A stretch of DNA of 64,000 bases from Litoreibacter meonggei (lineage in GTDB: Bacteria; Pseudomonadota; Alphaproteobacteria; Rhodobacterales; Rhodobacteraceae), in the NCBI RefSeq assembly GCF_003663885.1, contig NZ_RCCE01000009.1, positions 1 through 64,000 on the forward strand, read 5' to 3'. The stretch's first letter is position 1. Each line of letters begins with the position of its first letter. Both the position numbers and the translations under genes were made by a program. The notes below the pieces were generated by a model. The model was not told where the DNA came from, did not search any database, and was given only the letters and a program-made list of their open reading frames with translations. Shown here in pieces: positions 1 through 64,000 of the stretch.

Positions 1-421
1 TGTGGCAGGGGCGCTGATTACTGAACTCGGTGATCCCGCAGGTGCTTCGAATATTGGTGCTTTGATCCCGTTCTTCATGATGATCTTGATGGCAAAGGGT
101 TTCATTATCGCCACTCCATTCATCGTCAGAGCAATTTCAGGCAACATTGTCATGCCCGCTATGACTAGCGGCTTGGGTGGCACCTACGCGTTTGGACGCG
201 CGTTGGGTGGAAGCCAACAAGCATACAACCGTCAATCCGTTGGTAACGCGACTGGTGCCGAAGTTGTTGCACTCAAGGCAAGATCATTGATGGGGGGTAA
301 AAACCCCAACGATACTCCCCGCCAACCTGCAAACGACTCCCAACGCGCGCCCAACCCAACAGGAACCGGCGCACAACAACAACGCCTCAAGGACAGGTCA
401 GATAGACTTGCAGGTAAGTAG
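1..421 (+). CDS. virB6: VirB6-like T4SS inner-membrane protein, C-terminal part
   Basis: Open from the window edge in frame 2, so the true start lies outside. About 139 residues are visible. They hold a hydrophobic segment (residues ~20-45 of the visible part, IPFFMMILMAKGFIIATPF) followed by a Gly/Ala-rich stretch and a polar, Pro/Asn/Gln-rich tail. VirB6 proteins are polytopic inner-membrane components of the type IV secretion channel, and a hydrophobic body with a hydrophilic tail fits. The 5' end of a VirB6-like gene is cut by the other window edge (63830-64000), which supports reading the two as one gene across the junction of a circular plasmid. The gene ends just before a terminator hairpin that separates it from convergent virD4. 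The fragment alone would not identify the family; context does most of the work. Confidence 0.65.
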   Translation, partial: VAGALITELGDPAGASNIGALIPFFMMILMAKGFIIATPFIVRAISGNIVMPAMTSGLGGTYAFGRALGGSQQAYNRQSVGNATGAEVVALKARSLMGGKNPNDTPRQPANDSQRAPNPTGTGAQQQRLKDRSDRLAGK

Positions 422-427
422 AAAAAC

Positions 428-457
428 AAAAGTCCCGCTCAATCGAGCGGGACTTTT
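428..457. terminator. Bidirectional rho-independent terminator between virB6 and virD4
   Basis: A perfect 13-bp stem (AAAAGTCCCGCTC / GAGCGGGACTTTT) with a 4-nt loop AATC lies between the stop codons of the convergent virB6 (+) and virD4 (-) genes. The A/T ends give a U-run in both directions, so it can stop transcripts from either side. Confidence 0.9.
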
Positions 458-477
458 CTGTTCGTGTGCCTCGATCA

Positions 478-2616
478 CTAAGCGGCGGAAACCGATACAC
501 CCCCCTGCCCTTCTCCACCCATTTCGGATTCCATCAGCGATAAGGCATCGTCAGCGTCTTGCATGGCAACCATGTTTTCCTCCGTAGCTTCGACTTGATC
601 GGGGAACTGCAACTTCTGTTGTTCCGCAAGATCAAGCTGGCCTTGTCGATCCTCAAAGTCTTTAGTCGCTTTTGCAATCGTCTTCGCTTTGCGACTTGAA
701 GTCTTGACCTGCGCCCTTTCTGGCAAGTTGTTAGCCAATCCAATAGACGCAGCATCCGTATCCAAGCTGGCCCCAACACTGTCAGTTTCATTGGGACTTT
801 TACCTTCGTTGCTCTCTTCTGGCTCGTCCTGTTGCCCAACCGCGGATCCACCTTCCGGCATTGGCTCTTGCCCTGCAACAGGCCGATCCATTGGGCTTTC
901 AGATGTTGCAACAGGTGCAGCCGGTCCCGCCGCCGCCTGCTCAGACAAAGGCGTTGAAGCAATCTCCTTTTCTGGAAACGGTAAGTCGCCCTTCTGTGCA
1001 CCGTGGATCGCTTTGAAAAATGGATCATCGAAATACTGGATGCGCTTGGCTCTGATTGGCATTTGAGCATCAACAACAATAATGACTTCATCAAGCGGGA
1101 GGCGTCGAGCTTCGTCCTCCGGCAACAATGAAGTTTCTTCAGTACGTTCGGACATGCTGCGCCCTTCAAACGGGTTTTTCCCGATTGAACGCGACCGTGT
1201 GACAACCCGCTTCGTTGTTTTACCTACCGCTTTGCTCAATTCCTCGACGGTCTTTTCATCCGATGGGGTCAGATACAATTTCACACCTGCGTTGCCCTGT
1301 AACGCGCGTCTGGTGTTTTCGCCGTATATCTCGTCTAAAGCTGGGATCGTCTGCGTAACGATAGCCAAGTGTCCTCGATACGACCGCAACGTCTCAATGC
1401 TGTCAGTGACAATAGGCATTTTGCCAAGCCGATTGAACTCATCGAGCATAATCATAACCGGCCACGGTTCATCAGCGCCCGGTTCTTTGTCTTGCATGGA
1501 TGAGATCAGGTCTGAAAAGAACAAGCGGATCAATGGCGCCAGAGGCTTCACCATGTTGGGCGAAACAACCAGAAAAACAGAAAACGGTTTCTTTCGGATG
1601 GTGCGAAAATCGAAGTCTGAAACCTGTGTTGCCTTGTCGATCGCTGGGTTGCTCCACTGATCCAAACCAGACGTCATAAGCAGCGATACGTAGGACGTCA
1701 GCGTGTCGTTGTTCGTTGAGGCCAGCCGCTCCATGATCAATTTAGCTGCACGGTTCGTGACTTCATCCCTGCGGTCCATGAACTCTTTTTGCTTGTTACC
1801 GCCGCTGGCCGTGATCCTGTAAATCTCGCCCAAAGTGGGATTGCCCCGTTGGAAGGCCAAAAGGCCGGCTGCTACGAACAGATCAATACCGCCCTTCAAC
1901 AGACCTTGAACGCGGTCGCTATCAGCCTGCAAGAAAAGAGTAGCAAGTAACTGTAGCTCCATCTGTTGACGGTCGGGATCTTCCAATTCCGCGATGCGCA
2001 GCAAGGGATTATATCTGTGGCTGCGTCGGTCATGCCAGTCTGTCGGTGCGAAACGGTAAACCTCGTCACCCTGGGCCGCTCGATGCCGCGCAGTTGCTTC
2101 AAAGTTTTCGCCTTTAACGTCCAGCACAACGGCTGATCCTTTGAAAGTCAGTAGATTGGGGATTACAAAGCCGGTTGTTTTACCCCGACCCGTTGGGGCG
2201 ACGATCAAAGCATGTGGAAAAACTTTCGAGCTGATGAGTTTACCGTTGCCCTTCGCCTTCCCCAGCTTGCCAATAATGAAGCCTTGGCCGGGTTTATTGA
2301 AAAACCCGTTCTTCTTCATATGCGTCGATGTCTGCCACACAGTCTTACCAAACTTGGTCAAGGCGTTCCCTGACAAGACGGCACTCAATAGCAGACCAGC
2401 AAGTCCGAAACCGCCGACAATGAGGTTCACCAAGCGAACATCATCTGGTCGATATTGCTGTAAGCCACGGTAGTTTTGAGCCAACCACATGAAGTCCAAA
2501 TCGGCATTCATGCCAAAGTCTCGGAACGTCAAAAACGCTGTAGCGATTACGTAGCCGATGGCGAGAAACAGCAGGGTCAGCAGGACGATGCCTGTCGCGA
2601 TTTTGCCCTTATCCAT
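478..2616 (-). CDS. virD4: Type IV secretion coupling protein VirD4/TraG
   Basis: The 712-aa coupling ATPase brings the relaxase-bound T-strand to the VirB channel at the inner membrane. Two N-terminal membrane segments (about residues 7-30 and 62-83) precede the soluble ATPase. Walker A is APTGRGKTT at about 140-148 and Walker B is VMIMLDEFNRLG near 385-396. Both are typical of VirD4/TraG. The last ~160 residues are a polar, Glu/Ala/Ser-rich extension of low complexity, which is longer than in Ti VirD4. The start codon overlaps the 3' end of the relaxase gene by 8 nt, so mobC-virD2-virD4 reads as one operon transcribed away from the candidate oriT. A terminator follows the stop codon. Confidence 0.93.
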   Translation of the reverse strand: MDKGKIATGIVLLTLLFLAIGYVIATAFLTFRDFGMNADLDFMWLAQNYRGLQQYRPDDVRLVNLIVGGFGLAGLLLSAVLSGNALTKFGKTVWQTSTHMKKNGFFNKPGQGFIIGKLGKAKGNGKLISSKVFPHALIVAPTGRGKTTGFVIPNLLTFKGSAVVLDVKGENFEATARHRAAQGDEVYRFAPTDWHDRRSHRYNPLLRIAELEDPDRQQMELQLLATLFLQADSDRVQGLLKGGIDLFVAAGLLAFQRGNPTLGEIYRITASGGNKQKEFMDRRDEVTNRAAKLIMERLASTNNDTLTSYVSLLMTSGLDQWSNPAIDKATQVSDFDFRTIRKKPFSVFLVVSPNMVKPLAPLIRLFFSDLISSMQDKEPGADEPWPVMIMLDEFNRLGKMPIVTDSIETLRSYRGHLAIVTQTIPALDEIYGENTRRALQGNAGVKLYLTPSDEKTVEELSKAVGKTTKRVVTRSRSIGKNPFEGRSMSERTEETSLLPEDEARRLPLDEVIIVVDAQMPIRAKRIQYFDDPFFKAIHGAQKGDLPFPEKEIASTPLSEQAAAGPAAPVATSESPMDRPVAGQEPMPEGGSAVGQQDEPEESNEGKSPNETDSVGASLDTDAASIGLANNLPERAQVKTSSRKAKTIAKATKDFEDRQGQLDLAEQQKLQFPDQVEATEENMVAMQDADDALSLMESEMGGEGQGGVSVSAA

Positions 2617-5338
2617 GAGTCTGACCCTTCTCTGTGTTGGCGTGAACCTGCTTCAACCTTATGGCGTCATATTCCTCGTCGTTGATTTCAGAAATGACCT
2701 CGCGTGTGGCTTCGCTATTGGCGGTTGCCTCGTCAGATTGCAGGTAGGCTTTCGCGGCGTACAGACGGTCAAGACGGTTATCAATGACCTCTGAAAGCGC
2801 GTCTGCATCACCTTTCTTGAGCGCTTCTAGTTGTTCATCATTCAACTCGCGTTCAACATCGTCACGGAAGGTATGTTCGCCACCAAATTGGTCGAATGGT
2901 CCGTCGATCTTTTCGACTTTCTCATGTTCAATAACGCGGCGCATTTCGGCGCTTTCGACTTGATCGGTACGATACGGCCTAACTGCGTTGTCGAACTCAC
3001 GAAGCCGCTCCAGCTCGAATTTCTGACTGGCTTCGCTATACGCTTCATGGTCTTCATGCTCATGTTCTCGAAACTCGCGCGTATCTTGACGCAAAAGCGC
3101 AGAACGCATCATGTCGCCATACTGATCCGCCGTGTCTTTTAGATATTCGTCGGTGCGCTGCCGTTCTTCGAGTGACATTGCTCCATCGTTTCGGTCTTTG
3201 GCGAGTGTCGTAAATGCCTCTCCCATTGCCACGCCGTCAATCTTTCCACCTGCTTGATTGCGCTCGAAACCAAGCCGTTCAAATCGTGCGTAGTCGCTCG
3301 TCGGGTTTTCGTACTGCTCAATGACACCACGGTCGATTTGCTGGGCGGTAGTTTCATTGTCGTTTCGAACTGCAACAGTATCGCGTTGTCCTTCAACAAA
3401 ACCGTTCGGCTTGTCCAAATCAGTGCCAAGTTTATCCCATGCCCTTGACGCAAGTTGCGCATGCGCTGATGACTTTGCGGCGAAGGCTTCAAACTGCACC
3501 TCTCGGTCTTGCTGCAATTTTGCGTCGTTCTCTGATCCATCCAGAAATTCGCCAGTTTGGGTAAGATCATTCTCCAACGCTTCAAATTCTCGGCGATCCT
3601 GACGGCTCATTCCGATCAATTCGGGGTTTTCATCAATGCGCTGCTCGGCCCGATCCGTCATTTCAACGGTGTAGCCTCCAATGACAGAGGCAGGCATACC
3701 GGCACGTTCCATAGACTTCATATTTTGTTTGAAGGCGTCCGATACGGCTTCTTCACGCCCAGCCTTCGCAATACCTTCAATCTCGGCCCGCTCGGCCCCA
3801 GCTTCGGCCCTAAGTTGGTCGGCAATGTCATTGCGATAGTCTTCGTCTGCTGCATTTTCCATCATGCTTGCAAATTCTTCGTCAGATGGGCGCTCTTGAT
3901 CATCGCTGTAGACAATCCCATCATCTTTAAGCACTTCGGCCCTCTCAAGTGTCTCACCCAACCGAACATGTGCTGCGTCCAGTTTTTGTGCGGCAACAGC
4001 CAAGTCCTCCTGCCGTTCAAGATTCAACCCGTCTTCCTTGGCAATCTTGGATAAATCGTCTGCAATCCAACGCTGCTCAAGTGACGCATTGCTGGCCCCC
4101 TGCTCTACCCTCGCAATGATCGCAGATGACGAAATACCGGTTCCACGCAATGCTGTCTCAATCTGTGCCCGTGTTTCCGGTTCTTTCATTGCGCCAACAC
4201 CCTCTTTGTTGATGTTGGTTTCCGAGTAGACGCCAGTATCAGACGGCGCATCGTTCAACGTCTGTGAACGCACGCCCATGGGCTGCATGTGGGCTACATT
4301 CCGGTAAATCTGATCCAACTGCTTTTCGTATAGCGCTTTCATGCTGTCTGGCGCATCGCGCACAAACTGCTCAACCCGCTCTGCCCGGTCTGAAAAGCGG
4401 CCACGAAGATCGTCAAAGGATTCTTGGTTCGCCATGTAAATCTCTCCATCTTGTTCAAGTTTGCCGCCTGCCGCGAGTATTTCACCCGCGCGAAACAACG
4501 CGTTTGCAATGTCTTCGCGGTTCTCGTCGTTGGCCTCAGCCGCCAATGAACGATATGCTTTCGCTGTGGTCGCAATTTCGGCTAACGCGCGGTCCAGGTC
4601 GCGACCGACCCTTTCACGCTGAACCGGCTCACGGTCCTCTTTTTTCGCTTCGTAAATTTCTTTTGTGCGTGGGGCATAAGTTGTGTCGCCACGATCCACG
4701 CGCTTGGTAGCTTCAAGCCTCACACCAACCTTTTCAGCTTCCTCAACCATCGCTGTACGGAAGTCGTCGTAGTTAAAGTGGTGGTCCCGCCCCAGATAGA
4801 AGAACTCGCCCTCTTGGGACTTGCGGTTAATGACTATGTGGGCGTGTGGATGATCCCGGTCTTCGTGGATCGCGATGATGTAGTCAAAATTGCGCTCGTC
4901 ATTCGCGAAAAACCGTTCGCTTACCGCTGCGGATATGTCCCGCACATCTTCGCCTGTAGTCCCTTTTGGATAAGACATGAGCAAATGTGTTGTATGACCC
5001 ATCTTTGGCCGGAAACCTTCACTCCAACGTCCAGAAAAGCGATCAACAACGCTCTTGATTTCATCAGCATTCAACTGCCGTTTACCGTCAAGAACTCCTC
5101 GGCCATCTACGATATGAGAGGATTTCGTTGTCAGGTATTCGAGTTGATTGGTCAGCTCTTTCTTTGTCTGGCATCCACCTGACCGGACTGGCTTGAAAAC
5201 CGCTGATCTGTGGCCCTTGGCTGCGCGGACCATTTGTGGCCGCTTTTGACCAAGGCCCTGCATCGACCCACGGACCTTGCTCCATCCCTCGCGGAAAATC
5301 TCACCAGTAACGGCGCTGACTGCATCATTCCTCGCCAT
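2609..5338 (-). CDS. virD2: VirD2-type relaxase (MOBP-like)
   Basis: The 909-aa relaxase nicks oriT and pilots the T-strand into the recipient. The first ~220 residues follow VirD2 closely: TNQLEYLT with the likely catalytic Tyr68, THLLMSYPKGT near 117, and the metal-binding HEDRDHPHAHIVIN near 158-171, then FNYDDFR. The N-terminal ~50 residues before the first motif are a basic extension. The remaining ~650 residues are highly charged, rich in Glu/Arg/Gln and probably alpha-helical, with no recognised domain; this tail is much longer than in VirD2 (about 440 aa in total). It overlaps mobC upstream by 14 nt and virD4 downstream by 8 nt. Identification as VirD2-family is firm from the motifs; the role of the long tail is unknown. 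Confidence 0.92.
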   Translation of the reverse strand: MARNDAVSAVTGEIFREGWSKVRGSMQGLGQKRPQMVRAAKGHRSAVFKPVRSGGCQTKKELTNQLEYLTTKSSHIVDGRGVLDGKRQLNADEIKSVVDRFSGRWSEGFRPKMGHTTHLLMSYPKGTTGEDVRDISAAVSERFFANDERNFDYIIAIHEDRDHPHAHIVINRKSQEGEFFYLGRDHHFNYDDFRTAMVEEAEKVGVRLEATKRVDRGDTTYAPRTKEIYEAKKEDREPVQRERVGRDLDRALAEIATTAKAYRSLAAEANDENREDIANALFRAGEILAAGGKLEQDGEIYMANQESFDDLRGRFSDRAERVEQFVRDAPDSMKALYEKQLDQIYRNVAHMQPMGVRSQTLNDAPSDTGVYSETNINKEGVGAMKEPETRAQIETALRGTGISSSAIIARVEQGASNASLEQRWIADDLSKIAKEDGLNLERQEDLAVAAQKLDAAHVRLGETLERAEVLKDDGIVYSDDQERPSDEEFASMMENAADEDYRNDIADQLRAEAGAERAEIEGIAKAGREEAVSDAFKQNMKSMERAGMPASVIGGYTVEMTDRAEQRIDENPELIGMSRQDRREFEALENDLTQTGEFLDGSENDAKLQQDREVQFEAFAAKSSAHAQLASRAWDKLGTDLDKPNGFVEGQRDTVAVRNDNETTAQQIDRGVIEQYENPTSDYARFERLGFERNQAGGKIDGVAMGEAFTTLAKDRNDGAMSLEERQRTDEYLKDTADQYGDMMRSALLRQDTREFREHEHEDHEAYSEASQKFELERLREFDNAVRPYRTDQVESAEMRRVIEHEKVEKIDGPFDQFGGEHTFRDDVERELNDEQLEALKKGDADALSEVIDNRLDRLYAAKAYLQSDEATANSEATREVISEINDEEYDAIRLKQVHANTEKGQTHG

Positions 5339-5900
5339 CGACCAACTCCTTCATGGCTTCGTTGACCAAAATACTGATCCCGTCAGTTCTGCGGCGGGTC
5401 AAAAGATCAACTTGGTCTGCGAAGTCCAACACGAACCCAGCGAGGCTACGCATCTGACCCAAACTTGATGGACCAAATGACGGCCTCATTCCCTTGTTGT
5501 TCGCCTCGTTCATCCTTTTTGCGATCTGCGTCACGTTGTTGCCGACGCGATTTAGGGCTGCGCGAAAGGCTTTGAGCTCATCGGCAAGATGTTCGTCAGG
5601 CTGAAAAACGCCATTCGCAGCTTGGATCAAACGCCGCATACCGTCAGATCGGCTGGTGATGCCGTGCCGTCCAAGCAACGCCTCAAAGTCGCGCAATTCC
5701 TCGGGTGTGACTGTTGTTCCAATCTGAGCGGTTCGTATGCCGCTATCGCGTTTTCGCAACTTTTCGCGGCGGACGGTGTACTGGATTGTTCTCGGCGTAA
5801 CGCCGAAACGCTTCCCAAGGACCTGAGCCGAAACGCCTTTGCGCGTTTCACGGACGATTTCCAATCGCTCCAAATCAGATAAGCGTCGGCGGCCAGCCAT
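5325..5900 (-). CDS. mobC: MobC/VirD1-like relaxosome accessory protein
   Basis: A 191-aa basic protein. Residues ~5-45 look like a helix-turn-helix (LERLEIVRETRKGVSAQVLG followed by GVTPRTIQYTVRR). The C-terminal half carries the MobC-like signature LNRVGNNVTQIAKRMNEANN near residues 120-140. Such proteins bind oriT and help the relaxase open and nick DNA. I place the start at the ATG at 5900; a GTG at 5912 is in frame but overlaps the AGGGAG ribosome-binding sequence, which is better spaced for 5900. It is first in the mobC-virD2-virD4 operon. A candidate nic site lies 17-28 bp upstream and an AT-rich dyad 48-98 bp upstream, so both autoregulation and plasmid-wide control are plausible. Confidence 0.82.
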   Translation of the reverse strand: MAGRRRLSDLERLEIVRETRKGVSAQVLGKRFGVTPRTIQYTVRREKLRKRDSGIRTAQIGTTVTPEELRDFEALLGRHGITSRSDGMRRLIQAANGVFQPDEHLADELKAFRAALNRVGNNVTQIAKRMNEANNKGMRPSFGPSSLGQMRSLAGFVLDFADQVDLLTRRRTDGISILVNEAMKELVDGEE

Positions 5901-5916
5901 GCGAACATACACTCCC

Positions 5917-5928
5917 TATTTCCTGCCA
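5917..5928 (+). other. oriT: Candidate nic site (oriT core), Ti-border-like
   Basis: The plus strand reads TATTTCCTGCCA. The Ti T-DNA border on its nicked strand reads TATATCCTG^CCA and the RP4 nic site reads CTATCCTG^CCC, so only one base differs from the border core. By analogy the nick falls after G5925. It lies directly upstream of mobC-virD2, next to virC1/virC2-like genes, where such an origin belongs. A nick here would send the plus strand rightwards, so the 6-28 kb segment would enter the recipient first and virB/virD last. Motif match is seen; function is inference. Confidence 0.55.
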
Positions 5929-5947
5929 CCTTCCATACAATCACTTA

Positions 5948-5998
5948 GACTTCGACACAATTATAAAGTTGCACCGCTATCATAATATTGTCGAAGTC
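5948..5998. promoter_or_regulatory. AT-rich dyad site 1 upstream of mobC
   Basis: Inverted arms GACTTCGACACAATTAT (5948-5964) and ATAATATTGTCGAAGTC (5982-5998) flank a 17-nt spacer. The inner part matches the ACAATATTATAA-type element found at five other loci in this window, here extended by a TCGA-containing outer arm. It sits between the candidate nic site and the ACA-rich tract and could control the mobC operon or form part of oriT. Confidence 0.6.
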
Positions 5999-6264
5999 GT
6001 TAAAAGTGAATTGTATTCAATTTCAGACCGAACCCTTGGGTGAGGTCGTGTCGAGCCAAAGGCGAGACCGGCCCAGAACCGTAGGTGTCGGCCCAAGCCG
6101 AAAATGCGCCGCCTCGCGGCCCATAAGCACTTTAGGCCCCTGCCCTACCAAAATCACCGAGAATGCCTGCTGTGGCCGCGCTCCTGCCCCCTCGCGCCGT
6201 ATATCAGCACATTGCGCGCCCTCGATTGCACCTCGTCGGCATTATTTGGGCTTTGCGTTCCAAC

Positions 6265-6540
6265 AGCACACGAAACACAGAACAAGCAACACGATACGTA
6301 ATTATTCTAATTCTCAAGACACAAGCAACAAGGCGCACTCGACACAATACAAGAAACACTGCGCAAGTCACAAGCGACACTCAACCAAAGACACCGAACA
6401 CGTAACAACACTCAAAATACCCACTACAAGCGACACAATACCCGATACAAAACACCGCACACGATACACGCCACACACGACACAACACCGCACACTAGAC
6501 AAGGAACACTTGACACAATACCTATGACAAGCGACAACGA
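6265..6540. other. ACA-rich, G- and T-poor tract between candidate oriT and virC1
   Basis: For about 275 bp the plus strand is dominated by ACA, CACA and GACACAA units (the minus strand is TGT-rich) with few G or T bases. Irregular repeats such as GACACAATAC and ACAAGCGACA recur. It is not a plausible coding region: strand composition, not codon periodicity, explains the open frames. The stretch 6000-6265 before it is ordinary sequence with no gene I can support. Ti overdrive, bound by VirC1/VirC2, is a TGTTTGT-type element next to the border, so an expanded overdrive-like or partition site is one reading (inference). Confidence 0.6.
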
Positions 6541-6584
6541 ACCAAATGCAAAGAACGCCGGACAAGATACAGGGAACAGGATAC

Positions 6585-7298
6585 ATGCCAAACGAAAATA
6601 TGAAGGTGATAGCGATCATGACGCGGAAAGGTGGGGCAGGAAAAACCACCCTGACCCGCGCATTGGTCAGCGCCGCAATGTCACGTGGAAAACGCTGCCT
6701 TGTGTTTGACGCCGACCCGCAACAAGCATTGGCACGTTGGGCGAACAAGCTAAAGATCAGTGACCCTTTGTTCTCAATCGAACCTTTAACTGTTGTAAAA
6801 GACTTGTCCGAGAAAACGGACGCCGCATATGAAAACGATACTGCCGATTACATCTTCATCGACACAATCGGGGCGGCGGGCGCTTGGGCGGATGATCTGG
6901 CCGCTGAAAGTGATGCCGTCGTAGTCCCGATGATGCTCAGTGATGACGATCTTGAAATCACTACCGACACGTTCAACTGGTACGTTGGATTGCGGGAACG
7001 AGCCGAAGACCCCGATGCGCTACCATCATTTCATGTTGTGCTGTCAAACGTGCCAGCAAAACAAAGCAAGGCCGAACTAGAAGTCGAACGCCAAGCAGTA
7101 TCACAATTTCCGGTCATGGAAGATTATTTTATGCAACGGAAACAACACAAGGACGCGTCAGCTGAGGGATTTATCCATCAAATCGCAATAGACCGTCGCA
7201 ACAGTGAAAAGCCCTTGATGCGTGTCCATGCAAAACACTTTGATGAGGCCCTTGAAGAAGCAACGTCCATCTTGGATGCGCTGACGGAGGCGAGCTAA
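6585..7298 (+). CDS. virC1: VirC1-like ParA-family ATPase
   Basis: A 237-aa MinD/ParA-type ATPase. A deviant Walker A, RKGGAGKTTLTRA, lies near residue 14; FDADPQQALARW, AAYEN and a Walker B-like DYIFIDTIGAAG follow, then VVVPMMLSDDDLE. This order and wording resemble Agrobacterium VirC1, which promotes T-strand formation and recruits the relaxosome to the cell pole, more than a large-plasmid ParA. I choose ATG 6585, preceded by AGGATA; an ATG at 6546 in frame has no ribosome-binding site. It overlaps the next gene by one base (TAATG), so both are co-translated. Placement beside mobC/virD2 supports a transfer role, but a partition role cannot be excluded, because no other parA is visible in the window. 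Confidence 0.8.
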   Translation: MPNENMKVIAIMTRKGGAGKTTLTRALVSAAMSRGKRCLVFDADPQQALARWANKLKISDPLFSIEPLTVVKDLSEKTDAAYENDTADYIFIDTIGAAGAWADDLAAESDAVVVPMMLSDDDLEITTDTFNWYVGLRERAEDPDALPSFHVVLSNVPAKQSKAELEVERQAVSQFPVMEDYFMQRKQHKDASAEGFIHQIAIDRRNSEKPLMRVHAKHFDEALEEATSILDALTEAS

Positions 7299-7900
7299 TG
7301 CCGCGTAAAAAGAGAACCGCCATCAAAGGCTCAGATCCGGCGTACACATCGGATTTTTCGCAGCCTTTACCGACACACAAGGTTGCAGAGCAAGCAGAAC
7401 CGATACCTTCACCAAAAGTGCCTTCAACCCAGCCAGTCAAACCGCAAAAATCAGAACCAAAGGCAAAAGCTGAACCTGCATCAAAACCTACCCCCAAGCC
7501 TATCGTCAAAGCCGCTCAACCAGCGGCGAAACCAGACGTAGGCGAAAAGCGCGAAATAGCGTTGTCTGCGGCGGTAAAGGTCGAGCAAAACGAAAAGCTG
7601 ACCGCTTTGGAAGCCAAAGGAATTTCAGCCAAGGACGCCATAACATTGGCAGGCAGACGGGCCGTAGAACAATTTGAACCGAAGGCAGCTTTCGTAGAAA
7701 AAACCGACACGGAACGGATGCCAATGCGCCAAGGCTACAAAAGCACAAAACGCATACCAGCTGCGATGCTGGATCAACTCCGCCAAGAGCATGACCCTCT
7801 TGGCCTGTCATCTGACGGTGCAATGATGCGCGGTCAGTTTGAACCTCTGTTTTGGTCCTGCCTCGATGCTGTCATTGAAGAACTAAACAGCAAGTATTGA
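7298..7900 (+). CDS. virC2: VirC2-like / ParA-partner DNA-binding protein
   Basis: A 200-aa basic protein with a Pro/Lys/Ala-rich, probably disordered N-terminal half (residues ~25-85) and a compact C-terminal half with helical segments (ISAKDAITLAGRRAVEQF, then KSTKRIPAAMLDQLRQEHD). Size, order after a VirC1-like ATPase, and disordered-then-globular layout match VirC2, a ribbon-helix-helix protein of about 200 aa that binds overdrive. I do not see a ParB-type motif. Sequence identity to VirC2 cannot be judged by eye, so the alternative is a ParB-replacing centromere-binding partner. A strong hairpin follows the stop codon. Confidence 0.55.
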   Translation: MPRKKRTAIKGSDPAYTSDFSQPLPTHKVAEQAEPIPSPKVPSTQPVKPQKSEPKAKAEPASKPTPKPIVKAAQPAAKPDVGEKREIALSAAVKVEQNEKLTALEAKGISAKDAITLAGRRAVEQFEPKAAFVEKTDTERMPMRQGYKSTKRIPAAMLDQLRQEHDPLGLSSDGAMMRGQFEPLFWSCLDAVIEELNSKY

Positions 7901-7938
7901 TAGAAGGATCGGCAAAGCCGCTCCGCAATATCGTTAAG

Positions 7939-7969
7939 AGGGGGAAGGAGTTTCGACTTCCTTCCCCCT
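7939..7969 (+). terminator. Hairpin after virC2, likely terminator
   Basis: An 11-bp stem (AGGGGGAAGGA / TCCTTCCCCCT) with a 9-nt loop lies 38 bp after the virC2 stop. There is no clear U-run, so termination may be rho-assisted. Confidence 0.55.
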
Positions 7970-7979
7970 GAAGCAAAAT

Positions 7980-8023
7980 AGACAGGGCCGTGTCCTCGCT
8001 ACGCTGCGGGCCGCACCAACCCT
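7980..8023 (+). repeat. 44-bp inverted repeat, left copy
   Basis: This 44-bp stretch (beginning AGACAGGGCCGTGTCC) is perfectly repeated in inverted orientation at 10209-10252, inside the ardC leader. It lies about 130 bp upstream of the small gene at 8154, in the same orientation to that gene as the other copy is to ardC. The pair brackets four genes. Confidence 0.9.
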
Positions 8024-8153
8024 GTCGATTTGGCTTCACCCCCATCCTCTCAAGCTCCGCGCATACTCAGGGAAAGCAGTCGCTTGCCCTTCCTCAATGG
8101 TTTTCAGATCAGGCCGGGAAAGTGCTGTTCTCAATCAATGCAAAGGGAAAACC

Positions 8154-8306
8154 ATGGCACGCAAAAAGAGACTTCATGCAGAACCTATCAAACGAATCTT
8201 AGACCGGAAAACGCGGGTGGTTGTAGGCTGGCTCTACAGATGGAACACTGGCGCTGAGGTGCCAATGTGGAAAGACGGCAAACGAACCGACGTGATCTAT
8301 GAGTAA
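8154..8306 (+). CDS. Small conserved protein, family duplicated in this plasmid (50 aa)
   Basis: A 50-aa basic protein of unknown function. It begins with a Lys/Arg cluster (ARKKR) followed by HAEPIKRILDRKTR, VVGWLYRWNTGAEVPMWK and DVIYE. A second copy at 42779-43003 shares the pattern HAEPIK-ILD--TR-VVGWLY-WNTGA-VPMWKDG----VIYE, which is strong evidence that both are expressed proteins. The ATG at 8154 follows AAAGGGAAAACC; a longer in-frame start at 8097 adds residues with no match in the paralogue. Its last codons overlap the next gene by 8 nt, suggesting coupled translation. Confidence 0.75.
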   Translation: MARKKRLHAEPIKRILDRKTRVVVGWLYRWNTGAEVPMWKDGKRTDVIYE

Positions 8307-8520
8307 TGGAATGTTGCGTCTCAAAGCAGAGGACGCGGTGCATAATCTTGGCACCGTTTACTCTGATGATGAGGCGACGTTGAGGGCGTTCGGATCGGCC
8401 TACATGAATGATCCAAAAACAATCGGATCACTGACACTTTTTCGCTCAACTGGCGATGTGATTGCCACCTATGATGTGTGGACAAATGAGTGGAAAGAGG
8501 CCGGTGCGATCAACGCATGA
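8299..8520 (+). CDS. Hypothetical protein (73 aa)
   Basis: A 73-aa acidic soluble protein starting inside the 3' end of the preceding gene (8-nt overlap). It has no signal peptide, membrane segment or motif I recognise. The strand-like segments GSLTLFRSTGDVIATYDVW suggest a small alpha/beta fold. The coupled arrangement with the 50-aa protein suggests related function. I cannot assign a family. Confidence 0.55.
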   Translation: MSNGMLRLKAEDAVHNLGTVYSDDEATLRAFGSAYMNDPKTIGSLTLFRSTGDVIATYDVWTNEWKEAGAINA

Positions 8521-8573
8521 TCTTGGGTTTGCAAACTGAAAGTGTTAGACTGTCTGCGCTAAGGAGGCAGTTT

Positions 8574-8990
8574 ATGCGTATCATCACACCCCTAGTTTTT
8601 AGTGCTACACTCGCGGTAGTTCCGTTTTCAGTTTCAGCTTGGGAACATGAAATGGAGCGGGGTGTGGACCTCTACCAAACAGCTGATCCTGTCATGGTGC
8701 TTTCCCTCGTTTGTGACCCCAATTCAGTTTACGGCACAACCGTCAGCGCTGTGATGGTCGGTGTTGGCTCTGACTTGGAAATGAACGCGGTTGCGACTTT
8801 CCGTTTTCCCGATCTCATAACAATCCAAGCAACGCTTGATTATGGTCGCATCTCAAAATCCACAAACGAAGGTGGCGCGTGGGAACCACTGTTGGCGGGA
8901 TTTAGGTCGCATAACACCGTAGAAATTTCCGTTGATGATGTGTCGCATACCGTCAGCCTCGGTGATCCGATGCCGTTTAGCTGCACCTGA
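8574..8990 (+). CDS. Exported hypothetical protein (138 aa)
   Basis: It starts at an ATG preceded by a strong AAGGAGG. Residues 1-20 form a signal peptide (MRIITPLVFSATLAVVPFSV, then SA-WEHEM), so the mature protein is probably periplasmic. Two cysteines, in LVCDPNS and near the C-terminal end (FSCT), could form a disulfide. The mature part is beta-rich by pattern. No family recognised. A longer in-frame start at 8490 overlaps the upstream gene and would bury the signal peptide, so I reject it. Confidence 0.65.
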   Translation: MRIITPLVFSATLAVVPFSVSAWEHEMERGVDLYQTADPVMVLSLVCDPNSVYGTTVSAVMVGVGSDLEMNAVATFRFPDLITIQATLDYGRISKSTNEGGAWEPLLAGFRSHNTVEISVDDVSHTVSLGDPMPFSCT

Positions 8991-9078
8991 TCTGGCCCAA
9001 AGGGCCAGGGCGCGAAGCGCACGGCGGGGCAGGGGGCGGGCGCAGCTCGTCCACTGCCGCGTCACCAATACCCCAGAG

Positions 9079-9107
9079 CAAAAAACCCCCACCTAATCAG
9101 GCAGGGG
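9079..9107 (-). terminator. Terminator of ardC
   Basis: On the minus strand a stem CCCC(TG)CCT / AGGTGGGG closes over loop GATT and is followed by TTTTTTGC. It lies about 50 bp downstream of the ardC stop. The intervening 8991-9156 segment holds nothing else I can support. Confidence 0.7.
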
Positions 9108-9156
9108 CACTAGACATAGAAAATTCTTTGGCTGAATTGCGGGGTAGGGGGATTCC

Positions 9157-10065
9157 TTACGCTGCCGCCTGCTCTTGGGATTTTGTGACCTCGGCGGCGT
9201 CCATGATAAAATCTACTGCCTTCTGCGCTTCTGACGCTGCTTTGAAAATCAAACCTTTGTCGTTTTTCAGGGCTTCAAGCCATCCCTCAACATAGGCCGC
9301 GCTTTGGTCAAAATCTGGCTCGATCCCAAGTTTCACGCCAAGGATGCAAGCGCCGATTTCGGCCACCAGTTCTTCAAACGCATAGGCTTTGCGGTCGTTG
9401 AATTTGCCAAGACGGTCCAACCGCTTCGTGCTGCCTGTCCAGTGGGTCAATTCATGGCCTAAAACTCCAAAATATCGAGCAGCATCAAAGAAGGTGGCTA
9501 TCGGCGGCATGTGAATCTGATCTGTTGACGGGCGATAATATGCGCGGGGTTCGCAGCTGGTCACAATATCGGCTCCGGTACTGGCGAAAAACGCTTCAAG
9601 TTCTGGGTCTGTTTCAGTTCCAAGATCGCGGGGCGGATCGGGCAAAACGTAAAACTCGGCTGGCAAGCCTTCGATCTGGTCGGCGTTAAAAACGTTGTTG
9701 CATTTTGCAAACGGGATGCGGGTTTTGCCTTCGCCTGTTTCGGCTGCGCTTTCGGTCTGGTCGCCTTCCTTCTCGAACGTGCCATAAAAGACAGAACGGG
9801 CGCATTTTGATCCCTTTTTGACGCTACCACCAAGGTCAACCGCCTGTTTGAAAGTCATCCACCTCTCTGATGAAAAATCGCTCATGTGTGCCGATGCCCA
9901 AAGCATCAAGATGTTAACGCCGCGATATGGTTCGCCGTTATGACGCAAGGGCAGGGCAGCGCTACCTGCGCCACCTGTCCACGGCTTACGCCAAGGTGGG
10001 GTGCCTGCTTCAATCTGCGCGATGATTGTGTCTGTGACGTGCTGGTGAATATCAATCTTAGCCAT
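9157..10065 (-). CDS. ardC: ArdC-like antirestriction protein, zincin metallopeptidase type
   Basis: A 302-aa protein. The N-terminal ssDNA-binding ArdC domain is visible at residues 1-110 (DTIIAQIEAGTPPWRKPW, YRGVNILMLW, ERWMTFKQAVDLGG, VKKGSK). The C-terminal half is a zincin-like peptidase with HELTHWTGS near residue 206, the HExxH metal site, and YAFEELVAEIGA as a second-helix glutamate motif. ArdC proteins protect incoming single-stranded plasmid DNA from host restriction and are typical leading-region genes. It is transcribed toward the candidate oriT, so the plus (transferred) strand is its template. An unusually long structured leader precedes it and a terminator follows. Confidence 0.9.
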   Translation of the reverse strand: MAKIDIHQHVTDTIIAQIEAGTPPWRKPWTGGAGSAALPLRHNGEPYRGVNILMLWASAHMSDFSSERWMTFKQAVDLGGSVKKGSKCARSVFYGTFEKEGDQTESAAETGEGKTRIPFAKCNNVFNADQIEGLPAEFYVLPDPPRDLGTETDPELEAFFASTGADIVTSCEPRAYYRPSTDQIHMPPIATFFDAARYFGVLGHELTHWTGSTKRLDRLGKFNDRKAYAFEELVAEIGACILGVKLGIEPDFDQSAAYVEGWLEALKNDKGLIFKAASEAQKAVDFIMDAAEVTKSQEQAAA

Positions 10066-10660
10066 GATCTGAATTTCCTTTGTGGTGGCACATTTGAGGC
10101 TTCGCGCCCCTTAATTGTGCGGGTTTTTGACCAAAGCCCTAAAAGGGCGTCGGCTCTAAAACTTGCCACGTGGCGAACGCGGTGGGGGGCGAGACAAGAT
10201 AAACTGATAGGGTTGGTGCGGCCCGCAGCGTAGCGAGGACACGGCCCTGTCTGTTTGTCTTGTCCGAGGGGGGAGGCCGCGCCTCCACCCTGACGCAACG
10301 CAGTGGCGTTCGGCTTGCCCGAACCCCAAGTAGCCAATGAAAACTTAGGGCCAAAGGCTCGTAGGGCAGGGGGTTATCCAGTGCCGGTTAGGGCGGCTAT
10401 GACCGCCTGAATCCCAAACCCCAGCATTCCCGTAAACGAAGACACCACACATCGAAGTGTCGGGATTGTGGGTAACGCGGCCTGCACAAGGCGAAGCGAA
10501 CGACCGTCACCCGCAGGGCAGATCGCCGAGGCCCAGGGCGGGCATGAGACAAAGGAAACGGGGCGGCTCGGAGAGACGGCCCGACGACTATTGGAACAGC
10601 TCGCATCGGGACGCGGTGTTCTGGTGGAAGCCACTTGCGGCTGGAACTAGGGCGCGGTGC
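10066..10660 (-). promoter_or_regulatory. Long structured leader A, upstream of ardC
   Basis: About 595 nt without a credible gene. Read on the minus strand it aligns in blocks with leader B at 23981-24420: CGTCCCGAT-CGAGCTG, the block CCGTCTCTCCGAGCC, GATCTGCCCTGCGGGT, the hairpin GTTCGGGCAAGCCGAAC, CTACGC---GCCCGCACC, the hairpin GCCCTTTTAGGGC (10136-10148), and a hairpin at 10088-10120 just upstream of the ribosome-binding site. That last hairpin shows compensating changes against copy B. A carries about 190 nt extra in the middle. Function unknown: structured RNA leader, attenuator or single-strand promoter. Confidence 0.6.
10209..10252 (-). repeat. 44-bp inverted repeat, right copy
   Basis: Perfect reverse complement of 7980-8023. 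It lies within leader A in the block corresponding to 24130-24170 in leader B, where the match is partial. The perfect identity to the left copy suggests recent duplication or gene conversion. Confidence 0.9.
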
Positions 10661-10715
10661 CCTGCCCATAGGGCGGGGCATGGGCCATCAAGATCAATCC
10701 TGAGTCTGCTTTACT

Positions 10716-11048
10716 TTAGGAATCCATTGGAAGGCTGACGAAATCACCTTCAATCATTGGAAAGGTGACTTTGGTGAAACCACAATCTTTCAAGAACGAA
10801 ACGATGCCCGTCACCGTCTTGAACTCGCGGACGGAAATTTGTCCTACAAGCCGTGAACGGGCAGTCACCAGCATTTGTGAAGACCCGTCTGGATGATGAG
10901 CCTCCATCGTCCAAAGCCCGTACCAAACTGACGCCTTACGTGTTGGCGACTGACAACATTTGATCATCAGAGTCGAACCTGTTTCAAGGCGCTGTTTTAA
11001 TGCGACTTCCGTTAACACGTTGGGCGTCGTGATTGATGTTTCGCGCAT
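10716..11048 (-). CDS. Hypothetical protein, paralogue of the first virB-operon ORF
   Basis: A 110-aa soluble protein of unknown function. It aligns with the 122-aa protein at 53270-53638: PNV-TE near the N-terminus, then KA-VWYG-W, LV-AR, VR-FKT--G--SFL---GF and PM-EG. The two copies on one plasmid, one at the head of the virB operon, suggest a transfer-related or regulatory role. I use ATG 11048; an in-frame TTG at 11060 is possible, and neither has a good ribosome-binding site. Upstream on the minus strand, TTGATACAATAACATATTACT may include promoter elements. Confidence 0.7.
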   Translation of the reverse strand: MRETSITTPNVLTEVALKQRLETGSTLMIKCCQSPTRKASVWYGLWTMEAHHPDGSSQMLVTARSRLVGQISVREFKTVTGIVSFLKDCGFTKVTFPMIEGDFVSLPMDS

Positions 11049-11120
11049 AATGCAATCCAATACAAAACAGACAGTAATATGTTATTGTATCAAGTCTCAT
11101 CCCATCGACAAGATGCAAAG

Positions 11121-11180
11121 GGGGCTGTCTGCCCCCGCGCCGATGGCGCTCCCCCGAGGATTTTTGGGGGAAGATGAATG
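11121..11180. repeat. 60-bp repeat, copy 1 (hairpin GGGGGC/GCCCCC)
   Basis: 58 of 60 bases match 24851-24910. It begins with a 6-bp stem GGGGGC-TGTCT-GCCCCC and ends TTTTTGGGGGAAGATGAATG. Both copies are open in the same frame and would encode APAPMALPRGFL, but the surrounding frames differ, so I read it as an interspersed non-coding element. I recall similar CCCCCGAGGATTTTT-type sequences between genes in other Rhodobacteraceae, from memory and unchecked. Confidence 0.8.
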
Positions 11181-11290
11181 GGAAAGATCAAATGATTGAC
11201 CGAAAATCCTATGTGATCAACGCAATCAAGCTGCAACGTCAAGTGTAAGCAACCTTGACAGGCTGGTGCAATTCAGCGGAAAGAAGAAAA

Positions 11291-11305
11291 GAACAATACA
11301 AGAAC
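11291..11305 (+). promoter_or_regulatory. LexA (SOS) box of the umuDC operon
   Basis: GAAC-AATACAA-GAAC (GAAC, 7 nt, GAAC) is the reverse complement of the alphaproteobacterial LexA consensus GTTC-N7-GTTC. It lies 14 bp upstream of the chosen umuD start and would place umuDC under the host LexA. Confidence 0.85.
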
Positions 11306-11319
11306 ATAGGGGATGTTGG

Positions 11320-11754
11320 ATGCCTGTTTTTCCGGTGGAAACACCTGTCGTTGCAAATGGTATGCCCCTTCGTATGGTCACAACACCAGCGAGTGCAGGA
11401 TTTCCATCCCCTGCGGGGGATGATTTGGAAGACGAAATAGACCCCATTTCATGGGTCGTTCGGCACCCTTCATCGACGTTTTGGTGGCGTGTCGAAGGTG
11501 ATTGCCTTTGGGACGCTGGAATCCGTGACGGTGATCTGATCGCCGTTGATCGCGCTGGAAAGCGCAGGATCGGACGGGCGGTCCTTGCCGTTGTGGAAGG
11601 GGCAGTGACTGCCAAAATCCTGCGTAAACGGGATGGGCAATATTTTCTGGCCCCGGCAAATGGCCGCGAAAAATTCCCTGATATTGAGCTGACCGAGGAT
11701 AGCGAGATTTGGGGTGTCATTGCAGGTGTGGTGCGGCGGTATGATCTGGAATGA
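11320..11754 (+). CDS. umuD: UmuD-like S24 peptidase, Cys in place of catalytic Ser
   Basis: A 144-aa protein in the size range of UmuD (139 aa in E. coli). The autocleavage region [11 protein letters not shown] corresponds to CGFPSPAAD, with an Ala-Gly bond. The usual catalytic motif GDSM is here GDCL (codon TGC, about residue 68), so the nucleophile would be cysteine; the partner lysine is kept in VTAKIL. The C-terminal fold motif IWGVIAGVV is present. ATG 11320 is preceded by AGGGGAT, while an earlier in-frame ATG at 11266 would lie upstream of the SOS box. It overlaps umuC by ATGA. With UmuC it forms error-prone DNA polymerase V, induced by DNA damage. Confidence 0.88.
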
Positions 11755-13022
11755 AGCGTCCTATCGCAATTTCCGATAGCGCCAATTTCTACGTCTCTGC
11801 CGAAAGGATCTTTGACCCGGCGTTGAAAAACGTGCCGGTGATCGTCTTGTCTAACAATGACGGGTGTGCCGTCGCTCGATCCGATGAAGCGAAGGCGCTA
11901 GGGATCAAGATGGGCGAGCCGCTGCATCTGTTGCGCGACAAGATCAAAGCGCATGGCGTGAAGGTCTTTAGCTCGAACTATACGCTCTATGGCGACATTA
12001 GCCGTCGCGTGGTCGAGGTTTACGAAGACTTCACGCCCAATGTGGAAATTTACTCAATAGATGAATGTTTCTTGGACTTTGGCGGGTTCAAGGATCGCAC
12101 CGAACATGCCCGCGCAATGCGGCGCGAGGTATTGAAGCGCATCGGCGTGCCAGTGCGCGTCGGGATCGCGCCGACAAAGACGTTGGCGAAGTGCGCAAAT
12201 GACATTGCAAAGAAGAATCCGATATTCGCTGGGGTTCTGGATATGATGGACGACACATTGGCCGATTGGCTTCTGCCAATGGTGCCTGTTGGCGACATTT
12301 GGGGGATTGGGCGCAAAACTGACGCGAAACTGCGTCAGCTTGGTATCCGAACAGCGTCAGACCTTCGCGCCATGCCGTTAAGGCAGGCGCGGGCGGTCGG
12401 GACAGTGGTGTTGGAGCGCACGGTTCTGGAACTGCAAGGCGAGCCTTGTCTTGCTTTCGATGATGTAGAACCGCAGCGCAAAGGTATGGCTGTCACCCGC
12501 TCGGCGGGTCAGCCTATGACGGATTTCGACACGGTGTTTCAGGCGGTGTCGGCGCATGTGACCCGCGCAGCGGAAAAACTGCGCCAGCATGGGCTCGTCG
12601 CGGGAGCGCTGACCGTATTTTTCCATACCAACCGGCATCGCAAGGACCGGCCTCAATACGCGGGCAGTCGGTCCACGCGGATCATGCCAATGTCCTGCGA
12701 TACATTCGAGTTGGTGCGAGCGGCGCGGCGGTGTGCAGACGCCGCCTGGCCGAAAGGGAAGACGGCGAAATACGGGTTCACCAAAGCAGGTGTCATGCTC
12801 GATGATCTACTGCCCATCGAGGACCGCCCGCGAACACTCTTTGATGCCCCACGCAGCAAAAACGGTGACGCGATGCGGGCGCTCGATCTGATCAATGATC
12901 GGTTTGGGAAAAAGACCATGGTGTTGGCGAGTGAGGGCATGAAGCGGCCTTGGCAGCTCAGGGCGGATCATCGCAGCCCGCGCTACACAACGCGGCTGTC
13001 AGACCTACCGATTGTCCGGTGA
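11751..13022 (+). CDS. umuC: UmuC, Y-family DNA polymerase V catalytic subunit
   Basis: 423 aa, full length. The palm motifs are clear: [13 protein letters not shown] near the N-terminus, [20 protein letters not shown] (residues ~35-54), [10 protein letters not shown], and the catalytic [13 protein letters not shown] near residues 98-110. The helix-hairpin-helix [12 protein letters not shown] lies near residue 184, and the DUF4113-like C-terminus includes [17 protein letters not shown]. It overlaps umuD by 4 nt. Plasmid-borne umuDC operons give translesion synthesis and help a plasmid survive damage or single-strand entry. Unlike many leading-region genes here it is on the plus strand. Confidence 0.95.
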
Positions 13023-13330
13023 CAAAGGCAAAGCCCTTCGTTGGTTGGAAGGATGAAATAGCAGCAATAGGACAATGCGTGCATTGTGTTTTTGCGCCAG
13101 TGGCAACAACGGCGAAAACCTATCCTCAAGACCAATCGTGTGATCATTGCGGGTGAATGTGGTGAGGTATTGCCTAAGGTTATCTTCGTGGACACGGTAG
13201 CGTTTGTTGGCCTAATGGACTGCTATGTTCTTCGGGAATTCTGAAAACGGTGTGTGTTATATATGTGTTAATATATGGGTTACGTTCTAAAAAATTGGGA
13301 TTCAGCTATTCTTATCAAACCCTTGCAAAA

Positions 13331-13593
13331 TAGGTGGTGGGTGATAAGCCACTAAATGGTGGGTGATAAGCCAGCATTTAGTGTGTCACAAGCCAGTGCC
13401 TTGCTTCTAAAGAGAAACTGGTTCTCTCATGCCTTGAGGTGGGTGATAAGCCAGCAAAAATTGACAAAAAGGTGGGTGATAAGCCAATGGATTGACTTGG
13501 TGGGCGATAAGCCACTAGCGTGTGATAAGCCAGTGAAGTATAGAATCGGTGGGTGATAGGCCAGTGCAATGACGACGGTGGGTGATAAGCCAG
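13331..13593 (+). repeat. oriV: Iteron array, probable origin of replication (oriV)
   Basis: Direct repeats of GGTGGGTGATAAGCCA and close variants occur at about 13335, 13358, 13438, 13471, 13499, 13518, 13547 and 13577, with a degenerate copy near 13381. Spacing is irregular, from about 20 to 80 bp. The last copy lies within the first codons of repA. An AT-rich stretch at 13250-13320 (TTATATATGTGTTAATATATGG) just upstream is a candidate unwinding region. Nothing else is apparent in 13023-13330. Iterons before an RPA-type repA are the standard layout of such replicons. Confidence 0.88.
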
Positions 13594-14624
13594 TGAAGCG
13601 GTTAGCAAACCCGCTACTCCCAGACCGGTTCCAACAACCGGATCTGTTTATTTGTGACATCTTCGATGCCGCGCCTAAGAGCGATATGGCTGGTATGGAA
13701 CACCCCGTATTTTCGATTTCCAAGAAGCCGGATCATCAAACCCGTCGCTATGAAAATGGCAACAATTACATCGAAATTTCACCCTCAACAAAGGGACTGG
13801 CGACAGTCTTTGATCGCGACATACTGATCTTCTGCATCTCGCAATTGATCGCAGCTTTGAATGATAAAAAAGAAATTTCAAAAACCGTGAGCTTCAAAGT
13901 CAGCGACTACATTGTCGCTACTGGGAAGCCTGCGGGAGGTAGCGCATATGGTCGGGCTGAAGATGCTTTGGAGCGGTTGCGTGGAACGTCCATCAAAACA
14001 AACATCCATACCGGTGAAGAGCGGCAGTGGCAGGTCTTTGGCCTTGTTGAAAGTGCAAAGACGATACGGCGCGACAATGACGGCGTGCTTCAAGAAGTAC
14101 AGGTGACGCTGTCGGATTGGGTGTTTAATGCGATTCAAGCCAAAGAGGTTTTGACGATCAGCCGGGACTATTTCCGACTGAAAAAGCCTCTAGAGCGCAG
14201 GATGTATGAAATCGCGCGCAAACACTGCGGAAAGTCTTCCGAGTGGCGGATTGGGCTTGAAAAGTTGCGGTTGAAGTGCGGCTCACACTCTTCAGCCAAG
14301 GAGTTCAAGCGCCTGATCAGCAACATCATCGCCGACAGTGACCAGCACGACCATTTCCCCGATTATGACCCCGCTCTTGAAGGCAACATCGTTGTGTTTC
14401 GCAGCAAGGGAACCGTCCCTATGCCCGTCGTCGAGATGTACGAGGGTAGGCTCGATCCTGAGGCGTATCACGATGCGCGCACTGCTGCCCCTGGCTGGGA
14501 TATTCGAATGCTCGAGCAGGAATGGCGGGCATGGTGCGGCAAGGAAGAAATCGAGCCCAAGCATCCGACGCGTCATTTTATCAAGTTTTGCCAAAGCTGG
14601 TTCGAAAAGCGCGGCAGGCCGTAG
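13569..14624 (+). CDS. repA: Plasmid replication initiator RepA (RPA family)
   Basis: 351 aa. The family core is evident: LLPDRFQQPDLFICDIFDAA near residues 16-35, MEHPVFSISKKPD, YIEISPSTKGLATVFDRDIL, ISQLIAALN, AYGRAEDALERLRGT, LTISRDYFRLKKPLERRMYEIARKHCG, SAKEFKRLI. This is the initiator class often found on Rhodobacteraceae plasmids. The start is uncertain: ATG 13569 lies between the last two iterons, and a GTG lies inside the last iteron; the family motif LLPDR must be included, so a start at 13687 is too late. Iterons before and inside the 5' end suggest autoregulation by RepA. The SPARDA operon starts 20 bp downstream. Confidence 0.92.
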   Translation: MTTVGDKPVKRLANPLLPDRFQQPDLFICDIFDAAPKSDMAGMEHPVFSISKKPDHQTRRYENGNNYIEISPSTKGLATVFDRDILIFCISQLIAALNDKKEISKTVSFKVSDYIVATGKPAGGSAYGRAEDALERLRGTSIKTNIHTGEERQWQVFGLVESAKTIRRDNDGVLQEVQVTLSDWVFNAIQAKEVLTISRDYFRLKKPLERRMYEIARKHCGKSSEWRIGLEKLRLKCGSHSSAKEFKRLISNIIADSDQHDHFPDYDPALEGNIVVFRSKGTVPMPVVEMYEGRLDPEAYHDARTAAPGWDIRMLEQEWRAWCGKEEIEPKHPTRHFIKFCQSWFEKRGRP

Positions 14625-14644
14625 CTAGGCAAGATTGGACTACG

Positions 14645-15985
14645 ATGGCAAAGCAAATTACGAATAGCCAGCTTATTGGCGAGATCGGGGAGGTCGCGGC
14701 GAAGGGACGATTCCTCAACATGGGTTTCCAGTTTGACGGGCGGGGGCGACTAGAAGCAGGCATTGATGGTCTCGCCGAGGTCATGGTGGATGGTGTTCCA
14801 CTTGCACAGATGATCGGGGTGCAGGTTAAGGCCACAGACATTGGCAAGTATGCCAATGAAGATGAGGACGGTTTTACGTATCTGTTAAGAACAGTCGACC
14901 TCGAATACTGGCGCATATCAAACATCCCGATAATCTTGGTGCTCTACCGTCGCTCGGACGAAAGCTTCTATTGGAAGGAAATCCCGCGCGATTTTAGCGT
15001 TGAGCAACGAAAACTGCGCTTCAACAAGGCGAATGATGTGCTCAACATAGACGCTGCGGATGCGATCGCGCAGCTCACCGTCCCAAAGACAGGGCATGGG
15101 TATTACGTCCCCCCGCTGGGGGGAGGCGAAGAAGCACTGGTCAACATGCTTCCTATCGAGCTACCGGATGAAATCTATGTGGCGTCAACCCCGTATTCTG
15201 CAAGCCAAGCGATGGCGATCTTATTTGATCGGGACGAGGAGCCTCGATTTGATTGGTCAATCAAGGGGCGCACGTTTTGGTCATTCCACGACCCACGAAA
15301 GGAATGCACGCGCCACATCATCGATGAAGATCAGGTAGATGTCATCGATACCGCGGACATTGCACTGCATGAAGACCGCGACGAGCAGAACAATTTCGCG
15401 TTCTTGTTAAAGCAACTGATGCGGCACCAGTTTAGAGATGACCTTGGATGGTTTAAAGAGACCAAGATCTTCTATTTCCTCGCTCAGGCGGAAAATACGC
15501 CACGCAGCTTCAAGTATGTGGCGACGAAGAACCGCACAGAAACCGATGTTGTGAAAGCTTCCGAGAACAAGAAAGAGCCGGGTCAAATCTCATTTGTTCG
15601 CCATCACGCATTCACGCCGCGTTTTGAGCTGATGCTTGACCAATGGTATCTGATACTTAGTCCGACATACCACTTCACGAACAATGGATTTTCGCCGCAC
15701 TCTTACCCAAGCGCATTGCTGGCGGGGAAAAAACGCCTCGACAACAACGCCTCTCTACGCGGGCAGGTCATTATGTGGCACCGGTTCTTGTCTGGAAGTG
15801 AAGACGGGGATCTAGACCTCTTCGCGCCCGAACCAAGCACGGCAAAAGTGCTAAAATTTGGACCTCCACCGAGCGTGGAACTACCCACGACGGTGCCTGA
15901 AAAGGCTTGGAGTTCACCAAAACCAATTGTTGTCGATGATGACGACGATGCAGAAGAGAGCAAACAAGAAGGGTTGGGCCTGTGA
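14645..15985 (+). CDS. DREN-APAZ effector of a short Argonaute (SPARDA-type) system
   Basis: 446 aa. The N-terminal domain (residues 1-~150) is DUF4365/DREN, a PD-(D/E)xK-type nuclease: [10 protein letters not shown], then GID (Asp41) and QVK (Gln60-x-Lys62). The rest should be the APAZ domain that binds the Argonaute, and the C-terminus is an acidic tail (DDDDDAEE). In characterised SPARDA systems the partner pAgo senses invader DNA with a guide RNA and the oligomerised DREN nuclease degrades DNA and RNA, killing or arresting the cell. ATG 14645 starts at the DREN motif, and an earlier frame overlapping repA is not needed. It overlaps the pAgo gene by 4 nt (GTGA). DREN assignment is firm; APAZ is inferred from position and partner. 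Confidence 0.82.
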
Positions 15986-17442
15986 CAGGTTTCAAAGGAA
16001 AGATCTTCGACGAGCCCCTGCTGGAGTTTGGCGACAAACACAGTCATGCTGACCCGCGTCTTGGTTTACGTGAGGCAGGGCCGCTTCAAACGCATCTTGG
16101 TGAAGTGATCAAGGTCGGTGTTGTTGGAAGTTCCAAAACCGTCGAAGATGCTAAAGCCTTCATGGCTGCCGCGACAGAGGGTTTTGACGGCGCGTCGGAA
16201 AAACACCCAAATCTCCACCCAGACTTCCCCGGATTGCAGAACCAGAATCCGTTCCGCTGTAACTTTGAGATTGAAGAGGGGGGTACGGAGACCCTTCCAA
16301 AATCCCTTATGGATAAGATTTCAAAAGAACCTGATCATGCACGGGCCGTAGAAATGGCGGTCGATGCTGTGTGCGAACGGCTTCAAGTTCTTGAGGATAG
16401 CGGAAACCGGCCGGATGTGGCGATGATCGCGTTGCCCGTTCAACTGATTGAACGAGTTTGGGGCGCAAAAGTTGAAGCCCGTGGAACCCGAGAAAAAGAC
16501 GACAGCGGCGGTTCGGACGCGCCAAACTTTCGTGGCTTGTTGAAAGCGCGAGCGATGGATCTGAGTTTTGCTATCCAGATCGTTTGGGAGGATGTTTTGG
16601 ATGAAAAAGCAAAAATTCCGCGAAAGATCAAAGAGTCCTCCGACCGCAAAATTCAAGACGTCGCAAGCCGAACTTGGAACCTGTTGACGACGCTATACTA
16701 CAAAGGCAGTGGGCGTGTTCCGTGGCGTCGCCTGCCTCAAGACGGGGAGTATAAAGCTTGTTTCATCGGGATCAGTTTTTACAGAGACGTTGAAGGCCAA
16801 CAGCTCTGGACCAGTGCTGCGCAGATGTTTGATGAGCGTGGAAAAGGGTTCATTTTGAAGGGTGGTCGTGCGCAGACAGAAACGCGCGGTCGCCATCCTT
16901 ATATGACCCAAGAAGACGCATACGAATTGGTCAAGAACGTCCTCGAAGCCTATCGAGCGCACCACAAGCACTATCCGGCGAGGGTCATCATCATGAAGAC
17001 TTCTCGATTCCGAGATGAGGAAGCTGATGGGTTCTTAGAGGCGCTGGATGAACAGGGCACGGAGCTTCGCGACCTCGTTTGGGTCCAGGAGCATTACGCG
17101 GCAAAAATTCTTCGCGATGGAGACTACCCCGTTTTGCGAGGCACATTCATTGATCTGGATGGCAAAGGATTGCTCTATACAAACGGGAGCATTCCTTACT
17201 ACGGGACGTATCCAGGGTTGTATGTCCCAAACCCGCTCTTCCTGTGCCCCCACAAAAGCAGCGAGAGCACGATTGCCGAAATTGCGCGTGAAGTGTTCTC
17301 TCTCACCAAGATCAACTGGAATTCTACGCAGATGAACCAAAAACTACCGATTCCGATACGCGCGTCTCGTAAGGTTGGTGAGGTGTTGAAGTACCTTCCC
17401 GAAGGCCAAACGGTCAGCAGTGACTACAGAAAATATATTTGA
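15982..17442 (+). CDS. Short prokaryotic Argonaute (MID-PIWI)
   Basis: 486 aa, the size of a short pAgo lacking N and PAZ domains. The PIWI half is recognisable: [13 protein letters not shown] near residue 255, [11 protein letters not shown], then [44 protein letters not shown], and the C-terminal LTKINWN plus [11 protein letters not shown]. The position of the first catalytic Asp in active PIWI domains (G-x-D) is GIS here, so slicing is probably lost, as in other short pAgos. It starts at GTG 15982, overlapping the DREN-APAZ stop. With that partner it should form a nucleic-acid-sensing abortive immunity complex that acts on competing plasmids or phages. Confidence 0.88.
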
Positions 17443-17656
17443 TGGCAAGATGAAGTGATAACCTTCTCCGGGCCCATTGATAGGATTCAGAAAACCGGCT
17501 GCATCGAGCCAAAGATGCGCGACGTTCCACACCAAAGCGTTGAACGTCACGTCAAAAACTGATGTTATTCCTGAAAACCAGATGTGACACGTGTCGCCTG
17601 TCCGATTGGAAAAACCTCTTGGGTTTTTATGACCGGAAAGGAACCTTTGCGGGATG

Positions 17657-17676
17657 GGCGGGCCATGAGGCCCGCC
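17657..17676 (-). terminator. Hairpin after ssb
   Basis: An 8-bp GC-rich stem (GGCGGGCC / GGCCCGCC) with loop ATGA lies 6 bp downstream of the ssb stop on the minus strand. No U-run follows. The rest of 17443-17656 shows nothing else I can support. Confidence 0.45.
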
Positions 17677-17682
17677 GAAGGC

Positions 17683-18036
17683 TTAGGAGCCTTCTTGCTG
17701 TTTCGCGACGCGGCGGCGTTCGTCTTGGCTGGCGTTGTCGAAATCGTCTGCTGCCAGCGTCATGCCGTACTCGGTGCCACCTGAGCTGTTTTCCCAGCTT
17801 GTTTGGCGAAGCGTGCCGCGAGCGTGCACCAAATCGCCGGGGAGCGTGTTGTCTTTCACCCACTTAATGACGTTCTCGTTGAAGATCGTCACTTCGTTCC
17901 AGTAGGCGTTTGCTTGAAAGTCGCCTCGGTCGTCTTTGCGGCCATACTCGGCTGCGATGCTGACGCGAAGTGTGCTGCCGACTGTCTTGATTTTGCCTAC
18001 GCGGCCCATGATCTGAAATTCTGCAAAGGTTCTCAT
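17683..18036 (-). CDS. ssb: Plasmid single-stranded DNA-binding protein (SSB-like, 117 aa)
   Basis: An OB-fold SSB of 117 aa. Recognisable pieces are AEFQIMGRVGKIKTVGSTLRVSIAA, shortened here to its central QIMGRVGKIK, then WNEVTIFNENVIKWVKD and GDLVHARGTLRQTSWE. It is shorter than chromosomal SSB (about 160-180 aa) and lacks the acidic DDDIPF-type tail that recruits repair proteins; its tail is RRRVAKQQEGS. Plasmid SSBs coat the incoming strand in the recipient. A strong AAGGAGA precedes the ATG. AT-rich dyad site 2 lies ~90-115 bp upstream, shared with the divergent nuclease gene. Confidence 0.85.
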   Translation of the reverse strand: MRTFAEFQIMGRVGKIKTVGSTLRVSIAAEYGRKDDRGDFQANAYWNEVTIFNENVIKWVKDNTLPGDLVHARGTLRQTSWENSSGGTEYGMTLAADDFDNASQDERRRVAKQQEGS

Positions 18037-18124
18037 TGTGGTGTCTCCTTGGTGAAGTTGTTTCGATAAAAAACGGTCAAGCGTGTATTCGATGCGATCA
18101 AACCAAAAAGCGGAGGGTCCGAAC

Positions 18125-18150
18125 GATATTATAATATTGTATAATATTCT
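18125..18150. promoter_or_regulatory. AT-rich dyad site 2, between ssb and nuclease gene
   Basis: GATATTATAATATTGTATAATATTC contains two overlapping copies of the TATAATATTGT-type element. It lies between divergent genes ssb (-) and the nuclease (+), so one site could regulate both. Confidence 0.65.
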
Positions 18151-18223
18151 AATTCGGGTGGAAACCGTTTTTTTGATTGAAGGGGAGGGCGTTAGCCTGA
18201 GCCAGTCGCTAAGAGAAGACTAA

Positions 18224-18976
18224 GTGATGGTCCGTTTGAGAAACAACGCCAAGGGGACACGTGAGAACCGACGCGCTCAGTTTTTAGAGGGCCGGATAGG
18301 ATCAAGATTGTTGGCAAGCAGCGTCATGCTTAAGCTGCCGTGGGTAGCAAATACGACTGAGGTGCGCGCAAACGCAGACCGTAGTGAGGATCCTCCTGCA
18401 GAACAGAAATGGGTGAAAGAACGCTTCACGATTGGTTCTCGATTATGGCATGATTTGCCAAAGGGAAAACACGGGTGGTCCGTGGGCATGATGGGACGAC
18501 TGACAGTGGCAACGGCACACGAACCTACGGGGATTCACGCACAAGGCAACACGCGGCCAATCTCGCGGCCCACCCATGCCTCGATGTGGTTTCTTACGGG
18601 TTTGATGGCCGTTGTTGTCCTTCTGGCTGGGCCGGTCAAAGCAGAAAGAGTGCAGCCGTCAGCAATCTACGTTGTCGATGGCGATACTATCCGGTTCGCA
18701 GGCGATAGTTGGCGTTTGGTTGGGCTGGACACGCCAGAGACCTACAGACCGCAGTGCGATTACGAACTGGCCCTTGGACAAGCTGCGACGGCAAGACTTC
18801 GCGATCTGGTCATGTCGGGACGCGGCGTTGATCTGGTCGCGCTGCCCGGGCGCGATCGGCACAACAGAGGTTTAGCGAGGCTTTTCATAGGTGGGGAAAA
18901 TATTGCAGATATTTTGACCAGCGAAGGTTTGGCACGACGATACGATGGGGGCCGACGACAAAGCTGGTGTGGGTGA
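18224..18976 (+). CDS. Thermonuclease-like (SNase) exported nuclease
   Basis: The last ~110 residues are a staphylococcal-nuclease-type domain: AIYVVDGDTIRF, WRLVGLDTPETYRPQC, ALGQAATARLRDLV, GRDRHNRGLARLFIGGENIADILTSEGLARRYDGG. The Asp/Arg/Glu-type catalytic positions are represented by DGDT, GLDTPE and RDRHNRGLAR. A hydrophobic segment, MWFLTGLMAVVVLLAGPVKA, directly precedes it and looks like a signal peptide, which would make it periplasmic or secreted. The start is uncertain: the frame is open from 18224 with ~120 residues of unrelated basic sequence, but ATG 18488 or 18581 would start nearer the signal peptide. Dyad site 2 lies upstream. A transfer-associated envelope nuclease is a plausible role. 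Confidence 0.75.
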   Translation: MMVRLRNNAKGTRENRRAQFLEGRIGSRLLASSVMLKLPWVANTTEVRANADRSEDPPAEQKWVKERFTIGSRLWHDLPKGKHGWSVGMMGRLTVATAHEPTGIHAQGNTRPISRPTHASMWFLTGLMAVVVLLAGPVKAERVQPSAIYVVDGDTIRFAGDSWRLVGLDTPETYRPQCDYELALGQAATARLRDLVMSGRGVDLVALPGRDRHNRGLARLFIGGENIADILTSEGLARRYDGGRRQSWCG

Positions 18977-19054
18977 CGCGATAGCGTTTCTGCGCGAATA
19001 GCGCAGGCCCGTTGTCGCAGGGCATCGCCCTGGGGCGGCGGGCAGAATAGGGGA

Positions 19055-19366
19055 TTAGTTGCGCACCGTGCCTATGAGGCCAGTAACCGCAGCCATTAGG
19101 CCAGCGTAGAACGTAAACATCAGCCAGATCAAAACAAAGAACAGTCCGATGTTTCCGATCAGGCTAGGTTCGGCATCAAAGCGGAACGCATCGGACGATA
19201 ACCCCTTGCCAAGCATGATACCAAAACCAAGCGTAGGTAGAAAAACGGTCCATCCCGCCAGCATGTATTGATTGCTTGTCTTGCGACCTGCTACCCAGCA
19301 AGCCCGTAGCACGCGGATGGGTCGGAAAATTACTTCGGCCATGCGATACTGAACCTGTTCAAGCAT
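19055..19366 (-). CDS. Small membrane protein (103 aa)
   Basis: Two hydrophobic segments (residues ~35-55, YMLAGWTVFLPTLGFGIML, and ~72-98, FFVLIWLMFTFYAGLMAAVTG) predict an inner-membrane protein. The N-terminus is basic. AGGGGC precedes ATG 19366. It follows the 19378 gene by 11 bp on the same strand, so they are likely co-transcribed. Family not recognised. Confidence 0.65.
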   Translation of the reverse strand: MLEQVQYRMAEVIFRPIRVLRACWVAGRKTSNQYMLAGWTVFLPTLGFGIMLGKGLSSDAFRFDAEPSLIGNIGLFFVLIWLMFTFYAGLMAAVTGLIGTVRN

Positions 19367-19377
19367 TGCGCTTGCCC

Positions 19378-19749
19378 CTAGTCATCAAGATCATCGAGCC
19401 GCTTGAGTGCATCCGAACGCCAGTTATCAGGCCAAAACCGCACGAGTTCGTCAACCGCATTTGCATCAAGGTTTTTGCTCGATGTCGATACTAGCTCAAG
19501 GCCCAACAGACCTTCTGGATCGGCAAGCTCGCCAGCGGCTTCGGCGTAATCGTGATCCATGTCCTCTGTTAGGAAGTCCTCGCCAGTCGTTCTAATCTCC
19601 GTTCCATCATCATCCCGTGAAAAAAACGTCCTATCGGAGTGGATCAATCTCGAAACACTCACCATTTTACGCGCTTGTGCTTTCGACATCATGAAAGTCT
19701 TGGTGACTTCAACAAAAACGAAATCATCATCTTTTGGGGCGTCTGTCAT
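19378..19749 (-). CDS. Acidic hypothetical protein (123 aa)
   Basis: A 123-aa acidic soluble protein (many Asp/Glu, C-terminus RLDDLDD). It opens with MTDAPKDDDFVFVEVTKTF. No signal peptide, membrane segment or recognised motif. GGAAAGAGATTCC precedes the ATG. Its start overlaps (ATGA) the end of a very short upstream frame encoding VGGFGLAGLLTGSFLAF, which resembles part of the VirD4 membrane segment and may be a degenerate fragment. Confidence 0.55.
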   Translation of the reverse strand: MTDAPKDDDFVFVEVTKTFMMSKAQARKMVSVSRLIHSDRTFFSRDDDGTEIRTTGEDFLTEDMDHDYAEAAGELADPEGLLGLELVSTSSKNLDANAVDELVRFWPDNWRSDALKRLDDLDD

Positions 19750-19880
19750 TGGAATCTCTTTCCACGTTTAAAGGCCAAGAAACTGCCAGTAAGCAGCCCG
19801 GCAAGACCGAACCCGCCAACAATGGCTATCAATCATCTGGGCACACTGTGCACAGCGGCATTTAGCGGCCTTCCCAAACC

Positions 19881-20168
19881 TCATCCAGCCGCAAGGGTTT
19901 TGGCAACTCCTTCGGGATTACGGTCAATAATCGAAAGAAGGACAACCGCTGCACGATCTGGTGAGCGCCGTTCTTGCTCCCAATCTCTGACGGTGCCGAC
20001 AGGCAAACAAAAGCGTTCGGCGAATGCGACCTGTGATAGCTTTAGACGTTTGCGGATCGCAGCCACATCAACAGTTTCCGGCACGAACACGCCAGCGGGT
20101 TCAACTTCGCCTTTAGCAATTGCCAGCGCTTCGTTTGCGCTTTGGATCAGTTCTTCTCCAAAATTCAT
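19881..20168 (-). CDS. XRE-family antitoxin of a type II TA pair
   Basis: A 95-aa protein with a helix-turn-helix at residues ~40-75: AAIRKRLKLSQVAFAERFCL and GTVRDWEQERRSPDRAA. This is the HigA-like layout. ATG 20168 overlaps the toxin stop (ATGA), which suggests translational coupling; a GTG at 20180 is also in frame. Gene order is toxin first, antitoxin second, typical of HigBA-like pairs. It should neutralise the toxin and repress the operon through the palindromes at 20564-20611. Confidence 0.88.
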   Translation of the reverse strand: MNFGEELIQSANEALAIAKGEVEPAGVFVPETVDVAAIRKRLKLSQVAFAERFCLPVGTVRDWEQERRSPDRAAVVLLSIIDRNPEGVAKTLAAG

Positions 20169-20554
20169 TTGTTTTTCCACTTCTTGCTCTGGCCCAGTTG
20201 GGCCGTTACTTTCTTCACGTTCGCTCGGTATGCGTCCGCAAGCGAGGGCAGTATCTTCGCCAGTTCATTCTTCTCGGCGTCGGTAAGGTTTGCTTTCGCT
20301 CCCTTCCCGTACACGGCAAGCAGGAATATAGGCACATCATCACCGCCAAAATAATGTATCGTCCGATACCCACCACTCTTGCCACCACCACGACCAGCAT
20401 GGCGTAGTTTACGCGCCCCGCCAGTTCGGGCCATAAGATCACCAGCAACCGGATTATCGGCCAAAGTATTCACAATTGCATCCATGTCCGCCTCGGACAG
20501 TCCGTGGCGTTTGGCTTGAGTTAGAAAAGTGGCTGTCCAGATTACAGTGTGCAT
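20165..20554 (-). CDS. RelE/HigB-like toxin of a type II TA pair
   Basis: A 129-aa basic protein with the RelE/ParE-type features of RelE-like mRNA interferases: AKRHGLSEADMDAIVNTLAD, GGARKLRHAGRGGGKSGGYRTIHYF, PIFLLAVYGKGAKANLTDAEKNELAKIL. The Lys/Arg-rich centre and the YGKG-type motif before the last helix are typical. It ends in a Lys-rich tail. Expression with the downstream antitoxin would make the pair a plasmid addiction module. Two perfect palindromes lie 10-57 bp upstream of the start. Confidence 0.88.
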   Translation of the reverse strand: MHTVIWTATFLTQAKRHGLSEADMDAIVNTLADNPVAGDLMARTGGARKLRHAGRGGGKSGGYRTIHYFGGDDVPIFLLAVYGKGAKANLTDAEKNELAKILPSLADAYRANVKKVTAQLGQSKKWKNK

Positions 20555-20563
20555 ACCACAACA

Positions 20564-20611
20564 TACGGCAATGCCGTAATTGGGTCAAGTGGAAAATACG
20601 GCATTGCCGTA
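20564..20611 (-). promoter_or_regulatory. Paired palindromic operators of the TA operon
   Basis: TACGGCAATGCCGTA (20564-20578) and TACGGCATTGCCGTA (20597-20611) are perfect 7-bp arm palindromes whose centres are 33 bp apart, about three helical turns. They lie directly before the toxin gene and are the expected antitoxin binding sites. Confidence 0.85.
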
Positions 20612-20612
20612 T

Positions 20613-20640
20613 AAAAAGAGGCCCCGCCGAAGCGGGACCA
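20613..20640 (-). terminator. Rho-independent terminator after the 20691 gene
   Basis: On the minus strand CCCGC-TTCG-GCGGG is followed by GCCTCTTTTTAT. A second hairpin, GGGCC-GCGA-GGCCC, at 20669-20682 lies between it and the stop codon. Confidence 0.75.
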
Positions 20641-20690
20641 GTTGAATCCTCACCACAAGGAAACTCGCGGGCCTCGCGGCCCAAAATCTT

Positions 20691-20966
20691 TCATTCGTCG
20701 CCGCCACTAATCAAAGCTGCCACATCAAGTCCCAGATCATCGGCTTGGGCGGTCGTGAGGCATTGGGCTGGGCCATCTTCGGACATTGGAACAATCACGA
20801 TGACGCCGCCGCTCTCAATGCAAAGCTCTTTGGCGAGTGTCATCACGGGTTCAAAGAATTGGTCGCGGTGCTGCTTCACCGCAATAGAATAAGTCACCAC
20901 GACAATCATTGCGGCGCAAAGGATCACACCTCCGCTCAACAGCAACACTTTAGATTTCTCAGTCAT
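20691..20966 (-). CDS. Membrane-anchored small protein (91 aa)
   Basis: It starts at ATG 20966 after GAGGAAGGAC. Residues ~5-27 are one membrane anchor (KVLLLSGGVILCAAMIVVV), with a periplasmic tail that carries two cysteines (KELCIESGG and PAQCLTT) that may pair. It starts 11 bp after the M15 peptidase gene on the same strand and is probably in its operon. No family recognised. Confidence 0.65.
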   Translation of the reverse strand: MTEKSKVLLLSGGVILCAAMIVVVTYSIAVKQHRDQFFEPVMTLAKELCIESGGVIVIVPMSEDGPAQCLTTAQADDLGLDVAALISGGDE

Positions 20967-20977
20967 TGTCCTTCCTC

Positions 20978-21526
20978 TCATCCTGTCCAACGCCGCCCTG
21001 ATGGGCCAACGTCGATATGTGTAAAATCCGCGTACCGGCCCAAGCCGTGTATTCCGTAAGATTCAGCGTAGCCAACAACCAACGGTGGGCTGACACCTAC
21101 AATATTGAAATCACATGCCCTGCCTGCAACGTGTTGAGAATTTCGGGCAGCGTTCGGGATGGTTGCATTCCGTCTCGCCGTGCGAAAACCAGAGTTAATC
21201 AAGATCGCCTTGGGCTGACCAAAATCCAGTGACATGCGCGTCTGGATCAGAGCCAAGTCAACAAACAACAGAGGGTCTATTGGACTCTGCGCATCTGCAT
21301 CGCGCCAATCACGCCACAGCCAATTCAGACGTTGAAGATTACTTGCATCGTATCGCTGACCATTTCTGAACCTGACGGCCAAACTGTCTCCGTCTGTGTT
21401 CGCGACCAGGAGACGATCAAAGCCAATGTCAGACCAAGGGGTATCCTGCGCCGTGCAAATTTCTGGGGCTGCTAGCAACATCGTCGCCATGCTGACGGTC
21501 TTTAGAAAATGCCTCTTGGTTTGCAT
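20978..21526 (-). CDS. Exported M15-type (DUF882/YcbK-like) peptidase
   Basis: About 182 aa. A signal peptide, MQTKRHFLKTVSMATMLLA with cleavage near TAQ, exports it; KRHFLK makes a Tat-like signal possible. The M15-type zinc motifs are SQHVAGRACDF (His and Asp) and a C-terminal HIDVG, with SGFRT before them. Such enzymes trim peptidoglycan cross-links. ATG 21526 is preceded by GAGGATATGACA at good spacing. Dyad site 3 lies ~50-75 bp upstream. A wall-remodelling role in transfer fits its company with two lytic transglycosylases on the plasmid. Confidence 0.8.
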   Translation of the reverse strand: MQTKRHFLKTVSMATMLLAAPEICTAQDTPWSDIGFDRLLVANTDGDSLAVRFRNGQRYDASNLQRLNWLWRDWRDADAQSPIDPLLFVDLALIQTRMSLDFGQPKAILINSGFRTARRNATIPNAARNSQHVAGRACDFNIVGVSPPLVVGYAESYGIHGLGRYADFTHIDVGPSGRRWTG

Positions 21527-21578
21527 TGTCATATCCTCATGCGGAAAAATCGGCGGGTTCAACTGTGTAGCGCCCCCT

Positions 21579-21600
21579 TAACAATATTACAATATTGTCT
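21579..21600. promoter_or_regulatory. AT-rich dyad site 3, upstream of the M15 peptidase
   Basis: TAACAATATTACAATATTGTC contains ACAATATTACAATATTGT, two overlapping copies of the shared element, 53-74 bp upstream of the chosen start. Confidence 0.65.
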
Positions 21601-21681
21601 CACAGGCGCTAAAATGGTTTTCTACTCTAATCAATGAAAGTGACGGGGAGGGCAGGGCGCTTGTGCGCCCCGCCCAACACA

Positions 21682-23520
21682 TCAAACCATACCTTCGGGC
21701 AACCAAGCTGCGATGCGAGACTCTTGCGTCTCCGTGACGCCAAGGGCCTTACGTGTTGCCTCGTCGCCGAACAGCTTTTCTAACTTTGCAGCCTTCTCGC
21801 CTTTTTTCAAAGTCGCGAACGATTTGGCTGCGTCGTGGTTCTCGGACAGGTTCAACAGGTCGTTCCACAACTCGATCATGTAGGGACCACCAACCCGCAT
21901 GAAAAAGTTCTCTGCTGTTGGTGTGAAGTGATCCCGTGTGACCTTCTTGGTCTTCTGGTCGATCATGTCTGCAAGATCAGCGTCGGAAATTGATAGCTGG
22001 CCGATAATTTTCCGCACCAACATATCCATGCACTTCTTATGCCCACGTTTGCGGAACGCTGCGAAGTCCTCGGCCTCGTTGCCTTTGCTCTCAATCGGAT
22101 CGGGCAGGGTCAATCGTTTGTCTTGGGCATATCCTGTCTCCGTCTCTGGCACATTAGACAGGTAGGGCAGGGACACGTCATAGGCATGAATGCGGCGGTA
22201 TCCCTGCGATTGCGTCAATTGGTAGGCCAGTAGATCAAGGGCAAGCGTCGGGTCGTCCAGTAGGGCGTTTTGACGTGCGCCTACAACCACACGGGTAAGG
22301 TCTTCTTGCAACTTGGCAGAAATCGGCGACTTCTTCGCTGTCTCTTTGTGGGCGGATTTTTTCAACACACCCGCCTCAATAGCGGCGGCTTGATCCTCAA
22401 CGCGCACAAGTCCTTCGATCAATTCAACCCGTCCGTTGAAGTCCACATACATGATCATGCCTGCATGGGTCATTTGCTCGTCTGTGAACGCGCCTTTGAT
22501 CTTCGCCTTCAACTCCGCATATTCAGCGATGCCAGCATCATCGCAAGCGTCACCCTCAACCAATTCGCTCAATTCGTTGAAGCGGTCATTTTCTTCCTCG
22601 GTCAAAACGCCTTCGACCTTGTAGAGCCGCGCCAGCTTCATCCGCTCAATGGTGTCATAATAGACGCCATCGTCCATCAACGCTTCGCCCCATTTCCAAC
22701 CGTTGTGTTCTGCAAGCTGCGCCGCCGTATCCGCTAGTTTCGCTTCAAAACAATCCTGCAAAATGGTCGGATCATCAAAGAGCGTTTCATTTTCGAACAG
22801 GTCGCCACCGATGCGACCCCCTGCGGCTTTATATTCCTCAACACCCACGAAAACGGCGCGACGGTCAGTGCCTTTCACATGGTCAGGTTTCAACGCTTCC
22901 TTGATCTGGTGATCGGACATAGCCCCCCAGCCTTTGGTGCCACGGGATTTAACGACCTCCAGCACTTCAAGGGTCAGCTTTGCATCATTGCTGATAGTGA
23001 ACGCCTTAGCTTGGGACAGGCTGATTTCGGTGGCTTTCAATGCGTCCAGCACTGCGTCGTCAAGGCCAGCAAGAGCCAAGCGGCGATACACTTTTTTCTC
23101 CGTCACACCGTAGGCCACTGCAATCTGACATGCGTTCATGCCTGTTTTTGACAAGGTGCCATAATCACGAATTTCATCGGCGGGGTGCAAGTCTTGGCGC
23201 TGCGCGTTTTCACTGGTCGCCCATAATTTCGCGGTGTCTTCGTCGGCTGCAAGCTGCACCTGCACGTTCTGAAAGCGTGGATCGTCCTGCAACAGCGCAA
23301 GGGCGCGGTAACGCCGCCCACCAGCAACAACGCCAACCCCCTCGGTCCCATCGTGACGGAACCCTGCAAGGTTGTGGATTAAGCCAGCAATTTTGATGTT
23401 CTCGGAAAGGGATGCGATTTCATCATCTGAAACCACTGTGCGGGGGTTAAACGGGGAAACGTATAGATCAGCAAAGGCCACGGTTTCTGTGATCTGCGGG
23501 ACTGTTGTTTGATCGGTCAT
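21682..23520 (-). CDS. ParB/Srx-domain protein (612 aa)
   Basis: The N-terminal 100 residues form a ParB-like domain: YVSPFNPRTV, IASLSENIKIAGLIHNL and VVAGGRRYRALALL. A helix-turn-helix follows (ACQIAVAYGVTEKKVYRRLALAGL) near residues 130-165. The remaining ~400 residues are helical and charged with no recognised domain. Proteins of this build are common on alphaproteobacterial plasmids next to ArdC and DUF3768 and belong to the leading-region repertoire; I do not think it is the partition ParB, because no parA adjoins it. CAAGGATAG precedes the ATG, a leader also seen before repC. DUF3768 lies 61 bp upstream in the same operon. Confidence 0.85.
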   Translation of the reverse strand: MTDQTTVPQITETVAFADLYVSPFNPRTVVSDDEIASLSENIKIAGLIHNLAGFRHDGTEGVGVVAGGRRYRALALLQDDPRFQNVQVQLAADEDTAKLWATSENAQRQDLHPADEIRDYGTLSKTGMNACQIAVAYGVTEKKVYRRLALAGLDDAVLDALKATEISLSQAKAFTISNDAKLTLEVLEVVKSRGTKGWGAMSDHQIKEALKPDHVKGTDRRAVFVGVEEYKAAGGRIGGDLFENETLFDDPTILQDCFEAKLADTAAQLAEHNGWKWGEALMDDGVYYDTIERMKLARLYKVEGVLTEEENDRFNELSELVEGDACDDAGIAEYAELKAKIKGAFTDEQMTHAGMIMYVDFNGRVELIEGLVRVEDQAAAIEAGVLKKSAHKETAKKSPISAKLQEDLTRVVVGARQNALLDDPTLALDLLAYQLTQSQGYRRIHAYDVSLPYLSNVPETETGYAQDKRLTLPDPIESKGNEAEDFAAFRKRGHKKCMDMLVRKIIGQLSISDADLADMIDQKTKKVTRDHFTPTAENFFMRVGGPYMIELWNDLLNLSENHDAAKSFATLKKGEKAAKLEKLFGDEATRKALGVTETQESRIAAWLPEGMV

Positions 23521-23581
23521 TTTTCTATCCTTGATGTGGTGATGAATTGAGGGGAACGCCCTGCACGGGCGCTCCTGATTT

Positions 23582-23980
23582 TCAGTAGTCAGAGGGGAAA
23601 AGGATGGTCATAACCCGCTTGGTTTGGTCCAAGTCTGTCGGGTCTTCTGCACCATATTCGAGGTTCAAATCGTAAAGGTCGATCTTGAACCAGATGGTTT
23701 TTGTGTCACTGGCGATGGTGATTTCCACTGCCCCAAAGCTGTGATCGCCGTATGGGTCATTATCTTCGGTGAAGTCGTCAAAGTGCTGGATCGCCTGCAT
23801 CATCTGCGCCATCCAAGCGGGGCTAAGTGCTGCAACGGCCTGCGTCATGACGATCTGGCCAGATATTGTAAAATCCGCCCCCCAAGTATTGCGAAAACGG
23901 TCATTATGTTCCGCAATCGTCTTTGCTCGCTCGGCTGCGGTGTAGTCTTCTTCTGGAATTGAAAGCTGTTCAAAAGCCAT
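23582..23980 (-). CDS. DUF3768 family protein
   Basis: 132 aa. The family pattern is visible from IAEHNDRFRNTWG through MTQAVAALSP, HFDDFTEDNDPYGDHSFGAV, TIWFKIDLYDLNLEYGAEDP and RVMTILFPSDY. The function of DUF3768 is unknown; members are small soluble proteins on alphaproteobacterial plasmids, often near ArdC and ParB-like genes, as here. AAAGGAACC precedes the ATG. It is the first gene of the operon after leader B, which is homologous to the ardC leader. Confidence 0.88.
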   Translation of the reverse strand: MAFEQLSIPEEDYTAAERAKTIAEHNDRFRNTWGADFTISGQIVMTQAVAALSPAWMAQMMQAIQHFDDFTEDNDPYGDHSFGAVEITIASDTKTIWFKIDLYDLNLEYGAEDPTDLDQTKRVMTILFPSDY

Positions 23981-24420
23981 TTTATCGGTTCCTTTGTGGT
24001 GCCACCGTCTGAGACTTTGTGCCTCTTAATGGTGCTGGTTTTGAGCAAAGCCCTAAAAGGGCGTCGTCTCTAAAACCTGCCATGTGGCCGAACAGGGTCG
24101 GGGAATTTGGAACGGAAAATCAACAAGGTAGGTGCGGGCAGAAGGCGTAGCCGACAACTCGGCCTTGTCTATTTTCTGTGTAAAAAGGGGCAGGAACAGG
24201 CCCCATTCTTTCTGCCCGAAGCGGCGTTCGGCTTGCCCGAACCCCAAGGGATGCACCATGCAATCGTTACCCGCAGGGCAGATCGGCGCGGCCCAGGGCG
24301 AGCATGACCAAAGGAGGGGGTACGGCTCGGAGAGACGGGCGACTGACTATTGGATCAGCTCGTATCGGGACGTGACGTTCTGGTGAAGCCGCGTGCCGGC
24401 TGAATTAGTGCGCGGTGACA
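23981..24420 (-). promoter_or_regulatory. Long structured leader B, upstream of DUF3768-parB
   Basis: Homologous to leader A before ardC, about 450 nt, same orientation to its gene. It shares the blocks listed for A, including the hairpins GTTCGGGCAAGCCGAAC and GCCCTTTTAGGGC. The hairpin closest to the ribosome-binding site (24001-24035) keeps its pairing although bases differ: outer pair C-G here versus A-T in A, inner pairs A-U and G-U here versus G-U and G-C in A. That argues for a selected structure. Confidence 0.6.
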
Positions 24421-24495
24421 CGGCCAAAGGCCGGGTCAGGGGCCCAACATCACTACACCCACAAATCAAACCAAACGTTCGAACTTAGTGAAAAA

Positions 24496-24841
24496 ATGAG
24501 GGTAAGAAATCGGATCAAATTCTTAATTTTTTCGCTGCCATTGGATCTTCAACCACTGGCGCCATTGCGCAGACAGAAGCAGAAAATGACTGCGATCTAG
24601 CTGTTGCCGCCATGCTAAATCTTGCAAAAACAAACCTGAGCACCCAAGAAACGCTGCTACAACTCTCCGTCGATAAGCTCAAATTTTTGACAACCTTTAA
24701 AGCACCACCCCTGAAGAACATGAACCACTGTCGCGCTTTGCTGTGACCATCGAAGGGGTCGAACGTATCGACACGCAGGTTATGGCTGCTGGCATTCAGG
24801 CAATGCGTCGAATGTGTCCCACCGCTTTCCAGAAAAACTAA
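24496..24841 (+). pseudogene. Broken gene for a small exported protein (two frameshifts)
   Basis: Reading across two frame changes gives a coherent ~115-aa protein: a signal-like start MRVRNRIKFL, then FFAAIGSSTTGAIAQTEAEN, DCDLAVAAMLNLAKTNLS, LQLSVDKLKFLTTF, and after the second shift EEHEPLSRFAVTIEGVERID and AAGIQAMRRMCPTAFQKN. The shifts fall at homopolymers, a T-run near 24527-24533 and a C-run near 24706. Either the gene decayed or the sequence has two homopolymer errors. The protein would be periplasmic with a Cys pair. No family recognised. Confidence 0.55.
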
Positions 24842-24850
24842 GAACAAGAT

Positions 24851-24910
24851 GGGGCTGTTTGCCCCCGCGCCGATGGCGCTCCCCCGAGGATTTTTGAGGG
24901 AAGATGAATG
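24851..24910. repeat. 60-bp repeat, copy 2
   Basis: Differs from 11121-11180 at 2 of 60 positions. It follows the end of the broken gene by 9 bp, where its GC hairpin could act in transcript termination. Confidence 0.8.
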
Positions 24911-24956
24911 ATGAAAAGAGCGTCTATTCTAGTCCACCAAAGCCAAAGACCGAGGC

Positions 24957-24996
24957 ATAATATTATTGTGTTAAAAACAATATTGTAATATTGTTC
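24957..24996. promoter_or_regulatory. AT-rich dyad site 4, no clear target gene
   Basis: ATAATATTATTGTG and ACAATATTGTAATATTGTTC, separated by TTAAAA, form the same element class. No convincing gene starts just downstream, so it may mark a lost gene or an untranslated RNA. Confidence 0.6.
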
Positions 24997-25521
24997 GTTA
25001 TTGCGGGCCTAGCAGGGATGCGACGGTTCGTGGAAGGTGAAAAAAACTCCGGTTGGATTTACCGAAAGGGCCGGAACCGCAAGGTTTTGGTCCTTTTATG
25101 TTTATGGAGGAAGCAAACGAAATTCGTATTGATACTGGTGCTGTTCAACCTTGAGTCTGGTTCCGAATTCACCAAGCGGCGGAGAAAGGATCGACGGTCT
25201 GAGCTGAAAGGCAAGGTTGGCGGGAGATTGAACGTGTTTTACACCTAGTCGGTGCCAAACGCATACTTCACTGAATAACTTGTTTTGCGAAGACACCGGC
25301 AACGGCTTTTTGGCCACGGAGATCGGCGCGGAACTGAGTGGTTCCGGTTGCGAAAAAAGGAAATCATGTCTGCCGTGGTTGATCAGATTCATAAAGCGGC
25401 CTGTTGCATTAGGTTGGTGTCTAAGATGAAATTGTCGTGGCCGTCAGGCCAGGACTTCGTGGTCTACAAGAGCTGGGATCGCAGCCGATAGTTAGTGCTG
25501 GGAGGGTTGGCACATTCTGTC
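24997..25521. other. Gene-poor stretch before repC (3' side)
   Basis: About 525 bp. Short open frames exist, the longest being 85 codons from 24991 with a basic, composition-driven product overlapping the dyad. An 18-codon frame at 25099 (MFMEEANEIRIDTGAVQP) after a purine-rich leader reads like a truncated gene start. I see no repeat or RNA signature I can name. Confidence 0.4.
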
Positions 25522-26760
25522 CTATTCTTCCCGCAAACGCGCATCCAAACCTTTCAAACTAGCGATGATATTCAGTGTACCGTCGCGAGCTGCATTGTTC
25601 ATGCCGCGTAGGTATCCACCAGGGCATTTGACGGGGAGTTGTGGATGGTATCGGTTTGCGTCTGTGATGATTAGGGCGAGGATCGCATCGTCTTTCCCCA
25701 TGAGATCGCAAGCATCGTTCCAAGCTGATTGGTTGATACCCAATTCTCGCAACATCTGAATCGCTGCACATGATACGTCATGCTCGGTCGGTGGCCGCCC
25801 TTGAGCGTGAGCATCGATGTAGAACTTCATTTCAGGTGAGCAGAGGCCATAAAGGATCGGTCCTGATAGCTTTAGGCGAATTTCGCCCTTGCGGTACTCC
25901 CCTGACCCTTCATTCTTATTTTCTCTGCAATCTTTCGAGCCGGCAGGCTCGGAACTTAAATCCTTAGCGTGTGTGGACTTGTCCACACACTTTTGGGTAA
26001 CGCTTGCGTTACAGACATAGTTAAGTTCTTGGGTTGTATCTTGTATATAGGGGGTAGCATCTGTGCCGCTCTGGTGTTGCATATTCTCTGACTCTTGCAA
26101 GATCATCAACACATTCTGGGTCAAGTTATCCGCCTCAAGAACATGCTGGCGAAGTTCGTCCATATCCATGCGACGAAGCAAACGAGCGTCAGGCCAGTCC
26201 TCATACTCTGATATGTAGTCTTCGACCTTCTGATTGGTGATCTGCATGTCAGCAAGATCGTTCAACGCAGCCTTCAAATGGCCCTTGTGAATGCTTCGTG
26301 TGTTGCACAGCAGGTTGCGCTCTACCTGTAGAGCCTCTTGCTGATGCTTGTGGCCCAACATGGCAGGGACCAAGGCAATGGCATTTGAGAAAAAGATGCC
26401 ACAGCCAGCAAAACCGGACCTTCCGCCGTGCGCCATCGTGCGTTTCTCAATAAGACCCAATGCCACAAGCCGCTTTTCGTGCCGGTTGATTGTATAGCGG
26501 GATTTGCTGCGACGAGCTGCCACCTCGCCCTGACGACGCCAACAGCATGGTTCACGGTCGGGCTTCTTCCAGTCACTAGGCCGGGGATCTTCCGCCATGC
26601 GAACGAAAGTGGAAATTTCTGCGTCCGTCAGATTGAACAATGTCGGTGCGGTGTTCTCGAACAGCCGTATGAAGCCGTCCCGTTCCATGCCTTCGGGCAG
26701 GGTCGGATACCCTTGGGTGTCTAGATCGTCGTGCGCTCTTAGAGCGGAAATGTTGTTCAT
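25522..26760 (-). CDS. repC: RepC-like plasmid replication protein
   Basis: 412 aa from ATG 26760, preceded by AAGGATAG. The N-terminal part has winged-helix-like features (RSKSRYTINRHEKRLVALGL, IEKRTMAHGGRSG). The C-terminal RepC signature is clear: LCSPEMKFYIDAHA, AAIQMLRELGINQSAWNDAC, LMGKDDAILALIITDA, CPGGYLRGMNNAA and LNIIASLKGLDARLRE. RepC initiates replication from an origin inside its own gene in repABC replicons; here repA and repB are absent. It may be a second, solo replicon, a helper, or a relic. The middle ~120 residues are polar and poorly conserved-looking. Confidence 0.82.
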   Translation of the reverse strand: MNNISALRAHDDLDTQGYPTLPEGMERDGFIRLFENTAPTLFNLTDAEISTFVRMAEDPRPSDWKKPDREPCCWRRQGEVAARRSKSRYTINRHEKRLVALGLIEKRTMAHGGRSGFAGCGIFFSNAIALVPAMLGHKHQQEALQVERNLLCNTRSIHKGHLKAALNDLADMQITNQKVEDYISEYEDWPDARLLRRMDMDELRQHVLEADNLTQNVLMILQESENMQHQSGTDATPYIQDTTQELNYVCNASVTQKCVDKSTHAKDLSSEPAGSKDCRENKNEGSGEYRKGEIRLKLSGPILYGLCSPEMKFYIDAHAQGRPPTEHDVSCAAIQMLRELGINQSAWNDACDLMGKDDAILALIITDANRYHPQLPVKCPGGYLRGMNNAARDGTLNIIASLKGLDARLREE

Positions 26761-26917
26761 TTTTCTATCCTTGCTCGATTTTAAGCAAGACGGCTGCGGG
26801 CAAATTTCCATCGTTCGCACAAATGCGTTTTTTGTTGCCAGCTTGGAGAGAGGGTGATAAAACCAAGATCAACAGCTTTTGTGATCTACTAAAGAATTGG
26901 CGTTCTTTGGTTTCAGA

Positions 26918-26953
26918 ACCCCCCCCCGTTAGGTTTCCGCCTTGCGGGGGTTT
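26918..26953. terminator. C-run/G-run hairpin terminator 1
   Basis: AACCCCC and GGGGGTTT pair over a ~15-nt loop and are followed by CTACTTTTTAG. A small A/T-flanked hairpin, CGCACAAATGCG followed by TTTTTTG, lies at 26816-26832. Confidence 0.6.
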
Positions 26954-27212
26954 CTACTTTTTAGGGCTGGTTTCTCCTTTCGATTCTCTTGTTTCAGGCG
27001 CTGTCAGAATACAGGGTATTGGGCTTTCGGCCATAGTACCTACTGTATGCTGCGCCTTGGGCTAACTCTTGTGGTTGATGAGAGGGTTAGGCCAAGATGC
27101 AGATGTAGCGGACGCACAGATGCGTTTTTTGCTTGATTGCTATGTTGGTGGGGTGTTAGAACCGGACTTGAAAAATTGAGTAGCCGTTCGGGACGCCAAT
27201 CCCTTGGTTCTA

Positions 27213-27249
27213 AAACCCCCCGTACAGGTTAACCCCTCTGCGGGGGTTT
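27213..27249. terminator. Hairpin terminator 2
   Basis: AAACCCCC pairs with GGGGGTTT over a ~20-nt loop. A second small hairpin, ACGCACAGATGCGT followed by TTTTTG, is at 27112-27131. The spans 26834-26917 and 26954-27369 hold no gene I can support. Confidence 0.6.
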
Positions 27250-27369
27250 CTCGTTGTACGGCGGGAACTGCTCCTCTACCTGTTGATTCTTATTATTTAT
27301 GACGACAGGCATACAACGTCTGGGTGCCTGTCGCAATTATAGTATCGTGCACTAGGCGTCATACCACGC

Positions 27370-28128
27370 CTAGTAGTTGACCTGCTCAAACCCGTAATTG
27401 CCCTCATAGTCGCGCCAATCCACGAAAACCGACCGATGAAAGATCGACGGGCAGTTACTTGGATAGTTCTCAAGACCCGTATGAGCCGCAGGCAGCGAGC
27501 GGTAATCGCTTGATCCCGCCCAACTGAAATCGCCTTGCGTCCCATATGTCCCAACGCGCATCGAAAATGAGTGGTTGCAGTCACCATCTCGGCCGCTCTC
27601 ATGCTGTCTGGCGTATGTGACGTTGTAAACGCGGATCGAACGAACGAAATTGAACTCTGCACCGCTTATGTCGATGTCTGCACCGCCATCTTGGACGAGC
27701 TGCATGGCAAAGCCATCTGGAAGCGGGTTGGCAGACCCGCCGCTGCGTCGGACAACGGCGGGTTGCGCCATAAGCGAAGTATCCGTGAGTGGGACACTTG
27801 GATACGACTGGGCCGGTGCATCGTTCATGTCCAAGAGAATTTCATAGATGCGATCCGCTGTTTGAGTGTCAGGATCGACCGTGTAGGCTGCGCCCATCGG
27901 GCAACGCCAAATTTGCAATGGTGGCTCAACAGGCCAAGGTGTGATCCTGCGGATGAACTCTGCGCGGGCGCGGGCGCATGGCACCGATGCAGGCCAACCA
28001 CCTGACAAGCAAAGCAGAATAGCGCAGTCAATTTGGTATGTCTGTGCTTGTGCGCGCTCTGGTGCCGCTATGATGCCGACCATTGCTGTTGCCATCGCCA
28101 GTACGCTTGAGTGGAGAATGTTTGTCAT
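27370..28128 (-). CDS. Exported hypothetical protein (252 aa), dyad-controlled
   Basis: A signal peptide (residues 1-28, LAMATAMVGIIAAPERAQAQ) exports it. The mature start TYQIDCAILLCLSGGWPASV, then CARARAEFIRRITPWPVEPP and LQIWRCPMG, contains four cysteines that probably form disulfides. The C-terminal half is rich in aromatic residues and Ser. I recall similar Cys-rich starts in proteins of alphaproteobacterial conjugative plasmids but cannot name the family. A strong GAAGGAGTG precedes the ATG, and dyad site 5 lies 22-57 bp upstream, which ties it to the transfer genes. Likely periplasmic; function unknown. Confidence 0.7.
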   Translation of the reverse strand: MTNILHSSVLAMATAMVGIIAAPERAQAQTYQIDCAILLCLSGGWPASVPCARARAEFIRRITPWPVEPPLQIWRCPMGAAYTVDPDTQTADRIYEILLDMNDAPAQSYPSVPLTDTSLMAQPAVVRRSGGSANPLPDGFAMQLVQDGGADIDISGAEFNFVRSIRVYNVTYARQHESGRDGDCNHSFSMRVGTYGTQGDFSWAGSSDYRSLPAAHTGLENYPSNCPSIFHRSVFVDWRDYEGNYGFEQVNY

Positions 28129-28149
28129 GCGTCACTCCTTCGATTGTTA

Positions 28150-28185
28150 GATATTATAACCGTGTGATCTTGTTATAATATTGTT
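28150..28185. promoter_or_regulatory. AT-rich dyad site 5
   Basis: GATATTATAAC and GTTATAATATTGTT are inverted arms with an 11-nt spacer. The arrangement matches site 6 before virB (13-nt spacer). It lies just upstream of the exported 252-aa protein. Confidence 0.7.
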
Positions 28186-28681
28186 TAGTCGAAGTTGGGG
28201 TGCTGAATCAAGTCTTTGTGGTTGCACATCGAGGTGAAATGTTGGACGTCAGATGACTTTGACCTTTACGTCATCAACTGATCCAAAAGAAAATCCGGCG
28301 TAACCGTCGTTCATGCAGACCGCAGCGAACGGCTCAAAAAAAGCCCATTTTGACAAATGGGGGTCGTTTGCGGAAGGGGGCGAAATGACAATGTAAGCAT
28401 CGTTTAGGTTAACAGATGTTCGTGCTTACCGCAGCGAATGTCTTAAAAGCCAAAGGTAACGGATGCTGCAGATTGTACCAATGGAAGATATGTGCAGCGA
28501 AGCGGACGCTGAGCGTTTGCCACTTGAGAGAACGCAAGGTCATAAAGCAAATGTGGCTTTTTGTGCACCGCTGTCACCTGAGAACGGACCAAAGCCAACA
28601 AGACTGAAATCGTCATTTTAACATTACTCGACCTTCGAAACGGGACGAACGATAGCAGCGATCAATCGTAGTTCTGCGTTA
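28186..28681. other. Gene-poor stretch left of the defence island
   Basis: About 500 bp with no convincing gene. Fragments containing CCGCAGCGAA at about 28318 and 28428 resemble short sequences also present near 43180 and 52626, which I take as intergenic debris. It may be a recombination junction between plasmid backbone and the defence island. Confidence 0.4.
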
Positions 28682-30055
28682 TCATAAGCCCTCGTCGTCC
28701 ATTCTGGAAACCCGCCCGAGCCTTGAGAGCATACGTGCCCACTCATCTACATCGGTGGAGAGCCGAGGCGCGGGCTCGGAGCGTCGCTTGTGAGTTTTGT
28801 TGGCTGGTTGCGAAACCGAATTGCCTGACAGGGGTCCGGATGAACGTGGGTGCTTCTTGGCGCGTGCATGTGGTTGAGGCCTCCGAGCCTTTTGCAGTTT
28901 GCCGCCTGTGTTTCTTTTCTTCTGCCTATCCGGTTTTTCTTGAGAGACGCCGGACAGGGCAATCAGGAAAAAGGCAAGGCGAGGAGTCCAAGGCGAACCA
29001 TCAGCGGTCACACGGCCTGTTTCATTCAAATAGTGAGAAACAAGTTTGGCCCCCACGATCCTCTTCTTGGCGAAATCTTTTAGGACAGAGCGCAGTGTTC
29101 CCAAAATCTTGGCAGTTCCGCCGCTTCCTGACCCAAAATGCCTCCTCTCGGATGGCATGAGCTCTGAAACCACAAGGGGAACAATGCTAGGGTCTATATC
29201 CTTCTCCAGCGCTTCGAAGTCGACTAGCCGATCACCGTTGACAACTTCGATTTCTTCAAGTGACGATGGGTGCAGAAATGAGAACGTCTCTCTACGCCGA
29301 CTGACGAGGTCGCCTTCAGCTAGAAGCGGTTGATCACAGTAAATGAAAAAACGATATTTCTGATGATTTTCGGTTGAAAGGTCTTCAACCTGAACTTCCA
29401 TGCCGAAGTCGGCGAATTGGACTTCAACCACCACTGCAAGATTCCAAGAGTTTCTTCTGGCTTTCCGGCCTACAGGTAGTATTCGCTGGTCGATCTTTTG
29501 TTCGGCACCGAGAATCTTTTTGATGTCGGCCAGTTTTCGGCTGGAGGGGCGAAGACGCGCAGAGCCAGAGGCAGCGCCCCCGTTGTCCGTGCAAGGGTGC
29601 TTCGCCCAGGGCTTTCCGAGTTCATCAAAGAAGACGCGGCTGCCGTGTTGATTGGCATAGAAATAGACGGGCTGACCGCAGACGGGGCAAGATGCATTCG
29701 GGTTAACGAAGCAGCGAGAGTAACTTGTTGCGCCGTAGCCTTTCAGTGTCTGCGTCGCTTGGTGCTTTTCATACTCAGAATAAACCGGCCGAAGTGGCTT
29801 TGTAACTGGCGCGGCGGGGACGCCTCCGCCGTTTTGGTTGCCGCCGCCAAGGCACCAGCCGCAATTGCACCCAGGGTAATGATTGTGACCGGTCAATTTA
29901 GCGCCAATGTGCCAATACTCATTACAGTAAATTGGATCAAAAATGCGCCTTTCGCTAGTCCCCTCTCCCGAATTTCTATCAAATTCCAACCGCAAATTAG
30001 GCCGACGTAACCTTCCATCCTGTCTAATGTCTGGTTTGGGCCTGGGAGAGGACAC
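28682..30055 (-). CDS. Zinc-finger-like protein divergent from the Hma-like operon (457 aa)
   Basis: The N-terminal region has two probable metal sites: HNHYPGCNCGWC near residues 57-68, and CPVCGQPVYFYANQHGSRVF with later KHPC near 120-155. The C-terminal ~100 residues are basic and low complexity (Lys/Arg/Pro/Ser). The middle part (~200-340) has the look of an OB-like or beta domain (VEVQFADFGMEVQVEDL, VSRRRETFSFL). The start is GTG 30055 with a weak ribosome-binding site, so it is uncertain. It is divergent from the small regulator and ATPase operon across an 82-bp gap with a palindrome, suggesting shared control. Zinc-ribbon proteins of this kind occur beside defence genes; the specific role is unknown. 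Confidence 0.7.
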   Translation of the reverse strand: MSSPRPKPDIRQDGRLRRPNLRLEFDRNSGEGTSERRIFDPIYCNEYWHIGAKLTGHNHYPGCNCGWCLGGGNQNGGGVPAAPVTKPLRPVYSEYEKHQATQTLKGYGATSYSRCFVNPNASCPVCGQPVYFYANQHGSRVFFDELGKPWAKHPCTDNGGAASGSARLRPSSRKLADIKKILGAEQKIDQRILPVGRKARRNSWNLAVVVEVQFADFGMEVQVEDLSTENHQKYRFFIYCDQPLLAEGDLVSRRRETFSFLHPSSLEEIEVVNGDRLVDFEALEKDIDPSIVPLVVSELMPSERRHFGSGSGGTAKILGTLRSVLKDFAKKRIVGAKLVSHYLNETGRVTADGSPWTPRLAFFLIALSGVSQEKPDRQKKRNTGGKLQKARRPQPHARAKKHPRSSGPLSGNSVSQPANKTHKRRSEPAPRLSTDVDEWARMLSRLGRVSRMDDEGL

Positions 30056-30086
30056 TGACCGTCAATTCACTAACGGTATGACTTGA

Positions 30087-30108
30087 AATAAAGAAAGGTA
30101 TCTTTATT
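30087..30108. promoter_or_regulatory. Palindromic operator candidate of the defence island
   Basis: AATAAAGA-AAGGTA-TCTTTATT is a perfect inverted repeat with 8-bp arms in the short gap between the divergent 457-aa gene and the small regulator gene. It probably binds that regulator. Confidence 0.6.
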
Positions 30109-30137
30109 GATAGTGCATATTGAAGATTGAGGTGCCC

Positions 30138-30311
30138 ATGGCTGATCCTGAAACGAACGATCCTCTCGAAGAACTCGTGAGTCTGAATTTTAAGATAACT
30201 GAACGCCAGAGGCGAGAGTTCAAGGTTTGGTGCGCGGAGCGAGGTATCACGCAGGTTGATGGGTTTAGGCGCGGATTTAAATTACTTAAAGATACAGAAA
30301 AGAGAAATTGA
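30138..30311 (+). CDS. Small probable DNA-binding regulator (57 aa)
   Basis: 57 aa from ATG 30138, preceded by GAGGTG; an in-frame start at 30120 is possible. The sequence ELVSLNFKITERQRREFKVW followed by CAERGITQVDGFRRGFKLL has the strand-helix-helix pattern of small ribbon-helix-helix proteins (NFKITERQRREFK is strand then helix A). It overlaps the ATPase start by one base (TGATG). Its position at the head of the operon, next to a palindrome, suggests autoregulation of the island. Confidence 0.65.
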   Translation: MADPETNDPLEELVSLNFKITERQRREFKVWCAERGITQVDGFRRGFKLLKDTEKRN

Positions 30312-33300
30312 TGAGTTCTGGTTATAACATTCCCCTGGTGACGTCGATTTGTGAGCTCAGCCCAGACGCTTTCTCAATGAGTAGGTCTGAACAAGTGGAG
30401 CACCTGTCCTCGATTACAGGGGCGGACCTCGCTTCTGCTAAGGCATTCTACGCGCGAAACCACGTAACTAGCGGCATGTCGGAATTTCTTCGTGGCGCTC
30501 TGAAGCGCCTTAGCGGCCAAAGTCAGCAAGCTATTTTCGAGCTCAGACAGGCCATGGGCGGAGGTAAGACTCACAACATGATCGCATTGGGCCTTTTGGC
30601 TCGCTTCCCTGAGTTGAAAGATTTGCTCCCGGACACGATTACTTCTGGCATGGATGACGAGCCAGCTGTCATCGCCACGGTTAACGGTCGGGATGTACAA
30701 AATTTCATTTGGGGGGATATCGCTGAACAGCTCGGTCAGGCTGATACGTTTAGGGATCACTGGATTAATGGGCCAAGGGAGATGACCGAAGGTGATTGGA
30801 TGCGGCTGATCGGCGATCGTCCTACTCTCATCATGCTTGATGAGTTACCTACGTATCTTGCGATGGCTCACACGAAGTCTGTAGGACAAGGCACCTTGCT
30901 GGATCTACTTAAATATTCCCTTGCGAACCTTTTTTCTGCGGCCATGAAGCTTAAGCGCTGTGTTGTGGTGGTTGCATCTCTTGACGCGGCCTACGACGAA
31001 GCGCGCAGGATTCTTGGGGGGCAACTTGCTGACCTTCAAAAGGAAACCAGTCGCGGGGCAAAGTCGATCACGCCAGTCGACTTAAACACTGGGGAAATTT
31101 ACGATATCCTAAGAAAACGCTTGTTCACCAAGCTACCGGATTCAGGTGGGGATGAAGTTGAGCGGGTATCGCAAGCTTACCTTGCCACGTACCAAGAAGC
31201 CATTCGGGGCCGCGCCCTCGCCAAATCTGCAGAACAGATGGCAGATGAAATAGTTGGTTCTTACCCGTTTCACCCGAGTTACAAGGACATCCTGTCTCTT
31301 TTCAAAGAGAATGAGAAGTTCCGTCAAACCAGAGGTCTGATCCAATTCACTGCGAACCTTTTACGCGGGGTTTGGGCGAACAAGGAAGAAGAGGTGTTTC
31401 TGGTTGGGGCTCAGTATCTAGACTTTGCGGACCAGGAAACACGAGACCAAGTCAAGGAGATTGAGCGGTCACTTGAGTCCGCTCTCGCGAGCGATATCTA
31501 CGACACAGACGGATCAGCGCACGCGCAGGGGATCGATGGGGATCGAAACGATAGGGCCGCTTCCCAGGTCGCGACCCTTCTGTTTATAACTTCATTGTCG
31601 GACAACACAGACGGCATTCGCGGCTTGCCACGCGACACGTTGGTCGAGTACTTGGTCGCCCCTGGAAAAGAAGCGACGCGCTTCATCGAAGCTTTTGATC
31701 AACTGCGTGACCGATGCTGGTATTTACACAATAGGGATGGAAACAGGTGGTATTTCTCAGACATCGCCAACGTCCGAAAGCAGATTGAAGATAAGGTTGG
31801 AAAGGTTCCGCAGGACCGTGTCGACGAAGAAATGCGCCGTCGCCTGACTGACATCTTCAGGCCTGTAACTAAACTCGCTTACGCGGATTTGGTAGTTCTG
31901 CCCAGAGTTGACGAAGTGAACTTGACCCCTTCAAAGCGGACCTGTCTAGTTCTCTCCCCTGATGCGAAATCCCCGCCAGCGGCGGCTGCTCGCTTCTTCA
32001 ATGATGTTGTCTATAAAAATGCTTTCTGCGTCGTTGCAGGCGATGGATCGAAGATGGCTAGTGCGGAAGACAGCGTTCGTCGACTTCTTGCCATTGCCGC
32101 CGTGAAGTCGATTGTGGCCGACACGCCTCGTCACCAACGGGAGATCGAAGCGGAGCAGGAAACCACCGAGATCGGGTTTAATTCTACCATAAAGAGCCTC
32201 TTCAACGCAGTTTGGTATCCGCAGACCAAGGACCTGAAGAGCGCACGTATCGATCTGAGCCACTACCAGGAAAAGGGCGTTATCCAAGGGGAAAAAGCGG
32301 TGGAGGCTGCTCTCTCCGGGGGAGGAGCAAAAAAGCTCGTGGAATTGGACCCCGACCGGATGGATGGTTTGATTCAACGCTGTGAGGATCAGCTATTTCC
32401 TGACGCTACTTCTCGAACGCGATGGTCAGATGTGCTGGAGCGGGCTGCGTCAAATGCTCGATGGATCTGGCTTCCCCCTAAGGGTATGGAAGAGATTAAA
32501 GCGGCGGCCTTAGCAGAAGGCCGTTGGGTTGAAGAAAACGGATATGTCGACAAGAATCCACCGCCGCCTCATCCCACGATCAGAGTAACACGCATCGGTG
32601 GTGATGATGCGATCGGGGAAAGTGAACTTGAAATAGCGGTTTCAAATGCTGGCAAAACTCCTGAGGTGCTCGTCGCTACAGCGAAAGAGGGGCTAAGCTC
32701 TGGCGATCTAATTATAGATAGGACGTATCGTACAACTGAAGTGGAACTGTGGTTCCAAATACGCAATTTGGATTCAGGGGATTCTTCCGAGCCATATCGT
32801 TGGACAGGTTCAATCAACATTACGCACGACAGACGAGACAACGCGGGGATGTGGCAGGTAGCCCTTGAAGCTAAGCCGGAAGCTGAATTGCGCTGGAACA
32901 TAACTGGGATCAACCCAAAGGATGGAGCCGTCTATGATGGTACTCCGATTGAGATCGATGGGACCCAGAAAACAACCCTCTACGTCTATGCTGTCAAAGG
33001 GGGGGTCTCGGCCGAACGTCGCTTCACTTTTGATGCTGTCGGTGCGAAGAAAACGATAGACAATGACCGTCCTGCAAAAGCGAAGCGGGACTTTCAGTTT
33101 GCAACAAAGGGCGAAGTGCTCCGGGTTGTTCGTGCATCTAAGGGACGAGAAACCATCGTGTTCCACGGGGTCAGCGTTACGGTCGGTGAAGGAGAGAAAA
33201 GCCTCCGAGTTCGCAGCGGCGGAGATGTTGCTCTGAACGGCCAAGAAATTGAGACGATAATCGAGGGCTTGCGAGCAGCACTCGGACAGGCCGACGCCGA

Positions 33301-33415
33301 AGTGCAACTCCGGTTCCGAGAGGCTGACTTTCCCGATGGGCATACAATGAAGGATTTCGCGACCCAAGTCGGCATCGATATCTCAGTTGAGGATGTTGAG
33401 CAGGAAGGAACGTGA
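30311..33415 (+). CDS. DUF499-family ATPase of an Hma-like anti-phage island
   Basis: 1034 aa. Walker A is LRQAMGGGKTHNM near residue 80 and a Walker B-like IMLDELPTYL lies near 178. SYPFHPSYKDIL, then FRQTRGLIQFTANLLRGVWA, are typical of DUF499. The C-terminal ~250 residues are beta-rich (VTRIGGDDAIGESELEIAVS). DUF499 proteins occur with DUF3780, DUF1156 methyltransferases and helicases in islands annotated as anti-phage, including the helicase-methylase-ATPase (Hma) type. ATG 30311 overlaps the regulator stop. The ATPase may sense or move on DNA; its biochemical role is not established to my knowledge. The next gene overlaps by one base. Confidence 0.85.
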   Translation: MSSGYNIPLVTSICELSPDAFSMSRSEQVEHLSSITGADLASAKAFYARNHVTSGMSEFLRGALKRLSGQSQQAIFELRQAMGGGKTHNMIALGLLARFPELKDLLPDTITSGMDDEPAVIATVNGRDVQNFIWGDIAEQLGQADTFRDHWINGPREMTEGDWMRLIGDRPTLIMLDELPTYLAMAHTKSVGQGTLLDLLKYSLANLFSAAMKLKRCVVVVASLDAAYDEARRILGGQLADLQKETSRGAKSITPVDLNTGEIYDILRKRLFTKLPDSGGDEVERVSQAYLATYQEAIRGRALAKSAEQMADEIVGSYPFHPSYKDILSLFKENEKFRQTRGLIQFTANLLRGVWANKEEEVFLVGAQYLDFADQETRDQVKEIERSLESALASDIYDTDGSAHAQGIDGDRNDRAASQVATLLFITSLSDNTDGIRGLPRDTLVEYLVAPGKEATRFIEAFDQLRDRCWYLHNRDGNRWYFSDIANVRKQIEDKVGKVPQDRVDEEMRRRLTDIFRPVTKLAYADLVVLPRVDEVNLTPSKRTCLVLSPDAKSPPAAAARFFNDVVYKNAFCVVAGDGSKMASAEDSVRRLLAIAAVKSIVADTPRHQREIEAEQETTEIGFNSTIKSLFNAVWYPQTKDLKSARIDLSHYQEKGVIQGEKAVEAALSGGGAKKLVELDPDRMDGLIQRCEDQLFPDATSRTRWSDVLERAASNARWIWLPPKGMEEIKAAALAEGRWVEENGYVDKNPPPPHPTIRVTRIGGDDAIGESELEIAVSNAGKTPEVLVATAKEGLSSGDLIIDRTYRTTEVELWFQIRNLDSGDSSEPYRWTGSINITHDRRDNAGMWQVALEAKPEAELRWNITGINPKDGAVYDGTPIEIDGTQKTTLYVYAVKGGVSAERRFTFDAVGAKKTIDNDRPAKAKRDFQFATKGEVLRVVRASKGRETIVFHGVSVTVGEGEKSLRVRSGGDVALNGQEIETIIEGLRAALGQADAEVQLRFREADFPDGHTMKDFATQVGIDISVEDVEQEGT

Positions 33416-33987
33416 TGTCTGAAAAAGCAATCACGCACGGATTTGGAGTGCCGAATGACCCGCTTCCACATCAGTTTCTCGTAAAGATCCCAACAGGCCG
33501 CACTGATCCGGTCGAGGTATGGGAAGACTTCGGTGCGGCAGCCTTGGGAACCTCGGCACAAAAGCTGTGTAGAGTTGCGATCCCCCGAGATGCTTGGAGG
33601 CAGGTGTCGGAGGGGGTGAAAGGGCATCTAAATCGACGCCTGAAAGAGAAAGACCTAAAGTCGTCCCGTTTCGCCACCGGCGAAAACCGTATCGAACGAA
33701 TCCTAGGGCGTGAACTCTGCGTACTTGCTTGGACCATCGAGGATGCAACATCCGACGAGGCAGCTATCGCATTCACACGTTGGTCGTCTCATCGCCCGGA
33801 AGAGCTCTGGTGGCTGTTTCAGCAGATCGACAAGGATGGAGGTGAGTGGGACAGTCCAAAAAGTGGTTGGCGCGCAGCTATCCGTCATGCGTTGATCCGA
33901 GAGGGGGATGAGGTTGCAGCTGCTACCCGTCGACCACGGCCCCAATCCACCGCCGAAAAGACCCCAGATTTATTTAAAGACCTTTGA
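33415..33987 (+). CDS. DUF3780 protein of the Hma-like island
   Basis: 190 aa from ATG 33415 (TGATG overlap with the ATPase; GGAAGGA upstream). Family-like segments are FGVPNDPLPHQFLVKIP, ENRIERILGRELCVLAWTIE, WSSHRPEELWWLFQQI and SGWRAAIRHAL. DUF3780 is a small protein seen only with DUF499/DUF1156 partners, as far as I recall, and its function is unknown. The C-terminal ~25 residues are a flexible Arg/Pro/Thr tail. It precedes the methyltransferase gene by 10 bp. Confidence 0.82.
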   Translation: MSEKAITHGFGVPNDPLPHQFLVKIPTGRTDPVEVWEDFGAAALGTSAQKLCRVAIPRDAWRQVSEGVKGHLNRRLKEKDLKSSRFATGENRIERILGRELCVLAWTIEDATSDEAAIAFTRWSSHRPEELWWLFQQIDKDGGEWDSPKSGWRAAIRHALIREGDEVAAATRRPRPQSTAEKTPDLFKDL

Positions 33988-33997
33988 GGAATTAATA

Positions 33998-36934
33998 ATG
34001 ACACTTACCGCCAACGAGGCCTCAGAAGTCGTGCCGTTCAGCCTGCGTGATGAACCTTCTTTAATTGAGAAGGCATGGCCGACTGCTAAAATATCGGCGG
34101 AGACACAGAAGGAGCGAAAGGCTGTTCAGGGCCAGACCCTGACAGGCCTCGGGTCCTATTGGAAAGGGCGTAAGCCCTTGATCTTGACGCGTGCTTGTGT
34201 GCTCGCCACGTTGCTTCCAGCGACGGACGACTTAGAGCGCGATGTCGAAATTTTCGAGAAGCTTATGGGCATGTCGGATGAGACATTCGGGCGGCGTTTT
34301 GAAGGCGGTCCGACCGCATTCGCAAAACTATTTCCAGAACACGCCTACGAAGTTGCTGATGACACCGGACGTTGGAACTGGCGGGATGATCTTGACCCGC
34401 GCGAGCGTCAGAAACGGATCGCGCGTGCCTTTATGGACATGCCTTATGCACAAAGGCTTGCGCATGTGAAACGGCCAGAGGAGCTGGCGGAACGAGACCT
34501 TCTGAGTGGCATATGGCAGGAGGTGAATGATCACCTCGGCACAAGTGCGCGAACGATTGCTGAGTTGGTGGAGCAACTCGGAATAATGCGGTTTGGTCGA
34601 CGGCCTCTTCTGGCTGATACCTTCTCGGGGTCTGGGTCAATTCCGTATGAGGCTGCACGGGTCGGTTGCGATGTCCTTGCGTCGGATTTGAACCCTGTGG
34701 CGTGTATGCTTAGCTGGGCCTCCTTTAATATCGTGGGGGCCAGCCCTGAACGTCACCGGCAGATCGAGCGCGAGATGCAGGATATCGCTGATCGCGTCGA
34801 TCGAAAGATCAGCGATTTGGGGATTGAGCACGATGAGAAGGGTAATCGCGCAAAACTCTACTTGTATTGCATTGAGACCAAGTGCCCCCGAACTGGTTGG
34901 ATGGTCCCCCTATCACCAACTTGGATGATCTCGAAAAAGCGGAACACGATTGCGCGTTTGGTCCCAGACCATGCCAACAAGCGCTACGACATTGATATCC
35001 TTACTGGGGTCACGGACGCAGAGGTGAAAGCCTCTGAGACCGGTACACTTCAGAAAGGTCGTATGCTCCATCCTATGCTCGATGACGACCTTGGCATCTC
35101 TATCAAGGAGATTAGAGGCGATTTCCGAACTGACAGCGGAGTGAACGGAAACCGGCTTCGTCCTTGGCAACAGAACGATGTTTCTCCCCGTCCAGAAGAT
35201 ATTTTTCAAGAGCGCCTTTATGCGATCCAGTGGATGGATGCTGAGGACATCAAGAATGGAAAGGCTAACCCACGTAACTGGTTCGCGTCTGTTACGCCTG
35301 ACGACTTGTCACGAGAATCAGCAGCTAACGATTACGCAGCGCAAAATCTGGAGAAATGGCGACGCGAAGGATGTGCGCCTGATATGGAGATTGAAACAGG
35401 GCAAGAGACTGCTCGTCTGTTGCGCGAAAGAGGGTGGACCCATTGGCACCAGCTTTTCTGTGCACGCCAGCTAATTGCTGGAGCATTAGTCCTGCAAAAT
35501 GGTCAAAAATCTCCAGAGACGCGCGCACTACTTGCGAGATACATAAACTGGAACTCAAAGCTGTGTCATTACGGTACCGGAGCAGCTCGGGAGTCAACAG
35601 CTCAAACATTTTACAACCAAGCACTCAACACTTTCCCAAATTATGGGGTGAGATCGTATGGCTTTGCGCGTTCATTTCTTGACGGCGTCCCTGGAAATGC
35701 ACCTGTTGGAGGAAATGCCCAAATCAAGAACGCCTCCGCAAAAGACGTTGTTGCAAAGGTGGATATGTACATCACTGACCCTCCTTATGCTGACGCGGTC
35801 CAGTACGATGAGATTACTGAGTTTTTCATTGCATGGCTTAGGAAGAATTCACCTGCGCCATTTAACGAATGGATTTGGGACTCTCGCCGAAACCTTGCGA
35901 TCAAAGGGGAGGGGCAATCGTTTAAAGTAGCGATGATCGACGCCTACAGGGCAATGACTGAGCATATGGCCGACAATGGAATTCAGATTGTCCAGTTCAC
36001 CCATCAGGACGCGAAGACTTGGTCTGATATGGCTCAAATTTTCTGGGGTGCTGGGCTTCAAGTTGTTCAGGACTGGTACGTTTCAACAGAAACTATGACA
36101 GAACTGAAGAAAGGCGGCTACGTTCAGGGCACGCACATGATTGTCTTAAAGAAACGTCAAGGCGCGCTATCTGGGTATACAGACGAAATCGTACACGAAA
36201 TTCGTGACGAGGTAGAGCGCCAGATTAAAGACATGATCGGCCTTAACGATCAGATGGACGCCGCCAGAGGAGAGAATATTTTCAACGACGCTGACTTGCA
36301 GATGGCAGGCTACGCAGCCGCGCTGCGAGTTTTAACCGCCTATACTAAGATCGATGGCAACGACATGACGCGCGAGGCGCTGCGCCCCCGTAAGAAAGGT
36401 GAGAAGACCCTCGTCGACGAGCTAACCGAATTCGCCGTTCAGACCGCCAACGAGTTTCTCGTCCCTGAAGGGCTTGAAAGAGAGCTCTGGCTTGATTTCA
36501 ACGGATCGGAGCGCTTTTACCTCAAGATGATGGATATTGAGGAAGCCGGTGAGGCAAAGTTGGACCAATTCCAAAACTTCGCTAAGGCGTTCCGAGTTGG
36601 GGACTATGATGAAATGATGGCATCGAATAGTCCAAACGGCGCTAAGCTCAAAACAGGGACCAAACTTGGCAAAACCTCAATGGCAGAAGGGGTTCCGTTT
36701 GGTCGGGATAGCATCGTTCGCCTTACTTTGCGCGCAATATGGCGTGTTGGAAAGGAGGATGAGGTAGAAGATGTTTTAGAAGAACTGCGCGACCTTATTC
36801 CAGACTATGTGCGAAAACGCGACGTTCTAGTCCAACTTTGCACGTATATGGCTTCTAAACGAGGGGAGTCTGAGCCTGAAGAGGCTAGCGCGGCTCGGAT
36901 CCTTGGTACAGCAATCCAGACGGAACGAATTTGA
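33998..36934 (+). CDS. DUF1156-type DNA methyltransferase of the Hma-like island
   Basis: 978 aa from ATG 33998, preceded by GAGG; an upstream in-frame start at 33908 would overlap DUF3780 and is unlikely. SAM-binding motif I, LADTFSGSGSIPYEAA, lies near residue 206, and VLASDLNPVACMLSW continues it. The catalytic motif DPPYADAVQYDE lies near residue 590. DPPY is typical of N6-adenine (or N4-cytosine) methyltransferases. The order motif I then motif IV with a ~380-residue insert suggests that the target recognition region lies between them. It presumably marks host DNA so that the helicase and ATPase act on unmodified invaders (inference). Confidence 0.85.
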   Translation: MTLTANEASEVVPFSLRDEPSLIEKAWPTAKISAETQKERKAVQGQTLTGLGSYWKGRKPLILTRACVLATLLPATDDLERDVEIFEKLMGMSDETFGRRFEGGPTAFAKLFPEHAYEVADDTGRWNWRDDLDPRERQKRIARAFMDMPYAQRLAHVKRPEELAERDLLSGIWQEVNDHLGTSARTIAELVEQLGIMRFGRRPLLADTFSGSGSIPYEAARVGCDVLASDLNPVACMLSWASFNIVGASPERHRQIEREMQDIADRVDRKISDLGIEHDEKGNRAKLYLYCIETKCPRTGWMVPLSPTWMISKKRNTIARLVPDHANKRYDIDILTGVTDAEVKASETGTLQKGRMLHPMLDDDLGISIKEIRGDFRTDSGVNGNRLRPWQQNDVSPRPEDIFQERLYAIQWMDAEDIKNGKANPRNWFASVTPDDLSRESAANDYAAQNLEKWRREGCAPDMEIETGQETARLLRERGWTHWHQLFCARQLIAGALVLQNGQKSPETRALLARYINWNSKLCHYGTGAARESTAQTFYNQALNTFPNYGVRSYGFARSFLDGVPGNAPVGGNAQIKNASAKDVVAKVDMYITDPPYADAVQYDEITEFFIAWLRKNSPAPFNEWIWDSRRNLAIKGEGQSFKVAMIDAYRAMTEHMADNGIQIVQFTHQDAKTWSDMAQIFWGAGLQVVQDWYVSTETMTELKKGGYVQGTHMIVLKKRQGALSGYTDEIVHEIRDEVERQIKDMIGLNDQMDAARGENIFNDADLQMAGYAAALRVLTAYTKIDGNDMTREALRPRKKGEKTLVDELTEFAVQTANEFLVPEGLERELWLDFNGSERFYLKMMDIEEAGEAKLDQFQNFAKAFRVGDYDEMMASNSPNGAKLKTGTKLGKTSMAEGVPFGRDSIVRLTLRAIWRVGKEDEVEDVLEELRDLIPDYVRKRDVLVQLCTYMASKRGESEPEEASAARILGTAIQTERI

Positions 36935-36950
36935 TGCGAGAGGTCGCAAG

Positions 36951-39737
36951 ATGGCAGATCTGATCTCTCGCTTCTCTTCACGCAATCAACGTTTGAGCCA
37001 CGTCTTTTTGAAAGATCGGCTTCAGGGAGCTGAGACCTATGACCGGATCGCAGGGTACTTTCGCTCATCGGTTTTCGACTTAATTCATGAGGAAATCAGC
37101 ACCATTGGTCGTGTCCGAATTGTTTGTAATGCAGATCTAGACCCTCGTGATTTAACTGCAGCCACCCTTAGTCAAAAGGCGCGTGACCAAGCGCAGGTCG
37201 AGCGCTGGCATGAACAAGGTGACGAACTTGATGCCTTGTTGGAGCGTCCACGCTGGCGACGCCTCTATCAAATCCTGACCGCTGGGAATGTTGAGATTAG
37301 GGTTGTTTCCCGAGACAATGCTCCATTCTTACACGGGAAGGCTGGCGTGATCACAAGGCCTGACGGCACGACGTCAAGTTTCATCGGATCCATCAATGAG
37401 ACTGCAAACGGTTGGGCTCAATCCTATGAGATGATCTGGGAAGATCCCGCGCCCGAAGCGGCGACTTGGGTTCAAGATGAGTTTGAATGGCTTTGGAAAA
37501 AAGGTGTTCCGCTTTCACAAGCAGTGATCGACGAAATTGGCCGTACTGCCGAGAAGGTCGAAGTGCATGTAGAAGAAATGCGCGATGACCCGATAGGGTT
37601 GGCTAAGTCTGTTACGGTGGAGAGTCCGCTCGTGCGCCGCGGAGAGGGCTTGGCTCCATGGCAAAAAGCGTTTGTTAAGATCTTCGTTGAGCACGACCAG
37701 AATTATGGTGCAGCCCGCCTTTTGCTCGCCGATGAGGTCGGAGTTGGAAAGACCTTGTCGATGGCTGCGGCGGGCGCTCTAACGGTGTTAATGGGGCAAG
37801 GTCCATTTCTAATCCTCTGCCCAGCAACTCTCACTCTTCAATGGCAAATGGAACTTTGGGATAAGCTCGGTCTTCCTGCGTGCGTATGGGGGCGTGCACC
37901 ACAGAAAGGATGGCTAGATCATCAAGGGCATCTTTATCGGTCTCGTGACCCTGAAGACGTTTTGCGCTGTCCATCTCAGATCGGCATTGTCTCGACGGGA
38001 CTTCTGGTAAAAGGAGGGCCAGAAGCGCAGGCCCTGATGCGCGGCAACTATGGCATGATTGCCCTTGATGAAGGTCATAAGGCACGTGTGCGCCGTGGTA
38101 TTGGTATCGAAGAGCCTGAGCCGGGAAAACTCTATCAGGCAATGGAACGACTTGCTGGTCGGACGCGCCATTTAGTTATCGGCACTGCAACCCCTATTCA
38201 GACCAATCGGGACGAAATCTGGGATCTGATAAAACTCCTGGCTTATGGGCAGGATCACGTTCTCGGTCGGCCAAGTGTGTCTCGATGGTGGGACGCAGAG
38301 CAATCGCTCGACTTGATTTCCGGAAAGGAAACTCTTCCTGACCCAGCAACCGCCTGGCCATGGCTCCGGTCACCGCTGCCTCACTCAAGCGAAGCTTCAG
38401 TTTTTCGGGATGTCCGTGACGACCTTATGGTCGAGGATCGCTCATTCTTTACCGACAGGGGCGTTGCGGATCTGGACGATTTCACTCGGGGAGAGCTTGA
38501 AGATCTATTGGAGAGCGGTGAGATCGCCCGAAAGCTTCCGTTTATGCGCTATCACAATCCTCTCGGTCGTCATGTGGTTTTGCGGCGTCGTAAGACGTTG
38601 GAGGATGCAGGACTTCTAGATAGAATTGCAGTAAATATACACCCGCGAGCGGGGACAGCACCAGGCATATTCGAGAGAAACGCAGTCCGAACGCCCCATT
38701 TCTACGATCGCGCTTATGACGAAGTGCGTTTATTCACGCGCGCCATGAAAGCACGTCAAGCTGGGACAGGGTTCCTCGGTAACTTGATGATGCAGCGTAT
38801 CTGCTCGTCCGTTGCCGCCGGAATTTCGACTGCAACGAAGATGCTAGAACGCAGGCGAGAGGGGCTATTGTCAGAACAGACCGACGATCCAGATCTTCTT
38901 GAAGCTATCGAGGATATGGGACTGGAAGCCTATTCCGCTGCCGTTGATGTAGAAGCACAACACCTCGAGCGTGTCCTTGATGTCCTCACATCTGCACGCC
39001 AAGAAGATCCCAAAGGGCGCGCTGTGATGCATTACCTTGATCAAGAGGGATGGTTGGCGCTCGGATGCATAATATTTTCACAATACTATGATACGGTCCG
39101 TTGGGTCGGAGAGATGGTTAGCGAAAAACATCCAACCGAGCCGGTAGCCGTCTATGCTGGGGTTGGGAAGTCCGGTGTACTTCTTGGAGGAGAGTGGCGG
39201 AGCGTGGATCGCGAGGACATCAAAAAGGGAGTCAAAGAGCGTAAGCTTAGGGTCGTCTGTGCCACTGACGCGGCTTGCGAGGGATTAAACCTGCAGACAT
39301 TGGGTTCTTTGATTAACGTCGACCTACCATGGAACCCTTCTCGGCTTGAGCAGCGAATTGGGCGGATTAAACGGTATGGCCAGCAACGCCGTGAAGTGGA
39401 TATGGCGAATTTAGTTTATGCAGGAACTATCGACGAAACCGTATATCAACGCCTATCTGAACGGATGCAGGATCGGTATGATATACTGGGCTCGCTACCC
39501 GATACGATTGAGGATGACTGGATTGAGGACATTGAGCGCCTTGAGGCGGAGCTTAAGACATTCACGAAGCCAGATAGTCCTGCTGATGTTTTTAGTCTTC
39601 GATATGGTGACTTTCTCAGCGTAGATGGAGATGATCGGGGATGGGAAGTCTGGACCAAAGTTGTCGCGCGGCGTGATATTGAAGAGAAGCTGATGCGTCC
39701 CTGGAAGAAGCGAGACCAAAACCCAGAAGCGATTTAG
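36951..39737 (+). CDS. PLD-SNF2 helicase of the Hma-like island
   Basis: 928 aa from ATG 36951 (GAGAGGTC upstream). Residues ~1-190 form a phospholipase D-like domain with HGKAGVI and SFIGSINET, one HKD-type half site. The SF2/SNF2 helicase follows: LLADEVGVGKTLSMA near residue 263, LCPATLTLQWQMEL, ALDEGHKAR (DEAH-like), GTATPIQTNRDEIWDL, and the second RecA lobe with VVCATDAACEGLNLQTLG and WNPSRLEQRIGRIKRYGQ. It could translocate on unmodified DNA and nick it through the PLD domain, or act as a remodeller. It ends in a 4-nt overlap with the convergent fragment at 39734. Confidence 0.87.
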   Translation: MADLISRFSSRNQRLSHVFLKDRLQGAETYDRIAGYFRSSVFDLIHEEISTIGRVRIVCNADLDPRDLTAATLSQKARDQAQVERWHEQGDELDALLERPRWRRLYQILTAGNVEIRVVSRDNAPFLHGKAGVITRPDGTTSSFIGSINETANGWAQSYEMIWEDPAPEAATWVQDEFEWLWKKGVPLSQAVIDEIGRTAEKVEVHVEEMRDDPIGLAKSVTVESPLVRRGEGLAPWQKAFVKIFVEHDQNYGAARLLLADEVGVGKTLSMAAAGALTVLMGQGPFLILCPATLTLQWQMELWDKLGLPACVWGRAPQKGWLDHQGHLYRSRDPEDVLRCPSQIGIVSTGLLVKGGPEAQALMRGNYGMIALDEGHKARVRRGIGIEEPEPGKLYQAMERLAGRTRHLVIGTATPIQTNRDEIWDLIKLLAYGQDHVLGRPSVSRWWDAEQSLDLISGKETLPDPATAWPWLRSPLPHSSEASVFRDVRDDLMVEDRSFFTDRGVADLDDFTRGELEDLLESGEIARKLPFMRYHNPLGRHVVLRRRKTLEDAGLLDRIAVNIHPRAGTAPGIFERNAVRTPHFYDRAYDEVRLFTRAMKARQAGTGFLGNLMMQRICSSVAAGISTATKMLERRREGLLSEQTDDPDLLEAIEDMGLEAYSAAVDVEAQHLERVLDVLTSARQEDPKGRAVMHYLDQEGWLALGCIIFSQYYDTVRWVGEMVSEKHPTEPVAVYAGVGKSGVLLGGEWRSVDREDIKKGVKERKLRVVCATDAACEGLNLQTLGSLINVDLPWNPSRLEQRIGRIKRYGQQRREVDMANLVYAGTIDETVYQRLSERMQDRYDILGSLPDTIEDDWIEDIERLEAELKTFTKPDSPADVFSLRYGDFLSVDGDDRGWEVWTKVVARRDIEEKLMRPWKKRDQNPEAI

Positions 39738-40067
39738 CCGCACTTCATGGAACGAATATTTCTGTAAGATGCTGATATATTTTCTATATTTATCGTGAGT
39801 GCTGTCTGAAGTTTTGGTTGCGTGTTGCCGTCAGTCACTAGTGTTTCTATGCCGTTCACATGATCCGCATGCATATGTGAGATCACCAAAAGATCGAGTC
39901 GCGCTCCTTTACCGTAAGCCTGCTCTGACGCCGCATAGAGTGTTTTGTAACCGCGCCATATGCACGTTCGGTCCAGTTGGGCCAACTTGATTGCGAAAAA
40001 ATATCGCGAGGTGACGTTTGGGCCAATTTTGGTTGACGCGGCTCATTGATAAGATTCAGAAAATCAC
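39734..40067 (-). pseudogene. Fragment of a metallo-beta-lactamase-fold protein
   Basis: One short frame (39734-39985) contains LDLLVISHMHADHVNGIETL, the HxHxDH zinc motif of MBL hydrolases, but lacks the usual N-terminal beta-strands and most of the C-terminal fold. No longer frame restores them. It sits at the junction between the defence island and the hydrolase pair, so it looks like a leftover of a lost gene cut by recombination. Confidence 0.55.
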
Positions 40068-41075
40068 TCAATGGTTGCGCTTAAGTAACCGTTTCAAACC
40101 CCATCCAGCAACGAGGATGTGGGGAGGTAATGCTAACGAATAATGACCGCAATTCAGCTCCAAAATGCTTGGTTTTGCTCCAGCTTCTATTAGCCTATCC
40201 ATGAACTGCTTCGATACCTCTGGCAGTACAACCGTATCTCTCTTAGCCAAAACAACATGAAGATCGAGATCAGGCCGTGCAAGCCTGTCCACGTAATTCT
40301 CCAAGTTGATTGGACCCCACGCCCTCCTGAGATTAGCTAAGTCAATCTCAAGCTCAAGGCTCTTGCGTATCTTTTGGGTTGCGCGACCCGTCCATACAAA
40401 ATCCGCGAAGCTTCCCGCCGTGAGAAATAGCGATGCCTTTCGGACAGATTTTTCGTGTGCCGCGACCAGACCCGCAACCCACGAACCCAAACTCATACCA
40501 AGAACCGAAATCTCGCCATATCCTTCTGATTTCAACCAACGTATGAGCTTTCGCCCATCCCATACTGCCTGTCTCATTGATTGAATTGTACGACCAAGAT
40601 TTGGACTAAGGATGTAGTCTGCGTGAGTAGAGTTAGGGCGGCTCCGCTCGAAATGGTAGGGCAAAGCGATCTCAACAACCGTGATGCCTCGCTTTGAGAA
40701 AAAGTTGGCAATTTGGCGGTTTCGTGTACTCGCGTTCCAATGATGAAAAACCACTAGAGCGTGGTCAAGGGAACCGCTGTCTGTCACCTTCGCCCAAACC
40801 ACGTTGTTTACTTCGACGTCTGTTGAAATGCCCGATGGGAACTTTATCCAATCTTCATTCATTTCAAAACCCAGCGTGTCTCCACAAGGATCATCGTAGA
40901 AGGTCGTATTGGCGACGGCTGCGTCGGCAAGATCGCAAAATTCTGCGATACCTGTTGCATTTGTCGCCACTGAAAACCCAACCTCCGCATCAAGTTCGAA
41001 ATCCGCTGTATGCTTCACGTCATCGCCGCGCTGCGCCCGCCGTTCGTCCCAATTATCCAACCATTTATGATACAA
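40068..41075 (-). CDS. Alpha/beta hydrolase (RcgR-like, putative lactone hydrolase)
   Basis: 335 aa. The nucleophile elbow GMSLGSWVAG is near residue 195, an Asp is in AKRDTVVLPE near 276, and the final His is in LNCGHYSLALP near 308, a complete triad. The first ~60 residues are acidic. It starts at TTG 41075, overlapping the end of the membrane protein gene by 11 nt, so the two are translationally coupled. From memory, coupled pairs like this in Rhodobacteraceae are annotated RcgR (putative quorum lactone hydrolase) and RcgA (putative transporter); that name is a recollection and the substrate is unknown. Confidence 0.7.
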   Translation of the reverse strand: MYHKWLDNWDERRAQRGDDVKHTADFELDAEVGFSVATNATGIAEFCDLADAAVANTTFYDDPCGDTLGFEMNEDWIKFPSGISTDVEVNNVVWAKVTDSGSLDHALVVFHHWNASTRNRQIANFFSKRGITVVEIALPYHFERSRPNSTHADYILSPNLGRTIQSMRQAVWDGRKLIRWLKSEGYGEISVLGMSLGSWVAGLVAAHEKSVRKASLFLTAGSFADFVWTGRATQKIRKSLELEIDLANLRRAWGPINLENYVDRLARPDLDLHVVLAKRDTVVLPEVSKQFMDRLIEAGAKPSILELNCGHYSLALPPHILVAGWGLKRLLKRNH

Positions 41076-42627
41076 CCTGATTGTCCTTCCGTTTGCTCTC
41101 TGTCCGTTTTCCTAAAGCTGGATCGAAGAGGCCGTACACAGCGACCAATAATCCGACACAAAGTAGGATCGAAAAACCAGCGAAAGCACCAATCATCAAA
41201 TAGCCAATGGTGAGTAGTGCAACGATTGCCGTCATTTTCACCGAAGCCTCATGAAACGAGCTACCGAGACCAATTCTGATGGAACCATAAAAAAACGGGG
41301 TACATGTCGCCAAAGTAACCAACAAGCTGGTGTAGTGTGTTGGTCTGCGGAATGTATTCTCAGGGTTCAACACCTCTGATCCCCTCAACACTGAAAGCAT
41401 GTCCTCAACCAGCCAACGTAGGATACTTGTTCCGCTCGACGTTAAATAGAAGCTTTGTAACTTCATACAGGTTGCAACCATGATCCCTAAAAGAGTGCAG
41501 CGGAATATACCACGCATTACTCTCAGGCTGACTTCATGAGCGTCTTCTTCTGAGGCAACGTTAGAGTGGCTGGCAATGTCCCAAAGGTCGTAGGCTAGCG
41601 TGTAGAGCAAAATGAGACCTGCAAATAGCAGATAGAAACAAATACACATGTATAGGTAAGCGAAACCAGTGAATGCGAAGGCTTGCGGCACTGATATGAC
41701 GTCTGGACGTACAAGCGCCAATGTTCCCCAGTCTATAGCGTAGTCGCCCCCTCCGCTCGATAACGACACAAAGCGAACACCTATCCACTGAAAAAGGCCA
41801 GCAAACCCAATACATATCAGAAAAACAGACCAATACGTGTAGGATGAACCTTTAATCCTACGTGCCCAATCACCCGCACTGCTCGTTCGTTCAGCTTCCG
41901 TTAAAAACGTCAAACGGCCTTCATTTTTCCAGAAAACAAGCAGCTCAATGACGAACGCACAAAACAACGGCAGGAAGACCATAAACAAGAACGTCCAATT
42001 TGGTGCCCAGAGGAAACCAACTTGCTTCAAGGTCGCATCCGTATCGCCATAGGTGACGTTGTGAATACCCAGAAAATATGACGAAAATCCAAGCGCGACA
42101 GCCCCTGCAAAAATAGAAGAAGGTAAGTCTAGCGGAGACCCAGAAAAAATTGCTTCTGAACGCCTTGCAAGGCTAAATCCTTGTATCGGAAAAGTAAGAA
42201 CATTGAGGTTTTCGGTCTCTTCCACCAACGCTTTGGTTGCCAGCTTCCTCTTTGCCGCTTTTCTCTCGTTCGTCAGCCTTTCTTTTGCCGCTGTCAGTTC
42301 AGCTTGCCATAGGCTTGCGGCTTCGGGATCGTTGCACCCAAAGATACGTGCCAGCCAACGGATATTGGTGGAACTGATGCCATGATCATTATCTTGAAAC
42401 CAGACTTGCACGGTCCGCAGATCTATACCGTCACGATTTACATCAATGGCCGAAATTGCTTCGACGAGTAGGTCCGCAGTCCAAGGGCCGTCAGCCAAGC
42501 CATGCTGATCTACAGGACGTCCAGCACCTTCCGCCGCCAAGCGGGAAAAAAGCGCTTTGAAGTTTCCGGAGAAATTCTGCGGTGCAACAAAATACTTACC
42601 GTTCTTTATCAGGCTGTTATGAGGCAC
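41065..42627 (-). CDS. RcgA-like membrane protein with N-terminal soluble domain
   Basis: 520 aa, starting at GTG 42627 after AGGGGAAC. Residues 1-~130 are soluble, with GKYFVAPQNFSGNFKALFSR, GIDLRTVQVWFQDNDHGISS and NIRWLARIFGC, the latter resembling a helix-turn-helix or signalling module. Seven or so membrane helices follow (about residues 165-500). The combination of a DNA-binding-like domain and a membrane domain is unusual and could sense a signal that the coupled hydrolase degrades. Named RcgA-like from memory. Other possibilities: a transporter or a membrane-bound regulator. Confidence 0.6.
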   Translation of the reverse strand: MPHNSLIKNGKYFVAPQNFSGNFKALFSRLAAEGAGRPVDQHGLADGPWTADLLVEAISAIDVNRDGIDLRTVQVWFQDNDHGISSTNIRWLARIFGCNDPEAASLWQAELTAAKERLTNERKAAKRKLATKALVEETENLNVLTFPIQGFSLARRSEAIFSGSPLDLPSSIFAGAVALGFSSYFLGIHNVTYGDTDATLKQVGFLWAPNWTFLFMVFLPLFCAFVIELLVFWKNEGRLTFLTEAERTSSAGDWARRIKGSSYTYWSVFLICIGFAGLFQWIGVRFVSLSSGGGDYAIDWGTLALVRPDVISVPQAFAFTGFAYLYMCICFYLLFAGLILLYTLAYDLWDIASHSNVASEEDAHEVSLRVMRGIFRCTLLGIMVATCMKLQSFYLTSSGTSILRWLVEDMLSVLRGSEVLNPENTFRRPTHYTSLLVTLATCTPFFYGSIRIGLGSSFHEASVKMTAIVALLTIGYLMIGAFAGFSILLCVGLLVAVYGLFDPALGKRTESKRKDNQVVS

Positions 42628-42778
42628 TTTTTCGTTCCCCTGCGCAACTGTGCGTTCTTTTTCGTGCTTATGCAGAAATTCTATTCACAACTAGTACGGG
42701 TACTTCCTGCTGCCAAATGCAGAAGTCAAAAACCAAATTTTTAGGCATTTCTTCGCCGCAAATTCAGGGGCCTTCATC

Positions 42779-43003
42779 ATGACAACTGCTATCAATGCGT
42801 TGACCAAATCGACCCGACCTAGTTTATCAACCACTACGAAGACCGCTCGCCAGGAAGTAAAACAACGTCAGCACGCAGAACCAATCAAATTCATCCTTGA
42901 TAAGGACACGCGGGATGTTGTCGGGTGGCTCTATAAATGGAACACGGGCGCACTTGTCCCAATGTGGAAAGATGGTGCCTGTCAGAACGTCATTTATGAA
43001 TGA
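42779..43003 (+). CDS. Small conserved protein, second copy of the 8154 family (74 aa)
   Basis: 74 aa; its last 45 residues align with the 50-aa protein at 8154-8306 (HAEPIKFILDKDTRDVVGWL, YKWNTGALVPMWKDG, VIYE). The first ~28 residues are Thr/Ser/Lys-rich and absent from the other copy. AGGGGC precedes the ATG. It is downstream and divergent from the RcgA-like gene. Function unknown; conservation of the core in two separate contexts argues that it is real. Confidence 0.7.
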   Translation: MTTAINALTKSTRPSLSTTTKTARQEVKQRQHAEPIKFILDKDTRDVVGWLYKWNTGALVPMWKDGACQNVIYE

Positions 43004-43323
43004 TGTGGGCTGTCGGGAGGATTGAATCGTGATTATTTTAGGTCAGCAATACTGACTTATTTAACATAACAGTTCTTATGCGATTTTTATCAGGCGGCAA
43101 AATTTCCTAATGGAATTCGTATATAATGGGACTGAAATAATGAGGTTCAGAACCATTAGCCGCCGTTCGTGCAGCACGCAGCGAAGGTGTCGAACGAGCC
43201 CATTGTGTGAATTTGCTTTTCTCGCCGCGCGCGCTCGCAGCGCGGAGAATGCTGCGTTAGCGTAAAATTCGGTGCTGCCACGCGGCGAGAGAACCAGCCA
43301 TTCGTGCAAAGTGCAGCAGGGAT
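43004..43323. other. Non-coding stretch left of the IS element
   Basis: About 320 bp with no gene. A weak hairpin GTCAG-CAATA-CTGAC (43042-43056) could end the preceding gene. The part 43160-43320 contains GCAGCGAAGG and GC-rich palindromic pieces that look like chromosome-derived intergenic sequence. Confidence 0.4.
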
Positions 43324-43386
43324 TGACCTGCGCCCCTAAAACTCCTCCAAATTTGTGTAGAGTCCGCCCAACAAAAGGACGGACAA

Positions 43387-43650
43387 ATGAAGGCACGATT
43401 TACGGATGAACAGATCGTTGCGATGATCAAAGAACAGGAAGCTGGCGAGAAGACTGCCGATGTATGTCGGCGGCACGGGATCAGCTCAGCGACGTTCTAT
43501 AAATACAAATCGAAGTATGGCGGCAAGGAGCCATCTGACGCGAAGTGGTTGCGAGCGTTGGAAGACGAGAACGGCAAGCTGAAGAAGCTTTTGGCAGAAC
43601 AGATGTTGGACAACTCTATGTTGCGAGACATCAATTCAAAAAAATGGTGA
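43387..43650 (+). CDS. IS3-family transposase OrfA
   Basis: 87 aa. A helix-turn-helix (residues ~5-45: [40 protein letters not shown]) is followed by a leucine-rich coiled coil ([20 protein letters not shown]). It binds the inverted repeats and dimerises. AAAGGACGG precedes the ATG. The gene ends in AAAAAAATGGTGA, the slippery run for -1 frameshifting into orfB. Confidence 0.92.
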
Positions 43651-44483
43651 CGCCCGTTGGGAAGCGGAAAGCTGTGGTGCATTTGATGGAGGTTCATCAG
43701 GTCAGCCAGCGACGGGCGTGCGATGTGCTGCAAGGTGATCGGTCTTCGGTGCGGTATCTGTCGCGTCGTGGTGATGATGCGGCACTGCGAGATGCCATCA
43801 AGCGCGTTTCGCGGGAACGGCGACGATTTGGGTGCCGTCGTATCCACGTGATGATCGCGCGGGAAGGTTTTGTGGTGAACCACAAGAAAGTCAGGCGCAT
43901 CTACCGCGAAGAGAAGCTGCAGGTGCGTCGTAGAGGCGGCAGAAAGCGCGCTTTGGGCACGAGGAAGCCGATGGCGCTGCCTGAAGGCCCGAACCGACGC
44001 TGGAGCTTAGACTTTGTGTCAGATGCGCTGACGGATGGTCGAAGGTTTCGTATTCTTGCCGTCGTTGATGACTTCAGCCGTGAGAACTTGATGCTGGTGG
44101 CTGATACTTCGTTGACTGGCCACCGCGTTTCCCGCGAGTTGGATCGGATCATCGCGGAACGCGGTATGCCAAAGACAATCGTGTCGGACAACGGCACTGA
44201 GTTCACCAGCATGGCCATCCTCAAATGGGTTCAGGATACGGGCATCGACTGGCACTACATCGCACCTGGGAAGCCCCAACAGAACGGTTTCATTGAAAGC
44301 TTCAACGGCAAACTGCGAGACGAATGCCTCAACGAAACGCTGTTCGCCACATTGGGCGATGCGCGGACCACGCTGGAAGAATGGCAGGAAGACTACAACT
44401 GGCGCAGACCACATTCAGCATTAGGCAATCTGACACCGATAGAATTTTTGCAGAGAAAGGCGATGGACAAGATGGCGGCCTAA
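43644..44483 (+). CDS. IS3-family transposase OrfB (DDE integrase core)
   Basis: About 279 aa from ATG 43644; in vivo the active enzyme is probably OrfAB made by -1 frameshifting on the A7 run at 43637-43643. The DDE residues are [20 protein letters not shown] and [17 protein letters not shown]. An HTH_21-like segment, [17 protein letters not shown], lies near residue 55. The C-terminal [16 protein letters not shown] is standard for the family. Complete and apparently functional. Confidence 0.93.
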
Positions 44484-44718
44484 CGCCAAAGATTTAACTC
44501 CAAGGACTCCGCGTAAAGCTGGAGGGAACTTGGGGCTCAGGTCACGTTCTGACAGTGAAGGTAGAGACCAACCATTCGCTGAACCCGCGGAACGCCGAAA
44601 AACTCATAGCGAAAAGCAGACATGTGACAGGCACTGCCGTGTAAAAGGTTTCATTTGTGGTATTGCTGACTCCGCCTAGATTTGTGCAAGATCACATCCT
44701 GACCATTCTGGAGTTTCC

Positions 44719-47598
44719 ATGTCCCTCATCTTTGTCGTTGCATTGCCGTTCTTTGGCGCACTTCTGCCAGGCTTGATGAATTCGGCCGGCCGTTCTGCCT
44801 GCGCTGGCGTGACTTTTGCTGTCTCTTTGGCTGCCTTCATTGGTATTCTGACTAATCTGCCAATGGTTCTGGCGGGCGAAGTCGTAATGGCACGGGTTGA
44901 TTGGATGCCTTCGCTCGGCTTGAACTTCACGCTGATGCTGGACGGTCTGGGCTTTTTCTTTGCCCTGTTGATTCTGGGCATTGGCTTGCTGATCATCGCC
45001 TACGCGCGTCACTACCTTAGCCGTGATGACAACATGGGTGAGTTTTTCACCTATTTGCTGCTCTTCCAAGGCGCGATGGTAGGCATCGTTTTAAGCGATA
45101 ACATCCTGCTTCTGCTGGTTTTTTGGGAGCTGACTTCACTTTCCTCGTTCCTGCTCATCGGTTATTGGAAGCACCTGCCCGAGGGCCGGCAGGGTGCGCG
45201 GATGGCCTTGATGGTCACGGGCATGGGCGGTCTGGCGATGATTGGTGGCATGCTGATCTTGGGCCAGATTGTCGGCAGCTACGACCTGAGCGTGATCTTG
45301 CAGAACCGCGAGCTTATTCAGGCTGATCCGCTCTATGTTCCGGCGCTTATCCTGATCCTGCTGGGCTGTTTCACCAAGTCCGCCCAGTTTCCGTTCCATT
45401 TCTGGTTGCCCCACGCCATGGCGGCCCCGACGCCGGTATCGGCCTATCTGCACTCGGCCACGATGGTAAAGGCGGGCATCTTTCTGATGGCGCGCATGTG
45501 GCCGGTTCTATCCGGTACGCCTGAATGGTTCATGATTGTCACCATCGCCGGTCTGGTCACGATGGTGCTGGGGGCGTTGATCGCGCTGTTCAAACATGAT
45601 CTCAAGGCACTGCTGGCCTTTTCGACGGTCAGCCATCTGGGTTTGATCACCATGCTTTTGGGCACGGGTACGGCGTTTGGCGCGATGGCTGCGGTGTTTC
45701 ACATTCTCAATCACGCGACATTCAAGGCGGCCCTATTCATGTCCGCCGGGATCATCGATCACGAGGCACATACCCGCGATATTCGCCGTTTGGGCGGTTT
45801 GCGCAAACTGATGCCCGTGACCTTCATGATCGCATCGCTTGCCGCATTGTCGATGGCGGGGATACCACTGCTGAACGGATTCCTGTCCAAGGAAATGATG
45901 CTGGAGGAAGCCCTTCATACCAAGCTCTTTGGTATGCCTTGGCTGGTCCCGGCGCTGGCGACGTTTGGATCGCTGTTGTCCGCCGCATATTGTTTCCGAC
46001 TGATCGGGCATGTGTTCCTTGGTCCGGTGCGCGATGATTACCCTGCCAAGCCGCATGATCCCGGAGCGGGTCTGTGGGTGCCGCCTGCCATTCTGGTGGT
46101 GCTGGTCGTTATGATCGGTGTTGCTCCGTTTTTGGCCGAACCGTTTGTAAAGCTGGTGACAGCATCGGTCCTGGGTGATGCCGCCGAGGTGCCAAAAGCA
46201 TACTTCAAGATTTGGCATGGGCTGGTGCCCGCCCTTTACATGTCGATCATCGCCGTTGTCGGCGGTTTGCTGATGCTTGCCATCTTCACGCCTGCACTGC
46301 GCTTGTGGGACGCGACGCCGCGCCCCGAAGCCAAGACAATACTGGACGCCATCGTCGCGACCATCGTGGCCCTTGCCCGGCAAATCATTCTGCCGCTGCA
46401 CAATGGTGCCTTCACACGCTATGCGGCGATCGCATCGGTGGCGATCATTGCGGCGGGCTTTCATGCGTGGAACACTGGAACGGTCGGGGCCGCCACACGC
46501 GTGATGCAGGCCGCCGGCCCGGTGCCCATCGCGGGTTGGTTGATGCTGGTGGCCGCAACAGCTGGGATGGTTTTGCTGCACCGTAATCGCCTTTTGTCGC
46601 TGATACTGATCGGTATCGTAGGCCTTATGGTATCCGTCGGGTTTGTGTTTTTCAGCGCGCCCGATCTGGCAATGACGCAATTCACCGTCGAAGTGGTGAC
46701 GATCATCCTGCTGCTGCTTGCCCTCAATTTCCTGCCAAACCGCACGCCCATAGAAAGCACGGTTCTGCGGCGTGTGCGTGATACCGGTGTGGCGGTGGCG
46801 GGCGGGCTGGCGACCTTTGCACTGGCCTATTACTATCTGTTGCGCGATGCGGTTGGCACGCCGATTTCTGAATTCCATCTGGCCAATTCCTACAAGGGCG
46901 GCGGCGGCACCAATGTGGTCAATGTGATCCTTGTCGATTTTCGGGGTTTTGACACCTATGGCGAAATCATTGTGCTGGGGATCGCAGCCTTGCTGATCTA
47001 CGCACTGACGGAAACATTGCTGGGCGGCCCGGTGCGCGCACGGCTTTTGAACCGCCAGCCGGATCAGGAGCGGGCCGGGGACGTCCACCCGATGATGATG
47101 GTTGTCCTGACACGGGTTCTGATGCCGGTGATCCTGCTGGTCGGGTTCTACATCTTTTGGCGCGGTCACAATGAACCTGGCGGTGGTTTCATCGCAGGTT
47201 TAATCGTCTCAATCGGTGTTGTGATGCAGTACATGGCAAGCGGATTTGTCTGGACGTCGGCACGGCTGAGGTATCCCTACCACGGCGTGATCGGTGCGGG
47301 TGTCCTGATTGCCGGATTAACTGGTATCGGCTCATGGTTTGTCGGCAAACCGTTCCTGACGTCTGATTTTACCTATGTCCGCATCCCGCCTTTTGAAAAG
47401 TTCGAACTGGCGACAGCAGCACTGTTTGATCTGGGGGTATTTCTGGCAGTTGTCGGGGCTGTTATGCTCTCGCTGGAAAGCTTCTCGCGCCTTGCACGCC
47501 GTGCGCATGTGCCCGACAACGAACATCCGATGGACATCGACCCATCGCGCGATGATCCGCTGCAAATTGGTGCCAAACCGGCAAAGGAAGGAGGCTGA
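44719..47598 (+). CDS. mrpA: Fused MrpA-MrpB subunit of a cation/proton antiporter
   Basis: 959 aa, the MrpAB fusion known from PhaA of rhizobia. The N-terminal NuoL-like part (residues 1-~480) has FWELTSLSSFLLIGYW with the conserved Glu, and HSATMVKAGIFLMAR with the conserved Lys. The C-terminal part has the MrpA tail (FFSAPDLAMTQFTVEVVT) and the MrpB domain (LTRVLMPVILLVGFYIFWRG, HNEPGGGFIAGLIVS). About 20 membrane helices. With MrpC-G it exchanges K+ or Na+ for protons, supporting pH and salt tolerance. TGGAG precedes the ATG. Codon use is visibly richer in C/G than the plasmid backbone, which suggests chromosomal origin. Confidence 0.95.
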   Translation: MSLIFVVALPFFGALLPGLMNSAGRSACAGVTFAVSLAAFIGILTNLPMVLAGEVVMARVDWMPSLGLNFTLMLDGLGFFFALLILGIGLLIIAYARHYLSRDDNMGEFFTYLLLFQGAMVGIVLSDNILLLLVFWELTSLSSFLLIGYWKHLPEGRQGARMALMVTGMGGLAMIGGMLILGQIVGSYDLSVILQNRELIQADPLYVPALILILLGCFTKSAQFPFHFWLPHAMAAPTPVSAYLHSATMVKAGIFLMARMWPVLSGTPEWFMIVTIAGLVTMVLGALIALFKHDLKALLAFSTVSHLGLITMLLGTGTAFGAMAAVFHILNHATFKAALFMSAGIIDHEAHTRDIRRLGGLRKLMPVTFMIASLAALSMAGIPLLNGFLSKEMMLEEALHTKLFGMPWLVPALATFGSLLSAAYCFRLIGHVFLGPVRDDYPAKPHDPGAGLWVPPAILVVLVVMIGVAPFLAEPFVKLVTASVLGDAAEVPKAYFKIWHGLVPALYMSIIAVVGGLLMLAIFTPALRLWDATPRPEAKTILDAIVATIVALARQIILPLHNGAFTRYAAIASVAIIAAGFHAWNTGTVGAATRVMQAAGPVPIAGWLMLVAATAGMVLLHRNRLLSLILIGIVGLMVSVGFVFFSAPDLAMTQFTVEVVTIILLLLALNFLPNRTPIESTVLRRVRDTGVAVAGGLATFALAYYYLLRDAVGTPISEFHLANSYKGGGGTNVVNVILVDFRGFDTYGEIIVLGIAALLIYALTETLLGGPVRARLLNRQPDQERAGDVHPMMMVVLTRVLMPVILLVGFYIFWRGHNEPGGGFIAGLIVSIGVVMQYMASGFVWTSARLRYPYHGVIGAGVLIAGLTGIGSWFVGKPFLTSDFTYVRIPPFEKFELATAALFDLGVFLAVVGAVMLSLESFSRLARRAHVPDNEHPMDIDPSRDDPLQIGAKPAKEGG

Positions 47599-47599
47599 T

Positions 47600-47956
47600 A
47601 TGGAATTTCTCGTCGCCTCTGCCGTTGGAGTCATGACTGCCGGTGGACTTTACTTGATGTTTCGGCTGCGGACGTTCCCGGTGATTTTGGGCATGTCGCT
47701 GCTAACCTATGCCGTCAACGTGTTCCTGTTTGCGTCAGGCCGTCTGACCACCGGTGCTCCGCCAATCCTGAGCGACGGTGTGAGCGTTTATACTGATCCA
47801 CTGCCACAGGCGCTGGTGCTGACCGCCATCGTCATTTCATTCGGCATGACGGCCGTGGTGGTGATGATCGGCCTCGGTGCGTTTCTGGGGTCGGATGACG
47901 ATCATGTCGACGATCAGCTCGATGACGAAAACGAAGAAGCGCGGGGCAAATCATGA
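47600..47956 (+). CDS. mrpC: MrpC subunit
   Basis: 118 aa, NuoK-like with three membrane helices (EFLVASAVGVMTAGGLYLM, FPVILGMSLLTYAVNVFLF, ALVLTAIVISFGMTAVVVM). QALVLTAIVI is a family hallmark. AAGGAAGGAGG precedes ATG 47600, one base after the mrpA stop codon; longer in-frame starts lie inside mrpA and are rejected. The C-terminus is acidic (DDDHVDDQLDDENEE). It overlaps mrpD by 4 nt. Confidence 0.95.
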   Translation: MEFLVASAVGVMTAGGLYLMFRLRTFPVILGMSLLTYAVNVFLFASGRLTTGAPPILSDGVSVYTDPLPQALVLTAIVISFGMTAVVVMIGLGAFLGSDDDHVDDQLDDENEEARGKS

Positions 47957-49497
47957 ACCATTGGATCATCGCCCCTATTGTACTGCCTGCCCTTCTTGCG
48001 CCGTTCATTGTTCTGGCCGCACGGTATCACATTGGTATCCAGCGCGCCTTCTCGGTTGCTGGGGTCCTGATGCTGGTCGGCATTGCGGCGGGACTGGCCG
48101 TGCAGGTGTCGGGCGGCGATATCGTGCTCTATCAGCTCAGCGATTGGGCAGCCCCCTTTGGCATCGTCCTTGTCGGGGACAGGCTTTCGACACTGATGGT
48201 TCTGCTCACGGCGGTACTGGCGCTGTTTGTGCTGCTGTATGCTATTGGCTCCGGCTGGGACAATCGCGGGCGGCATTTCCATGCGCTGTTCCAATTCCAA
48301 CTGATGGGGATCATGGGCGCGTTCCTGACCGGCGACCTGTTCAACCTCTTTGTCTTTTTCGAAGTGCTGCTGATCGCCTCCTACGGGCTGATGATCCATG
48401 CAGGCGGCAATGCGCGGCTGCGGGCAGGTGTGCAATACGTGCTGTTCAACCTCATCGGTTCAACGCTCTTCCTGTTTGCGCTCGGGTCGATCTATGCTGA
48501 AACGGGCACGCTGAACATGGCCGATCTGGCCAATCGGGTTGCATTGATTGCACCCGAAGATACGGTTGGCATCCGCGTCGCGGCGGTGCTGTTGCTGCTG
48601 GTCTTTGCGATCAAGGCCGCCGTTGTGCCGCTGCATTTCTGGCTGCCCTCCAGCTACGCTGAGGCCCCCGCCCCCGTTGCCGCCCTGTTTGCGATCATGA
48701 CAAAGGTGGGGGCCTACGCGATCATCCGGGTCTATACGATGATCTTTCCACCGGACCTCGCGGTCACTGCGGGCCTGCACGACCTATGGCTGCTGCCTGC
48801 CGCCTTGCTGTCGTTGGCTGTCGGGATGGTTGGTGTGCTGGCTGCCAAACGGCTGGACCGGCTTGTGGCTTTTTCGGTTATTGGTTCTATGGGCATGGTG
48901 ATGGTGTCAATCTCGCTCTTTACACCAGCAGGCATCGCGGCGGCGCTCTACTACATTGTTCACTCAACGCTGGCCGGTGCGGCATTGTTCCTGATCTCTG
49001 ATCTGGTGCGTACTGGGCGGGCCAATCTGGAGCTAACGGCACAGCCACCCGTCGCGGGCACGGCGCTGACTGCCGCGCTGTTCTTTGCTGGTGCAATTGC
49101 GATGGCAGGCCTGCCACCACTGTCGGGCTTCCTTGGTAAAATGCTGGTTCTGGATGCTGCCTATACCTCAGACCTCATGGTCTGGATCTGGGTCATTGTG
49201 CTGGGTTCCAGCCTGATCAGCATCGTTGGTTTCGCGCGGGCGGGCAGCACTCTGTTCTGGAAAGCCCACAGCATTACACTGCCCGAGGATGCCGTCGTCA
49301 TGTCGCGTCCTGCACCCTTGTCATATGTTGCAGTGGGTGGGCTGATCTCGCTTTTGGTAGCGCACACCGTCTTTGCGGGTCAGATGCATGCCTACACCAC
49401 ATCCATGGCAGCGCAGTTATTTACGCCCGAACCCTATATTTCGACCGTGGTGGACACACCCGGCAAGATGAGCAAACCGACAAAGAAGGATCATTGA
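47953..49497 (+). CDS. mrpD: MrpD subunit
   Basis: 514 aa, NuoN/NuoM-like proton pump homologue with about 14 membrane helices. Conserved membrane acids and lysines appear in FNLFVFFEVLLIASYGLM, FAIKAAVVPLHFWLPSSYAE and ALFAIMTKVGAYAIIRV. MAGLPPLSGFLGKML follows the pattern of the family. It couples proton movement with cation exchange in the Mrp complex. Starts in ATGA overlap with mrpC; mrpE begins one base after its stop. Confidence 0.95.
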   Translation: MNHWIIAPIVLPALLAPFIVLAARYHIGIQRAFSVAGVLMLVGIAAGLAVQVSGGDIVLYQLSDWAAPFGIVLVGDRLSTLMVLLTAVLALFVLLYAIGSGWDNRGRHFHALFQFQLMGIMGAFLTGDLFNLFVFFEVLLIASYGLMIHAGGNARLRAGVQYVLFNLIGSTLFLFALGSIYAETGTLNMADLANRVALIAPEDTVGIRVAAVLLLLVFAIKAAVVPLHFWLPSSYAEAPAPVAALFAIMTKVGAYAIIRVYTMIFPPDLAVTAGLHDLWLLPAALLSLAVGMVGVLAAKRLDRLVAFSVIGSMGMVMVSISLFTPAGIAAALYYIVHSTLAGAALFLISDLVRTGRANLELTAQPPVAGTALTAALFFAGAIAMAGLPPLSGFLGKMLVLDAAYTSDLMVWIWVIVLGSSLISIVGFARAGSTLFWKAHSITLPEDAVVMSRPAPLSYVAVGGLISLLVAHTVFAGQMHAYTTSMAAQLFTPEPYISTVVDTPGKMSKPTKKDH

Positions 49498-49498
49498 T

Positions 49499-49999
49499 AT
49501 GGCGCGCGCATTCTATTGGCTGCTGCCCCATCCGCTGCTGACGCTTCTGTTGGCGGTGGTCTGGACGCTTTTACAGAACGAGTTTTCCGCAGGAATGATG
49601 GTCTTTGGCCTCATCCTTGGGACCATCATCCCATGGGTGACGTCGGTCTGGTGGCCGGACACGCCCAAGAGTTTTCAGCTGGGGAAGATGATAACATACA
49701 GCATCATGGTGATGTGGGATATATTAGTCGCCAATCTGCAAGTGGCGTGGATCGTCTTGACCGTCCCAAATTCGAAACTGAAACCGGCGTGGATCGTGGT
49801 GCCACTGGAATTGAGCCAGCCCGAGGCAATTACCGTGCTTGCCGGTACGATTACGCTGACACCCGGCACGGTTTCTGCGGACTTGTCTGATGAAGGGCAC
49901 AGCCTTCTTGTGCACGTGCTGCACACCGACGACCCTGATGCTGTGCGCGACGAGATCATCATCCGCTACCAGCGCCGACTGAAGGAGATTTTTCTATGA
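49499..49999 (+). CDS. mrpE: MrpE subunit
   Basis: 166 aa. Two or three N-terminal membrane helices (LLPHPLLTLLLAVVWTLL and MMVFGLILGTIIPWV) precede a soluble domain with ITLTPGTVSADL, the MrpE signature, and LLVHVLHTDD. It stabilises the Mrp complex and is the only subunit without a complex I homologue. It overlaps mrpF by 4 nt. Confidence 0.94.
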   Translation: MARAFYWLLPHPLLTLLLAVVWTLLQNEFSAGMMVFGLILGTIIPWVTSVWWPDTPKSFQLGKMITYSIMVMWDILVANLQVAWIVLTVPNSKLKPAWIVVPLELSQPEAITVLAGTITLTPGTVSADLSDEGHSLLVHVLHTDDPDAVRDEIIIRYQRRLKEIFL

Positions 50000-50283
50000 C
50001 GTTCGCTTCTGGATTTATGGATATCGCCTTGGTTGTCGCTTTCGTTGTCCTGGCATTGGGTCAGATACTGTCGATGGTGCGTTTGGTATTGGGCCCGACC
50101 CAGGGCGACCGGATCCTTGCCCTTGATACGATGGTGATCAACGCATTGGGCCTGGTCGTCGTTCTTGGCATTTATCAGGGTGTGCAAATTTACTTCGAAG
50201 TTTCCCTGCTGATCGCGATGTTGGGATTTGTCTCAACCGTCGCGTTGGCGCGGTTCTTGTTGCGGGGGGACATCATCGAATGA
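49996..50283 (+). CDS. mrpF: MrpF subunit
   Basis: 95 aa with three membrane helices. The MrpF signature MVRLVLGPTQGDRILALDTM lies in residues ~30-50, followed by INALGLVVVLGIYQGVQIYF and LLIAMLGFVSTVALARFLLR. Overlaps both neighbours by 4 nt (ATGA), part of one translational chain. Confidence 0.95.
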   Translation: MTFASGFMDIALVVAFVVLALGQILSMVRLVLGPTQGDRILALDTMVINALGLVVVLGIYQGVQIYFEVSLLIAMLGFVSTVALARFLLRGDIIE

Positions 50284-50669
50284 GTGGCGAAATCCTCGGA
50301 ACCGTTGCGACTGCATTGTGTTTGCTGATCGGTTCAGGGTTCATAATCGTGGGCGTCATCGGCCTTTTGAAGTTCAATGATCCCATGACTCGTTTGCATG
50401 CGCCGACAAAGGTGGGGACCATTGGCATCGGTATGTTGCTGCTGGCCTCAATGATCCATTCATTCGTCTTGGGCGAAACATCGGTGCACGAGATTCTAAT
50501 CATGGCGTTTTTGTTTGTAACTGCACCGATATCAGCACATTTTATTGCAAAAGTCAGCATTCACCGCCGCTCCTGCGATACACCACCAGCGCCACCTCGC
50601 GATGACACATGGTCAACCCTCAGTGCACCAGAGGCAGACCGGAAGAGCGAAAGCACCGTCCAAGAATAG
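50280..50669 (+). CDS. mrpG: MrpG subunit
   Basis: 129 aa with three membrane helices. The signature IGLLKFNDPMTRLHAPTKVG and TIGIGMLLLASMIHSF, then LIMAFLFVTAPISAHFIAK, identify MrpG. The C-terminal ~30 residues are polar. Last gene of the operon; no terminator is evident behind it. Confidence 0.95.
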   Translation: MSGEILGTVATALCLLIGSGFIIVGVIGLLKFNDPMTRLHAPTKVGTIGIGMLLLASMIHSFVLGETSVHEILIMAFLFVTAPISAHFIAKVSIHRRSCDTPPAPPRDDTWSTLSAPEADRKSESTVQE

Positions 50670-50994
50670 GATAGCGGCGATTTTGCTCAGATCGGCAGGC
50701 CGCTTAGGGCGCATCTAACCAATTTGCCATATTGCTGCGAATGTCTGCTTGCAAGATGCTCGGTAAGTTAACTCCGACTGAAGCGCCCTTAAAACAGGAT
50801 TGGCGAAGTGCATACATTGCGTGAGCGGACCATCGTTGCACCACAAGGAAATCACCGAACCAAGGGCTGTCTGTTGTGGTCGTATATTTAGTATTCTAGT
50901 GCTGACGTACAAACACTTCAGGAAACTCATTTGCCGTCAGAAAACGATCGCTGCAAGAATTGTAGCTCAGGGAAACAACAATTAGGGTCGCTGG
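50670..50994. other. Intergenic stretch between mrpG and the DUF4010 gene
   Basis: About 325 bp. I see no gene, repeat or RNA. A promoter for the DUF4010 gene probably lies here, but no box stands out. Confidence 0.4.
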
Positions 50995-52287
50995 ATGGAA
51001 ACAGAACCGGAAGCATTCTACGCATTGATTGAGGCCCTTGGGATTGGGCTCCTGATCGGGATTGAACGCGAACGTAGCACGCACACGCCAAGCGAGGGTG
51101 CATCATCGGGTATCCGCACCTTTACTTTGGCGTCGCTGATTGGCGCTATCAGCGTGATGACTGGTGGCGTTCCGTTGTTAATGGTTGCAGTTGTTGTGGT
51201 TGCAATCGCCCGGATCGTTTCCGTTGCGCAACAGACCGATCCAAATATTGGCCTTACAACCAGTCTGGCGCTCGTTTCAGTCGTACTCCTGGGTGGCTTG
51301 GCGACGGAAACTGCCTTGCTTGCGGCTGGCGTCGCTGTGGTCATCGCGTCGTTGCTTGCCGCGCGGGAAATGCTGCACGGGTTCAGCCGTTCGGTTCTGA
51401 CAGCAGTGGAGCTACGCGACGGCCTTATCCTTGGTGTTTCGATCCTGGTGATCCTACCTATTCTTCCAAACCTAGAGGTCGGTCCTGGCGGAGCGCTGAA
51501 TCCGCGGGCCCTCTTTATCATCGTTGTGGTTATCATGTTGATCAGTGCAGCGGGTCATATAGCAACAAGGATCATCGGCGCGCGATTTGGATTGCCTATA
51601 AGTGGTTTTTTGTCTGGCTTTGTGTCGAGTACGTCAACAATTCTAGCACTTGGTCAGCGCGCCGCCGAAAAGCCAGAAGACGCAAAAAGCGCCGCTGCCG
51701 GGGCGACACTTTCCTCGGTGTCTTCACTCGTCCAAATCGGAATCATCCTGCTGGCATTGAGCCCTGCCATGTTCACCGCGGGCCTTCCCATCCTGTTTGC
51801 CGCAGGCCTCGCAGCCGCATTGCACGGGGCTGCAATCTTCTTTTTGGCGTTGCGCCACAAAGTGGAGCCCGCGGAACTGGAGCTGCCATCGCAGGTCTTT
51901 TCGGTCAAAGGGGCACTTAGTTTCGCGCTCGTCGTTGCGATTGTCATGTTGATCTCTGCAACGCTCAATGACGTGTTCGGGAACACAGCTGTACTCGCGA
52001 CCGTTGCGCTCGCTGGTCTGGTCAGCACGAATTCCGCATCGGTCGCTCTTGCATCGCTCGTAGCAGCCGGACAAATCTCGGCCGTAGACGGAGTGCTTCC
52101 GCTGGCTGCTGCGTTGACCACTAACACACTCATTCGGCTCGTGATCGCATGGCGCGGAAAGAACGTGACTTTTAAAAGAATCGTCGCACTTGGCCTCTTA
52201 CTCCAGCTGGCAACAATTTGGTTGGTCTGGAGGCTGGCTGAATTCCTTCGCGAATGGTTTGCTGATTTGTCCGCGATCATTTCCTAA
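50995..52287 (+). CDS. MgtC/SapB-DUF4010 membrane protein
   Basis: 430 aa with about 11-12 membrane helices. The N-terminal MgtC-like part has LIEALGIGLLIGIERERS and GIRTFTLASLIGAI. The DUF4010 part carries GFVSSTSTILALGQRA and ATVALAGLVSTNSASVALAS. The substrate is unknown; MgtC relatives respond to Mg2+ or envelope stress. It shares base composition with the Mrp operon and probably arrived with it as an ion-homeostasis cargo. Confidence 0.85.
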   Translation: METEPEAFYALIEALGIGLLIGIERERSTHTPSEGASSGIRTFTLASLIGAISVMTGGVPLLMVAVVVVAIARIVSVAQQTDPNIGLTTSLALVSVVLLGGLATETALLAAGVAVVIASLLAAREMLHGFSRSVLTAVELRDGLILGVSILVILPILPNLEVGPGGALNPRALFIIVVVIMLISAAGHIATRIIGARFGLPISGFLSGFVSSTSTILALGQRAAEKPEDAKSAAAGATLSSVSSLVQIGIILLALSPAMFTAGLPILFAAGLAAALHGAAIFFLALRHKVEPAELELPSQVFSVKGALSFALVVAIVMLISATLNDVFGNTAVLATVALAGLVSTNSASVALASLVAAGQISAVDGVLPLAAALTTNTLIRLVIAWRGKNVTFKRIVALGLLLQLATIWLVWRLAEFLREWFADLSAIIS

Positions 52288-52812
52288 TAGATGCCCCAAA
52301 GTGGACATCCAAAAGTCAGTCGTCTCGCAAAGCTCAGTATCCGCTTACCAGGAAACTGCAATCAATCACAAACCCGCCTCAAGAACACTCATAACGATCA
52401 TCGTCGCAAACGCAGCGAAAGCTCACTTAGTCTTGAGTTTGTTGATTTCGAACACGACGCAACGAAAGGTCGGTTTGAAGTTCGTCGAGATCAGTAGCTT
52501 TGAATGGCCGATTCGACGACAGAAGCTGCATCGTGGCGTTGTACGCGCTGCAAATGCGAAGAAATGCTGCGTCAGCACTAGCCGCAACTGCACAAGTCCG
52601 TTTCGTCCAGCGTTGTGTGAGTTCAGGCGTGCCGCAGCGAAGGTCGGCTATGGCCCTTGCCCCAGTTTCATCATTTAAGGACTTCGACATTGAAAATTTT
52701 GGTACATCGGATACTTGCGCGTGGCGCGTTTTTTCGAGCGCCCCATCGGCGCAATGCGGTGAATAGATCAATCTACCCTGAGTAATCACAGTATCAACGA
52801 GCGGTTATTTCT
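52288..52812. other. Gene-poor stretch between cargo and virB region
   Basis: About 525 bp. Open frames up to 120 codons exist on both strands, but their products are composition-driven and have no recognisable features. A CCGCAGCGAAGG motif at about 52626 resembles fragments near 28318 and 43180. Likely the right junction of the cargo. Confidence 0.4.
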
Positions 52813-53097
52813 TCAATTTGCCATTTGCTGAACGAAACGACCGTACTCCTGACTGACCTCTTGGGCCTCGGTGAACGCTCGCGCGCGCTCACCTTCCATG
52901 CAACGGAAATAGTCCTGAACATCAGAAATGTATGTTTCAAAATCTTGGCGGATCAGGTCTTCGTACTCTTTCGCAGCGGCTGAATCGCTTGGAACAAAAG
53001 GTCTGGATGGTGCCAAACAGGTCTCTGCCTGCACCGATGACGCCACAAAAACAAACCATACTATAAGAACGTATCTGATGTTCCGTGACGTTGACAT
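52813..53097 (-). CDS. Small exported protein divergent from virB (94 aa)
   Basis: ATG 53097 follows AGGGGTGCTAGC. A signal peptide (YVLIVWFVFVASSVQAE) exports an ~70-aa helical, acidic protein with two cysteines, in ETCLAPS and YFRCMEGERA, that may form a disulfide. YEDLIRQDFETYISDVQDYF suggests a helical hairpin. It is divergent from the virB operon across dyad site 6 and probably co-regulated. Possibly a T4SS accessory protein; family not recognised. Earlier in-frame starts lie closer to the dyad and lack a signal peptide. Confidence 0.7.
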   Translation of the reverse strand: MSTSRNIRYVLIVWFVFVASSVQAETCLAPSRPFVPSDSAAAKEYEDLIRQDFETYISDVQDYFRCMEGERARAFTEAQEVSQEYGRFVQQMAN

Positions 53098-53174
53098 GAT
53101 GCTAGCACCCCTAAGCAGCTTGGAAAAATCCAATTCAATGCGTATTGATGTTTTATACAAAGAAGTTCGTCAGG

Positions 53175-53215
53175 TTACAATATTATAACTTGATGCACTC
53201 TTTATAATATTGTAA
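53175..53215. promoter_or_regulatory. AT-rich dyad site 6 at the virB promoter
   Basis: TTACAATATTATAA (53175-53188) and TTATAATATTGTAA (53202-53215) are perfect 14-bp inverted arms with a 13-nt spacer. This is the best copy of the element and lies between the divergent small exported gene and the virB operon, 54 bp before the first virB-operon start. Confidence 0.85.
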
Positions 53216-53269
53216 TGCAGTGGAGCCTGAGAAGGGTTCCGCTGCTGCTATCTAAGGAAGGCCGCAGAA

Positions 53270-53638
53270 GTGGAGAAAGATATAACCAAAGAAGCTCCGA
53301 ATGTGGTCACAGAAATTCACTTCAAGACCCTCATGCACAGTGGGTATCAAGCGGAGGTTGTTTGCAGGACAACCGCAACCAAGAAGGCAGCGGTGTGGTA
53401 CGGCATTTGGATTATCCGCGTCGTTAACAAAGAACGAACCTACGAAAAGCTGCTTGTTCCCGCCCGTAAGAAATTGGGTGACGACGACGAAATTGCCGTT
53501 CGTACCTTCAAGACAGCTAACGGCCTTATCTCCTTCCTTGAGAGCATGGGCTTCCCGCAAATCAACATTCCGATGGTTGAAGGCGGTCGAACTACACACG
53601 TCTTACCGGACGAGCTTTTGGAGGGTCGCAACAGCTAG
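53270..53638 (+). CDS. First virB-operon gene, paralogue of 10716-11048 (122 aa)
   Basis: 122 aa starting at GTG 53270 after AAGGAAGG. It aligns with the 110-aa protein at 10716: PNVVTE, KAAVWYGIW, LLVPARKKLG, VRTFKTANGLISFLESMGF and IPMVEGG. No signal peptide or membrane segment, so it is cytoplasmic. As first gene after the dyad promoter it may be a regulator of transfer, but no DNA-binding motif is evident. Its 3' end overlaps the probable virB1 start by 62 nt. Confidence 0.8.
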   Translation: MEKDITKEAPNVVTEIHFKTLMHSGYQAEVVCRTTATKKAAVWYGIWIIRVVNKERTYEKLLVPARKKLGDDDEIAVRTFKTANGLISFLESMGFPQINIPMVEGGRTTHVLPDELLEGRNS

Positions 53639-54317
53639 TGTTGCTGCTCTAACCCTCGCCAGCACCCCAGCCTTCTCGCAAAGTATGGTGCTGGTAATGA
53701 ATGGCGACGGTTCACTTTCAGAATCGGCTTCCCAAGAAAATTTCACTCGAAACTACAACGATGGCGTGGGGCAAGGCTCTGCTGCCGACGGGTTGCAGCT
53801 CTTCGGCCAACAGGTAGATGAACCGGATCAGGCCTCAAACGCCGATGGTTTTCGTGTAGCGACTGTTGCCCCAAGAGGTGCCGTTCCTCGCCCTGAAATT
53901 CTCCAAGCAATCGACGCAACCGCCATGCGGTATGCAAGCCACCCTGCCCTCCGGCGGGCTGGTCTTTCGGTTACAGAATGGCGGCTGTTGTTCCGCTCAA
54001 ACATTGAAATTGAAAGTGGTTACAACACCAACGTCCGCAGTTCTGTCGGTGCGATTGGGTTGGGGCAGCTTATGCCAGAAACAGCGCGTGATCTGAATGT
54101 TGATCCCCACAACTGGCAACAAAATCTCGACGGCTCGGCTCGGTATCTTCTGATGATGCTGGTCCAGTTCGGGGATGCTCAACTTGCATTGGCAGCTTAC
54201 AACGCTGGCCCCAATGCCGTGGAGCAGTACGCGGGTATTCCTCCCTACAGGGAAACCCAAAACCACGTCAGCCGTGTGCTGGCTGTTTTCAACAGGCTAG
54301 AGGGAGAAAACTCATGA
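53577..54317 (+). CDS. virB1: VirB1-like lytic transglycosylase
   Basis: About 246 aa from TTG 53577. The signal segment is SFWRVATASVAALTLASTPA ending in AFSQ. The SLT fold is in the C-terminal half: NIEIESGYNTNVRSSVGAIG with the catalytic Glu, LGQLMPETARDL, ARYLLMMLVQFGDAQLALAA and YNAGPNAV. It opens peptidoglycan for the secretion channel. The start is odd: there is no ATG or GTG between the upstream frame and the signal peptide, so TTG 53577 inside the preceding gene is the nearest option, perhaps by translational coupling. It overlaps virB2 by 4 nt. Confidence 0.83.
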   Translation: MKAVELHTSYRTSFWRVATASVAALTLASTPAFSQSMVLVMNGDGSLSESASQENFTRNYNDGVGQGSAADGLQLFGQQVDEPDQASNADGFRVATVAPRGAVPRPEILQAIDATAMRYASHPALRRAGLSVTEWRLLFRSNIEIESGYNTNVRSSVGAIGLGQLMPETARDLNVDPHNWQQNLDGSARYLLMMLVQFGDAQLALAAYNAGPNAVEQYAGIPPYRETQNHVSRVLAVFNRLEGENS

Positions 54318-54604
54318 AGCCAACAACGACCAATACGGTGACACTCTGCGGTGTGTTCCTGATGCTGGCACAACCGGCGTTGGCACAATCCATCGACCTG
54401 TCGCCAGTACAAAACGTCCTCCAAGGCATCGTTGACGCGATTACCGGCCCGCTCGGCATCGTGATCGGCACACTCGCTTTGATCGGCGTGTTTCTGTCGT
54501 GGCTCTTTGGCATCCTCGATTTCCGTCAGGCCCTTTGGGTCATTATCGGGATCGCGGGCATCGCTGCTGCACCAACAATCGTAGCTGCAATCTGGACCAC
54601 GTAA
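54314..54604 (+). CDS. virB2: VirB2 major pilin
   Basis: 96 aa. A long signal peptide (residues 1-25, CGVFLMLAQPALAQ) is followed by two hydrophobic helices, GPLGIVIGTLALIGVFLSWL and ALWVIIGIAGIAAAPTIVAA, the TrbC/VirB2 layout. The mature protein of about 71 residues would build the pilus. ATGA overlap with virB1; virB3 follows after 12 bp. Confidence 0.9.
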   Translation: MKPTTTNTVTLCGVFLMLAQPALAQSIDLSPVQNVLQGIVDAITGPLGIVIGTLALIGVFLSWLFGILDFRQALWVIIGIAGIAAAPTIVAAIWTT

Positions 54605-54616
54605 GGAACTCTACGA

Positions 54617-54895
54617 ATGTCAGAACAGTCACCACTTTTTCTGGGCCTCATACGACCTCCCAAACTGCTGGGCTTGCCCATCATGTATGCGATGGTCTGG
54701 TTATTTGGCACTGTTCTGGTGTTCCTATGGGTGCAACATTGGGCGATCGCGCTCGCTGGCGTGATCGCCTACCCAATGCTGTGGAAAGCCGCCGATTGGG
54801 ACCCGAATTTTCTCGACGTTGTAGCGACCACACTCCAAGAGACACCGCCAACAGCGAACCGCAAAATTCATGGGGGTGATAGCTATGCCTCTTGA
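54617..54895 (+). CDS. virB3: VirB3 inner-membrane protein
   Basis: 92 aa. LFLGLIRPPKLLGLPIMYAM opens with the family's proline-containing start. One or two membrane helices follow (MVWLFGTVLVFLWVQ, WAIALAGVIAYPML). AGGAACTCTACG precedes the ATG. It overlaps virB4 and works with it at the channel base. Confidence 0.9.
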   Translation: MSEQSPLFLGLIRPPKLLGLPIMYAMVWLFGTVLVFLWVQHWAIALAGVIAYPMLWKAADWDPNFLDVVATTLQETPPTANRKIHGGDSYAS

Positions 54896-57248
54896 AAATG
54901 GCCTTGATCCGCTTTCACTGCTGCCAACATGGGTCGCGAAAGAAAAAGACCTCGCACACATGCTGCCATATGTCAGTCTTGTAAATGACCAGACGATACG
55001 GACACGGGGCAATGAGTTGTTCCAGTGTATCCGTCTTGGTGGCATCAACAGCTTTACCAAGGATGATGAAGAACTCGACAAGGTGCGCCGTCTGTTTGCT
55101 GCGATTGTAGCTCAGATCGGGCAAGACTTTGCGTTCTATGTCCACAAGGTTTCTAAGGCGATTAACCACAATTTGCCACCTGTGGAGGGGGACGACTTCG
55201 CCGCCGCTGTCGATGCAAAATGGAGAGCTTCACTTGAGGGATATGGGATGCGGGATAAAACCCTCACCTTGACTGTCATCAACCGTCCTCCTGCTGGTTC
55301 TAAAATTCCTTTCAAGCGGAAAAAATCTATCGAACAACTGGCAAAGCGAACAGAAAAGCGCCTTCGTGCGCTCGGTGAAGTCGTTGGATTTATCAAATCG
55401 ACGTTTGCGGATATGTCGCCACGATTGCTTGAAGCGTCCAGTGGCGAACTCTTGGGCTTCCTCGGCGGTCTTAACACCGGTCAAGAATTGCCGCTCTATC
55501 AAGGCTCAAAATATGGTTATCTGTCGCAGGACGTCGCCAATACCCGCGTCACATTCAAAGGGGCAAATTTCGAACTTTCTGATGGGAATGCGGGCAAGCG
55601 TCTCGGTACGACCTTTGCAGTAAAGAACTACCCAGAGAAGACAACATGCACGATGTTCGATGAGCTCAACTTGCCGGTTGATATGGTCATTACGCACTCG
55701 TTCACACCGATCAACAGCAACATCATGTCGGAGCGCATCAAAAAGCAACAACGTCTAATGCGTGCTGCTGACGATGGCGCAATTTCATTGTTGGAAAACC
55801 TTGCGTTTGCTCGCGATGATCTTGAAAGCCGACGCCTTAGCTTTGGTGATCATCATATGACCGTGACGGTGTTTGCAAACACCGCTGCTGACTTAGATGA
55901 TCTATCGGGTGAAATTCGTAACAGCGCGGCTACACAGGGCGTCAAGCTGGTGAACGAAGGCTTTGCTGCCCGCACTCACTACTTTGCACAGCACCCCGGC
56001 AATGCTCCAAAACGAAGCCGAAAGGCCGCTGTTACCAACATCAACTTCGCTGACTTCGCGGCGTTCCATCGGACACCTATGGGTAAGCGCGGGCATCAAG
56101 TTCCATGGGGCAAGCCGATCACTATGTTGCCAACACCTGAACGCTCCGGCTTCTTGTTCAATTATCACGAACAAGGGTCACCAGATGCGGAGCCAACCAA
56201 TGGACACACTTTGCTCTTGGGCCGTCAAGGTTCTGGTAAATCAGTTATATCAGCATTTTTCGCAACCCAAGCCCGTCGCGCCGGTGTTCGGGTATTTTGC
56301 CTTGACTACCGTCTTGGGATGGAAATGGCTGTGCGAGCCAACGGTGGGTCATATTCATCCATCAAAGCGGGTGAGCCAACGGGTCTGAACCCGCTATGGA
56401 CGGAAACTGACGTCTCAGGGCAAGCATGGCTCAATGAATGGATTGAATCGCTATTTCTTCGTCCAGACAAACCGCTAACACCCCTTCAACGTTCAAAACT
56501 GCAAGACGTCATTCGCCAGAATAGTGAAGCGGCTGACCCTTCCTTGCGGAATTGGAAAAGTGTCGCATCCCTCTTTGCCTCTACGGATGATGACGGCGAC
56601 TTGCAGCAACGTGCGCTCGAATGGGCGGCGGATGGCCGTTATGGATGGATTTTCGGCCAAACGCTCGAAGACTCGTTCTCGCTTGAAGGTGATTTCATTG
56701 GCTTTGATCTGACGGGCATTTTGGACAACGCAGGCGAGACTGAGCGCATGGCCGTCCTGTCGTATCTGTTCCGCCGGATTGAGCGGGTTCTCGAAGACAG
56801 AAAGCCCACACTGATCATCGTTGATGAGACGTGGAAAGCTTTGGACAATCACTATTTCGAGGCCAAACTCGCAAGTTGGTTGTTCTCAGTCCGTAAGCAA
56901 AATGCAGTCGTTGTTATGATGACGCAATTTGCAAGTCAGCTTGAGAAAACGCGGACAGGCAAGACGATTGTTGAAGCCGTCCCGACACAAGTCTTGCTGC
57001 CTAACATCAAGGCCAAAGCATCGGATTTCGACATGCTCAACCTGCAAGATAAAGAACTCGACGTGCTGCTGAATACCGCCACCAACTCACGTCTGGGACT
57101 TGTGCGGGACGATCAAGGGTCCGTTGTCGTCAACGCCGACCTAAGCGCCCTTGGGTCATTACTAACCATCCTCGGTGGGATGGATAAAGGTGAACAGTTG
57201 GTGGGTGCCGATTACCGCCAACGCCCAGATTTTTGGAGAGTAGAATGA
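54885..57248 (+). CDS. virB4: VirB4 ATPase
   Basis: 787 aa from ATG 54885 (GGGGGTGATAG upstream; ATG 54870 in frame is the alternative). Walker A is LLLGRQGSGKSVIS near residue 442-455, and Walker B is LIIVDETWKAL near 642. The N-terminal CagE/TrbE domain covers residues ~1-400, with VANTRVTFKGANFELSDG and KRSRKAAVTNINFADF. VirB4 powers pilus assembly and substrate transfer. The C-terminal LQDKELDVLL and LVRDDQGSVVVNADLSAL are typical. Overlaps virB3 by 11 nt and the lipoprotein gene by 4 nt. Confidence 0.95.
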   Translation: MPLENGLDPLSLLPTWVAKEKDLAHMLPYVSLVNDQTIRTRGNELFQCIRLGGINSFTKDDEELDKVRRLFAAIVAQIGQDFAFYVHKVSKAINHNLPPVEGDDFAAAVDAKWRASLEGYGMRDKTLTLTVINRPPAGSKIPFKRKKSIEQLAKRTEKRLRALGEVVGFIKSTFADMSPRLLEASSGELLGFLGGLNTGQELPLYQGSKYGYLSQDVANTRVTFKGANFELSDGNAGKRLGTTFAVKNYPEKTTCTMFDELNLPVDMVITHSFTPINSNIMSERIKKQQRLMRAADDGAISLLENLAFARDDLESRRLSFGDHHMTVTVFANTAADLDDLSGEIRNSAATQGVKLVNEGFAARTHYFAQHPGNAPKRSRKAAVTNINFADFAAFHRTPMGKRGHQVPWGKPITMLPTPERSGFLFNYHEQGSPDAEPTNGHTLLLGRQGSGKSVISAFFATQARRAGVRVFCLDYRLGMEMAVRANGGSYSSIKAGEPTGLNPLWTETDVSGQAWLNEWIESLFLRPDKPLTPLQRSKLQDVIRQNSEAADPSLRNWKSVASLFASTDDDGDLQQRALEWAADGRYGWIFGQTLEDSFSLEGDFIGFDLTGILDNAGETERMAVLSYLFRRIERVLEDRKPTLIIVDETWKALDNHYFEAKLASWLFSVRKQNAVVVMMTQFASQLEKTRTGKTIVEAVPTQVLLPNIKAKASDFDMLNLQDKELDVLLNTATNSRLGLVRDDQGSVVVNADLSALGSLLTILGGMDKGEQLVGADYRQRPDFWRVE

Positions 57249-57496
57249 AACTGACTTCATTAATGTTCTTGGCCGCGCTCGGCCTTACTGCCTGCGGCGA
57301 CTATCAAGGGCTGCAAGCGAATTGTTTTGACGGTGGGAATAACGCCTCAAACAACACAGATGTCGTTACCCGTTCGGCAAACAACAGCTTAAATTTCCTC
57401 CCGCAGAGCGGTGATCGGGTTTCAACGTCCACTGCGCCTGTCTCTGACTGCACGTTCACCGCTCTTGGCGGTCCCGGTGGCGCGGGGGGCGAATAA
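57245..57496 (+). CDS. virB7: VirB7-like small lipoprotein
   Basis: 83 aa from ATG 57245 (an in-frame ATG/GTG just upstream is less well placed). The signal MKLTSLMFLAALGLTACGD has a lipobox LTAC, so Cys17 is lipidated. The mature part is Asn/Ser-rich with two more cysteines. Position after virB4 differs from Ti (virB7 before virB8), but a small outer-membrane lipoprotein in the operon most likely fills the VirB7 role, stabilising VirB9. Confidence 0.65.
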   Translation: MKLTSLMFLAALGLTACGDYQGLQANCFDGGNNASNNTDVVTRSANNSLNFLPQSGDRVSTSTAPVSDCTFTALGGPGGAGGE

Positions 57497-58641
57497 TGCG
57501 CTCAACCCTTTCATTGACGGCGATTGGCTTGATCTGGGCAACGTCGTCGCTCGGCCAAGGTGTGCCAACGGTGGACAGGGGCCTGATAATTAGGAATGAA
57601 GCCGCAAACCTCCGCCGTGAAGCTGACTTAGCGCAACAGGCACAAAGACTATCGACGGCGGAAGCTATCGCCGCGATTGAGGTAGAACAGCTCGACGTAT
57701 TGCAACAAATTCTGGATGCTCAATCCAGTTTTGGTGGTCAGAACATACCGGGCATGGTGCAAGGTCTTGAAGATGGCGCACTGCCTGAACAATCGGCTGA
57801 TGTGTTGTATTCACCAACGGACAGTAACCCCGGCGGCGATCAGATGTTTGGGGATGCGAACCTCAATATTGAACAGCTAATCATCCGTGTGGCGCAAGAA
57901 ACCCATGGATTGAATGGCGTAAGCCAAGCGGGTCTTTCGGTTGTTCAATGGCGTTGCCTTCTTCAAGCTCTGATTTGGCAAGAAAGCCGGTTCACGATTG
58001 GCGCTCGTTCGCCTGTCGGTGCGTTCGGATTGACACAAATCATGCCACCTACTGCCGGTGATCTGGGTATCTATCCAGCATATTACGATAGTCCGTACTT
58101 GCAGGTCGAGGGTGGCGCACGATACCTCGCACAAATGCTGCGCATGTTTGATGGAAATATCATCCATGCTCTCGCTGCCTACAATGCGGGGCCAGGGAAT
58201 GTGCAAAACTACGGTGGTGTTCCTCCGTTCAAGGAAACCCAGCATTATGTGCAGGTAATCCCCACAAAATATAACGAATACCTGACCCGTGTTGGTGGCA
58301 TTGATGCCCTAGGCACGATTGATCCGGCATTGTTGGCAAACTCGAACCTCTCAATTTCGGGCAGTGGTGCAAGTTTCTACGCCAATAGCTCGATGCAGAA
58401 TGTTGAAGCCGCGGCGCTCCGCATCCGCAACATTGTTCAACGAATTGGTCAAACACAGGACATTCAAGAGTCGATGGCTCTGAACACGTATGCGCGGGCC
58501 GAACTGGTGCGCCTCGTGGCTGTCCTTACCCGTCTCAAAGCTGCCCGAACTCGCCCCTTGAGCGACGCGCAAATGGCTATGGCCGCTGCGCAGTTACAGG
58601 AAAATCAATTCATGGACTTCACATTGGAGGATCTCGACTAA
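57496..58641 (+). CDS. VirB5-like protein with inserted lytic transglycosylase domain
   Basis: 381 aa. After the signal peptide the mature N-terminus is QGVPTVD and the protein ends LQENQFMDFTLEDLD. The next gene, VirB5, matures at QGVPTVD and ends near EEQQFMDFTLPTL, so both share end pieces. Between them lies an SLT domain (residues ~125-270): ALIWQESRFTIGARSPVGAF with Glu163, GLTQIMPPTAGDLG, GARYLAQMLRMFDGNIIHAL and AAYNAGPGNV. The flanking helices (EVEQLDVLQQILDAQSS, then TYARAELVRLVAVLTRLKAA) resemble the VirB5 helical bundle. Starts and ends with TAATG overlaps. It may localise wall cutting to the pilus tip or be a dedicated second VirB1. Confidence 0.85.
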   Translation: MRSTLSLTAIGLIWATSSLGQGVPTVDRGLIIRNEAANLRREADLAQQAQRLSTAEAIAAIEVEQLDVLQQILDAQSSFGGQNIPGMVQGLEDGALPEQSADVLYSPTDSNPGGDQMFGDANLNIEQLIIRVAQETHGLNGVSQAGLSVVQWRCLLQALIWQESRFTIGARSPVGAFGLTQIMPPTAGDLGIYPAYYDSPYLQVEGGARYLAQMLRMFDGNIIHALAAYNAGPGNVQNYGGVPPFKETQHYVQVIPTKYNEYLTRVGGIDALGTIDPALLANSNLSISGSGASFYANSSMQNVEAAALRIRNIVQRIGQTQDIQESMALNTYARAELVRLVAVLTRLKAARTRPLSDAQMAMAAAQLQENQFMDFTLEDLD

Positions 58642-59483
58642 TGGAAAAATTTGCTAAAACACGGACAATCTTAGGCCGTACAATCGCAGCAACAATGATT
58701 GGTGCCAGCGCCTTTGTTATGGCCCCTGCCCTCGCCGGTGGTGGTGCTGCATATGCTCAAGGTGTCCCAACTGTTGACGTTCAAAACATCGCCCAAGAGA
58801 TTAACCAACTTCGGCAAATGATCGAAGATGAAGTGCTGCAAAATGAACAGTTGCAGCAAGCATTGGCACAGTTGGATACCTTGCGCGAACAGTATGCCCA
58901 ACTTCAAGAAACCTATGCCGCCCTGACTGGTTTGATGGAACTTCCTGAAATCATCACGACGCGGTTTGAAGACGAACTCAACGGTGTTTTGGATCAAGAA
59001 TTTGGCGACATCCTCGGCACGATTGACGCTATCAAAAACGGCGATTGGTCCCAGCTTGCAGGAAACGGCGCTGGCGGTATCCGCACTCAAATGGACCGAG
59101 TTCTATCCGACGCTGGTTTTGATGAAGATACCTTGTCGGAAATGGCAAACAGCGGAACGCCGGGTATCGAGCGCACGGCCCAGCAAGCGACAACAAGTGC
59201 TGTCATGTCGGCAGCTGCTCAAAACAGCTACGAAGAAGCCGGACAATCGCTTGAGCGCGTAGATCGTCTCGTTGGTCTGATCGGCGACATGGAAGAACTC
59301 AAAGACAGTGTTGATCTGAACACGCGGGTTACAGCGGAACTTGCAATCGCTCTCGTTGCCCAATGGCAGTTGGAAGCGGTGCAAACGGTTGGCGCTGGTC
59401 AGGCTGGCGTCATTGATGCCGCGACGCTCGCCGAAGAACAACAGTTCATGGACTTCACACTGCCAACGCTTTCGGCTGATTGA
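58641..59483 (+). CDS. virB5: VirB5 minor pilin
   Basis: 280 aa. A signal peptide of ~40 residues (IAATMIGASAFVMAPALAGG, then AAYAQ) precedes a long alpha-helical protein: IAQEINQLRQMIEDEVLQNE, LAQLDTLREQYAQLQETYAA and LMELPEIITTRFEDEL, which are VirB5/TraC-like coiled-coil features. VirB5 caps the pilus and contacts recipients. TAATG overlap with the SLT hybrid upstream. The C-terminal FMDFTLPTL motif is shared with the hybrid. Confidence 0.85.
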   Translation: MEKFAKTRTILGRTIAATMIGASAFVMAPALAGGGAAYAQGVPTVDVQNIAQEINQLRQMIEDEVLQNEQLQQALAQLDTLREQYAQLQETYAALTGLMELPEIITTRFEDELNGVLDQEFGDILGTIDAIKNGDWSQLAGNGAGGIRTQMDRVLSDAGFDEDTLSEMANSGTPGIERTAQQATTSAVMSAAAQNSYEEAGQSLERVDRLVGLIGDMEELKDSVDLNTRVTAELAIALVAQWQLEAVQTVGAGQAGVIDAATLAEEQQFMDFTLPTLSAD

Positions 59484-59496
59484 ACGGGAAAATACT

Positions 59497-60150
59497 GTGG
59501 CTACTGACAAGGAATACATCGAGGAAGAGTTGATTTACGGGGCACGGCGTCGTGAGCAACTCTGGCAAAAGCTCGGGTTGGCTGGATTGGCATTTGGGGT
59601 TTTTGGGTGCTTGGCTGCTGCGGCGGTCGCTGTTCTTGATGTAGACCCTGCGCCTGTAGTCGTACCCTTCAATCCAGAAACCGGTATGGCCCTACCGAAC
59701 GCAACGGTTAGTGCCGTTGCTGTTACAGAAAATCAGGCAATCATTGAGTCTGTCGTTTTCCGTTATGTGACTGATCGGGAAACTTACAATCAGCTGGATA
59801 ACGATGTCCGCGTTCGCGCCATTCTTGAACAGTCTGATCGTGCTGCTGAAGCGTCAATGCGGGCGCTCTGGGACAGTGCTAACCCAAATTACCCACCAAC
59901 ACTTTATGGCCCCACTGCTCGTCTTGAAGTGGAAATTCTCAGCATCAACCGCATTGGCGTCAACAGAGCGCAAGTTCGGATGCGTAAGCGTCTGACCTCT
60001 AACCAAGGGGTTCAAGGCGGTCTGTTTACCGCCACCCTGCTCTTTGACTTTCGGCCGGAAGAACGACGCTCAATCGACGATGTTTGGGCAAATCCATTTG
60101 GCTTTACCGTCACTGAATATGCCATCCGCTCAGACAGATTGGAGAACTAA
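59497..60150 (+). CDS. virB8: VirB8 inner-membrane scaffold
   Basis: 217 aa from GTG 59497 (ACGGGA upstream). A cytoplasmic N-terminus, one membrane helix (LGLAGLAFGVFGCLAAAAVA, residues ~26-47) and a periplasmic NTF2-like domain with VTENQAIIESVVFRYVTDRE, then RMRKRL and GFTVTEYAIRSD are typical. It bridges the core complex and the channel. Longer in-frame starts lie inside virB5 and are rejected. Confidence 0.93.
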   Translation: MATDKEYIEEELIYGARRREQLWQKLGLAGLAFGVFGCLAAAAVAVLDVDPAPVVVPFNPETGMALPNATVSAVAVTENQAIIESVVFRYVTDRETYNQLDNDVRVRAILEQSDRAAEASMRALWDSANPNYPPTLYGPTARLEVEILSINRIGVNRAQVRMRKRLTSNQGVQGGLFTATLLFDFRPEERRSIDDVWANPFGFTVTEYAIRSDRLEN

Positions 60151-60151
60151 A

Positions 60152-60853
60152 ATGAAGGCCATGAAATTCACCACTCTGTCACTGGTCCTTGCGCTCTTTG
60201 CTGGTCCAGCCTTGGCTGAATACATCCCTCGCTCTGGCCCAAACGATAGTCGTGTGCGCTTGGCTACATATCAAGAGGGGCAAGTGTACCGGCTGAACGT
60301 TAGCTTAACCCATGTGACGTCTATCGAGTTCGGTCAGGGTGAAACTATCCGCTCAATCATCGCGGGTGATACCGAGGGTTTCCAACTTGATGGTGTTCCC
60401 GGTGGTCAAGCGTTTGCAGTAAAACCCAATGCTCGTGGTGTTCATACAAACATCACAGTCTATACCAACCGTCGCAGTTACTATTTCAACGTGCAGGAAG
60501 TATCATCACCGACGTACTACGTGGTCCAGTTTCGGTATCCAGAGGACAACGCTCGCCCTGTTAATGCCGTTGCCCAACAAGCACCGAACTACAATTACGC
60601 AGCAAGTGATAGGACTGCATTTACCCCAACGGCTGTTTGGGATGATGGGACGTTCACCTACTTCCGTTTCGCTCGCAACGCGCCGGTTCCTGCCGTCTTT
60701 CGCTCTACTAATGGTCGAGAACGAACTGTCAATTCTCAGCAAATTGAAGACGGCGTGATGCGTGTCTCAGGCGTCAGCGGGCAATGGGTTCTTCGCCTCG
60801 GCGACGAAGTTGTCTGCATCCAAGTAACATCAAATGGAGGTGTTGGATCATGA
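60152..60853 (+). CDS. virB9: VirB9 outer-membrane core component
   Basis: 233 aa from ATG 60152. A signal peptide (TTLSLVLALFAGPALAE) and the VirB9 pattern SRVRLATYQEGQVYRLNVSL, IEFGQGETIRSII, FAVKPNARGVHTNITVYTNR and RSYYFNVQ are visible, then the C-terminal FTPTAVWDDGTFTYFRFARN, PVPAVF and RLGDEVVCI. It forms the outer ring with VirB7 and VirB10. Starts one base after the virB8 stop; overlaps virB10 by 4 nt. Confidence 0.95.
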   Translation: MKAMKFTTLSLVLALFAGPALAEYIPRSGPNDSRVRLATYQEGQVYRLNVSLTHVTSIEFGQGETIRSIIAGDTEGFQLDGVPGGQAFAVKPNARGVHTNITVYTNRRSYYFNVQEVSSPTYYVVQFRYPEDNARPVNAVAQQAPNYNYAASDRTAFTPTAVWDDGTFTYFRFARNAPVPAVFRSTNGRERTVNSQQIEDGVMRVSGVSGQWVLRLGDEVVCIQVTSNGGVGS

Positions 60854-62235
60854 GCGAACAGGATGATTTAAGAAAGCGTCTAGCCGAACTGGACGGAACT
60901 GACCCCGCCCCTGCTGCTGGTGCGCGGAAAAAACGATCGATGGCTGTGGCCGTAGTCGGGATCGCGGTTATCGCCACACTTGGTGGACTGGCTTATGTCA
61001 GTTTGCAGCCAAGCGTCGATGTTCCCATGCCGGTGGCACAGCCAGAAGAATTTCAAAACGAGGGCGACAGCTTTGGAGAGATTGAACCTTTTGTTCCTCC
61101 CCCAACCCCTGCTCCTGAAATTCAGATTGTAGAGACGCCGACAGAACCCAACGCAGAATTGTTGGCTCAACTGGCCGCTCTACAAACGCAAATTGAAGCA
61201 TTGCAAAACGCCCCAGAACCGGTTGTCGAAGACGACACGGCAGCGGCAGATGCAATCAACGCTTTAGGCGAACAAATTGCAGCTTTGCAGGCATCGTCCT
61301 TAACTGCGCAAGAGAATTTTCAAACCGAGCTTGAGCAACGTGATCGCGAGTTGGAACAATTGCGCATGGACTTAGAACTTGCGCAGCTTCAACAGCCGAC
61401 ACCCGCGCCTTTCGATCTGGGACCATCGCAAGATGATCTGTTAGAGCAAGAACGGTTGCGTTTGGAACGCGAAGAAGAAGCGCGTCGTCTGGCGGAATTA
61501 GAGCGCCGTCGCGGCCAAGAGCTTGCCTTTCAACAGGCTCGCATTGAATCTCCAACAATCGCATTTGGTGGCGGTGCTGGTGCGGGTGATGAAAGCGGTT
61601 TAAGCGAACGCACATTTGGGGCTGTCCAAGACTTTGTGACCAATGGTGCTGTACCGACACAGGTCACACAGGCTGAAATTATCGCAAATCCGGGCAACAC
61701 TGTCGTTCAAGGCACCATGATCCAAGCCGTCACTGAAACTGCACTGGATAGCTCTCTGCCCGGCCCGATCCGCGCCATCATATCAGAGGACGTTCATTCC
61801 TTTGACGGTTCTCGTGTGCTTATCCCGCGTGGTTCCCGTTTAATCGGACGGTATCAGTCAGGCGTCGAAATTGCGCAGCAACGTGTGACCGTGGCATGGG
61901 ACCGGATTATCCTCCCGAACAACCAAACCGTAGTTATCAGCTCCTTCGGTGGCGACGAACTCGGCCGCTCCGGTGTTACCGGAGTTGTTGATACCCGTTT
62001 CGGCGAACGCTTTGGTTCGGCGGCACTGATTTCGTTGATCACTGCCCTGCCCGGTGCTGCCGCTGCGCAAGTGGAAAACGAAACGACCGCAGAGGTTCTT
62101 GAAGACGTTGGCGACGATCTGTCAGACAGCACAGATTCCGTCCTCAGCGAATACCTTGCAATTGGCCCTGTGATCTACGTTGATCAGGGATCACGTATCA
62201 CTGTGATGGTTGATCGCGACGTGGAGATTTTCTAG
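60850..62235 (+). CDS. virB10: VirB10 core component
   Basis: 461 aa. A cytoplasmic tail, a membrane helix (residues ~32-55, AVAVVGIAVIATLGGLAYVS), a Pro-rich linker (FVPPPTPAPEIQIVETPTEP) and a Glu/Gln/Leu coiled coil (ELEQRDRELEQLRMDLELAQ) precede the C-terminal barrel: GTMIQAVTETALDSSLPGPI, RVLIPRGSRLIGRYQSG, VAWDRIILPN and GSRITVMVDRDVEI. It spans both membranes. ATGA overlap with virB9. Confidence 0.95.
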   Translation: MSEQDDLRKRLAELDGTDPAPAAGARKKRSMAVAVVGIAVIATLGGLAYVSLQPSVDVPMPVAQPEEFQNEGDSFGEIEPFVPPPTPAPEIQIVETPTEPNAELLAQLAALQTQIEALQNAPEPVVEDDTAAADAINALGEQIAALQASSLTAQENFQTELEQRDRELEQLRMDLELAQLQQPTPAPFDLGPSQDDLLEQERLRLEREEEARRLAELERRRGQELAFQQARIESPTIAFGGGAGAGDESGLSERTFGAVQDFVTNGAVPTQVTQAEIIANPGNTVVQGTMIQAVTETALDSSLPGPIRAIISEDVHSFDGSRVLIPRGSRLIGRYQSGVEIAQQRVTVAWDRIILPNNQTVVISSFGGDELGRSGVTGVVDTRFGERFGSAALISLITALPGAAAAQVENETTAEVLEDVGDDLSDSTDSVLSEYLAIGPVIYVDQGSRITVMVDRDVEIF

Positions 62236-63222
62236 GTGGCAACGCATTTTGAATACACTCTGGATCAACTCGTAGACGCCAAAAGGGATGATGTGATTGA
62301 AATTTGCATCAACCCTGACGGCTCGATCTGGGGCGAATTTCAGGGCGACCACTTCATGCGGCGGCTAGAAACCCAGTGGAGTAAAAAGCAGGTTGGTGAT
62401 TTAGCGACACAAATTGCGGCTGCGGCGGAAACACAAATCAGTCGTGCCAAGCCTATCGCCTCCGTTAGCGTCGATTATCATGATCGGCCTGTACGTGCGC
62501 AGGTGATCCAAGACCCCGTTGTTCGGGGCGGATATTCAATCGCGCTTCGCTTTTTTTCAACTATGTCTCTGGATGACATTAAGCTGAAATTCCTCTTTGG
62601 TGAGGAAGTCAGTCTCGAAGGCAACCGCAAGTCGCGAAACCAAGAACTACGGAAAATCGTTGCGACTGGCGATATTGAGGCAGCTATCAAATACTGTGTC
62701 GAAAATCGTCTGAACACTGTCATTTCGGGCGGCACATCGACGGGTAAAACTGTCCTATGCCGAAAGGTAATCAGTTATATCGCCGACGAAGAACGTTTGA
62801 TCACTATTGAAGAAGCCGCAGAGCTGGTTCCAACGCAACCAAACGTGGTGACGCTGATTTCAAACCGTGACGTAGAGGTACAATCGGCTGATGTGCTTTT
62901 GACTTCAACCTTGCGGATGCGTCCAGATCGCATCGTTTTGGGTGAGGTTCGGGGCAAGGAAGCTATGACGTTCCTTGAAGCAATCAATACAGGTCACGGC
63001 GGGTCGATGACGACGCTTCATGCGGAAACGCCGCAGTTGGCGGTTCAACGGCTAGCAATCGCCGCTCTAAAAACTGATGTGCCAATGACTTACCAAGATA
63101 TGATACAATATATTGAAAGCTCGATTGATGTTATTATTCAAGCCGGTCGCCATGAAGGCAATCGGGGCATCACGCAGTTTTACTTACCCGGTGCAGCGAA
63201 AGACGAAGGAGATGGAAAATGA
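62236..63222 (+). CDS. virB11: VirB11 hexameric ATPase
   Basis: 328 aa starting at GTG 62236 directly after the virB10 stop. Walker A is GGTSTGKTVLC near residue 164-174. LITIEEAAELVP, LTSTLRMRPDRIVLGEVRG (Walker B, Asp/Glu box) and GSMTTLHAETP (His box) complete the secretion ATPase signature. It switches the machine between pilus assembly and DNA export. ATGA overlap with the next gene. Confidence 0.95.
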   Translation: MATHFEYTLDQLVDAKRDDVIEICINPDGSIWGEFQGDHFMRRLETQWSKKQVGDLATQIAAAAETQISRAKPIASVSVDYHDRPVRAQVIQDPVVRGGYSIALRFFSTMSLDDIKLKFLFGEEVSLEGNRKSRNQELRKIVATGDIEAAIKYCVENRLNTVISGGTSTGKTVLCRKVISYIADEERLITIEEAAELVPTQPNVVTLISNRDVEVQSADVLLTSTLRMRPDRIVLGEVRGKEAMTFLEAINTGHGGSMTTLHAETPQLAVQRLAIAALKTDVPMTYQDMIQYIESSIDVIIQAGRHEGNRGITQFYLPGAAKDEGDGK

Positions 63223-63419
63223 AAAAGTTTGAACATGAAGTCTTAGACTTCGACCTTACCAAAAAAGACCAACATGCCGCTATGGCCAAAGCCCTCACTG
63301 AATGGGGCGCTGCTGGTTTCGAGGTTGTTTCAGTGGTCCCTCACGGTCAGTTGGGCGGTCGAGTGACCATCTTTTTGAAGCATGAGTTACCAGACGATAC
63401 AAAATCGGAGGCAGCGTAG
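63219..63419 (+). CDS. DUF4177-like small protein between virB11 and virB6
   Basis: 66 aa. The pattern KKFEHEVLDF, then LTEWGAAGFEVVSVVPHGQ and VTIFLKHEL fits the small beta-alpha-beta DUF4177 family (function unknown). Starts in ATGA overlap with virB11; one base separates its stop from the next gene. Likely an accessory T4SS factor of this plasmid type. Confidence 0.65.
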   Translation: MKKFEHEVLDFDLTKKDQHAAMAKALTEWGAAGFEVVSVVPHGQLGGRVTIFLKHELPDDTKSEAA

Positions 63420-63420
63420 A

Positions 63421-63819
63421 ATGAAACACCTGTTATTTGGTGCTGCCTTGGCCGTTGTTGCTCCTTTGAGTGCAGCGGCACAATTTCTTCCGACGATTGG
63501 AACAGATGCACCACGCATTTGTCCCGATCAACCGGCCCGCCCTGATTGGATCGAAAACATAGCTCCACGCGAGGCACATAAAGGCCAGTTGGTTCAAATG
63601 ATGTATCGGGCGCAAGGGATGCAAGCAGTTGCGGAAAGCGGGTCCTGTGGCTGTGATACTAGGTTTCCTTCATGGGAATCTTCTCAAGAATATTACTACG
63701 AACATTATGCCGCGCTCGAACGATACGACACCCAGCAAAGGACCGCTGAATACCGACGCACGGCCAATGATTTCAGCAAAATCGCGCGACCGATCTGTGA
63801 ACTAGAAAATAACTGGTGA
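63421..63819 (+). CDS. Exported virB-operon protein (132 aa)
   Basis: From ATG 63421. A signal peptide (FGAALAVVAPLSAAA-Q) leads to a periplasmic protein with four or five cysteines (ICPDQPA, GSCGCDTRF, PICELE) and aromatic-rich SQEYYYEHYAALERY. Conserved place between virB11 and virB6 in the operon suggests a VirB accessory function, perhaps a VirB5- or EexN-like part. Family not recognised. Confidence 0.7.
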   Translation: MKHLLFGAALAVVAPLSAAAQFLPTIGTDAPRICPDQPARPDWIENIAPREAHKGQLVQMMYRAQGMQAVAESGSCGCDTRFPSWESSQEYYYEHYAALERYDTQQRTAEYRRTANDFSKIARPICELENNW

Positions 63820-63829
63820 GGTGATCTAA

Positions 63830-64000
63830 ATGAGCGTTGTAACTTACTTCGTGGAGACATCAGAAGGCTACCTAAACTCAGCCGCTGAAACTCAGTTTGG
63901 GTCCGTCGCTGCGACTGTCGGAACACTGATTGTTCTTGCAGCAACATTGATAGTTGCTTTCGTTTTCATCAACATGGTGTTTCAAGTCCGATCTATGGAC
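63830..64000 (+). CDS. virB6: VirB6 N-terminal part (cut by window end)
   Basis: 57 residues from ATG 63830, preceded by GAGGTGATCTAA. The start MSVVTYFVETSEGYLNSAAE and the first membrane helix (VGTLIVLAATLIVAFVFIN) resemble VirB6. The gene runs off the window. The matching C-terminal part is probably at 1-421, which needs a gap whose length is 2 modulo 3 to stay in frame. Confidence 0.7.
   Translation, partial: MSVVTYFVETSEGYLNSAAETQFGSVAATVGTLIVLAATLIVAFVFINMVFQVRSMD

What the first reader, a model, noticed from the sequence alone, without database searches (positions are those of the whole stretch)
10066..10660. Two homologous long leaders with covarying hairpins before ardC and DUF3768-parB: candidate ssDNA promoters or structured RNA
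Leaders A (10066-10660) and B (23981-24420) align in ordered blocks over about 450 nt, are non-coding, and sit in the same orientation before leading-region genes. The hairpin next to each ribosome-binding site keeps its base pairs by compensating changes, and two more hairpins are identical. Established work shows that leading-region genes of F-like plasmids use folded single-strand promoters in repeated copies. These elements fit that role for an alphaproteobacterial plasmid, or a new regulatory RNA class.
Basis: partly seen in the sequence, partly recalled or inferred. Interest (0 to 1): 0.8.

Follow-up and report, generated by a model that had tools for sequence, protein, structure and literature searches.

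The report
Probable start-site hairpin on single-stranded DNA
The two repeated leaders on this plasmid each carry a folded single-strand DNA hairpin that recurs in conjugative plasmids, integrative elements, a rolling-circle plasmid and single-stranded DNA phages of Proteobacteria, so it is probably a shared start site for copying newly arrived single-stranded DNA, placed just before genes that may protect that DNA.

Summary
The repeat is real: leaders A and B match in two blocks (81% over 194 nt, 74% over 266 nt). The claimed compensatory changes in the hairpin beside the ribosome-binding site are not there.

Each leader holds a ~64-nt core (10195-10258, 24111-24176); a third copy (7974-8037) has the opposite orientation. 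It is a hairpin family with an outer stem of free, covarying sequence, a small fixed hairpin, a hairpin of varying length and the strand GAGGAC[A/T]CGG. An 86-nt query around it matches 221 PLSDB plasmids. It also occurs in Tn4371-like elements, a 1.9-kb rolling-circle plasmid and 14 inovirus or microvirus records. In 14 of 14 the same hairpin strand is the one that codes the phage marker genes. In the window that strand is the inferred transferred strand.

Best reading: a host-recognised single-strand initiation (complementary-strand priming) site about 130-210 nt before ardC, DUF3768-parB or DUF932-parB genes. A direct ssDNA-promoter role is possible, but no -35/-10 signal was found and F and ColIb stretches give no match. 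Function is inferred; nothing was tested at the bench.

The parts
10195..10258 (+). core hairpin A (folded strand given): outer stem, TTGG, hairpin TGCG-GCC-CGCA, inner hairpin GC-GTA-GC, GAGGACACGG
   Evidence: covariance model R1, 72.8 bits, E 1.7e-16; it is a training row of R1, so it matches by construction
24111..24176 (+). core hairpin B, diverged: outer stem kept with other letters, central hairpin TGCG/CGCA broken
   Evidence: R1 40.1 bits, E 4.7e-8; training row; 79.7% identical to copy C over 59 nt
7974..8037 (-). core hairpin C, folded strand is minus, opposite to A and B; after the gene 7298-7900 that follows virC1
   Evidence: R1 75.1 bits, E 4.1e-17; training row; 96% identical to A over 51 nt
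10505..10696 (-). leader block 1, copy A; its plus strand folds as one long imperfect hairpin
24265..24452 (-). leader block 1, copy B
10075..10330 (-). leader block 2, copy A, contains core A; the ardC start lies just below it
23989..24248 (-). leader block 2, copy B, contains core B; the DUF3768 start lies just below it
11121..11180 (-). 60-nt inverted-repeat-rich block T, copy A
   Evidence: 97% identical to copy B; related copies on contig C7 and in other plasmids
24851..24910 (-). block T, copy B
9157..10065 (-). ardC (ArdcN + MPTase-PolyVal) behind leader A
   Evidence: Pfam
23582..23980 (-). DUF3768 gene behind leader B
   Evidence: Pfam
21682..23520 (-). ParB-like gene after DUF3768
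   Evidence: Pfam HTH_ParB above and ParB_N just under the cut-off (26.2 against 26.3)
2609..5338 (-). VirD2-type relaxase; with the HTH gene 5325-5912 it borders the presumed oriT
   Evidence: Pfam Relaxase
5913..6545 (.). region presumed to hold oriT (not shown; no clear nick motif found)
   Evidence: inference from gene order

Best explanation
The core of each leader is a single-strand initiation site (complementary-strand origin). When the plasmid enters a recipient as single-stranded DNA, the plus strand (inferred T-strand) folds at 10195-10258 and 24111-24176 into a branched hairpin. A host factor common to Proteobacteria (DnaG with SSB, a PriA primosome or RNA polymerase; not identified) recognises it and starts a chain that runs leftwards through ardC, or DUF3768-parB. 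This makes those genes double-stranded and expressible early, or transcribes them directly. Shown by computation: homology, covarying stem, better folding of one strand, presence in ssDNA phages and a rolling-circle plasmid with that strand on the phage-marker or rep coding strand, and a place upstream of leading-region-type genes. Inferred: priming, the host factor, early expression, and that plus is the T-strand.
For: 2) Structure: outer-stem positions 1-8 are Watson-Crick in 65-91 of 93 sequences with many pair types, and the inner hairpin changes length while pairing. On 24 rows 94.6% of cells pair and 43 cells are two-sided changes, both reached by 0 of 500 shuffles; slid versions pair 34-49%. 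3) ssDNA replicons: 2 named Rhizobium microviruses, 12 IMG/VR contigs with inovirus or microvirus marker proteins, and a 1876-nt plasmid whose one annotated gene is a Rep_1 initiator. By marker genes the folded strand is the coding strand in 14 of 14. 4) DNA folding is more stable on that strand in 86 of 94 cores and 11 of 11 block-1 copies. 5) Of 118 elements of the genome scan, 74 lie 182-208 nt before DUF932 on the same strand, 4 before ParB, 3 before ArdC. 6) In a Tn4371-family ICE the oriT is the traF-traI gap (PMC11448139, passages); in the similar element of L245 the hairpin and DUF932-parB point to that gap from the side away from the relaxase, as ardC points to the relaxase side here.
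Against: No experiment. Loop letters are fixed partly because the search patterns demanded them; outside the pattern, 14 of 15 rows of A7 keep GTGTCCTCG and 13 of 15 TGCGGGCCGC (two of the 15 came from the pattern scan). Two of the five measures do not stand out: pairs with a two-sided change (48 of 500 shuffles) and further pair types (112 of 500). The A.C over G.T asymmetry is 29 to 7 in 93 sequences but 6 to 2 (P 0.14) in 44 thinned ones. By total ORF length 11 of the 12 phage contigs agree on the strand, L185 does not, and several of the 14 records are near relatives. No R1 match in the phiX174, G4, ColE1, F, R388 and ColIb stretches. Copy C has the opposite orientation. B is diverged, and it lies beyond the umuDC-like pair and the replication gene, so its place in the leading region is less sure. 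Two tailed-phage contigs carry the element (L026, L170). oriT was not located. 35 of 118 elements have none of the five query genes behind them.
Confidence: 0.65

Rival explanations
1. Single-strand promoter working like Frpo: RNA polymerase binds the folded T-strand and makes the ardC and DUF3768-parB messengers directly; priming is a by-product or absent.
For: Place upstream of leading-region-type genes on their coding strand; F and ColIb leading regions also hold ParB-like genes, F also DUF932; Frpo is described as a single-strand promoter that allows early expression, and the title of its first report names both transcription and primer synthesis (PMC11541004, passages).
Against: No -35/-10 enrichment (mean 6.36 of 12 against 6.08 shuffled; 4 of 44 reach 9); the outer stem letters are free; in the 14 phage records no marker gene is coded downstream in that direction; no similarity to the F or ColIb stretches.
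Confidence: 0.22
2. Structured RNA leader (regulatory RNA) of the ardC and DUF3768 messengers.
For: RNA folds of block 2 have z -3.5 and -2.5; a further hairpin GTTTTAGAG...CTCAAAAC below the core seems to vary in a paired way in A7, by eye.
Against: The opposite strand folds better as DNA; the core occurs in phages and a rolling-circle plasmid without such a gene behind it; no Rfam family reaches its threshold in the stretches scanned.
Confidence: 0.06
3. A nicking or recombination site (double-strand origin, second oriT, Xer or integron-type site) folded from a single strand.
For: Such sites also use one folded strand, and inoviruses and plasmids share recombinases and HUH nucleases (recalled).
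Against: The same core occurs beside different initiator families (Phage_CRI, phrog_702, phrog_942, Rep_1, a plasmid replication protein), so it is not matched to one nuclease; no nuclease assay or site search was made.
Confidence: 0.05

Closest known systems
ssi/PAS and G4-type complementary-strand origins (phiX174, G4, ColE1)
   Same: sites at which host enzymes start the second strand on single-stranded DNA (PMC5714925, passages)
   Different: no R1 match in the phiX174 2150-2500, G4 3700-4300 and ColE1 sequences; no HMM match in the first two
Frpo / ssi promoters of F and ColIb-P9
   Same: repeated, upstream of anti-defence and ParB-like genes, folded T-strand (here inferred)
   Different: no sequence match in the stretches fetched, no -35/-10 enrichment, occurs in ssDNA phages and in alpha-, beta- and gammaproteobacterial records
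sso of rolling-circle plasmids (pT181) and of ICEBs1
   Same: the core lies in a 1.9-kb Rep_1 plasmid, folded strand on the rep coding strand
   Different: known sso types were not compared here by sequence; ICEBs1 known from a listing only
CUP elements of pKM101 (recalled, not fetched)
   Same: repeated leaders of leading-region operons (recall)
   Different: recalled as repressor-controlled duplex promoters; not tested

Membership tests
Frpo (F-type single-strand promoter) | sequence similarity to known Frpo/ssi | tested here: not met
   R1: no match in F 45-67 kb, R388 and ColIb 20-69.9 kb at E 10; leaders A, B and C against the same give only pieces of at most 30 nt, best E 0.15. The published Frpo sequences were not at hand as such; that they lie in these stretches is recalled
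Frpo (F-type single-strand promoter) | -35 and -10 elements in the folded stem | tested here: not met
   for the core and the 45 nt behind it; block 1 was not scored
Frpo (F-type single-strand promoter) | leading region, T-strand folded, upstream of early genes | tested here: inconclusive
   placement and strand fit; oriT not mapped, B beyond umuDC
single-strand initiation site (functional class) | present on the exposed strand of ssDNA replicons | tested here: met
   14 of 14 phage records by marker genes, 1 rolling-circle plasmid; coding strand = virion strand is taken from general knowledge
single-strand initiation site (functional class) | restores complementary-strand synthesis to an origin-less ssDNA phage | not testable with these tools
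   needs a plaque assay
phiX174-type PAS | similarity to the phiX174 or ColE1 sites | tested here: not met
   that these stretches hold the sites is recalled
G4-type primase origin | similarity to the G4 origin | tested here: not met
   origin annotated in the record
IncQ (RSF1010) ssi | similarity to RSF1010 ssi sites and a RepB'-type primase | not tested
   no RSF1010 record under the two accessions tried
Rfam RNA families | match at gathering score | tested here: not met
   window and L009, L011, L012; permissive scans gave only rows far under their thresholds

The most novel reading that the evidence does not exclude
A single-strand DNA hairpin family shared by conjugative plasmids, Tn4371-type ICEs, rolling-circle plasmids, inoviruses and microviruses is a common proteobacterial docking site for a host initiator; conjugative elements use it both to prime the incoming strand and to switch on anti-restriction and ParB-like genes straight from single-stranded DNA, a second, Frpo-independent route of zygotic induction.
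Probability: 0.3. Interest if true: 0.92.

Novelty: new variant of a known kind. Interest (0 to 1): 0.8.

Why it matters
How conjugative elements outside the F and IncI groups convert and express their incoming strand is poorly known (my judgement). A hairpin of one architecture in leading regions and in ssDNA phages gives a defined 64-nt object for that question: it can be put in an origin-less phage or deleted from a plasmid or ICE and scored. A covariance model of it (R1) could also point to leading regions, and so to anti-defence genes, where searches with known Frpo sequences find nothing.

Tried and rejected
RNA class: dropped as first choice because of phage occurrence and better folding of the other strand. 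Compensatory changes beside the ribosome-binding site: checked, not found. Rfam: gathering and permissive scans gave nothing of weight. Similarity to phiX174, G4, ColE1, F, R388 and ColIb stretches: none. Nick motif YATCCTGY (recalled) near the presumed oriT: scattered matches, none decisive. Wobble asymmetry: strong on 93 sequences, weak after thinning. Block 1: 29 G.T to 5 A.C on the folded strand, but that structure was predicted on that strand; on pairs with at least 6 strictly paired rows it is 9 to 5, so the energy difference is the better evidence. Viral scan: 49 contigs, 23 with an outer-stem score of 8 or more, L025 with 6; the other 25 were treated as chance matches. In one search, 5 of 148 hits were dropped (2 by parsing, 3 for short flanks) and duplicates merged to 93; one likely false hit (L098) stayed in. 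Alignment A4 has 46 rows thinned by 90% identity; A5 has 24 chosen rows, leaving out variants with an extra stem pair, which the aligner misplaces.

Full report
What is there. The window is a conjugative-type plasmid: coupling protein 478-2616, VirD2-type relaxase 2609-5338 and an HTH gene 5325-5912 on the minus strand, VirC1-like gene 6546-7298 on plus, ardC 9157-10065 minus, an S24 peptidase and Y-family polymerase pair 11266-13022 plus, replication protein 13569-14624 plus, ParB-like and DUF3768 genes 21682-23980 minus. It lies on contig C9 of a 3.95-Mb assembly. The two leaders are homologous in two blocks far beyond chance. The changes at the ribosome-binding-site hairpin are one-sided.

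The core. Searching PLSDB with leader A brought 142 records, not only roseobacter plasmids but Citrobacter, Pseudomonas, Klebsiella and Aeromonas plasmids by the name counts; of these only one Pseudomonas row was printed, with a 41-nt match. A search with 86 nt around that stretch matched 221 records; in the 60 rows printed the beta- and gammaproteobacterial matches are 37-43 nt at 89-97% identity. The arms that flank it differ and pair: TCAAGGGG/CCCCTTGA, GCGCAGGG/CCCTGCGC, GCGCCAGG/CCTGGCGC, AGACAGGG/CCCTGTCG, GGGGTGGC/GCCACCCC. The inner hairpin changes length and stays paired: GCtgcGC, GGCtgcGCC, GCCCttcGGGC, GGTGCaaGCACC. An extra stem pair appears with its partner: of 146 hits scored, duplicates included, 13 have C before CCGN with G opposite, 124 have G with A, 9 are other combinations. 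On 24 rows 94.6% of cells pair and 43 cells are two-sided changes, neither reached in 500 shuffles; two weaker measures are reached by 48 and 112 of 500. The letters of the loops are fixed in part by the search patterns; in A7, where 13 of 15 rows did not come from the pattern scan, 14 of 15 keep GTGTCCTCG and 13 of 15 TGCGGGCCGC, leader B being the exception in both and L205 in the second.

Where it occurs. With model R1: 5 copies in the own genome (3 on this contig, 2 on C7), 33 of 295 genomes of the family, 12 of 398 of the phylum, the last two with stricter filters. So it is an accessory feature. Viral contigs: 49 stretches for the looser pattern, 23 with a good outer stem. Twelve of those carry inovirus markers (Zot, pIV or replication proteins: L028, L029, L030, L032, L177, L185, L189) or microvirus-type markers (major head, pilot or phrog_942 replication protein: L163, L168, L172, L183, L190) (L030 by BLAST to L029, L032, L185 and L189). 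Two carry tailed-phage proteins (L026, L170). Nine have the stem type of the Tn4371-like records and were not checked protein by protein. Two named Rhizobium microviruses hold it between annotated genes, and so does a 1876-nt E. coli plasmid whose only annotated gene is a Rep_1 initiator. The phages were not searched for primase genes.

Which strand. By marker genes the strand here called folded is the coding strand in all 14 phage records, and it is the rep-coding strand in the small plasmid. L185 is the weakest case: Zot and pIV agree but total ORF length does not. Several of the 14 look like near relatives (L163, L168, L172; L021, L022), so the independent number is smaller. As DNA the folded strand is more stable in 86 of 94 cores (7 the other way, 1 equal) and in 11 of 11 block-1 copies, there by 13 kcal/mol on average. 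In the window that strand is plus for A and B. With the relaxase genes to the left, and leading-region genes pointing towards oriT as in ColIb, plus is the expected transferred strand. In ColIb the order umuDC, leading genes, nikAB (oriT just before nikA, recalled) is the mirror of umuDC, ardC, relaxase here. Leader B lies on the far side of umuDC, outside that mirrored stretch; PMC11541004 describes umu genes as a boundary of many leading-region islands (passages). In a Tn4371-family ICE oriT is the traF-traI gap (PMC11448139, passages); in the similar element of L245 (judged by its gene content) the hairpin, DUF932 and parB point to the gap between the S26 peptidase, which I take as traF, and the relaxase. 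That the relaxase side typically enters last is from PMC11541004 (passages).

Placement. Of 118 elements in the 117 genome stretches, 74 have a DUF932 match starting 182-208 nt downstream on the same strand, 4 a ParB match, 3 an ArdC match (144, 172 and 204 nt), 35 none of the five queries, 2 too little sequence. The 74 are largely one lineage of elements by their stems, so they are not independent. In the window the distances from core to start codon are about 130 nt for both leaders.

Block 1 is a second, separate element found so far in Rhodobacterales: it also stands apart from the core (L020 4561-4749, L230 2621-2809), and its plus strand folds into a long imperfect hairpin. It may be the better candidate for a single-strand promoter; it was not tested further. 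Block 2 holds the core and more hairpins.

Mechanism. The common denominator of ssDNA phages, a rolling-circle plasmid and conjugative elements is a single strand that must be primed; the review PMC5714925 (passages) describes ssi and sso sites so, using host machinery. A free stem with conserved loops suggests a protein reading the loops, with the caveat above. The chain started at A would run through ardC, so ardC would be double-stranded early. ArdC expression is needed in the recipient for R388 transfer to Pseudomonas putida (PMC7213743, opening of the abstract), which would make early expression useful; R388 itself has no R1 match. Whether the first chain is also the messenger cannot be told here. 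Copy C, opposite in orientation to A and so also in L020, L103, L110, L228 and L230, would act on the other strand, perhaps in vegetative lagging-strand synthesis (inference).

Comparison and novelty. The phiX174, G4, ColE1, F, R388 and ColIb stretches give no match. Frpo surveys in print started from BLAST with five known Frpo/ssi sequences, plus candidates sought by promoter consensus and fold in selected islands (PMC11541004 and PMC12826799, passages); they would not be expected to find this family. None of the titles and abstract openings listed in paper searches describes it; the library is open access only and some lists were cut. Rfam. IncQ ssi and known sso classes were not compared, so prior description remains possible.

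Noticed in passing
window 11121-11180 and 24851-24910: 60-nt block of inverted repeats, 97% identical, upstream of both units; related copies on contig C7 and in several roseobacter plasmids.
   Followed up: partly
window 10716-11048 (-): Small ORF of about 110 codons without Pfam match between block T and leader A; an annotated gene of similar size and place precedes block 1 in Yoonia (L230 8644-8982). Homology was not tested.
   Followed up: no
window 10331-10504: About 174 nt present in leader A but not in B between the two blocks.
   Followed up: no
L026, L170: Two tailed dsDNA phage contigs carry the core hairpin, unexpected for a complementary-strand origin.
   Followed up: partly
window 6200-6560: CA-rich, repetitive stretch before virC1, possibly part of the oriT region.
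   Followed up: no
window 8175-8278 and 42872-42975: Direct repeat of 104 nt at 76% identity, perhaps two related small genes.
   Followed up: no
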